Positions 1 to 35,106 of a stretch of DNA of 35,106 nt are shown one piece after another (the stretch's first letter is position 1; the number at the start of each line of letters is the position of its first letter). The translations under genes were made by a program, and so were the position numbers. Source of the DNA: an uncultured Clostridia bacterium. GTDB lineage: Bacteria; Bacillota; Clostridia; Oscillospirales; Acutalibacteraceae. Location of the stretch: NCBI GenBank assembly GCA_947628665.1, contig CANRAU010000022.1, forward strand, positions 1 through 35,106. Reading direction: 5' to 3'. Below the pieces are notes generated by a model. That model saw nothing but the letters and a program-made list of their open reading frames with translations, did not search any database and was not told the DNA's origin.

Positions 1-16
1 ATGCCAAACTGTCAGT

Positions 17-90
17 GCCGCCTTTTAGGCGGCAAGCCAGTAGGCGCCCCTTACAGGGGCTGTGCAAACCACCAGTTTAACTGGTGGTTA
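17..90. repeat. cluster of three short hairpins, possible IS200/IS605-type end or REP-like remnant
   Basis: Three perfect hairpins follow each other: GCCGCC/GGCGGC at 18-34, GCCCC/GGGGC at 46-60 and AACCACCAG/CTGGTGGTT around TTTAA at 68-90. Such palindrome clusters are typical of the ends of IS200/IS605-family elements and their REP-like derivatives. No transposase is present in the window, but the element could continue left of base 1. The rest of 91-247 shows no gene and no clear terminator for yebC. Confidence 0.4.
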
Positions 91-247
91 TGATTAAACA
101 GTTTTTGGATTTTAAACAGCTTCCGATGGTTTGACTCGTGAAAATACAAAAGAAACGGTTTTGCTTTATACAAAAAGCGGTTCGGTTTGATTTTACTTTT
201 GTGAAACGCGCCGTGAAGCTCGGGGAGGGAGGCGTCGAAACGGAGGC

Positions 248-985
248 TTATTCGTAATCCTCTTCGTTTTCCCAGTTGTGATAGACGGCCTGGATGTCGT
301 CGCTTTCCTCAAACATTTCCAGCATTCTGCCCATGTTCTGAATATCGTCGGGATTCGTCAGCTTTGTGTAGGTGGAGGGGACGTATTCGACCTCTGCGGA
401 CAGGAACGTATAGCCCTTTGCTTCCAAATCATCGCGCACGCCGCCCATGTCGTTGGGTTCTGTGCGAATTTCGTAGACGTCGCCGTCCGAAAGGAAATCG
501 ATCGCGCCCGCTTCCAAAGCGGCTTCCATCAAGGTATCCTCGTCGATATCCTCTTTGTCAATAATGATGATGCCCTGCCGACTGAACAGGAACGAAACAC
601 AGCCGGAAGTACCCATGTTGCCGCCGAATTTGTCGAATGCGTGACGCACATCCGCCGCAGTACGGTTGCGGTTGTCGGTCAGCGCTTCAATGATGACCGC
701 AATGCCCGACGGGCCGTAGCCCTCATAGATCACGTCCTCATAATTGTCCGCACTGCCTTCGCCCGCCGCCTTTTTGATGATGCGTTCAATATTGTCATTC
801 GGCACGTTGTTAGCTTTGGCCTTGGCGATAATATCCTTGAGCTTGGAGTTGCCCGCAGGGTCGGGACCGCCCGCCTTGACGGCAACCGCGATCTCGCGCC
901 CGATTTTCGTAAATACCTTGGCGCGCGCGTTGTCGGTTTTTTCCTTTTTGCGCTTAATGGTGCTCCATTTGGAATGTCCTGACAT
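248..985 (-). CDS. yebC: YebC/PmpR (TACO1) family protein
   Basis: A 245-aa protein that begins MSGHSKWSTIK, the hallmark N-terminus of the YebC/PmpR/TACO1 family, and has the usual family length. The central GNMGTSGCVSFLF stretch and the acidic C-terminal domain also fit. Members were described as DNA-binding transcriptional regulators; more recent work links the family to translation of difficult (for example proline-rich) stretches on the ribosome. I chose the ATG at 985 over the in-frame GTG at 994 because AGAGGGTG lies about 6 nt upstream of the ATG, overlapping the GTG. The gene stands alone, transcribed leftward from its own promoter. Family assignment is certain; the exact role is not. 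Confidence 0.96.
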   Translation of the reverse strand: MSGHSKWSTIKRKKEKTDNARAKVFTKIGREIAVAVKAGGPDPAGNSKLKDIIAKAKANNVPNDNIERIIKKAAGEGSADNYEDVIYEGYGPSGIAVIIEALTDNRNRTAADVRHAFDKFGGNMGTSGCVSFLFSRQGIIIIDKEDIDEDTLMEAALEAGAIDFLSDGDVYEIRTEPNDMGGVRDDLEAKGYTFLSAEVEYVPSTYTKLTNPDDIQNMGRMLEMFEESDDIQAVYHNWENEEDYE

Positions 986-1017
986 ACATTTCACCCTCTT
1001 ACAGAATTACGGAAAGT

Positions 1018-1046
1018 ATTGTACCACAGTCCGACCCGTTTCGCAA
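1018..1046 (-). promoter_or_regulatory. sigma-A promoter of yebC
   Basis: On the minus strand TTGCGA (1041-1046), a 17-bp spacer and TACAAT (1018-1023) lie about 30 bp upstream of the yebC start codon. Confidence 0.6.
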
Positions 1047-1099
1047 GACGAAATTCACGCCGCTGTGCCGCCTGACGGTGTTGCGGGCTTTTTGTCGTC

Positions 1100-1129
1100 T
1101 TGCAAATCTATCGTAAGATATGGTATACT
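1100..1129 (+). promoter_or_regulatory. sigma-A promoter for the DUF3592-like gene
   Basis: TTGCAA (1100-1105), an 18-bp spacer and TATACT (1124-1129), followed by a leader of about 55 nt before the ATG at 1191. Confidence 0.55.
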
Positions 1130-1190
1130 GTCTTGTAACATGAGAAGCGTTAATATAAATAATGCCAAGAAAGGATCAATATAAATTTAT

Positions 1191-1664
1191 ATGACATATA
1201 CGGATTTTGGAGAATTCAAAGAAAAAGTAAAAAATATGATGCCGGGATTTATTGTTTTTGTGGGAATTGTTCTGTCTTTTAGTTGCGTGGTTACAATTAT
1301 AACCGGAATGCCGGGATATAAAGAAGAGATTTCACAATTAAACTGGATAAAGACGGAAGCAACTGTTACTAATGTATATGAGCGTATGACAACAAGCGGA
1401 AATAAATATATTATATATGATATTTTATATGAATACAGTGCAGAAGAAAATATATACACCGGTTTAATCGAATCTGTAAATTATAAAAAAATCGGAGATG
1501 AGTTTGAAATAAAATACAATCCACAATCTCCCGAAAAATCCACTTCTGTATTAAAACCAAATGTAAACTTCATTATATTTGGAGTGATTTTAGGGATAAG
1601 CGGAATATTATTGATGATACTTCCTTTTATTTTCAAAAAAATTTTTCATAAAAATAAATCCTAA
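1191..1664 (+). CDS. DUF3592-like two-helix membrane protein
   Basis: A 157-aa protein with a transmembrane helix at about residues 17-40, a beta-rich extracytoplasmic domain (about 50-120) and a second helix at about 122-150, ending in a lysine-rich cytoplasmic tail. The middle part (TEATVTNVY, YDILYEYSA, YTGLIESVNYKKIGDEFEIKYNPQSPEKS) has the pattern of DUF3592 proteins, where an ATVT..Y strand, a YxxxYxY strand and an IKYNPxxP motif are common. No molecular function is known for the family. The gene is clearly richer in A+T than yebC and uxaC on either side, which may mean recent acquisition. The ribosome-binding site (AAGGA, 1171-1175) is rather far from the ATG, so the start is less sure than the frame. 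Confidence 0.7.
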   Translation: MTYTDFGEFKEKVKNMMPGFIVFVGIVLSFSCVVTIITGMPGYKEEISQLNWIKTEATVTNVYERMTTSGNKYIIYDILYEYSAEENIYTGLIESVNYKKIGDEFEIKYNPQSPEKSTSVLKPNVNFIIFGVILGISGILLMILPFIFKKIFHKNKS

Positions 1665-1727
1665 AATAACATTTTGATTTATGTAACTGATGCAACAGGA
1701 CTATTGCCCTGCGGCTACACTGTGGCA

Positions 1728-1758
1728 TTGTGTTTTGCATGATGGATTTATGTATAAT
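1728..1758 (+). promoter_or_regulatory. possible promoter of uxaC
   Basis: A perfect TATAAT (1753-1758) with a weak -35 TTGTGT (1728-1733) at a long 19-bp spacing. The -10 is convincing and the -35 is not. Confidence 0.35.
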
Positions 1759-1795
1759 ACGCTTGTATTTTACTTTGATATCGGAGGATTTTGCT

Positions 1796-3214
1796 ATGAA
1801 ACAATTTATGGACGCGGATTTTTTGCTGACGACCGATACGGCAAAGGAGATTTTTGAGAAGGGCGCGAAAAACACGCCGATTTTCGATTGGCATTGCCAT
1901 CTTTCGCCGAAAGAGATTTATGAGAACCAAAGTCCCGCCGATATTGCGGAGCTTTGGCTTGGCGGCGACCACTACAAATGGCGCGTGATGCGTTCTTTCG
2001 GTGTAAAGGAAGAATACATTACAGGCGATCAAAGCGGATTGGAAAAATTCAAGGCGTTTGCGAGCGCGCTTCCCTATTGTATCGGCAATCCCATGTACCA
2101 TTGGGCGCATTTGGAATTACAGCGTTACTTCGGCATTTATGCGCCGCTGACAGCAGAGAATGCGGAGAATATCTATCACGAATGCGGCGAGAGGATAAAG
2201 GCGGGCGGCTTTACACCGCGTGAATTGATCGCACGTTCCAATGTCGCCTGTGTATGCACCACCGACGACCCTGCCGACAGTCTGGAATATCACGATCTGC
2301 TCCAAAACGAAGCGGATTTTGCCTGTCGGGTACTGCCCGCGTTTCGTCCAGACAAGGCACTGCAAATCGAGCAGGCGGGATTCATCCCGTGGGTCAAGGC
2401 GTTAGAGCAGGCGGCGAACCGGGAGATCGGGCGCTTTGCCGATTTGAAGGACGCTTTGCTTGCGCGCATGGAGGTATTCAAGACACATGGTTGTTGCGCG
2501 AGCGACCACGCGTTTGCCTATGTGCCGTACAGCCCCGCGTCCGACGAGGAGGTCGAACGCATTTTCCAAAAGGGCTTGGCGGGCGACACGCTGACGGGGG
2601 AGGAACTCGACCGATACCGCACAGCGTTGATGCTGTTCTTAGGCGCACAGTACGCGCGTTTGGGATGGGCCATGGAATTGCACATCGGCCCTATGCGCAA
2701 CAACAACCAAAAAATGTTTGCACGCTTAGGGCCCGATACGGGCTTTGACTCCATAGACGATCACCAAATCGCGCAAGGGCTGTCGGGCTTTTTGAATGCT
2801 TTGGAAATGCAGGACGCCCTGCCGAAAACGGTTTTGTTTACGCTCAATCCGAAGGACAACGCGGTGCTTGGCACAATGCTCGGCAATTTCCAAAGCGACG
2901 AAATTCCCTCCAAGATCCAGTTTGGCTCGGCATGGTGGTTCAACGATCATTATGACGGGATGCGCGAGCAGATGCGCACGCTTGCGAATTTGGGGATTTT
3001 AGGCAAATTCGTCGGCATGGTGACCGATTCGCGCAGCTTCCTGTCCTATCCGCGGCATGAGTATTTCCGCCGCATTTTGTGTGAGCTGATCGGCGATTGG
3101 GTCGAGGAGGGAAAATACCCCTGCGATTTGGAATTCCTGTCTTCGCTCGTGGCGGATATTTCCTATTACAATGCCGCGCGGTATTTCGGCATTGACACGG
3201 CCGATGCTCAGTAA
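1796..3214 (+). CDS. uxaC: uronate (glucuronate/galacturonate) isomerase
   Basis: A 472-aa protein of the UxaC family (amidohydrolase fold), which interconverts D-glucuronate with D-fructuronate and D-galacturonate with D-tagaturonate, the first cytoplasmic step of hexuronate breakdown. Visible hallmarks are the N-terminal DWHCHLSP (metal-type HxH at residues 33-35), WLGGDHYKWRVMRSFGV, CTTDDPADSLEYH, ELHIGPMRNNN and the C-terminal ARYFGID. Length is normal for the family. I chose the ATG at 1796 because GGAGG (1783-1787) precedes it at good spacing; the open frame extends further up without a better start. No uxaB, uxuA, kdgK or kdgA is nearby, so the rest of the pathway must lie elsewhere. 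The GPH-type transporter at 5769-7244 could feed uronides to it, but that is only inference. Confidence 0.96.
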   Translation: MKQFMDADFLLTTDTAKEIFEKGAKNTPIFDWHCHLSPKEIYENQSPADIAELWLGGDHYKWRVMRSFGVKEEYITGDQSGLEKFKAFASALPYCIGNPMYHWAHLELQRYFGIYAPLTAENAENIYHECGERIKAGGFTPRELIARSNVACVCTTDDPADSLEYHDLLQNEADFACRVLPAFRPDKALQIEQAGFIPWVKALEQAANREIGRFADLKDALLARMEVFKTHGCCASDHAFAYVPYSPASDEEVERIFQKGLAGDTLTGEELDRYRTALMLFLGAQYARLGWAMELHIGPMRNNNQKMFARLGPDTGFDSIDDHQIAQGLSGFLNALEMQDALPKTVLFTLNPKDNAVLGTMLGNFQSDEIPSKIQFGSAWWFNDHYDGMREQMRTLANLGILGKFVGMVTDSRSFLSYPRHEYFRRILCELIGDWVEEGKYPCDLEFLSSLVADISYYNAARYFGIDTADAQ

Positions 3215-3239
3215 AACACAAAGGCTACAAGAATAAAAG

Positions 3240-3274
3240 CCCCCGCTTTTCCGCATGGTACGGGAAAGCGGGGG
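3240..3274. terminator. bidirectional intrinsic terminator
   Basis: A stem of about 14 bp (CCCCCGCTTTTCCG pairing with CGGGAAAGCGGGGG, one wobble) lies between the convergent uxaC and the acyltransferase-like gene. A T-rich tract follows on the minus strand, and a weaker one on the plus strand. Confidence 0.75.
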
Positions 3275-3302
3275 TATTGCATTTTACGGAGTGGTTCTTG
3301 CT

Positions 3303-4580
3303 TTACTCCACGGTAAGCGCATCTAAATTTTTTTCCATCAGATCAAAGAAGCGTTCGACGATGCGTTTGTCCTCGTCGTTGCCGCGCACGCACATCGAAA
3401 GCGTGACAACATTGCGCATGGTGGTGGCGGAAAGCAGTACATAAGGCTTGTATTTGACCGCGCCCGTCATGAAGCCGTCGGTCGGTTCATGACCGTCGAG
3501 CGCGAGCTTATCGACCTCCAAAATGCCGATGTTGCTCATCGCAAGCAGGGGGTTGGAGTAGCCGATCTTGATGATCTCTTCGCTCGCGGCATGCGGCAGG
3601 ATGTTGTAGCCCAGCTTTAAAAGCGGCAGGCCGTAAAGCCCCATGAACTTGTCTTTTTTATACAGATTGGAGCTGTGTACAACGTATTGCAGCGTTTGGA
3701 AAATATCGCGACCACGTTCGGGAATATTACACTGCATAAATGCGGTATGGTTCGTAAGTCCCTCGTCGCTGACGTCCTTGATATGGCGGCGCAGGTCGAT
3801 GGCGCACGAAATGGTGACGCTGTCGGACGGGTTATAATCGGCCAGCGTATACAGGCTGTAAAAATAGGCGGCCACCAAAACGTCGTTTACGGTCGCGCCG
3901 TGGCGTTTGCCGGCGGCCTTGATCTGCGCAAATTTTTCCGCGCTGATCTTACGCCGCGCAATAAAGGAATGGTCGCGGATGCTGTCGGGCGTCAGAGGGA
4001 ATTTGTGGTTATCCTTGGCGCAGACGTTTTTGTAGAGGTTGCGCGCCATTCTCTGCTCGGTCTGCGAGAAGTCGTTATAAACCGCTTCAAACGAACGCGT
4101 GCCCTCGCGCAGTTCGATGGGGCTTATGCCGTTTTGCACATAATCGTTGTAATTTTTGCAAAGCGCCTTCAGGAAATACTTGAAATCGCCGCCGTCCATG
4201 CACATATGGTTCTCGACGATGCAAAGCGTCGATTGCCCCTCATGGAAGAACACCGCGACTTGCATTTGCAAATCGCTGTCGGGCGGAATGTACTGGGTGA
4301 GGAAGGTGTTGACGGCCTCTTCCAAATTGTCGGGATGCGACACGGTCAGCACGTCGTCGATATGGTAGGGCTTGACGATCCAGTAGGGGCTGACGTGATT
4401 GTCCTTAAAGCACGAATGCAGCACGGGCGCTTTTTCAAAAAAGCAAATCAACACGGTTTTGAGCGCCTCAATGTCGATCTCAAAGTCATAATGCAGCTCT
4501 ACATGCACCATGCGGTCGTTGAAGTCGCGAAACAGGTAGTGCATTTTATCCCAAAGCTCGGCATTTAATTTGCGTTCCAT
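3303..4580 (-). CDS. condensation-domain/alcohol acyltransferase-like protein
   Basis: A 425-aa protein of the chloramphenicol-acetyltransferase-like fold that includes NRPS condensation domains, PapA-type and alcohol acetyltransferases. The catalytic HxxxDG signature reads NHMCMDGGD (residues 124-132, His125 and Asp129). A region near residues 205-240 (IKAAGKRHGATVNDVLVAAYFYSL) matches the second half-domain of such enzymes, in which a TVNDVLxA stretch is frequent. The substrate cannot be read from sequence; an acyl transfer from CoA or a carrier protein to an alcohol or amine is the family's reaction. The start overlaps the end of the upstream membrane-protein gene by 16 nt, so the two are very likely translated from one mRNA and work together. 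AGGAGGTGG lies about 10 nt before the ATG. Confidence 0.75.
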   Translation of the reverse strand: MERKLNAELWDKMHYLFRDFNDRMVHVELHYDFEIDIEALKTVLICFFEKAPVLHSCFKDNHVSPYWIVKPYHIDDVLTVSHPDNLEEAVNTFLTQYIPPDSDLQMQVAVFFHEGQSTLCIVENHMCMDGGDFKYFLKALCKNYNDYVQNGISPIELREGTRSFEAVYNDFSQTEQRMARNLYKNVCAKDNHKFPLTPDSIRDHSFIARRKISAEKFAQIKAAGKRHGATVNDVLVAAYFYSLYTLADYNPSDSVTISCAIDLRRHIKDVSDEGLTNHTAFMQCNIPERGRDIFQTLQYVVHSSNLYKKDKFMGLYGLPLLKLGYNILPHAASEEIIKIGYSNPLLAMSNIGILEVDKLALDGHEPTDGFMTGAVKYKPYVLLSATTMRNVVTLSMCVRGNDEDKRIVERFFDLMEKNLDALTVE

Positions 4581-5377
4581 TCGTCATCCACCTCCTGTTT
4601 GTATCTGTATTTGGCGTTGCTGGCGGAACGAAAAGCGATCATCGCGAGATCGATGAGTACCGAAAGCGGCATCAGCAGCCAGCCCGGATGCCACGGCAGG
4701 ATGTCCAGCGCGCCGAGTACCACATACAGCATCGGCATGGCGGCGGGGATATAGATCAGATAGTTGATGATGCGCAGCTTCTGCTTCGTCACATAGGCGT
4801 AAATGCCGTCGGCAACATACATCAGCACGACCGCTATCGGGTAGATCACCCACGCGTCGCTCCGATGCAGCACCACGAGCGTAAACAGGAACACGACCGT
4901 TGCGCCCGCCATAATGCTCAGCGCCAGCAGCACGCGCGCGAACGGATGGAACAGACGGCGAAGCGCGGTAATACGCCGGATAAAGACGCTGAGTAAAAAG
5001 ATGACCCACAGAAGGATGCCGCCGACGATCAACAGCCAGGTTTGCGACCATGCGTCGGTCAAAAAGCTGACGGCAAGGTACAGCACCACCAGTGCGAGGA
5101 TAAATCCGATCGTACCGAAAATCATGAATTTGTTGAGCGCCTTTTCTCTGCGGCGATGTCGGTCTTCGGCACAGAATTTTTGATAATTCTCTTTAAGATG
5201 GGGAAATTCGCTGATGATCAGGTCGTCCAGCACCTTTTCATCGTGCAATCCCGTGTGTGTCACCTCATTGGCGCGCTCGGTCATTTTATCGAGCACCAAT
5301 CGTTTGTAACGGTACAGTGTGTCGTTGTTTGCAGTATCCGCAAAGGTGTTTTCTATGTAGTCTATAAAACTGCTCAT
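4565..5377 (-). CDS. polytopic membrane protein (DUF6320-like), partner of the acyltransferase-like gene
   Basis: A 270-aa protein with a soluble, charged N-terminal part (about residues 1-85: helical, with the HLKENYQKFCAEDRHRRREKALNKF stretch leading into the membrane) followed by about six hydrophobic helices between residues 86 and 255, and a short charged tail. I recognise it as resembling uncharacterised clostridial membrane proteins that occur next to alcohol-acetyltransferase-like genes, but I cannot assign a function. AGGAGG stands 5 nt before the ATG at 5377. It overlaps the downstream acyltransferase-like gene by 16 nt. A plausible role is delivery or receipt of the acylated product at the membrane, which is inference only. 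Confidence 0.65.
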   Translation of the reverse strand: MSSFIDYIENTFADTANNDTLYRYKRLVLDKMTERANEVTHTGLHDEKVLDDLIISEFPHLKENYQKFCAEDRHRRREKALNKFMIFGTIGFILALVVLYLAVSFLTDAWSQTWLLIVGGILLWVIFLLSVFIRRITALRRLFHPFARVLLALSIMAGATVVFLFTLVVLHRSDAWVIYPIAVVLMYVADGIYAYVTKQKLRIINYLIYIPAAMPMLYVVLGALDILPWHPGWLLMPLSVLIDLAMIAFRSASNAKYRYKQEVDDEWNAN

Positions 5378-5404
5378 GCGATCCTCCTAAAACATAGAAT
5401 TTGG

Positions 5405-5682
5405 ATAGGCAATACAATCAGAGTACAATGCGCCCGAGGTGGGCGGATTTCCCCGCCGACTGCGTCCTCGTCCTTGCAATACGCCAGTATAGCGGCGTCC
5501 TCGTCCTTGTCGGACAGGAAAATACGCCTCACCTCGGGTCAAAGATTTTGCTCGGTAAATGCCGGACGTGTCCCGCGCGGCGCACGGGCGCAGGCATACT
5601 GTCGTATGGCAAGACCGGGGAACAAAGCGGGCGCGGGCGGCATCCCGCGCAAAACGCATTGTATCCTGATTGCATTGCCTAT
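5405..5682. repeat. MITE-like element with 28-bp terminal inverted repeats
   Basis: Bases 5405-5432 and 5655-5682 are inverted copies of each other over 28 bp with three mismatches; each end reads TAGGCAAT outward-in. TA dinucleotides occupy both outer ends, compatible with a TA-target (IS630/mariner-like) insertion, though no longer target duplication is visible. Inside there is no open reading frame of note. It holds a 15-bp direct repeat (GCGTCCTCGTCCTTG at 5462-5476 and 5495-5509), a partly complementary inner pair (CCCGAGGTG near 5433 and CACCTCGGG near 5532) and a GCGCGGG/CCCGCGC hairpin near 5636, so the whole can fold into a long branched hairpin. It fills most of the 391-bp gap between the transporter and the DUF6320-like gene. 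Confidence 0.55.
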
Positions 5683-5744
5683 ACTTTACACCATATAGCG
5701 GCGTTTGTCTGCATATTTTGCTTTCCCAAACGGGGGAAAATGCC

Positions 5745-5759
5745 GCAACCGAAGGTTGC
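5745..5759 (-). terminator. weak terminator-like hairpin after the GPH transporter gene
   Basis: GCAACC/GGTTGC 6-bp stem just downstream of the stop codon on the minus strand, followed by only four T residues. Confidence 0.3.
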
Positions 5760-5768
5760 ACGCAAAAA

Positions 5769-7244
5769 TCAGGTATCCTCAATGACCACGCCGCGCGCCT
5801 CGCGAAGCTCCGCCAATTCCCGTGTGACGCGTTCTTTCTTTTCACCGACCAAATCATAGAAGAACAGCGGCACGGCGCAAAGCAACAGGGAAACGGCGGG
5901 AATCAGGGAGATGAGACTGAACATACCCGTCCGCACGGCCGTCGACATTTCCAACGGATTGGCGGTCACATTTGCGCTTGCGTTCGCCACGTCCAAATGC
6001 ACCACCATATACATAATGATGATGCCGCCCGTGCTGACGGCGTTTCCGAGCTTGTTGACAAAGCTCTGGATAGCGGAACCGATGCCCGTCGGGCGCACGC
6101 CCGTTTGCCACTCCATATAGTCGAGGCAATCCCCGATCATCGCAAGGGTGCATACGTTGATCGCACCGAGCGGAATGCAGGAAATGACGAAGAACGGCAC
6201 GCAGAGCCAAAAACGCTCGTACCCCAAAAACCAGACCACCATACTGGAAACCGCGCCGACCAGCGAGGTGGAAATGATGATTTGTTTATAATTGAATTTC
6301 TTAAACAGCTTCGGCATGAGCAGCATCGCGCCGAACATACCCAGGGCGCTGGCCACCTGGAACACGGTGGAAACCAAGCTGATGTTGCCCTGCAGCGCGG
6401 CTTCGCGTTCCGCGCCGACCAGCCCCGTTAAGTCTTTGCCGATATAGAAGCTGTATCGCGCAACGTGTACCGCGCCCGCCTGATACATATAGCGCGCAGA
6501 GGATAGAACGCCCATGGCGGCGGTGAGCATCAGGGGCTTGCAGTGGAAAATCAGACTGAAAACGCTTTTTTCGCCCTTTTTGCGTTTGGTGGGGGCAGGC
6601 GTCCGCACGCGCTCCTTGGTGGTGAAATAGACGCCCGCAAACAGGATATTGCCCACGATCGCGCAGAAAAGCGCGATCACCATGTATTTGGTTTTTTCCA
6701 ACTGTATACCGCTCAAATTCATTTTCGGCAGGATGTACCCGAGCAGCATGAAAAAGGCGATGGGGACGGCCGATCCGATACCGTTAGTCGTTTTGCCCTT
6801 GCTGATGATCGCGCCGCGCTCGGCGGGGGAGGGCGTCATGACGTTCGGCAGACTCCAAAACGGCACGTCCGAAGCGGTATAGATCATGCCCCACAGCACG
6901 TACGTCACCGAGACATAGACCATCAAAGCCGTACCCGAAAGGTTGGGCGCGTAAAACATAAGCACGGTCAATATGGCAATGGGAATAGGCGTATACAAAA
7001 GATACGGCCGCATTTTGCCGCGCTTCGGGTTCGCGCGGTCGGCGATGTACCCCATGATCGGGTCGTTGACCGCATCCCACACGCGCGCGAGCAGCATCAA
7101 AAGCAGCACGAATATCGGCGAGAGCCGCAGGACATTTAATTGGAAGTCGGATATGTACGAGCTCATGATCGCATAGACCATGCCCTGTCCGAGCGCACCG
7201 ACGCAGTACCAGATCCATTCTTTTTTGGGAACGTAGTTTTGCAT
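5769..7244 (-). CDS. GPH-family (MelB-like) sugar/glycoside symporter
   Basis: A 491-aa protein with about twelve predicted membrane helices of the glycoside-pentoside-hexuronide:cation symporter family (MFS superfamily). Near the N-terminus are the family-typical RVWDAVNDPIMGYIADR and KRGKMRPYLL segments (roughly residues 55-85), where the Asp residues of the first line up with the cation-site region of MelB-type carriers. WSLPNVMTPSPAERG follows at about 130-145. The second half has CTLAMIGDCLDYMEWQTG, also typical. It imports a glycoside, pentoside or hexuronide with Na+ or H+; the exact substrate is unknown. The ATG at 7244 was chosen for the AAGGAAAGG upstream. Only 31 bp separate it from the metallophosphoesterase gene upstream, so the two likely share a transcript. 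Confidence 0.88.
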   Translation of the reverse strand: MQNYVPKKEWIWYCVGALGQGMVYAIMSSYISDFQLNVLRLSPIFVLLLMLLARVWDAVNDPIMGYIADRANPKRGKMRPYLLYTPIPIAILTVLMFYAPNLSGTALMVYVSVTYVLWGMIYTASDVPFWSLPNVMTPSPAERGAIISKGKTTNGIGSAVPIAFFMLLGYILPKMNLSGIQLEKTKYMVIALFCAIVGNILFAGVYFTTKERVRTPAPTKRKKGEKSVFSLIFHCKPLMLTAAMGVLSSARYMYQAGAVHVARYSFYIGKDLTGLVGAEREAALQGNISLVSTVFQVASALGMFGAMLLMPKLFKKFNYKQIIISTSLVGAVSSMVVWFLGYERFWLCVPFFVISCIPLGAINVCTLAMIGDCLDYMEWQTGVRPTGIGSAIQSFVNKLGNAVSTGGIIIMYMVVHLDVANASANVTANPLEMSTAVRTGMFSLISLIPAVSLLLCAVPLFFYDLVGEKKERVTRELAELREARGVVIEDT

Positions 7245-7275
7245 AACCGTTGCCTGCCTTTCCTTGATCCGTAAA

Positions 7276-8655
7276 TTACGGATGGTATTCCGAAACGGGC
7301 AGCACCGCATCGTTGTCGGGCCAGCCGCTGTCGTACAATGTACCCTCTATGACCGATTGCAGGTTTTCCAAACCCTTTACGCGCCGCAGGATCGGGTCAA
7401 TGCGCCGATACAGCGCCATAAAGGAATCAAATTGGGGCGTTCCCGGGGCGTAAGGCTCGTCGCCGCCGTACAAATTGCGGACGACGTCGATCATGAAATC
7501 GCAAAGCCGCACCGAAGCCATTTCGGGCGCGATCTGATTTGCGCAGAACAGCAATTTCCCCGCACGTCGGAAGGTCAGCCGATCCAAAAATTTGCCGAGC
7601 ATCCGAATCGGCACGCGCAGCTTCCACGCCTTTTCCTTCGGCAGCCCAAAGCCCTCGCTGACCTCGCAGAAATGGGCAATATCGTTCGCCGCAGAGGCGA
7701 AAATATCGCGCAGCATATATTCAAAATGGTCGCGGCTGTATTCCATATAGCTTTTGCCGCCCAAATCGTAATCGAGCGTTTCGATATGCGAGGTCTCCAC
7801 CGTCATCGTTTCGTCGGTGAGCGTCATTTTGCGGATGGGGCTTGGATAGCCGATCAAGCTGGCGGTGTTGATATCGAAAATACGGTTGCCGCGCGGGGTG
7901 TCGAACGAGGCGATGTTCTGCATATGCGTATGCCCCGTGAACATGAAGCGCACGCCCGCGTCCGCAAGCAGGGTCGCGATCTCTTCGTGGTTGCCGATGA
8001 CGTCATGCGGCGAATACATCGCATAAAACGGCCCGGGCGGCAACAGGGGATGATGTCCCATGGCAAACATCACGTCGCCGCTTTGCTTGCCGATCTCGAG
8101 CTGTTCTCGAAGCCATGCAAGCTCGCTTTCAAAATAGCCGTGGAAGCCCGTCGGCTCCCAGCCGACGCCGTCGTCGTTGAGCGCCAGCAGGCGGTAGCCG
8201 GGCGCAAGCTGTGCGACATAAGAAAAGCTCTCTTTATGTACGGAAAGCGCCTGCGCGGGGCCGAATTCCCAATAGACCTCCAAAAGCTCCTCTTTGGTAA
8301 GGCCCTGGGCGCGGGTCTCGCCCGTGCTTTTGGAATACTGCTTGGGTTCGGGGCAAATATCGTGCGTAGCGGTCAGCACGAAAACCTTTTTGCCGCAGTC
8401 TTTTAAACGGCGCAGCTTTTTTTGCAGCGCATAATGCCCTTCTTTTTCGCCGTCGCTGACCAGATCGCCGCTGATGAGGACGACATCGGTCTCCCGGTCG
8501 GCGAGCAGCTTATCGATGGCCGCTTCCAAAATCGCGCCGCTTTCCGCCACGCATTTTTGGTCGTACTTCGCACGGTATTCCCAGGCCGCGCCCTCGGCGT
8601 GCATCTCTTCCGCCGCGTAAAAGTGCAGATCGGTGATTTGATAAAAGCGAAACAT
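7276..8655 (-). CDS. calcineurin-like metallophosphoesterase
   Basis: A 459-aa protein with the metallophosphoesterase motifs in order: DLH (residues 9-11), SGDLVSDGE (62-70), a third motif reading TATHD (95-99), GHHP (200-203) and FTGHTHMQ (239-246). In the canonical third motif, GNH(D/E), the Asn bridges to a metal and the His is catalytic; here the Asn position is Thr, while His-Asp are kept. The enzyme probably has two metals and acts on a phosphomonoester or phosphodiester, in the cytoplasm since no signal peptide is seen. A C-terminal extension of about 200 residues after the catalytic core is helical and unassigned. GGGAGG lies 6 nt before the ATG at 8655. It lies between the pseudokinase and transporter genes in one leftward run. 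Confidence 0.88.
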   Translation of the reverse strand: MFRFYQITDLHFYAAEEMHAEGAAWEYRAKYDQKCVAESGAILEAAIDKLLADRETDVVLISGDLVSDGEKEGHYALQKKLRRLKDCGKKVFVLTATHDICPEPKQYSKSTGETRAQGLTKEELLEVYWEFGPAQALSVHKESFSYVAQLAPGYRLLALNDDGVGWEPTGFHGYFESELAWLREQLEIGKQSGDVMFAMGHHPLLPPGPFYAMYSPHDVIGNHEEIATLLADAGVRFMFTGHTHMQNIASFDTPRGNRIFDINTASLIGYPSPIRKMTLTDETMTVETSHIETLDYDLGGKSYMEYSRDHFEYMLRDIFASAANDIAHFCEVSEGFGLPKEKAWKLRVPIRMLGKFLDRLTFRRAGKLLFCANQIAPEMASVRLCDFMIDVVRNLYGGDEPYAPGTPQFDSFMALYRRIDPILRRVKGLENLQSVIEGTLYDSGWPDNDAVLPVSEYHP

Positions 8656-8703
8656 AACGCCTCCCAGTCGGTATACAAACCGACGTTCCACTGCGGGTCT
8701 GTC

Positions 8704-10386
8704 TTATCCGAACAAATTGGGAAACAGGCCGCCGACGGCGTCGGTTTCCGGCTCCGTCGTGGGGGGTTCGCCCCAAACCTGCAAATAGATCTCCTTGCCC
8801 TTTTCGTAGTCCTTGTTGCCGACGGGGGTGGTGGCGATCACGATGCCCGCTGTGTGCGTGCCGTCGTTTTCTTTTTCGACCTTCTGGCAGGTGAAGCCTT
8901 TGCTGATGAGCAGCTGCACCGCCGCGTCATACTGCATACCCGAAACGTCGGGCAGGGTGACATATTCGACGCCCTGGCTGACGACGATGGTTAAATCCGA
9001 TCCCTTGGGAACGCGCTGCCCCTCCGCAATGTTTTGAGAAATGATAGCGTCTCTTTCCACGGTGGGCGAGTACGCATACTCCACAATAAAGTGGAAACGC
9101 TCGTTGAGTACCGTGTCGCTTTGAATGCGCGTGTAGCTCTGCCCCTGGAAATTCGGCACATCGACCAGTTCCTGCTCGGCCGATACGGAAGCAGAGGGAT
9201 CTTCCTTAGGCGTCGTATCGCGCGTAAAGAACAGATAGCCGCCCAGCGCCAAAAGCCCCACCAGACAAACCACGCCGAAGGTGATCAGCCACATACGCGT
9301 CTGCTCCTGCTTGCGCAGCATTTCGCGGCGTAATTTCTCTTTGCGGCGGCGCTCCGCTTCTTCCTCCTCGGTGGCCTTGGCCTTTTGCGCGGCCCCCGCC
9401 GCCGTCTTGCGGGCGACCACGACTTTCGGCGAACCCGAAAGCTCTTCACGGTATTCGTCGAGGGATTCCGTGCGGTCGTCGGGGGAGACGGCCACGGCAT
9501 GCTGCACGGCGCTGATGGCATAAGCGGGCAGGGATTCCGCGAATTTCGCGGGGAAAATCAGCTTGTCGTTGACCACGCGTTCGGGAGCTTCCTGCGGCGT
9601 ACTGCCGACCAACATTCTGTATGTGACCGCCCCGAAGGCATATACATCCGTCCAAGGACCGATGCTGCCCTCGCTGCCGTATTGTTCGATCGCCGCATAG
9701 CCCGCCGCCGGTTCGGCTTCCAAGCCGCTGTCCAAAATACGGGCCTCGGGGATGCGAAAATCGGTCAGACGGATTTTGCCGTCGCGCCCCAAGCGCAGGC
9801 TGTTCGGCGAAATGCCGCAATGGTAAATGCCCATGCTGTGCAGCTTGGAAACTGCGGATACCACGGGCATCAGCAGCGCCTTGGTCTGCTCAAAGGTCAT
9901 GTAGCCCGTGCGGCTTTTCAAGAGGAATTCCCGCAGCGAAATGGTCTCCACATATTCGCTGACGGCATAGGCCGTGCCGTGATCCTCCACGATGTCCAGC
10001 ACGGGAATGATGGCGGAAAGCGAACGCACCCGCGCGAGCTTGCGCCACAACTCCAAAAATGCCGCCAGTCCGTCATGAAACAGCAGCTCGCTGCCGCGCG
10101 GGATGGTCACTTCGGTTTCGCCCTGCGCACGCCGAATGTGCGGGTCGGGCAGAAATTCACGGATCGTGACCGCCGCCCTGCGTTCGGGGTCCCACCCCAT
10201 ATAGGTCGCTCCGTCGCCGCCCGCCGCAAGCATTTTACCGACGAAATACCGATTGCCGACTTTGGCGCGCAGGGGGAGATACGGCGCGATTTGCGGGGTG
10301 TCCGCCAAAAATCCGCAATGCGGACATTGCGCGGCATCCCCGATCTCTTTCATGCAGCCCATACACAGAGTATCCAATCTGTCCAT
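8704..10386 (-). CDS. zinc-ribbon / protein kinase-like (probable pseudokinase) / PASTA membrane protein
   Basis: A 560-aa protein. Order of parts: zinc ribbon CxxC...CxxC (Cys8, 11, 21, 24); a serine/threonine kinase-like domain (about 45-320); an Ala/Lys/Glu/Arg-rich basic linker (325-365); one transmembrane helix (366-387); two PASTA domains outside the cell (about 408-473 and 474-540). Fold markers remain (AAGGDGATY loop, VYAFGAVTYRML), but key residues are changed. The VAIK lysine is Arg76 (VTIREF), the HRD loop is HCGISPN (residues 189-195, no catalytic Asp or Lys) and only TDF of the DFG region is kept. I infer an inactive or very atypical kinase that senses cell-wall fragments through its PASTA domains, which bind muropeptides in active relatives such as PrkC and PknB. 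GGAGG precedes the ATG. It heads the leftward run of kinase, phosphoesterase and transporter genes. Confidence 0.88.
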   Translation of the reverse strand: MDRLDTLCMGCMKEIGDAAQCPHCGFLADTPQIAPYLPLRAKVGNRYFVGKMLAAGGDGATYMGWDPERRAAVTIREFLPDPHIRRAQGETEVTIPRGSELLFHDGLAAFLELWRKLARVRSLSAIIPVLDIVEDHGTAYAVSEYVETISLREFLLKSRTGYMTFEQTKALLMPVVSAVSKLHSMGIYHCGISPNSLRLGRDGKIRLTDFRIPEARILDSGLEAEPAAGYAAIEQYGSEGSIGPWTDVYAFGAVTYRMLVGSTPQEAPERVVNDKLIFPAKFAESLPAYAISAVQHAVAVSPDDRTESLDEYREELSGSPKVVVARKTAAGAAQKAKATEEEEAERRRKEKLRREMLRKQEQTRMWLITFGVVCLVGLLALGGYLFFTRDTTPKEDPSASVSAEQELVDVPNFQGQSYTRIQSDTVLNERFHFIVEYAYSPTVERDAIISQNIAEGQRVPKGSDLTIVVSQGVEYVTLPDVSGMQYDAAVQLLISKGFTCQKVEKENDGTHTAGIVIATTPVGNKDYEKGKEIYLQVWGEPPTTEPETDAVGGLFPNLFG

Positions 10387-10448
10387 ATGTTCGACCTCCG
10401 AAAATTGGCGGAATATAAGCGTTGAAATCCAGACAATAATACAAATAT

Positions 10449-10478
10449 ATGATAGCAAAATACACCCTGTTTTGTCAA
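10449..10478 (-). promoter_or_regulatory. sigma-A promoter of the pseudokinase operon
   Basis: Minus strand TTGACA (perfect, 10473-10478), an 18-bp spacer and TATCAT (10449-10454), about 60 bp upstream of the ATG at 10386. Confidence 0.7.
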
Positions 10479-10551
10479 GATGAAGCGGGCGGCAGGAAAC
10501 GGTTTTTGCAGACGATTTTTTGCACCGTCAGCCAAAAGCCGACCTGGAAAG

Positions 10552-10592
10552 AAAAAATCCCCGCACGCTTCCGAAAAACGGAAGGGAACGGG
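10552..10592 (-). terminator. intrinsic terminator of nadA-mnmA
   Basis: Minus strand hairpin: inner stem CTTCCG/CGGAAG with a 5-nt loop, outer CCCG/CGGG, followed by six T residues (A tract 10552-10557 on the plus strand). It lies about 50 bp past the mnmA stop codon. Confidence 0.5.
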
Positions 10593-10644
10593 AAAATTTT
10601 GGAAAAAGGCTATCGTTATGCGAGGGGGTTACGTTTTAAGCCGC

Positions 10645-11721
10645 CTATTCGATCACACCGCCGCCAATCACCGTGTCGCCGTCGTACAAAACGGCGGCCT
10701 GCCCTTTGGTGACGGCGCGCTGCGGCTCGTCAAACACGATGTGCAGATGGCTGTCATCCGTCTGCACCACGGTGGCGGGCTGTTCGACCTGATTATAGCG
10801 GATCTTGGCGCAGAGCCGCTCGGGATTCTCCAAGCGCTCGCAGGCGGAAAGGATCACGTCCCGGACATACACGTCTTTGGTGTATAAATCCTCGTTAAAG
10901 CCCAAAACCACACGGTTGTTTTGGACGTCCTTTTCCACCACGTACATGGACGCGGGGAGCGCCAGCCCCAGCCCCCGCCGCTGGCCGACGGTGTAGCGGA
11001 TAATGCCCTTGTGCGTGCCGAGACGTCTGCCCTCGAGGTCAACAAAATCCCCTTCGGGACAGGTTTTTCCCGTGTACCGCTCAATAAAATGCGCATAATC
11101 GCCGTTCGGCACAAAGCAGATGTCCTGGCTGTCGTGCTTTTTGGCATTGCCGAAGCCCTGTTCTTCGGCGATGGCGCGTACTTCGGGCTTGGTTAAGTTC
11201 CCCAACGGGAACAGGGTGTGCGACAACCGCTCGGGCGTGAGGGCATACAGCACATAGCTTTGGTCCTTTTTGGGATCGACCGCCTTTTTCAAGAGGAATC
11301 GGTCGCCCTGCCGCACAATGCGGGCATAATGCCCTGTGGCAAGCCGCTCTATGCCGAGCGCTTTGGCTTTTTGCATCAGACGGTCAAATTTCATATAGCG
11401 GTTGCAGTCGATGCACGGATTTGGCGTAAGGCCCTGTATGTAGCTCTCGGCAAACCGCCGCATGACCTCGCTTTCAAACGCCGCCGTCAGATTGAGCACA
11501 TAGTGCGCGCAGCCAAGGACGGCGCAAACCGACTTTGCGTCCTCCACGTCGTCCAAGGAACAGCAGGCTTTTTCCCGCGGAACGTCAATGTCGCCGTTGT
11601 CAAACAGCTTCATCGTCACGCCCACAATGTCGTAGTTTTGCTGCTTTAACAGGTACGCCGTCACGGAGCTGTCCACACCGCCGCTCATGGCGACCATCAC
11701 TTTTGGCTTTTCCTGTGTCAT
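10645..11721 (-). CDS. mnmA: tRNA-specific 2-thiouridylase MnmA
   Basis: A 358-aa protein of normal length for MnmA, which puts the 2-thio group on U34 of tRNAs for Lys, Glu and Gln using ATP and a sulfur carrier. Visible: the PP-loop SGGVDSS (residues 13-19), NPCIDCNRYMKF with the first catalytic Cys (Cys103), ATGHYARI, and the second Cys in DICFVPNGDY (Cys202). These correspond to Cys102 and Cys199 of the E. coli enzyme. The C-terminal VGQRRGLGLA segment and the beta-barrel RYNQ part are intact. The stop is separated from no other gene on this strand; upstream it is 19 bp from nadA, so both are likely co-transcribed. GAAGGAAG precedes the ATG. Confidence 0.96.
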   Translation of the reverse strand: MTQEKPKVMVAMSGGVDSSVTAYLLKQQNYDIVGVTMKLFDNGDIDVPREKACCSLDDVEDAKSVCAVLGCAHYVLNLTAAFESEVMRRFAESYIQGLTPNPCIDCNRYMKFDRLMQKAKALGIERLATGHYARIVRQGDRFLLKKAVDPKKDQSYVLYALTPERLSHTLFPLGNLTKPEVRAIAEEQGFGNAKKHDSQDICFVPNGDYAHFIERYTGKTCPEGDFVDLEGRRLGTHKGIIRYTVGQRRGLGLALPASMYVVEKDVQNNRVVLGFNEDLYTKDVYVRDVILSACERLENPERLCAKIRYNQVEQPATVVQTDDSHLHIVFDEPQRAVTKGQAAVLYDGDTVIGGGVIE

Positions 11722-11740
11722 AGAAGCTTCCTTCAGGGCT

Positions 11741-12655
11741 TCAGCCGCCCAGACGAATCATTTCGTCAATGCATTTGCGCGCTTTGGAGATCGTATCGGC
11801 GTCGAGTTTAATCTCTTCGCCGCCGCGGCCGCAAACCGCATGATAGACGTCCATCAGCGTGGACATTTTCATGTTTTTGCAAATCAGCTTTTGCGAAAGA
11901 TAATAGAAATCCTTATCGGGGCAGGCATACTGCAAATGCTCGGCGATGCTGATCTCCGTACCGATGATGAATTCTTGACACGGACTGTTTTTGGCGTAGT
12001 CCATGATCGCCGAGGTAGAACCGACGAAATCGGCCTGCCGCACAACATCGGGCGTGCATTCGGGATGCACCAGCAAAAGCGCGTTTGGATGCAGCTCTTT
12101 TGCACGGGCGGCCTCTTCGGCGTTTACCGAAGCGTGTACGGGACAGCCGCCCTGTAAGAGCTTGATGTGCTTTTCGGGAACTTGTTCGCGCACATACGCG
12201 CCGAGGTTGCAATCGGGGATAAAGAGGATATTCGGGTTTTCGATTTGCCGCACGATCTTGACGGCGGAGGAGGAAGTAACGCATACGTCGCAAACGGTTT
12301 TCAGTTCCGCGCTCGTATTGATATAGGCGACGACGGTGTAGTCGGGATACTGCTGTTTGACGGCGGTGATGAGCTCTTTGTCCATCTGCTCCGCCATGGG
12401 GCATCCCGCCTCGGGGTGGGCGAGCAGGACGGTTTTCTCGGGCGAGAGAATTTTGACGGTTTCCGCCATGAAGCGGACGCCCGCCATAATCACGGTTTTC
12501 TGCGGCGCGGTTTTCGCTTTTACGGACAAAGCGTAGCTGTCGCCCGTAAAATCGGCGACCTCCAATATTTCATGCGCCGTATAGCTGTGCGCCAAAATGC
12601 AAATATCCTTTTCCTTTTTGAGCCGCAGAATCTCCTCCTGCACGTCCTTGATCAT
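11741..12655 (-). CDS. nadA: quinolinate synthase NadA
   Basis: A 304-aa protein of the short (about 300 aa) NadA class. It condenses iminoaspartate with dihydroxyacetone phosphate to quinolinate in NAD biosynthesis, with a [4Fe-4S] cluster held by three Cys. Visible: LAHSYTAHEI, AGVRFMAETVKIL, the first cluster Cys in AGCPMA (Cys85), VTSSSAVKIV, the second in HPECTPDV and the third in CGRGGEEI. The ATG at 12655 was chosen because AAAGGAG stands 9 nt upstream; a farther ATG at 12688 has no such site. The usual partners nadB and nadC are not adjacent; the gene instead leads into mnmA with a 19-bp gap. I did not find a convincing promoter in the A+T-rich sequence upstream. Confidence 0.95.
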   Translation of the reverse strand: MIKDVQEEILRLKKEKDICILAHSYTAHEILEVADFTGDSYALSVKAKTAPQKTVIMAGVRFMAETVKILSPEKTVLLAHPEAGCPMAEQMDKELITAVKQQYPDYTVVAYINTSAELKTVCDVCVTSSSAVKIVRQIENPNILFIPDCNLGAYVREQVPEKHIKLLQGGCPVHASVNAEEAARAKELHPNALLLVHPECTPDVVRQADFVGSTSAIMDYAKNSPCQEFIIGTEISIAEHLQYACPDKDFYYLSQKLICKNMKMSTLMDVYHAVCGRGGEEIKLDADTISKARKCIDEMIRLGG

Positions 12656-12770
12656 ATACAGCGCTCCTTTCAGCGTCCGAATTTTCACGTTCTATGATAC
12701 CATCAAGTCTTAGAAATGTATAGATTTTTTTCTTAATAAATTTGTAATTATTTGATTTTGCGGATAAAAC

Positions 12771-12798
12771 TTGTTTTTTCCAAAAATTCATATATAAT
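12771..12798 (+). promoter_or_regulatory. sigma-A promoter of the O-antigen ligase-like gene
   Basis: TTGTTT (12771-12776), a 16-bp spacer and a perfect TATAAT (12793-12798), in the region divergent from nadA. Confidence 0.6.
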
Positions 12799-12801
12799 AT
12801 A

Positions 12802-12868
12802 GGCGGTGGTAAGGAAAAGTTTGCATGGCAAATTTTTCCGCCGCCGACCGTAAATTCTCCGTCGGAGG
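12802..12868 (+). promoter_or_regulatory. structured 5' leader with two hairpins near the ribosome-binding site
   Basis: GGAAAAGTTTGC (12813-12824) pairs with GCAAATTTTTCC (12828-12839) around a 3-nt loop, extended by GGCGG (12802-12806) with CCGCC (12841-12845). A second hairpin, CCGAC/GTCGG (12844-12848 and 12860-12865 region), overlaps the start of the GGAGG at 12864-12868. This could tune translation of the next gene. I do not recognise a known riboswitch. Confidence 0.4.
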
Positions 12869-12874
12869 ATGCCT

Positions 12875-14326
12875 ATGGATCAGCGTTTGAATGCTTCGTG
12901 GCTGCAAAAGCTGCGCGATTTTGTCCTGACCGGGCGGTGCATGATCGCGCTGTCCGTGCTTGCCGCGTTGTTTTCGTTTTTTGAGCTGGATGTGCTGGGC
13001 GTACTCGTGTTTGCCTGTATCATTGGCTTTATTCTTGTGACCTGTGAAGATCTGCTTTCGACCTTCATGCCATTTATGCTCGTTTGCCTGATGGGGGCAA
13101 AGTGCTACAATTCCTACAGCATATTTATTCAGTATGTACCCCTCGGCATTGTGATCATCGCGTGCATTCTGCTGCATTTTGTATTGTATTGGAAAAAACT
13201 CGATTTCAAAGGGCAACTCCTCAAACCGATGCTCTTTGTGTCGGTGGCGGTGACGCTCGGCGGCGTCGGCTTCATTTCCAAAGCGGAATATTTCAGTCCT
13301 GTTTCGATTTTTTATATTCTGAGCCTCGGCTTCGGCATGGTGGCGCTGTATGTGATTTTTTATACGCATCTTACGGTGCGCAGAGAATATTCTCTGATCG
13401 ACAAGGTCACGCTGATCATGGTCGTTGCGGGATGCTTCGCCGCGTTCGTGACGGTTTCGTTTTATCTCATTCATATCAATGAGGTTTTGGAGACCCGCGA
13501 CCTTTTGTACATGCAGTGGCGCAACAATTATTCCACATTCTTTATGCTGTGTATTCCGTTTGCCTTTCTGCGCGGGCATAAACAGCCGTATTCCATTATG
13601 CTGGGATTTTTCTTCTTTTTCTGCATTTTGCTTACGGGTTCGCGCGGCGGGCTTGTATTCGGCGCGGTCGAAATGCTGATGTGCTGTACGCTGTTTATTT
13701 TGTACGACAAGCGCCGAAGGCTGACCTACATCAGCATTTGCCTGTGCCTTGCGTTTGCGGTGCTGGTATTTTCGCGGGAGTTCTTTTCGTTCTTCGGCTC
13801 TACGTTTGACCGCCTGTTGTCCGCAATCAACGGCGTGCTGATCGGCCAGCAGCAGGAGGTACGGTATTACCAGTATATGCGCGGCATTGAGGACTTCCTC
13901 CACAACCCGATCTTGGGTACGGGCATCGGCTATATGGGCAACCGCGATGTGTATGCGGGCGCGGATTTTGCCATCAGCTGGTATCATTGCGCGCCTATTC
14001 AAATCGCGGCGAGCTTTGGGTCGCTGGGGATCGTGGCCTATGTGTACCAGTTTGTGCGGCGGATGATCCTGATGTGGAAGAAGCCGACCATGTTCAATAT
14101 GACGGTCTTTCTCTCGTATATCAGCCTTGAACTGATGTCGCTCGTCAATCCCGGGATTTTCAGCCCCATTCCGTATCTGCTGATTGTGACCATGTTCTTC
14201 GCCATCGTGGAGCATTGCAACGACGGCGAAGCACAGGCGGTCATCACCACAGGCGATATGGACGATGAATTGCAGGAAACGGACGAGACCGAACCGAAAA
14301 GCCTCGAGGAAGTCGCCGCAAGATAG
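12875..14326 (+). CDS. O-antigen ligase / Wzy-type polymerase-like membrane protein
   Basis: A 483-aa protein with about twelve hydrophobic helices and a charged acidic cytoplasmic tail (last about 45 residues). The Wzy_C/WaaL family signatures are present: ILLTGSRGGLVFG at about residues 250-262 and the long loop ending with HNPILGTGIGYMG at about 345-357. Such proteins join polysaccharide repeat units or move a glycan to its acceptor on the outer face of the membrane. The ATG at 12875 was chosen over 12869 because GGAGG (12864-12868) touches the first ATG and sits 6 nt from the second. The gene is alone with its own promoter and terminator, 8 kb from the capsule locus, which has its own EpsG-like polymerase; it may serve another glycan. 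Confidence 0.85.
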   Translation: MDQRLNASWLQKLRDFVLTGRCMIALSVLAALFSFFELDVLGVLVFACIIGFILVTCEDLLSTFMPFMLVCLMGAKCYNSYSIFIQYVPLGIVIIACILLHFVLYWKKLDFKGQLLKPMLFVSVAVTLGGVGFISKAEYFSPVSIFYILSLGFGMVALYVIFYTHLTVRREYSLIDKVTLIMVVAGCFAAFVTVSFYLIHINEVLETRDLLYMQWRNNYSTFFMLCIPFAFLRGHKQPYSIMLGFFFFFCILLTGSRGGLVFGAVEMLMCCTLFILYDKRRRLTYISICLCLAFAVLVFSREFFSFFGSTFDRLLSAINGVLIGQQQEVRYYQYMRGIEDFLHNPILGTGIGYMGNRDVYAGADFAISWYHCAPIQIAASFGSLGIVAYVYQFVRRMILMWKKPTMFNMTVFLSYISLELMSLVNPGIFSPIPYLLIVTMFFAIVEHCNDGEAQAVITTGDMDDELQETDETEPKSLEEVAAR

Positions 14327-14368
14327 GCTCGTTTACATACCTTGCTTGGTTTTACCACCGTTTGATGT

Positions 14369-14411
14369 AAAAACACCATAGACGCAGGTCATCCGTGTCT
14401 ATGGTGTTTTT
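14369..14411. terminator. bidirectional intrinsic terminator, copy 1 of a repeated hairpin
   Basis: A 15-bp perfect stem (AAAAACACCATAGAC with GTCTATGGTGTTTTT) lies between the convergent ligase-like gene and the ribbon-helix-helix gene. T runs follow on both strands. A near-identical hairpin recurs at 15013-15059. Confidence 0.85.
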
Positions 14412-14450
14412 ATAATATTGAAAATGTTGGGTACGCCTTGCCTGTTTCGG

Positions 14451-14618
14451 TCATTCCTCTACATTTTCCAGCGCGGCGCGAACGGCGGCGATGACAAAAG
14501 CCGAAAAGGTGCAGTTTTTCCCTTGGATGACCTGCTCGACCTGTTCGATCACATCATTGGGAAATCGTATCGTCTTGTTTGTGGTCGGCGGAATAGACGG
14601 AATGATAAACTTTTTCAC
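14451..14618 (-). CDS. small ribbon-helix-helix-like protein (YlcI/YnfO-like)
   Basis: A 55-aa protein starting at GTG 14618, chosen because GAGGG stands 7 nt upstream; the longer open frame has no ribosome-binding site. The N-terminal strand (TNKTIRFPNDVIEQVEQVI) followed by a second helix (CTFSAFVIAAVRAALENV) has the ribbon-helix-helix layout of MetJ/Arc-type repressors and of small YlcI/YnfO-family proteins. Such proteins bind DNA as dimers, often autoregulate, and include antitoxins. It is divergent from a small zinc-ribbon membrane protein, and a 30-bp perfect palindrome lies between them, a natural operator candidate. No toxin gene is adjacent, so a toxin-antitoxin role is not supported. 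Confidence 0.72.
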   Translation of the reverse strand: MKKFIIPSIPPTTNKTIRFPNDVIEQVEQVIQGKNCTFSAFVIAAVRAALENVEE

Positions 14619-14677
14619 GCAAAATCCCTCGCTATGCAATACATCTGTATTGCTTATTGTAAGTCCGATAAGCACAA

Positions 14678-14715
14678 AATTATGCATTGCAATTGCAATG
14701 CATAATTGCTATAAT
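14678..14715 (+). promoter_or_regulatory. promoter overlapped by a 30-bp perfect palindrome (candidate operator)
   Basis: The palindrome covers 14678-14707; its left half is AATTATGCATTGCAA. The rightward promoter TTGCAA (14687-14692), 17-bp spacer, TATAAT (14710-14715) has its -35 inside the palindrome. A dimeric repressor bound there would block it. Confidence 0.6.
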
Positions 14716-14733
14716 GCATACGAGGTGATTGGT

Positions 14734-14955
14734 TTGGCCGAATTTTGTTTGGATTGTTGGAATGCTATCCATGGGACAAATGACCCTGCGGAAAAGTATA
14801 TTATATCCGAGGAATTGGATCTGTGCGAGGGGTGCGGACAGATGAAACAGGTCATTATTATGCCGCGAGCGGAATCTAGACATAAGGGGCGTGGAATTGC
14901 TTTGTTGATTCTGTCAATCGGTATATTGCTGTATGTTCTTTTTAAGGGAACTTGA
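14734..14955 (+). CDS. small zinc-ribbon protein with C-terminal membrane anchor
   Basis: A 73-aa protein starting at TTG 14734, chosen because GAGGTG (14722-14727) is well placed and the sequence that follows (AEFCLDCWNAIHGTNDP) matches the N-terminus of a small uncharacterised protein family common in Clostridia. It has two CxxC pairs (FCLDC near residue 4-7 and LCEGC near 31-34) that would hold one zinc, then a basic stretch and a single hydrophobic helix (about 51-70) ending FKGT. The membrane anchor is an addition to what I remember of the family. Function unknown. It is divergent from the ribbon-helix-helix gene and has a good promoter. Confidence 0.7.
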   Translation: MAEFCLDCWNAIHGTNDPAEKYIISEELDLCEGCGQMKQVIIMPRAESRHKGRGIALLILSIGILLYVLFKGT

Positions 14956-15012
14956 ATCCGACCTTGCGCAGATGCGCAATAGACCAACAGGGAAAATTCT
15001 TTTTACTTGCAG

Positions 15013-15059
15013 AAAAAAGCACCATAGACGCAGAACATCCGCGCCTATGGTGCTTTTTT
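15013..15059. terminator. bidirectional intrinsic terminator, copy 2 of a repeated hairpin
   Basis: AAAAAAGCACCATAG pairs with CTATGGTGCTTTTTT. The hairpin, including loop bases CGCAG..CATCCG, matches the one at 14369-14411 except for a few changes; the outer A-T pair of copy 1 is G-C here, so base-pairing is kept. Confidence 0.85.
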
Positions 15060-15079
15060 GCAAATCAAATTCGAGAACA

Positions 15080-15169
15080 TCAGCCATCATGGACAAACCT
15101 ACATCCGTATTTCTCTGCGTACTTCAAAAGGGATTGACGAAACTGCATATCCTGTGTTATCTTGTTCAT
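15080..15169 (-). pseudogene. N-terminal remnant of a transposase-like gene
   Basis: An ATG at 15169 with AGGAGG upstream opens a 29-codon frame beginning MNKITQDMQFRQSLLKYAEK, which resembles the first residues of helix-turn-helix (IS3/IS481-like) transposases in Clostridia. After about 23 residues the likeness ends and a stop follows at 15080. No DDE domain remains. This assignment rests on memory of the N-terminal pattern only. Confidence 0.4.
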
Positions 15170-15503
15170 GACGAATAGCTGAACCTCCTGCCAGTTGAAT
15201 TGTGCAACTTAACTGTATCACAGGTTCTCCTATTCGTTACTTCTTTTTTCAAATATTGTAACACATGGCTGATACTCCCGAGGGACAAACCGCCCAAAAT
15301 CGGCTCTGTTTCCGCCATTTTTGCGTCTGCGTGTCTGTGCATACAGCAGTATAGCGCAGGATGCACAGTCACAATCTGACAAATCATTCCCGCTTTCGGA
15401 TGAAAACGAATCCGGCTCTCAGGGGGTATCGGGCATCATTGACAAGCCCACAGAAAATGAAAAAATGGAACAGATAAAAGGAAAGAAAAGGGCATGACAA
15501 AAA
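15170..15503. other. gene-free accessory stretch with an inverted repeat
   Basis: Bases 15172-15186 (CGAATAGCTGAACCT) and 15220-15234 form a 15-bp inverted repeat with two mismatches, just upstream of the transposase remnant, possibly an insertion-sequence end. A rightward frame open from 15273 to 15497 (74 codons, no start with a ribosome-binding site) ends in a Lys-rich tail. I cannot tell whether it is a gene remnant. Nothing else is supported here. Confidence 0.35.
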
Positions 15504-15524
15504 GCCCCGGAGTAAGCCCGAGGC
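15504..15524 (-). terminator. intrinsic terminator of the XRE operon
   Basis: Minus strand GCCTCGG/CCGGGGC stem (one wobble) with a 7-nt loop followed by five T residues, 23 bp past the stop of the small zinc-ribbon gene. Confidence 0.7.
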
Positions 15525-15547
15525 AAAAAAAGACATGGCAGGAAAGG

Positions 15548-15778
15548 TCAAGGATCGTTTATGATCTTTGCTTTTGAAAAACAAGCCCAGCTAAGCGCCT
15601 GCCCGCAACGGTCGCAAAAGGACTGATATTCTCGATCTATTGTAATGTGACAGCGCGGACAGACAGGAAAAGAGAGCGTATCTAAAGAACGCCGATAACA
15701 TCGGACGGAAGTGACCCGCATAGGCGTTCGGTAAGACACGGCTTCCGCAGGATCGATGGGATTACACGTCTTAGCCAT
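15548..15778 (-). CDS. small zinc-ribbon protein
   Basis: A 76-aa protein with a central CPRC...CDRCGQAL zinc ribbon (about residues 40-61): the pattern TLSFPVCPRCHITIDREYQSFCDRCGQALSW, read here in two halves around the tyrosine, recalls a family of small proteins found on integrative elements of Clostridia. The first 18 residues (Asn/Pro/Ala-rich) are extra compared with what I recall, and a second in-frame ATG at 15721 (MRVTSVRC) could be the ancestral start, but it has no good ribosome-binding site. The ATG at 15778 overlaps the end of the XRE gene by 8 nt, so translation is probably coupled. Function unknown. Confidence 0.65.
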   Translation of the reverse strand: MAKTCNPIDPAEAVSYRTPMRVTSVRCYRRSLDTLSFPVCPRCHITIDREYQSFCDRCGQALSWACFSKAKIINDP

Positions 15779-16124
15779 CGCAGGTATCCCCGTTCCAAAG
15801 CGAGACCATTTCCAATAAGAGTTCCGAAAACCTTTGACGCTTGTCCGGCGTCAGGTCGGAGAGGAACGAAAGAATATCCAGAAGCTTCAAAAGAATGCTT
15901 AACTGATCCTCCGAAAAACCTCCGAACAACAAAAGGGAGGCGTTGACGCCCAGCTTTTCCGCCATATGTTCTACGGTAGCTATATTTGGATTTCCACTGC
16001 CGGAGAGATATTCCTGCAAGGTAGAACGGGAGATTTCCAATTCTTTTGAAAACTCTGTCATGGATTTTCCGCGTTCTGCTTTCAGAATACGCAACACGTC
16101 TGCCATTTTTCTCTGCATTTCCAC
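15771..16124 (-). CDS. XRE-family helix-turn-helix transcriptional regulator
   Basis: A 117-aa protein. Residues about 8-62 form a Cro/C1-type HTH: VLRILKAERGKSMTEFSKELEI, then SRSTLQEYLSGSGNPNIATVEHMAEKLGV, with the recognition helix around SRSTLQEYL. The remaining 55 residues form an amphipathic Leu-rich tail (LSILLKLLDILSFLSDL) suited to dimerisation. It probably represses its own operon, which includes the overlapping zinc-ribbon gene. An in-frame GTG at 16130 is better placed behind AAGGGGG (16131-16137), so the protein may be two residues longer. A TATAAT -10 (16145-16150, minus strand) leaves only a very short leader. It could also control the divergent recombinase gene. Confidence 0.85.
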   Translation of the reverse strand: MEMQRKMADVLRILKAERGKSMTEFSKELEISRSTLQEYLSGSGNPNIATVEHMAEKLGVNASLLLFGGFSEDQLSILLKLLDILSFLSDLTPDKRQRFSELLLEMVSLWNGDTCDG

Positions 16125-16130
16125 GAAATT

Positions 16131-16577
16131 CCCCCTTATCTTCCATTATAAGGGAAAATTCTATGCTTTGGCGAACCGTTTAGAACGATTTTTATACCAT
16201 TATTTCGGTATGCAGATTTTATCAGGGGAATTTTCTTTTTTAATCACCGAAACAGACGACGGACACAGGAATATCGTACAGACGAAAATGACCATCCGGG
16301 TTGAGAAGAGAGAAAGAGGACACAAACAGGATTCTGCGCCGAAACGACGCGGAATCCTTGCCTTTTTACAAAGCGAAGTACTCTATGAAAACAGGGGGGA
16401 GCAGCACGATTTCCTTCCATTTGGACGATATGAAAAAATCGTGCAGAGAGGAGTTTTTTTCCTTGTTCCATGGCTTTGTTTTCGCAAACACAGAAAAAGC
16501 GCGGCATTTTCCGCTAAATATGCATCTACGATTTCCACAAATCCTTCTATTTTCAAAAAGCAGAAAGGAGAAAAACC
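16131..16577. other. intergenic region between the XRE and recombinase genes
   Basis: Holds the XRE -10 (TATAAT on the minus strand, 16145-16150; weak -35 TTCGCC at 16170-16175), the terminator-like hairpin at 16329-16366, and a second hairpin GCACGATTT/AAATCGTGC (16404-16412 with 16436-16444). No strong promoter for the recombinase and no convincing gene were found. Confidence 0.45.
16329..16366 (+). terminator. terminator-like hairpin in the recombinase leader
   Basis: GGATTCTGCG pairs with CGCGGAATCC (one wobble) over a 9-nt loop, followed by TTGCCTTTTT. It lies about 210 bp upstream of the recombinase start and could attenuate its transcription. Confidence 0.5.
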
Positions 16578-17471
16578 ATGTCTGAAATTACGTATCTTAC
16601 TGCCGAAATTCTCGCTTCATTCCGCTCTTACCTGATCATCGAGGAAAAGTCCGAATTTACAATCGCCAAATACCTGCGCGACGTCGCCGCGTTCGCGAAC
16701 TTTCTAAACGGAGAGCCGCTGTCCAAAGAGCTCATGCTGGCATACAAAACGTATCTCATGGAGTGCGGCAAATTTGCGGATTCCAGCATCAACTCTATTC
16801 TGTCGTCTGTCCGCGCGTTCCTCAAATTTATTGACCGATCAGACTGTAATGTGAAAAATCTCCGAATTCAGGAGATGCCATTCAACCCGGAGGAAAAATG
16901 CTTGACGCAGGATGAATTCGGGCGTCTGCTGAACGCGGCGAAAGGGGATCGGCGGCTCTATCTGTTGTTGCTCGTGATCTCCTCGACGGGGATCCGCGTA
17001 TCGGAATTGAAATATTTCACGGTTGAATCGTTCCGCTCCAAGCTCGAGAGCGTCCGCGTCATGGTACGCTGCAAAAAGAAAAACCGCCGCGTGCTGGTGG
17101 CAGACAGCCTGAAGAAAATGATCGTAGCATACATTCGAGAAAAAGGGATCAAGTCCGGCCCGATCTTCTGCACGAAAAGCGGGAAACCGCTGGATCGGAG
17201 CAATATTTGGAAACAGATGAAGCGGCTCTGCGAAAAAGCGAACGTTGCGCAGAGTAAGGTGTTCCCGCATAATCTGCGCAAGCTGTTTGCACGGACGTTT
17301 TACGAAGCGACGCACGACATCGTACAGCTTGCCGCGCTGCTCGGTCACAGCAGCATCAACACGACGAGAATTTATGTGCAGACGACGGAGGAAGAAGTCC
17401 GCGCAAGAGTAGAGCAAATGGTGAGCCGGAAATACTTCGAGAAAAGAAAAGACACCACATTATCAGCATAA
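16578..17471 (+). CDS. tyrosine recombinase (integrase/invertase type)
   Basis: A 297-aa tyrosine recombinase of XerC/D size. Residues about 10-88 are a SAM-like core-binding domain (TIAKYLRDVAAFANFL). The catalytic domain follows, with all expected residues: Arg140 (SSTGIRVSEL), Lys168/169 in the beta-hairpin (RCKKKNRR), His231 and Arg234 (HNLRKLF), His257 (LLGHSS) and the nucleophile Tyr266 (TTRIYVQT). AAGGAG stands 10 nt before the ATG. It lacks an N-terminal arm-binding domain, as expected for enzymes acting on simple inverted sites. Its last five codons lie inside the left copy of a 25-bp inverted repeat whose partner is 289 bp away, so I infer that it inverts the segment between them. 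An alternative, weaker reading is an integrase of a decayed element. Confidence 0.93.
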   Translation: MSEITYLTAEILASFRSYLIIEEKSEFTIAKYLRDVAAFANFLNGEPLSKELMLAYKTYLMECGKFADSSINSILSSVRAFLKFIDRSDCNVKNLRIQEMPFNPEEKCLTQDEFGRLLNAAKGDRRLYLLLLVISSTGIRVSELKYFTVESFRSKLESVRVMVRCKKKNRRVLVADSLKKMIVAYIREKGIKSGPIFCTKSGKPLDRSNIWKQMKRLCEKANVAQSKVFPHNLRKLFARTFYEATHDIVQLAALLGHSSINTTRIYVQTTEEEVRARVEQMVSRKYFEKRKDTTLSA

Positions 17472-17478
17472 TGTGGTA
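17454..17478 (+). repeat. left inverted recombination site (IRL)
   Basis: A 25-bp site: 10-bp arms ACCACATTAT and ATAATGTGGT around the asymmetric core CAGC, plus one A. It is an exact reverse complement of 17768-17792. It contains the recombinase stop codon (17469-17471); as both copies are identical, inversion leaves the recombinase C-terminus unchanged. Confidence 0.85.
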
Positions 17479-17521
17479 AATACACAGCTTTTAGCGGCAC
17501 GCAGTAAACCATGTTTTGCTC

Positions 17522-17550
17522 ATTGTAGCATGTTTCAATTTGTATTTCAA
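17522..17550 (-). promoter_or_regulatory. sigma-A promoter inside the invertible segment
   Basis: Minus strand TTGAAA (17545-17550), an ideal 17-bp spacer and TACAAT (17522-17527). In the given orientation it would transcribe left, through the left site and antisense to the end of the recombinase gene. Confidence 0.75.
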
Positions 17551-17708
17551 GATGTACGCCGCAAAAAAATCACGCATTTACTCGGCCAATTTATGACTTT
17601 ATTACCAAACGCACCAAATTTGTGAATGTTAGGCATAGAGACAAAGCCCTTGCTGTTTTCACTCGTAGAATGGGAATGCATGGGCTCTCTTATCATACTT
17701 TAAAATAC

Positions 17709-17728
17709 GCGTTGGAGAGCGCTTTTTT
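17709..17728 (+). terminator. short intrinsic terminator inside the invertible segment
   Basis: GCGTT/AGCGC stem (one wobble) with a GGAG loop, followed by six T residues (17723-17728). It would stop read-through from the recombinase before it reaches the helicase gene. Confidence 0.55.
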
Positions 17729-17767
17729 CGTGCTTCAGCGTGTTGGTGTTTTTTATTTATTGTTCTG

Positions 17768-17792
17768 TACCACATTATGCTGATAATGTGGT
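17768..17792 (-). repeat. right inverted recombination site (IRR)
   Basis: Exact reverse complement of 17454-17478 over 25 bp; core reads GCTG on the plus strand. It marks the right edge of the invertible segment. Confidence 0.85.
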
Positions 17793-17827
17793 AAAGTTGG
17801 ACGAAGATAACAATTTAGAAAAAAGTT

Positions 17828-17868
17828 ACGGCGGCGAAAAAGCACTTTCCAAGCATTTTCGCCGCCGT
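17828..17868 (+). promoter_or_regulatory. strong leader hairpin upstream of the helicase gene
   Basis: ACGGCGGCGAAAA pairs perfectly with TTTTCGCCGCCGT (13 bp) over a 15-nt loop, outside the invertible segment and 30 bp before the start codon. No T tract follows, so it is not a plain terminator. It could be a protein-binding or translation-control element, or stabilise the mRNA. Confidence 0.5.
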
Positions 17869-17898
17869 TATCCGTGTCTGTCGAAGGGAGGAGACAAG

Positions 17899-20775
17899 AT
17901 GAGCATCGCATTATACGAGCATAATCGGATTGCGTATGAATCCGTTGTCTCCATGCTTGCACAGACAGGCAAGGCCGCCGTTGTGCATCCGACGGGTACA
18001 GGCAAATCGTTCATCGGCTTCAAGCTGTGCGAGGATAACCCGGACAAGACGGTTTTGTGGCTGTCGCCTTCTGCGTATATTTTCAAAACGCAGATCGAGA
18101 ACCTCGAGGCGACCGGTGCGGAAGTCCCCCAAAACATTCTTTACTTTACCTACGCCGCGCTTGCAAACATGAGCGAGGAAGAAATGGCGAAAATCAACCC
18201 CGGTCTGGCTGTGTGGGACGAATTCCATAGGGCGGGTTCGCCGATTTGGGGCGCCGCAGTTCGGAAATTTTTAAGTATGTACCCAAATGTTCCGGTACTC
18301 GGTCTGTCGGCGACCAATATTCGCTACCTCGACAACCAGCGCGATATGGCGGACGAACTGTTCGACGGTAACGTGGCCTCCGAAATGACGCTGGGCGAGG
18401 CCATCGTGCGCGGCATTCTCAGCCCGCCGAAGTACGTTACAACTGTGTATTCCTATACCAGGGATTTGGAGCGGCTTGCGCGGCGCGTAAGGCATCTGCG
18501 CAACAAGTCGCAGCGAGAAAAAGCGGAGCAATATATCGAAGCCCTCCGCCGCGCTCTTGAAATGGCGGACGGGCTGGATGTTGTTTTCGATAAAAATATG
18601 ACCGACAGAACGGGCAAGTATATCGTCTTTTGCGCGAATAAAGCGCACATGGACGAGATGCTGGAGAAGACGGGGGAGTGGTTTGCAAAACTGGATCAGA
18701 ACCCGCACGTCTATTCCGTATACGCCGACGACCCCGGCGCGTCCAAGTCCTTTGCGGCGTTCAAATCGGACGATGACAGCACCCATCTGCGACTGCTCTA
18801 TTGCATCGACGCGCTCAATGAAGGCATCCACGTCGAGAATGTAAGCGGCGTGATTCTTCTGCGCCCGACTGTTTCCCCCATTATATATAAACAGCAGATT
18901 GGGCGGGCGCTGTCTGCAAGCAAGTCTAAGGAGTCCGTGATCTTCGATATCGTCAATAACATCGCGGGATTGTACAGCATCGACTCCATCGAGGACGAAA
19001 TGCAGGAGGTTGTGCAGTATTATCAGTTCCGCGGGGAATCCGGGAACATTGTCAACGACCGATTTCGGGTCATCGACGCGGTGGAGGACTGCCGGAGGCT
19101 TTTCGACGACCTTGAGGAAACACTCTCCGCGTCGTGGGAGTTTATGTACGCGGAGGCGAAAGCATATTATGAGGCGAATGGCGATCTGCTGCCCACGCAG
19201 AGCTATGTCACCGAAAACGGTGTGAAGCTCGGCAAATGGCTTGTTACACAGCGGATCAATTACAGAAACAAAAGCGGCATTTCGCAGTCGCGGATAGATA
19301 AACTCGAGCGCATCGGCATGAACTGGCAGACGCTTCACGAACGTCAGTGGGACGAAGGGTATGCTCTCGCGCAGCAGTATTACAGGGAGCATGGCGATCT
19401 GAAACCGACCCGCCAAATGTCGGAAAAACTGGCGTACTGGCTCGTAAAGCAGCGTCAGAAGCAGCGCGAAGGACGGCTTACGGACAAGCAATTCGCAAAG
19501 CTCTCCGCGCTCGGCATGGTATGGGCGTTCGAGGACGCATGGGAACAGAAGTTTGCATTGGCAAAGCAGTACTATGAAAAGAATGGGAATCTCGATATCC
19601 CTGCTGCATACAAAACGGATGACGGGATCAGCCTGGGCGTATGGTATCGGGGCGTGCGGGATCAGTATAGAAACGGAACCCTGACAGAGGAGCGCAAACG
19701 CAGACTCGAATCCATTGGTGTGCAATGGGGGTCGGTGCAGACGCGCAACTGGATGCAGTATTATGCGCTCGCGAAGCAATATTACAAGGAACACGGCGAC
19801 CTGAACGTTCCTGCGAACTATGTGACGTCGGATGGCGTTAAGCTCGGCGTGTGGATCGCAAGCCAGCGGTACAGCATGAAAAAGAACCGTATTTCGGAGG
19901 AACAGATCCATCTGCTCGACGAAATCGGCATGAGCTGGAATCGTTTCACCGGCAAATGGAACGCGGCGTTTGCGTATGCACAGGCGTATTTCAATGCGCA
20001 TGGTGTACTCGACCCTCCCGCAGAATACAAGACCGACGATGGCTTCGCGCTCGGCGCATGGGTAGTGTCGCAGCGCCGTAAGTACGCTGCCGGCAAGCTG
20101 AAGCCCACACAGATCAAGCGATTGGAATCGCTGTCCATTGCATGGAATGTGACCGAAGAACAGTGGCAAAACGGGTATGAACACGCGATGCTGTACCATA
20201 AGGAACATGGCAATTTGAATGTATCGGACGGCTTCGTTGCGGAAGACGGTTTTCGGCTCGGCTCGTGGCTTGCCGGCCAGCGGACGCGGAACAAGAACGG
20301 CCGCATAACGCAACAGCAGCGGGAGCGACTTGATAAACTGGGCATGCAGTGGAGCGTTTTTGGAGATCGCTGGCAGCTTGGCTACGAACACGCGCAAGCG
20401 TACTTCGCACAGTATGGCAACCTGAACGTACCGTCCAAATATATCTGCGAGGACGGCTATACGCTGAACAACTGGATCACCTCGCAGAGAAAAGCGTACA
20501 AAGATGGAAAGCTGTCGGAAGAGCGTGTTCGTCTGCTGCGGCAGATCGGCATGGTTTGGAACACGAACACGGATAGGTGGAATCGCGGGTACAGCTACGC
20601 GAAGTCATACTGTGTCGGCGGTGGGCGCGTCCCCATTCCGCAGACGTATGTGACGGACGACGGCTATCCACTTGGCGAGTGGGTGCGGTCGCAGGAGCGA
20701 CGATTCCGCGGGGGTGTGCTCGAGAGCGATAAAGTGCAAAGGCTCGCCGAGATTGGAGTGATATTTGGAAGATGA
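17899..20775 (+). CDS. DEAD/DEAH-type superfamily 2 helicase with eight helicase-associated (HA) repeats
   Basis: A 958-aa protein starting at ATG 17899 behind GGAGGAG. Residues 1-345 are an SF2 helicase: Walker A HPTGTGKSF (30-38), a DEFH box (107-110, DEAH variant), motif III LSATN (136-140) and motif VI QQIGRA (332-337). From Trp413 to the end come eight tandem repeats of about 68 residues, each with the pattern W...A..YY..HG.L..P..Y...DG..LG.W...QR...., then ..L..IGM.W, as in the helicase-associated (HA, PF03457) domain; repeat 2 is shortened. HA repeats are thought to bind nucleic acid. It is first behind the invertible promoter, overlaps the next gene by 4 nt, and heads the capsule locus. 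It may be a phase-variable regulator or transcription-coupling factor for that locus; a defence role is an alternative. Both are inference. Confidence 0.9.
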   Translation: MSIALYEHNRIAYESVVSMLAQTGKAAVVHPTGTGKSFIGFKLCEDNPDKTVLWLSPSAYIFKTQIENLEATGAEVPQNILYFTYAALANMSEEEMAKINPGLAVWDEFHRAGSPIWGAAVRKFLSMYPNVPVLGLSATNIRYLDNQRDMADELFDGNVASEMTLGEAIVRGILSPPKYVTTVYSYTRDLERLARRVRHLRNKSQREKAEQYIEALRRALEMADGLDVVFDKNMTDRTGKYIVFCANKAHMDEMLEKTGEWFAKLDQNPHVYSVYADDPGASKSFAAFKSDDDSTHLRLLYCIDALNEGIHVENVSGVILLRPTVSPIIYKQQIGRALSASKSKESVIFDIVNNIAGLYSIDSIEDEMQEVVQYYQFRGESGNIVNDRFRVIDAVEDCRRLFDDLEETLSASWEFMYAEAKAYYEANGDLLPTQSYVTENGVKLGKWLVTQRINYRNKSGISQSRIDKLERIGMNWQTLHERQWDEGYALAQQYYREHGDLKPTRQMSEKLAYWLVKQRQKQREGRLTDKQFAKLSALGMVWAFEDAWEQKFALAKQYYEKNGNLDIPAAYKTDDGISLGVWYRGVRDQYRNGTLTEERKRRLESIGVQWGSVQTRNWMQYYALAKQYYKEHGDLNVPANYVTSDGVKLGVWIASQRYSMKKNRISEEQIHLLDEIGMSWNRFTGKWNAAFAYAQAYFNAHGVLDPPAEYKTDDGFALGAWVVSQRRKYAAGKLKPTQIKRLESLSIAWNVTEEQWQNGYEHAMLYHKEHGNLNVSDGFVAEDGFRLGSWLAGQRTRNKNGRITQQQRERLDKLGMQWSVFGDRWQLGYEHAQAYFAQYGNLNVPSKYICEDGYTLNNWITSQRKAYKDGKLSEERVRLLRQIGMVWNTNTDRWNRGYSYAKSYCVGGGRVPIPQTYVTDDGYPLGEWVRSQERRFRGGVLESDKVQRLAEIGVIFGR

Positions 20776-20951
20776 AAGAGGAAACAGGGTCGATCAAACA
20801 AAAAGCATCCGTCTCCGAGCCGTGTGTGGTCTGCGGGGAGGATACAGGATACACAAAAGATATACCTATTGCACAGCGGCAGTGCTACATCGAGGGTGCG
20901 GGGCAGCTTTGCCGGAAGTGCTATGCGGCGATATATTTGAAAGAAACGTAA
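20772..20951 (+). CDS. 59-aa Cys-rich (zinc-ribbon-like) protein
   Basis: A 59-aa protein whose ATG overlaps the helicase stop (ATGA), so translation is coupled. After a polar N-terminus come CVVCGEDTGYTKDIPI (Cys18, Cys21), Cys38 in RQCYIEGAGQLC, Cys47, and Cys50 in RKCY: two CxxC pairs plus one extra Cys, suited to one zinc. The YIEGAGQLC..CY pattern recalls small uncharacterised proteins next to exopolysaccharide loci of gut Clostridia. It is too small to be an enzyme and is likely an accessory factor for the helicase or a small regulator of the downstream operon. Function unknown. Confidence 0.75.
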   Translation: MKEETGSIKQKASVSEPCVVCGEDTGYTKDIPIAQRQCYIEGAGQLCRKCYAAIYLKET

Positions 20952-21249
20952 GTTCTGCTTCAGGAAGGATATTTTGCAGACGATGTATTTGCCCCTCGAC
21001 GCGGTGCAGACCGCAGACAGGCCAAAGATAGCTCAGGCCGGAACAGTTGGAGGATGCAGGCAACAATACAGGCTCTGCGACGATTCCCGATCGCTTGGTA
21101 GGAAGAATCCCGGAGACGGAGACAAGCGCCGTAACCTCTTAAGGTTCAAAAGGATACATGAAACGCTTCTCTTTTTGCAGGGAGGGGGTATAACCGACTT
21201 CTCTCCCTGAAAGCAGGATGTACTTCACAGGAAAGAAGAAAGATGATGG
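20952..21249 (+). promoter_or_regulatory. 298-bp non-coding leader before the capsule genes
   Basis: No credible gene and no consensus promoter were seen. Several hairpins can form: GCGGT/ACCGC around GCAG (21001-21014), AACCT/AGGTT around CTTA (about 21134-21147) and CAGGGAG/CTCCCTG (about 21178-21210) shortly before the ribosome-binding site. There is no terminator-like T tract after any of them. A long structured gap inside an otherwise tight operon suggests a regulatory RNA, for example an antitermination signal, but I recognise no known family. Confidence 0.4.
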
Positions 21250-23334
21250 ATGATGAAAAGAAAATACCCCCCGGAGAATACGGGCGGTCTTGGAATAAGA
21301 AAAATCGAGCACTGGCACATTGTCACAATATGCCTGATGCTTTACGATGCCGTAGCCATAAATCTGTCGTATTTTCTCGCTTTATGGCTACGGTTTGACT
21401 GCCACTATACCAAAATCCCCGGAGAATATTTTGCAGCGTGGCTCAAGTTCACCCCGATCTATGCGGCGGTTTCGATTGTCGTACTGTGGATGTTTCGTCT
21501 TTACCGCAGCATTTGGCGCTTCGCAAGCTTTGATGAATTAAAACGTATCATTCTGAGTTCCATACTTTTGGGACTGTTCCACTCCGTATTTATAACCTTA
21601 GTATTTCTCAGGATGCCGATTTCCTATTATATCATCGGTATTGCGATACAGACTGCTCTGATACTGTTCATCAGATTCGCTTACCGCTTCATTCTCTTGG
21701 AGCGCAAGAAAAATACGAGACAGCAGCAAAAGGCGGATGCGAGTCGGGTAATGCTCATCGGCGCGGGTAGTGCAGGACAGATGGTACTGCGCGATCTGCA
21801 TAACGCCAAAGAGATAAACGAGAGAGTCTGCTGTATTATCGACGATAACAAAAACAAATGGGGACGGTATATAGACGGCGTGCCGATCGTCGGCGGCAGG
21901 GATGAAATTCTTCTGAGTGTCGAGAAATACGGAATAGAGAAGATATACCTCACGATCCCGAGTTCAACTGCGGAACAGAAGCGTGATATTCTCAATATCT
22001 GTAAGGAAACGGATTGCGAGCTCAAAAACCTTCCGGGGATCGCCGAAATAGTAAACGGAGTTGTGACCGCAAACTCGATGCGGGACGTGGCGGTCGAGGA
22101 TCTTCTTGGGCGCGAGCCAATCAGACCCGATATGGACGAAATCTACCGCTTCATCACTGGCAAGGTGATCCTTGTCACGGGAGGTGGCGGGTCGATCGGT
22201 TCTGAACTCTGTCGACAGATCGCGGCGCATAACCCGAAACAGTTGATTGTATTCGATATCTACGAAAATAACGCATATGCCATAGGTAACGAATTAAAGG
22301 ACAAGTACCCGGACTTGAGTCTGGAGGTGCTTATCGGTTCGGTGAGGGATAGCAGACGTATCAGCCAGGTTTTTGCAAGGTATAAGCCTGATGTGGTATA
22401 TCACGCCGCCGCGCATAAGCACGTTCCTCTTATGGAGGACAGTCCCTGCGAGTCTATAAAGAATAACGCCATCGGTACATATAAGACCGCATATGCCGCG
22501 ATGATGAACGGCTGCCAGCGCTTTGTCCTTATCTCAACGGACAAGGCAGTCAATCCCACAAACATTATGGGTGCGTCAAAGCGACTGTGTGAGATGATCA
22601 TACAGACCTTTGACAGAAAAATAGCGGAAGGCAGGGCGGATGAAATTAAACCGCTCCACGTCCACTCCGAGGATGCAGACGGTAATATGTGTGGCATGGC
22701 GCGTGGAATGGAGCAACCGAAGACGGAATTCGTCGCGGTTCGTTTCGGAAACGTCCTTGGTTCCAACGGCTCGGTGATACCGAGATTCAAGGAGCAGATC
22801 GCAAAAGGCGGACCTGTGACGGTCACCCATCCGGATATCATTAGATACTTTATGACAATTCCCGAGGCGGTTTCTCTTGTTTTGCAAGCCGGAACATATG
22901 CCGATAGAGGAGAGATATACGTTCTCGATATGGGAGAACCCGTAAAAATAGATACTCTTGCAAGAAATCTGATACGCCTTTCGGGGTTCACCCCGGATAA
23001 AGATATCAAGATCATATATACAGGTTTGAGAAAAGGCGAGAAACTCTACGAAGAAAAACTGATGTCCGAGGAAGGCATGAGAACGACGCCCAATAAACTG
23101 ATTTTCATCGGCAAGCCTATACCGTTCGATCCCGACGTGTTTCTGCGTAAGCTCCAGGGACTTATGACCGCTGCATACGATGGACGTGAGGACATTATCC
23201 GCGAACTTGTGGCGGATGTTGTGACAACGTTTAAGCCGGCGGAAGAGAACGGGTACGAGAAAAAGAAAACTGTCACTGACGAACATTTAGACACAAAATC
23301 ACGCAGAACATTAAAAAAGACAGCGATGCTGTAA
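21250..23334 (+). CDS. membrane-bound nucleoside-diphosphate-sugar 4,6-dehydratase (FlaA1/CapD/PglF type)
   Basis: A 694-aa protein. Four transmembrane helices (about residues 22-145) precede a first Rossmann-like domain (VMLIGAGSAGQMVLRDL at about 165) and the catalytic SDR domain with VTGGGGSIGSEL (about 310) and ISTDKAVNPTNIMGASKR (about 420), the latter holding the catalytic Lys region. This is the full-length architecture of PglF and CapD, which dehydrate UDP-GlcNAc to a 4-keto-6-deoxy sugar. With the DegT aminotransferase and the sugar-phosphate transferase that follow, it suggests a 4-amino-4,6-dideoxyhexose (bacillosamine-like) as the first sugar of the repeat unit. The last about 60 residues are polar and not conserved. 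An ATG cluster at 21243-21255 leaves the start uncertain by one codon. Confidence 0.92.
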   Translation: MMKRKYPPENTGGLGIRKIEHWHIVTICLMLYDAVAINLSYFLALWLRFDCHYTKIPGEYFAAWLKFTPIYAAVSIVVLWMFRLYRSIWRFASFDELKRIILSSILLGLFHSVFITLVFLRMPISYYIIGIAIQTALILFIRFAYRFILLERKKNTRQQQKADASRVMLIGAGSAGQMVLRDLHNAKEINERVCCIIDDNKNKWGRYIDGVPIVGGRDEILLSVEKYGIEKIYLTIPSSTAEQKRDILNICKETDCELKNLPGIAEIVNGVVTANSMRDVAVEDLLGREPIRPDMDEIYRFITGKVILVTGGGGSIGSELCRQIAAHNPKQLIVFDIYENNAYAIGNELKDKYPDLSLEVLIGSVRDSRRISQVFARYKPDVVYHAAAHKHVPLMEDSPCESIKNNAIGTYKTAYAAMMNGCQRFVLISTDKAVNPTNIMGASKRLCEMIIQTFDRKIAEGRADEIKPLHVHSEDADGNMCGMARGMEQPKTEFVAVRFGNVLGSNGSVIPRFKEQIAKGGPVTVTHPDIIRYFMTIPEAVSLVLQAGTYADRGEIYVLDMGEPVKIDTLARNLIRLSGFTPDKDIKIIYTGLRKGEKLYEEKLMSEEGMRTTPNKLIFIGKPIPFDPDVFLRKLQGLMTAAYDGREDIIRELVADVVTTFKPAEENGYEKKKTVTDEHLDTKSRRTLKKTAML

Positions 23335-23367
23335 CTGCGCTTGATTCAAAAGAAGGCATGATATTAC

Positions 23368-24585
23368 ATGTTGGAAAAAATAAGAAACGTACCGTTTTCT
23401 CCTCCTGACATTTCGGAGGCGGAGATAAATGAAGTCGCCGAGGCACTTCGGTCGGGTTGGATAACGACGGGGCCGCGCGTCAAAGAGTTTGAAAGAAAAA
23501 TAACGGAATACGTAGGCGTAAATAAGACTTGCTGTCTCAATTCCCAGACAACTTGCGCTGAAATGGCGTTGCGAGCTTTGGGCATAGGCGAGGGCGACGA
23601 GGTCATAACCTCGGCTTACACCTATACCGCGACTGCCTCGATAGTTTGCCACGTTGGCGCAAAGCTGATCCTGATTGACACTCAACCCGACAGCCTGGAA
23701 ATGGACTATGATGCCGTTGAAAGTGCAATTACTGAAAAGACAAAGGCGATAATCCCCGTTGACCTCGGCGGCGTGCCTTGTGATTACGATAGGATATTCG
23801 AGATCGTTGAAAATAAAAAATCCCTGTTCAAGCCGTCGAGTGATATTCAGAAAGTAATAGGCAGGATAGCCGTCTGCGCTGACGCCGCTCACGCTTTCGG
23901 TGCAAAGTGGCACGGCAGAATGGTAGGGAGCATAGCAGACTTTTCAAGTTTCAGCTTCCACGCAGTCAAGAATCTTACGACTGCAGAGGGCGGCGCGCTC
24001 ACTTGGAGAGCAATATCTGGAATAAGTGACGAGGATATCTATCATCAACTCCAGCTTCTGAGCCTTCACGGGCAGTCAAAGGACGCTCTCGCCAAGACGC
24101 AACTTGGCGCATGGGAGTACGATATCATCGGACCTTATTACAAGTGCAATATGACAGATATTATGGCCGCTATCGGGCTTAAACAATTTGATCGTTATCC
24201 CCAAATGCTAAAGCGCAGAAAAGAGATTATCGGAAGGTATGACGAGGCATTCCGTCCGCTTGGCGTTCGGACGCTTAACCACTACACCGACGAATACGAG
24301 TCGTCCGGGCATCTGTATATAACGAGAGTCCCGGGAATTACACTGGAACAGCGTAACGGGATCATAGTCAAAATGGCTGAGCGAGGCATTGCCTGCAATG
24401 TGCACTATAAACCGTTGCCCATGCACACGGCGTACAAAAATGTAGGCTTCAATATTAAAGATTACCCAAATGCGTACGCATATTTTGCAAATGAGATAAC
24501 TCTGCCGCTTCATACCTGCCTTTCGAATGAGGATGTGGAGTATGTGATTGGACAGTACGCAGAGGTTTTGAAGGAATACATATAG
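23368..24585 (+). CDS. DegT/DnrJ/EryC1/StrS-family sugar aminotransferase
   Basis: A 405-aa PLP enzyme. The lysine that binds PLP is Lys201 in SFHAVKNLTTAEGG, and the family's DAAHAFGAKWHG and N-terminal SGWITTGPRVKEFE are present. The C-terminal VHYKPLPMHTAY and LPLHTCLSNEDVEYV are typical of the PglE/ArnB group. It transfers an amino group, usually from glutamate, to C4 of the 4-keto sugar made by the dehydratase encoded just upstream. Together they would give UDP-4-amino-4,6-dideoxy-GlcNAc or a close relative. The gene is 33 bp after the dehydratase and ends directly before the next start, in one operon. Confidence 0.92.
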   Translation: MLEKIRNVPFSPPDISEAEINEVAEALRSGWITTGPRVKEFERKITEYVGVNKTCCLNSQTTCAEMALRALGIGEGDEVITSAYTYTATASIVCHVGAKLILIDTQPDSLEMDYDAVESAITEKTKAIIPVDLGGVPCDYDRIFEIVENKKSLFKPSSDIQKVIGRIAVCADAAHAFGAKWHGRMVGSIADFSSFSFHAVKNLTTAEGGALTWRAISGISDEDIYHQLQLLSLHGQSKDALAKTQLGAWEYDIIGPYYKCNMTDIMAAIGLKQFDRYPQMLKRRKEIIGRYDEAFRPLGVRTLNHYTDEYESSGHLYITRVPGITLEQRNGIIVKMAERGIACNVHYKPLPMHTAYKNVGFNIKDYPNAYAYFANEITLPLHTCLSNEDVEYVIGQYAEVLKEYI

Positions 24586-25344
24586 GTGAAAATCGTTAAG
24601 TGGGAACAGCTTCCAGCCGAAATGCAGATCGAAGCTGTCAGGAAATACTATGACATCTTGAAAAAGAAAAAATTTTCATTGCTTCTGAAAAGGGCGTTTG
24701 ACCTCTTTGTCTCTCTGATCGCTCTGGTTGTATTCTCGCCGATATTTTTAGTATTGGCGATAGCGATTAAGCTTGATTCACCCGGACCGGTTTTCTACCG
24801 TCAGGAGAGGGTTACACAATACGGGCGGCGGTTCCGAATCCACAAATTCCGCACGATGGTGCAGAATGCGGACAAAGGGTCTCAGGTGACGGTAAATAAT
24901 GACGGTCGCGTCACCCGCGTCGGTAGAGCAATCCGTGCCTGTAGACTGGATGAGACGGCGCAGTTGCTTGATGTGATTCGAGGCACACTCACGCTGGTCG
25001 GTACACGTCCGGAGTCGCCCCGCTTTGTCGTCGAGTATACCGATGAAATGATGGCGACACTATTGCTCCCCGCTGGGGTTACAAGCCTTGCAAGTATTTA
25101 CTATAAGGATGAAGCAAAACTGCTCGACGGAGCGGATGACACGGATAAAGTTTATATTGAAAAGATACTGCCGGAAAAGATGTACTATAACCTTCGAAGT
25201 ATAGAAAAGTTTAGCTTTTGGGGAGATATACGAATAATGTTTATGACGGTGTTTGCGGTATTCGGGAAGAAATATAAGGGAGAGTACGAAGGAACTGTGT
25301 TGAACGATGGCGAAGAGCAGATGGGTGAGATAAGTAAAGTATGA
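24586..25344 (+). CDS. initiating sugar-phosphate transferase (WcaJ/PglC family)
   Basis: A 252-aa protein starting with GTG right after the aminotransferase stop; GAAGGA lies about 11 nt upstream. It has the polyprenyl-phosphate sugar-1-phosphate transferase signatures: KRAFDLFVSLIAL re-entrant/membrane helix (about 34-58), DSPGPVFYRQERVTQYGRRFRIHKFRTM (read as two blocks at about 63-90, with Lys-Phe-Arg-Thr-Met) and LDETAQLLDVIRG with GTRPE (about 124-148). It loads the first sugar phosphate onto undecaprenyl phosphate at the inner face of the membrane. It lacks the large N-terminal domain of WcaJ, so it is the short, PglC-like form, which fits a diamino/amino-sugar donor. It overlaps the next gene by 4 nt. 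Confidence 0.9.
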   Translation: MKIVKWEQLPAEMQIEAVRKYYDILKKKKFSLLLKRAFDLFVSLIALVVFSPIFLVLAIAIKLDSPGPVFYRQERVTQYGRRFRIHKFRTMVQNADKGSQVTVNNDGRVTRVGRAIRACRLDETAQLLDVIRGTLTLVGTRPESPRFVVEYTDEMMATLLLPAGVTSLASIYYKDEAKLLDGADDTDKVYIEKILPEKMYYNLRSIEKFSFWGDIRIMFMTVFAVFGKKYKGEYEGTVLNDGEEQMGEISKV

Positions 25345-26360
25345 CGGACGTGATAATCGCATCGGTGGTTATGCCAGTGTACAATGAGGAAAAATACATT
25401 GAAAAATGTATTAATTCCTTGTTGCAACAAGACTATCCGAAGAAACAGATGGAATGGATTTTTGTTGACGGATGCTCAAAGGACAAAACGGTTGCATTGC
25501 TGAAACGGTATCAGGATAAATATCCTGAACTTATAAAGATACTGAATAATCCACATGAGATTGTGCCGAATGCGATGAACATTGGAATTGAAGCTTCTTG
25601 TGGCAAATATATTGTCCGGCTTGATGCACATGCCGATTATGCACCCGACTACATTTCAAAATGCATTTATTATCTTGAAAATACAGATGCTGAAAATGTT
25701 GGCGGTGTTGCTGAGACGAAAGCAAACGGCTTTATGGGAAATGCGATTGCAAAAATGCTTTCATCAAAGTTTGGAGTCGGCAATTCACATTTCCGAACAA
25801 GTGGAGAAAGCGGTTATGTGGATACAGTTCCTTTCGGGGCTTTCAAGAGAGAAGTGTTTTCTAAATACGGAGGATATGATGAACGCCTGATCCGCAATCA
25901 AGATAATGAAATGAATTATCGAATCAGGAAAAATGGAGGGAAAATATATTTATCTAACGATATTCATTTTACTTACTATTGCAGAGATTCCATCAAAGGA
26001 ATTGCAATAATGGCCAAAAAAAACGGGATGTGGAACATCATTACCATGAAATTGTGTCCCGGATCAATGGGATTGCGTCACTTTATTCCATTGCTATTTG
26101 TTGCTTCGATCTTTGGCCTTACTCTTTTAGGTATTATGCATCCGATTTTTTGGATGTTGCTAGGCATAGAATTAGTGCTATATCTGTTGTTGGATGTATT
26201 GTTTTCAGCAAAACAAGCGGCCAATGTAAAAGAGTTTTTTGCACTGATTTGTTTATTTCCCATATTTCACGTTGCATACGGTTTTGGCTCAATAATCGGT
26301 ATAGCGAAACTGTTTTTAAAAGAGTTCAAAACAGGCAATTATGTTAATAGAAAATTATAA
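25341..26360 (+). CDS. family 2 glycosyltransferase with C-terminal membrane helices (ExoA-like)
   Basis: A 339-aa GT-A glycosyltransferase. The N-terminus SVVMPVYNEEKYIEKCINSL, WIFVDGCSKDKT and VRLDAHADYAPDY (the DxH in place of DxD, as in ExoA-type enzymes) are clear, followed by PFGAFKREVF and the IRNQDNEMNYRIRKNG acceptor-side motif (ED-type). Three hydrophobic segments at about 245-320 anchor it. It adds the second or a later sugar to the lipid-linked unit on the cytoplasmic side. It overlaps the transferase gene (ATGA). Base composition shifts toward A+T from this gene on. Confidence 0.88.
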   Translation: MTDVIIASVVMPVYNEEKYIEKCINSLLQQDYPKKQMEWIFVDGCSKDKTVALLKRYQDKYPELIKILNNPHEIVPNAMNIGIEASCGKYIVRLDAHADYAPDYISKCIYYLENTDAENVGGVAETKANGFMGNAIAKMLSSKFGVGNSHFRTSGESGYVDTVPFGAFKREVFSKYGGYDERLIRNQDNEMNYRIRKNGGKIYLSNDIHFTYYCRDSIKGIAIMAKKNGMWNIITMKLCPGSMGLRHFIPLLFVASIFGLTLLGIMHPIFWMLLGIELVLYLLLDVLFSAKQAANVKEFFALICLFPIFHVAYGFGSIIGIAKLFLKEFKTGNYVNRKL

Positions 26361-26379
26361 TTAAGAGGTAGATATCAAC

Positions 26380-27702
26380 ATGTCATTTTACAACGAACTC
26401 ATAAATAAAGAAGAGAGGCTTTCCCTCGTCGGTCTTGGCTATGTCGGCATGCCGATTGCTGTTGCTTTCGCCCAAAAGGGCATAGATGTTATCGGCTTTG
26501 ATTTGAACAAATCCAAAATTGACCTGTACAAATCAGGTATCGATCCGACCAAAGAGGTCGGCGATGACGCTATAAAGAATACGGCTGTGCATTTTACATC
26601 GGACGAAAAAGATTTGCAGAAAGCAAAGTTTCACATTGTTGCCGTTCCGACCCCTGTTAATACCGACCATACGCCCGACCTTACCCCGGTGATTGGCGCA
26701 TCCGAAATCGTTGGCAGAAACCTTACAAAAGGTTCGTATGTCGTTTTTGAATCTACTGTCTATCCAGGATGTACCGAGGACGTGTGTGTCCCGATTTTAG
26801 AAAAGGAATCCGGTCTAAAATGCGGCGAGGATTTTAAAGTTGGGTATTCACCCGAAAGAATTAATCCCGGCGATAAGGTACACAGACTTGAAAATATCAG
26901 AAAAATCGTTTCCGGTTGCGACGAGGAAGCCTTGCAAACTATTAAGTCCGTGTATGATATTGTAATCGAAGTCGGGACATATCCTGTCAGTAATATTCGG
27001 ACTGCGGAAGCTGTCAAGGTCGTTGAGAACAGCCAGCGTGACATCAACATTGCCTTCATGAATGAGTTGGCGATGGTATTTGACAAGATGGACATCGATA
27101 CCAATGAAGTTGTTGACGGCATGAATACCAAATGGAATGCCCTTGGTTTTCGTCCGGGACTTGTTGGCGGACATTGCATCGGTGTAGATCCGTACTATTT
27201 TACTTACGAAGCGGAGAAACTTGGATATCACAGCCAGATTATTTTAAATGGGCGTATTGTAAACGACAGCATAGGCAAATATGTCGCGGATGCAGCAATC
27301 AAAAAGATGATCGAGGCCGGACAAGCACCGAAGAAATCGAAAGTTGTCATTCTCGGCATCACCTTTAAGGAAAACTGTCCGGATACTAGAAACTCAAAGG
27401 TTGATGATATTATCAAACGCCTGAATGAATATGGTATTGAGCCGATTGTGGTCGATCCGTGGGCAAGTGAACGCGATGCGTTGCATGAATACGGCATCAC
27501 ATTGACAAAGCTTGAAGATGTCAAAGACGCAGACTGCATGATTGTGGCGGTTGCACATAATGAATTTCGAGCGCTTTCTTTGGAAGATATCAAGAAAATG
27601 TACAGCTCGGGAGATGTTGCTGAAAAGGTGATTATTGATGTCAAGGGATTGTACAAAGTAAGCGATCTTGATGCATCCGGTCTGAATTGGTGGAGACTAT
27701 GA
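26380..27702 (+). CDS. nucleotide-sugar dehydrogenase (UDP-HexNAc 6-dehydrogenase, WbpO/TviB/WecC-like)
   Basis: A 440-aa member of the UDP-glucose/GDP-mannose dehydrogenase family. The NAD-binding LVGLGYVGMPIAVAFA (about 17-32), VPTPVN, ESTVYPGCTE, YSPERINPGD, the helix AEAVKVVENSQRDINIA and the catalytic Cys266 in GGHCIGVDPYY are all present, and the C-terminal GITFKENCPDTRNSK is intact. It oxidises C6 of a UDP-sugar to the carboxylate with two NAD+. The sequence style (YSPERINPGD, NTKWNALGFRPGLVGGHC) points to the UDP-GlcNAc/GalNAc group rather than UDP-glucose, giving an aminouronic acid for the capsule. GAGG precedes the ATG by 12 nt. Confidence 0.92.
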   Translation: MSFYNELINKEERLSLVGLGYVGMPIAVAFAQKGIDVIGFDLNKSKIDLYKSGIDPTKEVGDDAIKNTAVHFTSDEKDLQKAKFHIVAVPTPVNTDHTPDLTPVIGASEIVGRNLTKGSYVVFESTVYPGCTEDVCVPILEKESGLKCGEDFKVGYSPERINPGDKVHRLENIRKIVSGCDEEALQTIKSVYDIVIEVGTYPVSNIRTAEAVKVVENSQRDINIAFMNELAMVFDKMDIDTNEVVDGMNTKWNALGFRPGLVGGHCIGVDPYYFTYEAEKLGYHSQIILNGRIVNDSIGKYVADAAIKKMIEAGQAPKKSKVVILGITFKENCPDTRNSKVDDIIKRLNEYGIEPIVVDPWASERDALHEYGITLTKLEDVKDADCMIVAVAHNEFRALSLEDIKKMYSSGDVAEKVIIDVKGLYKVSDLDASGLNWWRL

Positions 27703-27703
27703 G

Positions 27704-28225
27704 ATGAAAATCAAAATTTACAAATTCTTTTTAGGCACAATTGGAAAAATTCTGCCGCTCCGGCGCCATCCGGGGGTATAGCTAACCATATTCGTTGTCT
27801 GTTTGTTAGAGGAATCGTAAATAAAATGAGACTGTATTGTGGAATCCGGAGCGGAGATACTTGGAGGATGCACTTTTGGGGATTGTACATCTATCGGTTC
27901 TCATTGCATGATTGGTGCGAAGTGCATTTCCAAAGGACATAATATGATGGGATCGAATGTGCATATCTATACAACCAATCACATCTACGATGAACGTAAT
28001 CATAAATTTAACGGAAGTACGGAACCGATTCCAGTTACAATCGGTGAATATGTGTGGATAGGTTAAGGAGCAATTATATTGCCATGCGTAACAATAGGAG
28101 ATCATGTAATAATCGGGGCTGGAAGCGTCGTTACGCAAGACATTCCCAGCGGCGTGATGGCGGCCGGGAATCCCTGCGTTGTAAAAAAAGTTATTGATTC
28201 CAAGTATTATAAGGGAAATGATTGA
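27704..28225 (+). pseudogene. broken hexapeptide-repeat O-acetyltransferase (WbbJ/Maa-like)
   Basis: A start ATG right after the dehydrogenase, an early TAG at 27779-27781, more stops before 27835, then an in-frame left-handed beta-helix region (GGCTFGDCTSIGSHCMIGAK, then the acetyltransferase pattern HIYTTNH) from about 27842. A TAA at 28064-28066 interrupts VWIG-GAIILP where family members have VWIGxGAII. The remaining IGAGSVVTQDIPSG and MAAGNPCVVKKV run in the same frame to a stop at 28225, directly adjacent to the next gene. So at least two lesions inactivate it, but it still has near full length, which means the loss is recent. The capsule would lack one acetyl group. Confidence 0.85.
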
Positions 28226-29335
28226 GTGAAGGTTTTACATATCAACTGTAACTACATTGGGACAGCGCTACATCAGACGATGATTGAACATTTAGAAAAG
28301 TTCGGCTGTGAGAATCAGGTTTATGTGCCGACCTACGATAAATCAGTAGGTGTAATTACACCGAATAAAAATGTATTGGTTTCCGAGTGCTTCAGGAAAT
28401 GGGATCGGCTTGTTTTTGATTATAAGCAATCAAAAATACGGAAGGATGTGGAGTCGAAGATAGATATAACCGCTTTTGACTGCATTCATGCGTATACTCT
28501 TTTTACGGATGGAAATTGTGCAAAGAAACTGTCTGAAAGATATCATATTCCCTATGTTGTTGCAGTGCGAAACACAGATGTTAATATATTTCTTGCTCAT
28601 AACCCCTTTTTTCGAAAGCGCGGCGTGGAAATCATGAAAGGGGCGTCTGCAATCTTCTTCCTCTCGGATGCCTATCGCAAAGAGGTTTTTGAAAAGTACA
28701 TATCTTTCCGAGATGCACAGGAATTATCGAAGAAAGTGAGAATTATTCCCAACGGAATAGATGACTTTTGGTTACAGAACACGCCGCAAGAAATGGAAGC
28801 AAGGATATTAGGCAATAAAATCAGACTTATTTATGCGGGAAGAATAGATAAAAACAAGAACATCGTAACAACGCAACAGGCAATGCGTTTACTCCGGGGA
28901 CAAGGATATGATGTGACCCTGACTGTAGTCGGAAAAATTGTAGATCAAAAGGTGTATAAGTCGATATCTAAAGATCCGTATACGATATGCATTCCGCCTC
29001 AGCCAAAAGAAAAGCTAATTGACTACTACCGCGCAAGCGATATATTTGTTATGCCGTCCTTTCATGAAACCTTCGGACTTGTTTATGCGGAGGCTATGAG
29101 TCAGGGACTGCCGGCTATATATACAAGAGGGCAAGGATTTGATGAGCAATTTGAGGACGGATTGGTTGGAAATGCTGTTAATGCAGCTTCTGCGGAAGAT
29201 ATAGCAGATAAGATAAAACGAATTTGGAATAATTATATTAAAGTAAGAGATAATTGCCTGCATTGCTTTCAGAAATTCGATTGGAATAAAATTTCGTCTC
29301 TTTACTTTAATATATATACGAGTTTGGATAGCTAA
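28226..29335 (+). CDS. family 4 (GT-B) glycosyltransferase
   Basis: A 369-aa protein starting with GTG directly after the acetyltransferase pseudogene. It has the GT-B retaining layout: an N-terminal acceptor domain (LHINCNYIGTALHQTMIEHL), VRIIPNGIDDFW in the linker, LIYAGRIDKNKN at the start of the donor domain, and the EX7E region HETFGLVYAEAMSQGLPAIYT at about 275-295. It transfers a sugar from a nucleotide donor to the lipid-linked intermediate in the cytoplasm. Donor and linkage cannot be told. Only 1 bp separates it from the next gene. Confidence 0.9.
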   Translation: MKVLHINCNYIGTALHQTMIEHLEKFGCENQVYVPTYDKSVGVITPNKNVLVSECFRKWDRLVFDYKQSKIRKDVESKIDITAFDCIHAYTLFTDGNCAKKLSERYHIPYVVAVRNTDVNIFLAHNPFFRKRGVEIMKGASAIFFLSDAYRKEVFEKYISFRDAQELSKKVRIIPNGIDDFWLQNTPQEMEARILGNKIRLIYAGRIDKNKNIVTTQQAMRLLRGQGYDVTLTVVGKIVDQKVYKSISKDPYTICIPPQPKEKLIDYYRASDIFVMPSFHETFGLVYAEAMSQGLPAIYTRGQGFDEQFEDGLVGNAVNAASAEDIADKIKRIWNNYIKVRDNCLHCFQKFDWNKISSLYFNIYTSLDS

Positions 29336-29336
29336 A

Positions 29337-30305
29337 ATGAGATTTTCAGTTGTTGTGCCTGTTTACAGGACGGAAGAATATATCCGTGAATGCGTAGACA
29401 GCATATTAAATCAGACCTACAAGGATTTTGAACTAATCCTTGTGGATGACGGCAGTCCGGACAGATGCCCGGAGATTTGCGACCAATATGTTGCCTTAGA
29501 CAATCGAATCCGTGTTATACATAAACCCAACGGTGGATTATCCGAAGCCAGAAACTTTGGTATTCAAGCGGCAAAGGGCGATTATCTTGTATTTGTCGAT
29601 TCCGATGACGCACTGATGCCGGACGCCTTGGAGCATATCGCGTTATGTACCGCGCACGACCCTGACGTAGTCATCACAGAATTGTATAATACCACAGATA
29701 TGCGGTTGGATTGCATTGCACAGAAGGATTTGTTCACCTTGCCGCAGGCGGAAGATGTACATTCGATGATTGCCTTTGTGTTTCAGAAAAAGGAACATAC
29801 ATGGGCTTCCGTACAGTATATCTTGCGAAGACAGATGGTTATAGACCATCATCTAAAATATGACGTGGGATACTATCACGAGGATATGAGCTGGACGCCG
29901 CGCCTGTTCATCTATGCCAAATGTATCGCTTTCTATAATCAAATCTGGTATGTTCGCAGATTGAATCGTGATGGGTCTATAACAAATACCGCATCTTATA
30001 GAAAGATAAAAGACGCTCTGACTTTAATTGTAAATGAGATTCATTCAGATGCATACAGTGTGCTGCCAAGAGAAGACATGGAAATTGTCTTTTGTAGCTT
30101 AGTTGGATCGATCTTCAGTACACTTAATCGTTGTTCCTGCTGCTCTGAGACAGAAATAAAATTATTGGCAGATTATATGGATAAAAACTTCGATGTGTTT
30201 AGGTACGCAAGAAAAATAAAGCATAGGGTGTTTGTGACATTTGCGAAACTTTTTGGAGTTGAAAAGACATTGCGCATTTGTATAAGTTATCGGAGGCATA
30301 AATGA
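29337..30305 (+). CDS. family 2 glycosyltransferase
   Basis: A 322-aa GT-A enzyme with a typical N-terminus: SVVVPVYRTEEYIRECVDSIL, ILVDDGSPDRCPEICDQY, GGLSEARNFGIQAAKGDYLVFVDSDD (split here, DxD as DSDD at about 86-89). The C-terminal HEDMSWTPRLFI (about 181) corresponds to the catalytic ED motif, followed by a helical tail with a Cys cluster (CSCCSE). No membrane segment is evident. It adds one sugar of the repeat unit. It overlaps the EpsG-like gene by 4 nt (ATGA). Confidence 0.9.
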   Translation: MRFSVVVPVYRTEEYIRECVDSILNQTYKDFELILVDDGSPDRCPEICDQYVALDNRIRVIHKPNGGLSEARNFGIQAAKGDYLVFVDSDDALMPDALEHIALCTAHDPDVVITELYNTTDMRLDCIAQKDLFTLPQAEDVHSMIAFVFQKKEHTWASVQYILRRQMVIDHHLKYDVGYYHEDMSWTPRLFIYAKCIAFYNQIWYVRRLNRDGSITNTASYRKIKDALTLIVNEIHSDAYSVLPREDMEIVFCSLVGSIFSTLNRCSCCSETEIKLLADYMDKNFDVFRYARKIKHRVFVTFAKLFGVEKTLRICISYRRHK

Positions 30306-31375
30306 TTGGGACAATTTTATTATACAATAGCGTATTACTAATATGCTATTTGGGTGCAATATATTTGGATAAAAAGCCCCAATATAAAAGTTTATCATTT
30401 TTTATAGTCATTATCATCATTACCCTCTTATCGTGCTTATGCGGATTTAGAAGTTACAATATTGGAATAGATACACATACTTATTATGCTGTGTTTGATG
30501 ACCCAGATGCTTCTTTTAGTATTGAATACGGGTTTATATTACTTTGTAAAGTATTACTGAGTGTACATTTTTCAAAAGAACTTATATTTTTTACAATATC
30601 ATTTATAACAAATACTTTGTTTGTCGTTCGTCTCTTTACATTAAGAACGATTGCCCCGATGAGATATTCTATTCCAGTCTATTATGTCATGGTCTATTTT
30701 CTGACATTTTCCGGAATAAGACAAATGCTTGCTGTTTCAATTGCATTTTTTGCTACCTATTATATTTTTGAAAGAAAAAGACTGATTACTTTTATTATTT
30801 TAGAGCTACTTGCGTCATCTATTCATACTTCTGCACTGTTTACGATTGTGTTTTTAATTCTTGAATCTCTAAGCAGAATCTCCAGCAAAAAATGGATAAT
30901 TCCTAAAATAATCTTGCTGTTGTTGTCTCCAGTTCTAATTTTTAATCTTTATACAGTACTATATGAGAATTATGGATACTTTTTTGAAAAATATGAAAAA
31001 GAGCCACGAGAAATTGGGTATATGGTTTTCTTTCGCTTAATTCTGCTTATTTTAATCATAGTCACATTCTATTTATACTTGGACAAAAGCAAAAGAGAGA
31101 ACAATGCATTAGTTAAGAAGCTATTTGTTATAGAATTTGTCACCGTATTATTTTCCGGAATTGATTATTTCTTTGCAAATATCGCTCGCATAGGATGGTA
31201 TTTTCTTGCATTTACACCGGTGTTATATGCATATGTGCTTCGCTATAAATCACGAAATATAGCTTATTTAGCGATCAAATGTATGATATGGATCTGTTTG
31301 GGATATACATATGTCCAAATGTTTCTTTCCCAGACCAACAAGCTTGTGCCATATGAGTTTTTTTGGAACATGTGA
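30302..31375 (+). CDS. EpsG-like polysaccharide polymerase (Wzy-type)
   Basis: A 357-aa protein with about ten hydrophobic helices. FRSYNIGIDTHTYY (about 50-63) and the SGIRQMLAVSIAFFATYY segment (about 138-155) are the typical EpsG marks, where a GxDT..Y and an xxRQxxA motif recur. It would polymerise lipid-linked repeat units on the outer face of the membrane. The gene is A+T-rich like its neighbours. A 245-bp stretch follows before the next gene; it holds no gene that I can support. Confidence 0.82.
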   Translation: MIGTILLYNSVLLICYLGAIYLDKKPQYKSLSFFIVIIIITLLSCLCGFRSYNIGIDTHTYYAVFDDPDASFSIEYGFILLCKVLLSVHFSKELIFFTISFITNTLFVVRLFTLRTIAPMRYSIPVYYVMVYFLTFSGIRQMLAVSIAFFATYYIFERKRLITFIILELLASSIHTSALFTIVFLILESLSRISSKKWIIPKIILLLLSPVLIFNLYTVLYENYGYFFEKYEKEPREIGYMVFFRLILLILIIVTFYLYLDKSKRENNALVKKLFVIEFVTVLFSGIDYFFANIARIGWYFLAFTPVLYAYVLRYKSRNIAYLAIKCMIWICLGYTYVQMFLSQTNKLVPYEFFWNM

Positions 31376-31620
31376 GATGTGAATAAACAATCAAATATTT
31401 TTGTTGAGACGTTAAAAACGATGCCTTACCGTAATGCAGAATTAAACGTATGATAAAACGCATGCATGAGCATGGTATTGTTCTGCTTTACATTAAAGGA
31501 AAATGCCATTTAAATTGTGGTTATACATATGGATGATGCAGAACCTGTTCACAGGCAGGAGATATATAGATTAGTTTAGTTACATTTCGTAGTTTAACAG
31601 TATATTAGAGGAAAGTGCAA

Positions 31621-32433
31621 ATGGGTGAGAATTACATACCGAAAATAATTCATTATTGTTGGTTCGGCGGAAAGCCATTGCCCGAGCTGGCGCTGAAATG
31701 CATTGCAAGTTGGAAAAAATATTGTCCCGATTATAAAATAAAGCGTTGGGACGAGACAAATTTTGATATAAACTGTTGCGAGTATGTTCGAGAGGCCTAT
31801 GAGGCAAAAATGTGGGCGTTCGTGAGCGACTATGCAAGATTTAAAATACTTTATGAAAACGGTGGCATTTACTTTGACACAGATGTAGAGTTGATAAAGC
31901 CCATAGACGACATTGTTGAGAAAGGATCGTTTATGGGTCTGGAGGAGTCAAGTGAGACATACATTGCCACCGGGCTCGGTCTTGCGGCAAATGCCGGGCT
32001 TGACCTTTTGCAGGAAATTCTTGATGACTATCATCGTTCACATTTTGAAAAAAGTAAAACCGGTTCTTATGAAACCGTTGTAACAAGAGTTACAAAAATA
32101 ATTCTAAGGCACGGAGCTATACGTCCCGACAAAATAAACACAGTCGCCGGGATAACGGTTTATCCTCCTGATTTTTTTTGCCCGTTGAACTACCACACCG
32201 GCGATTTGAACATCACAGAGAACACGCGTTCAATTCATCGTTATTTTGCAAGCTGGGTCCCCTCCGAGAACAAGGCGATTCTCAATATAAAGAAGAAATT
32301 GTGTAATAAGGGCGGGATCAGAAAACATATCGGAAATATAATAATATTTGTACTAAAGATAATTAACAAATTGAAGACAGTCGGAATAAAGGGAAGCTTG
32401 CAGTATATACGGAGTAAGCTAAAACCAACTTAA
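31621..32433 (+). CDS. GT32/OCH1-like capsular glycosyltransferase
   Basis: A 270-aa protein starting at ATG 31621, 6-7 nt after AGAGGAAA; an in-frame GTG at 31615 lies in the ribosome-binding site. It has the family pattern IPKIIHYCWFGGKPLP at the N-terminus, WAFVSDYARFKILYENGGIYFDTDVEL (split; the metal-binding DTD at about 86-88) and SIHRYFASW near 215. These glycosyltransferases with a DXD sugar-binding region are frequent in capsule loci. Donor unknown. The last 40 residues are basic and hydrophobic (GNIIIFVLKIINKLKTVG) and may sit on the membrane. Confidence 0.88.
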   Translation: MGENYIPKIIHYCWFGGKPLPELALKCIASWKKYCPDYKIKRWDETNFDINCCEYVREAYEAKMWAFVSDYARFKILYENGGIYFDTDVELIKPIDDIVEKGSFMGLEESSETYIATGLGLAANAGLDLLQEILDDYHRSHFEKSKTGSYETVVTRVTKIILRHGAIRPDKINTVAGITVYPPDFFCPLNYHTGDLNITENTRSIHRYFASWVPSENKAILNIKKKLCNKGGIRKHIGNIIIFVLKIINKLKTVGIKGSLQYIRSKLKPT

Positions 32434-32494
32434 TTTGGCGGCAGAGGCAATACGCAGTCGCTTAAGAGAGTAAGATAATTGGGAGCAAGCAATC

Positions 32495-33328
32495 ATGCTT
32501 AATAATATCAAAAGAATCATAAGAAGACTTATCAATTTTTTCCTTCATTGTGTTTCGGTCATTATTGTTACCGTATCTGGAAAAAGGAAAGAATCGCTCA
32601 ATTACTTAAAAAGTGTAAAAGATAAATACAAAGGTCAAAGGTGCTTTGTTATAGGCAATGGGCCGAGCCTGACGGCAAAGGATTTGGACAGGCTCAAAGG
32701 GGAAATAACATTCGCATCAAACAGGATATACAAAATATTTGATTCGACCGACTGGAGACCAACGTATTTTACAATATTTGATGAAGGCGTCGCAAGAGCG
32801 GAAGGCGTAATTGACGGCATAAATTCATTCAACTGTGAAATGAAATTTGTCAGAGAGGAAGGTCAGTATATTTTCGGAAAAATAAACGAACCGATTTGTT
32901 ATATACGTTCTCATTCCTCCAGAAAGTATCTCGATAACCCGAATTTTTCTGAAAATATGGTTGAAAAAGCATATTCGATAGCGACCGTAACCTATATATC
33001 GCTTCAGCTTGCGAGGCATATGGGCTTTTCCGAAATCTATCTTTTGGGTATGGATAATCAGTACGCATATTCTATGTTAAGAGACGGAACAATCGTGAAA
33101 AACGATAACGGAAAGGACTATTTCGGCGATAAAGCGGATAAAAGCACAGGTGAATCCGAGACGATGCCAAAATTCGCACCGGCTACATGGGAAATGGATG
33201 CGGCGTATAATTTTGCCGAAAAATACTCACGGGAGCATAATTTCAGAATATACAACGCCACCCGTGGGGGAAGGCTCGAAACGTTTGAAAGAGTGGATTT
33301 TGACAGCCTGTTTGATAATATCAAATGA
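32495..33328 (+). CDS. DUF115 / 6-hydroxymethylpterin pyrophosphokinase MptE-like protein
   Basis: A 277-aa protein. After a hydrophobic N-terminal helix (about 13-28) comes CFVIGNGPSLTAKDLDRLKG, the hallmark of the DUF115/MptE-like fold. EIYLLGMDNQY and the C-terminal YNATRGGRLETFERVDF complete it. In bacteria this fold occurs in Maf-type motility accessory factors that handle nonulosonic acids and in capsule loci. The next genes (CMP-sugar synthetase, a cytidylyltransferase remnant, an aldolase) also point to an ulosonic acid, so I infer that this protein acts with that sugar, perhaps as its transferase. It is 16 bp before the KdsB-like gene. Confidence 0.8.
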   Translation: MLNNIKRIIRRLINFFLHCVSVIIVTVSGKRKESLNYLKSVKDKYKGQRCFVIGNGPSLTAKDLDRLKGEITFASNRIYKIFDSTDWRPTYFTIFDEGVARAEGVIDGINSFNCEMKFVREEGQYIFGKINEPICYIRSHSSRKYLDNPNFSENMVEKAYSIATVTYISLQLARHMGFSEIYLLGMDNQYAYSMLRDGTIVKNDNGKDYFGDKADKSTGESETMPKFAPATWEMDAAYNFAEKYSREHNFRIYNATRGGRLETFERVDFDSLFDNIK

Positions 33329-33344
33329 TAAAGGAGAGATAACT

Positions 33345-34100
33345 ATGAAAATTATCGGAGTAATCCCCGCACGTTATCAGTCGAGTAGATTTCCGGGCAA
33401 GCCATTGGCGGATATATGTGGCAAGCCTATGATATGGTGGGTTTATAACCAATGCAAAAAGGTTGAGGATTTTTCGGAGGTATATGTTGCGACCGATGAT
33501 GACAAGATATTTGAAACTTGTGTGTCTTTAAACATAAAGGCGGTTATGACATCTCCCGAGCATAGAACGGGTACTGACCGTATAGGAGAAGTCGCGAACA
33601 AAATACCTGCGGATATCATAGTGAATATTCAGGGCGACGAACCGCTTTTGGAGCCTGACACCATTAAAGCCGCAATAAAGCCGTTTTATGACGACCCGTT
33701 TATTCAGATTACCAATCTCATGACGAAAATAACCAATCCCGTCGACGCCATAAACTGCACTGTTCCTAAAGTAATAACCAATAAGGACGGTTTGGGAATA
33801 TTCCTCACTCGCGCCGCTGTTCCTTATCCGAAGGGAAGCATAAATTATAGTATGTACAAGCAGGTCTGCGTATACGGCTTTAAGCCCGAGGCGCTGAAAT
33901 TTTACTGTGACTACGGGAAAAAGTACGGTAAAGCCAAAATTGAAGAGATCGAGGACATTGAGATCCTCAGATTCATTGAAAACGGGTACAAGGTTCAATA
34001 CATAGAGGTAGATTCCGAAACTGTCGCCGTTGATACGCCCAACGACCTTGAAAAAGTAAGGGCTATAATCAGGCAAAATTTGCGGGGTATAAACCTTTAA
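33345..34100 (+). CDS. kdsB: KdsB-like CMP-3-deoxy-ulosonate cytidylyltransferase
   Basis: A 251-aa protein with the KdsB signature IPARYQSSRFPGKPL at the N-terminus, ATDDDKIFE, PEHRTGTDRIGEV and VNIQGDEPLLEPDTI, and EEIEDIEILRFIENG and VDTPNDLEKVRAII at the end. Length is normal for KdsB, which activates 3-deoxy-D-manno-octulosonate (Kdo) with CTP. The ATG at 33345 was chosen for AAGGAGAG just upstream; the longer open frame runs into the previous gene. In a Gram-positive capsule locus the substrate may be Kdo or another 3-deoxy-2-ulosonic acid. No kdsA, kdsC or kdsD is in view; an aldolase gene follows instead. Confidence 0.85.
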   Translation: MKIIGVIPARYQSSRFPGKPLADICGKPMIWWVYNQCKKVEDFSEVYVATDDDKIFETCVSLNIKAVMTSPEHRTGTDRIGEVANKIPADIIVNIQGDEPLLEPDTIKAAIKPFYDDPFIQITNLMTKITNPVDAINCTVPKVITNKDGLGIFLTRAAVPYPKGSINYSMYKQVCVYGFKPEALKFYCDYGKKYGKAKIEEIEDIEILRFIENGYKVQYIEVDSETVAVDTPNDLEKVRAIIRQNLRGINL

Positions 34101-34111
34101 AGGTTTATACC
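34086..34111. repeat. 26-bp perfect palindrome across the kdsB stop codon
   Basis: Left half GGTATAAACCTTT, right half its exact reverse complement; the kdsB TAA lies at the centre. There is no T tract, so termination is not assured. It could be an mRNA-processing or end-stabilising hairpin, or a junction. Confidence 0.55.
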
Positions 34112-34140
34112 GTTCCAAGGACATGCAGCGCTTCCGTTAA

Positions 34141-34269
34141 GAGAAATCAAGAATAGGCGAAAGACCCTATTTGCAGATTGTTTCCGCGATAGAAGCGACA
34201 GATATAAATAATCCGGACGACTTCGCTATAGCGGACGCAATATATTCATACGTTATTAAGAAAGGCTGA
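34141..34269 (+). pseudogene. 3' remnant of an acylneuraminate cytidylyltransferase (NeuA-like) gene
   Basis: A frame that opens after a stop at 34138-34140 and ends at 34267-34269 encodes about 42 residues. They include IGERPYLQIVSAIEATDIN followed by NPDDFAIADAIYSYVIKK, which matches the C-terminus of CMP-N-acylneuraminate synthetases in Clostridia (ATDINxPxDFxIADA). There is no start codon and no upstream catalytic part. It lies 2 bp before the aldolase gene. It suggests that a complete nonulosonate-activating gene stood here before. Confidence 0.6.
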
Positions 34270-34271
34270 AA

Positions 34272-35072
34272 ATGAACACATTACTTGAAAACTTTCGCGA
34301 GGCACTCGCAACGGGAAAGTGCGTTTACGGACCGTTTATGAAAACTGCTGATCCGATGTTTGTTGAAGCTGCAGGCTTGGCGGGCTTTGATTTCGCGATT
34401 CTTGACATGGAGCACGGCCCGGTGCTTTTGCAGGAGCAGCAGAACAATATCCGAGCCGCCGCTTTAAGAGGCCTATTGCCAATTGTTCGCGTCAAGGATG
34501 CCGAGGAGAACACCATAGGTTCGGTTTTGGATATAGGTGCAATGGGCATACAGGTCCCGCAGGTCAAAAACGCAGAACAGGCTCTAAAAGTCGTTGAAAG
34601 GGCGAGGTTTTATCCCTACGGCATGAGGGGCGTGTGCAGATTTGTCAGGGCGGCAAATTATACTGCAACCGACAGAAAAGAATACTTTGAATCTTCAAAA
34701 GATCTTTTGGTAATCATTCAGCTTGAGGGCGAGGATGCAATACGCAATCTCGATGAAATTCTTGAAGTTGATGGAATTGATATTTTATTTATAGGACCCT
34801 ATGACCTTTCTCAAGCTCTCGGAGTACCCGGCGAGGTAAGGCATCCTAAAGTTGTTGAGGCAATAAAGAACATATCCGTTAAAGCAAGAGAAAAGGGTAT
34901 GGTAGTAGGTACATTTGTGGACGAATACGATTCCTTGGACTTCTGGAGAAGCAAGGGGATTCAGTACCTGAGCTACAGCGTCGACGTTGGGATTTTTATG
35001 GAAGGATGTAAGGAAATAATGAAACACATCAGCAAATCCGCAAATTCTGCGGGGGGGGGGGTACAGTTATAG
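34272..35072 (+). CDS. HpcH/HpaI-family (class II) pyruvate aldolase
   Basis: A 266-aa protein. FDFAILDMEHGP (residues 39-50, with the catalytic His48 region), LPIVRVKD (Arg73), the metal-ligand Glu in IIQLEGEDAI and FIGPYDLSQALGVPG are the family signatures. Members cleave or form 4-hydroxy-2-oxo acids from pyruvate and an aldehyde with a divalent metal. In this context a synthetic aldol reaction giving a 3-deoxy-2-ulosonic acid for the KdsB-like enzyme is attractive, but is inference. The last residues are encoded by an 11-G tract (35051-35061): loss of one G would read past the stop to the window edge, and gain of one would end the protein three residues later. The true family C-terminus is near residue 255. 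Confidence 0.85.
   Translation: MNTLLENFREALATGKCVYGPFMKTADPMFVEAAGLAGFDFAILDMEHGPVLLQEQQNNIRAAALRGLLPIVRVKDAEENTIGSVLDIGAMGIQVPQVKNAEQALKVVERARFYPYGMRGVCRFVRAANYTATDRKEYFESSKDLLVIIQLEGEDAIRNLDEILEVDGIDILFIGPYDLSQALGVPGEVRHPKVVEAIKNISVKAREKGMVVGTFVDEYDSLDFWRSKGIQYLSYSVDVGIFMEGCKEIMKHISKSANSAGGGVQL
35051..35061 (+). repeat. 11-G homopolymer tract in the aldolase 3' end
   Basis: Eleven consecutive G in the coding sequence, giving AGGGV just before the stop. Such tracts are prone to slippage. In the -1 frame translation would continue without a stop to the end of the window, through the next ribosome-binding site. Confidence 0.75.
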
Positions 35073-35090
35073 GCTGACCCTTACCGCTGA

Positions 35091-35104
35091 CCTCCGAAAG
35101 GAGG
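35091..35104 (+). promoter_or_regulatory. ribosome-binding site held in a GAAA-capped hairpin
   Basis: CCTCC (35091-35095) pairs with GGAGG (35100-35104) around a GAAA tetraloop. The paired GGAGG is a consensus Shine-Dalgarno site for a gene that would start just beyond the window. Confidence 0.45.
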
Positions 35105-35106
35105 CG

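Follow-up and report, generated by a model that had tools for sequence, protein, structure and literature searches.

A predicted promoter-inversion cassette with its own tyrosine recombinase upstream of helicase and capsule-type genes in an uncultured gut Clostridia bacterium

The stretch of DNA analysed here (contig C22, 35106 bases, referred to as the window), which belongs to a 2.0-Mb assembly of 35 contigs, raises the question of whether a short segment between inverted repeats, placed between a tyrosine recombinase gene and a helicase gene followed by capsule-type genes, operates as a promoter switch and, if so, which genes it controls. We consider it highly probable (about 0.85) that this is a self-contained phase-variation cassette, in which flipping of the promoter segment switches a helicase–capsule operon. 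In the mechanism proposed, the recombinase would act at two palindromic sites and invert the 289-bp segment between them. In the present orientation, the operon would be OFF because the promoter is directed at the recombinase, with a terminator-like hairpin oriented toward the helicase. After inversion, the promoter would be directed rightward, so that the leader hairpin, the HA-repeat helicase, the 59-aa ORF, and the capsule genes would be transcribed. Flipping in this strain, its current OFF state, and a single ON transcript spanning the helicase and capsule genes are predictions made from sequence. The features concerned are as follows.

16578..17471, plus strand: tyrosine recombinase of 297 aa (PF00589, E 4.7e-27), with its stop codon within the left arm
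17454..17478, plus strand: left recombination site (arm), palindromic, core CAGC, with a T-rich tract after the arm on the minus strand
17522..17550, minus strand: promoter TTGAAA-17-TACAAT, its -10 preceded by TG, directed toward the recombinase (presumed OFF orientation)
17637..17690, strand not assigned: imperfect hairpin within the segment, with z -1.9 for the plus strand and -2.6 for the minus strand
17707..17743, plus strand: terminator-like hairpin (z -2.8) with a T-rich tail; as the segment now lies, it faces the helicase
17768..17792, plus strand: right recombination site (arm), core GCTG, with no T tract after the arm on the plus strand
17828..17868, plus strand: leader hairpin between the right arm and the helicase, with a similar one in 4 other loci
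17899..20775, plus strand: SF2-type helicase with 8 HA stretches (PF03457, E 4e-143; PF04851; PF00271)
20772..20951, plus strand: 59-aa ORF, read from the sequence, its start overlapping the helicase stop
21250..35072, plus strand: genes of capsule or exopolysaccharide type, which extend nearly to the end of the contig

The original prediction had described exact 25-bp inverted repeats, each with palindromic arms around a 4-bp core, an intact tyrosine recombinase gene ending inside the left repeat, and a promoter between the repeats facing away from the helicase, and all of these elements were confirmed. The two arms are complementary at 25/25 positions with a spacing of 289 nt, and both contain ACCACATTAT-NNNN-ATAATGTGGT, the core being CAGC in the left arm and GCTG in the right arm. 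When the 24-mer site pattern was searched for in the 2.0-Mb assembly with up to 3 mismatches allowed, only two occurrences were obtained, both at the switch. For exact inverted repeats with arms at most 1000 bp apart, the maximum length in 40 order-1 shuffles of the window was 16 bp, compared with the real arms of 25 bp; the top inverted repeat of the real window in the same test was 30 bp, is separate from the switch arms, and probably represents hairpins near 14369-15057. Two similar palindromic hairpins with T-rich ends were observed there, to the left of the switch, at 14369-14411 and 15015-15057, with a 603-bp stretch between them. A 28-nt inverted repeat with 89% complementarity was also observed at 5405-5432 and 5655-5682, its arms being 222 nt apart.

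The recombinase retains R140, K168, H231, R234, H257, and Y266, which we take to be the catalytic set of tyrosine recombinases, each with a conservation of 1.0 (rounded) among 104 aligned relatives, and this set together with the Phage_integrase domain places it in the tyrosine recombinase family. It matches XerA/XerD-type models over its full length, yet under the curated NCBIfam equivalog cut-offs, with 157.1 bits against 220 for XerA, 129 against 329.6 for XerD, and 120.7 against 335.15 for XerC. The scores for the tyrosine-type DNA invertase models NF007370 and NF007371 were 23.6 bits against 221 and 19.8 against 222, respectively, and the nearest solved structures by sequence were Xer-type recombinases. 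Of 394 genomes sampled from the order, only that of the window itself had the recombinase at E 1e-90. Relatives at 76-79% (L035-L042) came from MAGs named Lapin, which are probably of rabbit origin, and they may be absent among the 394 sampled genomes simply because they were not drawn. A 117-aa ORF resembling an XRE-type HTH regulator by eye lies divergently from the recombinase (15771-16124, minus strand); this small gene was rejected as a partner of the switch because it had just one distant match in the loci examined. A phage origin was also rejected, viral contigs having neither an exact match to the site pattern nor a relative of the recombinase by peptide patterns.

The promoter within the segment, read from 17550 to 17522, matches the consensus at 10/12 positions, and its score was equalled in 1 of 1000 shuffles of the segment when either direction was counted. 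The inverted repeats hence enclose a promoter, as identified by consensus only, next to a recombinase, which is the architecture of a promoter inverton. The hairpin at 17707..17743 is predicted to have terminator activity.

We examined 118 recombinase genes, of which 115 were distinct, the duplicates L111, L112, and L113 (= L035, L042, and L041) being left out of the distinct-locus counts. By a strict search, 58 of the distinct loci, including the window, have a repeat pair just past the recombinase gene. Among the other 57 loci, 18 ended within 450 bp after the gene and 39 had context, 28 of which showed an exact inverted repeat of at least 13 bp in the same place by a relaxed search counted by eye. 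Both searches together indicated the repeat pair in 86 of the 97 recombinase loci with enough sequence, and the remaining 11 had no clear pair. Subfamilies differ in site sequence, and the palindrome around a variable core of ~4 bp is mostly kept. Among 52 unique segments, the best promoter score had a mean of 13.1, compared with 9.5 in shuffles, and was 12.5 or higher in 46, compared with 1.2% of shuffles; the median distance from the -10 end to the near arm was 43 bp. In the 51 unique segments with a called direction, terminator-like hairpins were present against the promoter direction in 37 and with it in 41, compared with 14 and 17, respectively, in shuffled segments (one plain letter shuffle per segment). 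The left site was observed to be doubled next to the recombinase in L036 (6870-6990) and L053 (5036-5121).

With respect to orientation, the promoters of the 58 loci were directed toward the recombinase (minus) in 49 and outward (plus) in 7, with 2 undecided, so that the comparison of related genomes suggested by the original prediction did reveal both orientations. Four helicase loci obtained later added 1 minus and 3 plus promoters (the direction in L222 being judged by eye), one shared orientation thereby accounting for 50 of 60 oriented loci. Outward promoters were commoner at helicase loci (6 plus and 4 minus, or 6/10, the loci concerned being L042, L107, L229, L222, L227, and L037) than elsewhere (4 plus and 46 minus, or 4/50), and this excess may reflect shared descent, the rows being related. 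Many copies of the family per genome were observed in G455, G450, and G041 (= G526), several of them at contig ends; at E 1e-60, G455 had 14 copies, of which 2 were plus, 9 were minus, and 3 had no visible pair, and G450 had 8. Contigs ending at a switch could be explained equally well by several similar copies or by mixed orientation.

Furthermore, segment homology was judged without regard to the promoter, and 7 of 116 similar pairs were found to be inverted, homology and promoter direction being concordant in all 112 callable pairs. The clearest case was that of L037, of which the segment aligned with those of L039 and L040 with inverted local scores of 349 and 374, compared with forward scores of 50 and 49. 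The inverted alignments had 233/269 and 238/269 matches, whereas the forward ones had 173/240 and 176/238 with many gaps, and the adjoining recombinase DNA matched at 815 and 803 of 854 positions (94-95% identical). These alignments indicate that inversion has occurred among L037, L039, and L040, because the enclosed DNA aligns inverted beside near-identical recombinases. L039 and L040 are near-twins, and the case therefore amounts to about one event; no helicase lies next to either. The remaining five inverted pairs all include L168 and are weaker, with scores of 72-94 against 24-43; L168 and L172, for example, had 188/245 matches inverted and 164/214 forward. None of five close relatives compared had an inverted homologue of the segment in the window; the only similar segment was that of L038, with a weak likeness in the same orientation. 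The promoter-inversion reading is supported by relatives that have the same architecture in both orientations and by this one clear inverted homologous segment. In L039 (2075-2892) and L040 (6844-7663), a third site was also observed ~500 bp past the segment, preceded by a second promoter match on the plus strand, which looks like two cassettes in tandem.

The predominance of one promoter direction (49/58) could be taken in two other ways. The locus might be a frozen relic, in which the repeats serve as binding sites of the recombinase or as terminators and inversion has ceased here; the arms do fold into hairpins, and the left one is accompanied by a T tract. However, the 25-bp arms are perfect, the catalytic residues are retained, and close relatives show inversion, and we regard such a relic as very unlikely. 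Alternatively, the present orientation might itself be the functional state, in which antisense RNA over the recombinase sets the rate of flipping and the effect on the operon is secondary. We give this slightly less credence still, since the hairpin of the left arm and its T tract could stop such a transcript. In the 58 loci, the T fraction of the outward strand was 0.49 outside the left arm and 0.20 outside the right, and five T within the first eight outward bases were present in 21/58 and 5/58 loci, respectively, a T-rich outward strand from which it follows that transcription in the OFF direction might end at the left arm, although the comparison is weakened by the relatedness of the rows and by the possibility that gene ends are A-rich for other reasons.

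A further alternative concerns the target, namely that flipping of the segment affects the helicase and the 59-aa ORF alone and that the capsule operon is transcribed from a promoter of its own. Both the ~300-bp gap that separates the capsule genes from the 59-aa ORF and a single weak promoter-like site at 20909 are consistent with this, as is L038, which has the helicase and no capsule match within the sequence available for the locus. Against it, no terminator-like site was found in 20700-21300, and the helicase and capsule-type genes were found together in 10 of 15 further helicase neighbourhoods that had been identified without reference to the recombinase (L216-L223, L228, and L230; L220 weakly). 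In two of the others, L224 and L225 (30-31% identity), there were no capsule-type genes in the neighbourhood, and L226, L227, and L229 had little or no downstream sequence. For comparison, 4 of 111 loci without a helicase match (2 duplicates, many short) matched the capsule proteins of the window. Control of the helicase and the small ORF alone is, accordingly, judged unlikely, and the helicase–capsule operon is the likely target of the switch.

The capsule region of the window includes Polysacc_synt_2, DegT, sugar transferase, glycosyltransferase, UDP-sugar dehydrogenase, EpsG, cytidylyltransferase, and other families. An HA helicase adjoins the recombinase in six distinct loci (the window, L037, L038, L042, L058, and L107), and capsule-type genes follow in five of them, the match in L042 being a 41-residue piece at the contig end. 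At strict E-values, the helicase alone was found in 2/98 relatives, 11/394 genomes of the order, and 8/196 relatives of G431, counts that include the window's or G431's own genome. The recombinase was present in 4 of the 15 independent helicase neighbourhoods; L230 stops just beyond one single site, and L219 has a capsule-type gene between the switch and the helicase. Seven helicase loci lacking the switch had 350 bp or more of upstream DNA; in only two of these, L221 and L223, is the helicase preceded by a fixed promoter of full consensus (TTGACA-17-TATAAT with TG upstream), the promoter scores being 12.5 in L220 and 8-11 in the other four. These observations fit, without proving, the idea that the promoter of the operon may be either fixed or invertible.

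In the fimbrial switch of FimB/FimE, a promoter is inverted by a tyrosine recombinase encoded next to it, and in Bacteroides the recombinase Mpi inverts capsule promoters. The window shares the former arrangement, but its recombinase is XerA/XerD-like and far under the cut-offs of the invertase-type models, unlike FimB/FimE. As in Bacteroides, promoters would be inverted before capsule operons at several loci per genome; the original analogy with those capsule promoters held for the mechanism and failed for the first gene, which is an HA-repeat helicase rather than a UpxY-type (NusG-like) gene, with no NusG-type match in a search of family profiles. In the present case, every locus has a recombinase and the helicase comes first, whereas the Bacteroides switches have the UpxY antiterminator, according to the available part of PMC11892184. 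That part also describes inverton group 139, consisting of 33 invertons, 32 from Clostridia and nearly all near a tyrosine-type recombinase, which goes with invertase group 35, with orientation shifts measured from reads; the coordinates of two examples give repeats of 26 bp with a spacing of 205 bp and repeats of 14 bp with a spacing of 227 bp. By description, the family of the window resembles this group in the class of the host, the type of enzyme, and the length of the segment. The switch type, clostridial invertons with adjacent tyrosine recombinases, is thus already published (PMC11892184, available part). In C. difficile, RecV likewise combines a tyrosine recombinase with small invertible segments in a clostridium, but it serves at least two switches (PMC5903667, available part), whereas the site pattern of the window occurs only beside its own recombinase gene. 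The less familiar part is the HA-repeat helicase heading a switched capsule operon, which looks unusual: the available text of PMC11892184 does not contain the word helicase, no description of an HA helicase with a switched capsule operon was found in the literature searched by title and abstract start, and no paper in that search joined 'helicase associated domain' and 'exopolysaccharide'.

As for the helicase itself, a mechanical call places its ORF at 17740-20775, and its start is taken as 17899, behind a sequence resembling a ribosome site. A role in defence is not preferred because the PADLOC matches fall within residues 79-377 of the window protein, its helicase part, and a Pfam search indicated no nuclease domain. 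A leader hairpin was recognized by eye in 5 of 20 regions upstream of helicases (the window, L037, L038, L042, and L229); the folded alignment had 15 pairs, 4 with a change on both sides, and several inner pairs were broken, the covariation term being slightly unfavourable (+0.84). Rfam gave no match in 16300-21400 up to E 1. We speculate that this hairpin may be an attenuator or antitermination element. It is also conceivable, if rather doubtful, that gut Clostridia use the HA-repeat helicase as a factor dedicated to the capsule operon, in place of the NusG-like antiterminators of Bacteroides, and that the helicase together with the leader hairpin sets the expression of its own operon or silences other capsule loci; if so, one flip would select one coat.

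Under the phase-variation reading, compact promoter switches, each accompanied by a recombinase of its own, are present in uncultured gut Clostridia at up to 14 per sampled genome, and the orientation of each is readable from sequence. The association of the HA-repeat helicase with capsule-type operons, whether switched or not, makes the role of the helicase directly testable. In L216 (5267-10928), a tandem pair of HA helicases was observed before capsule-type genes.
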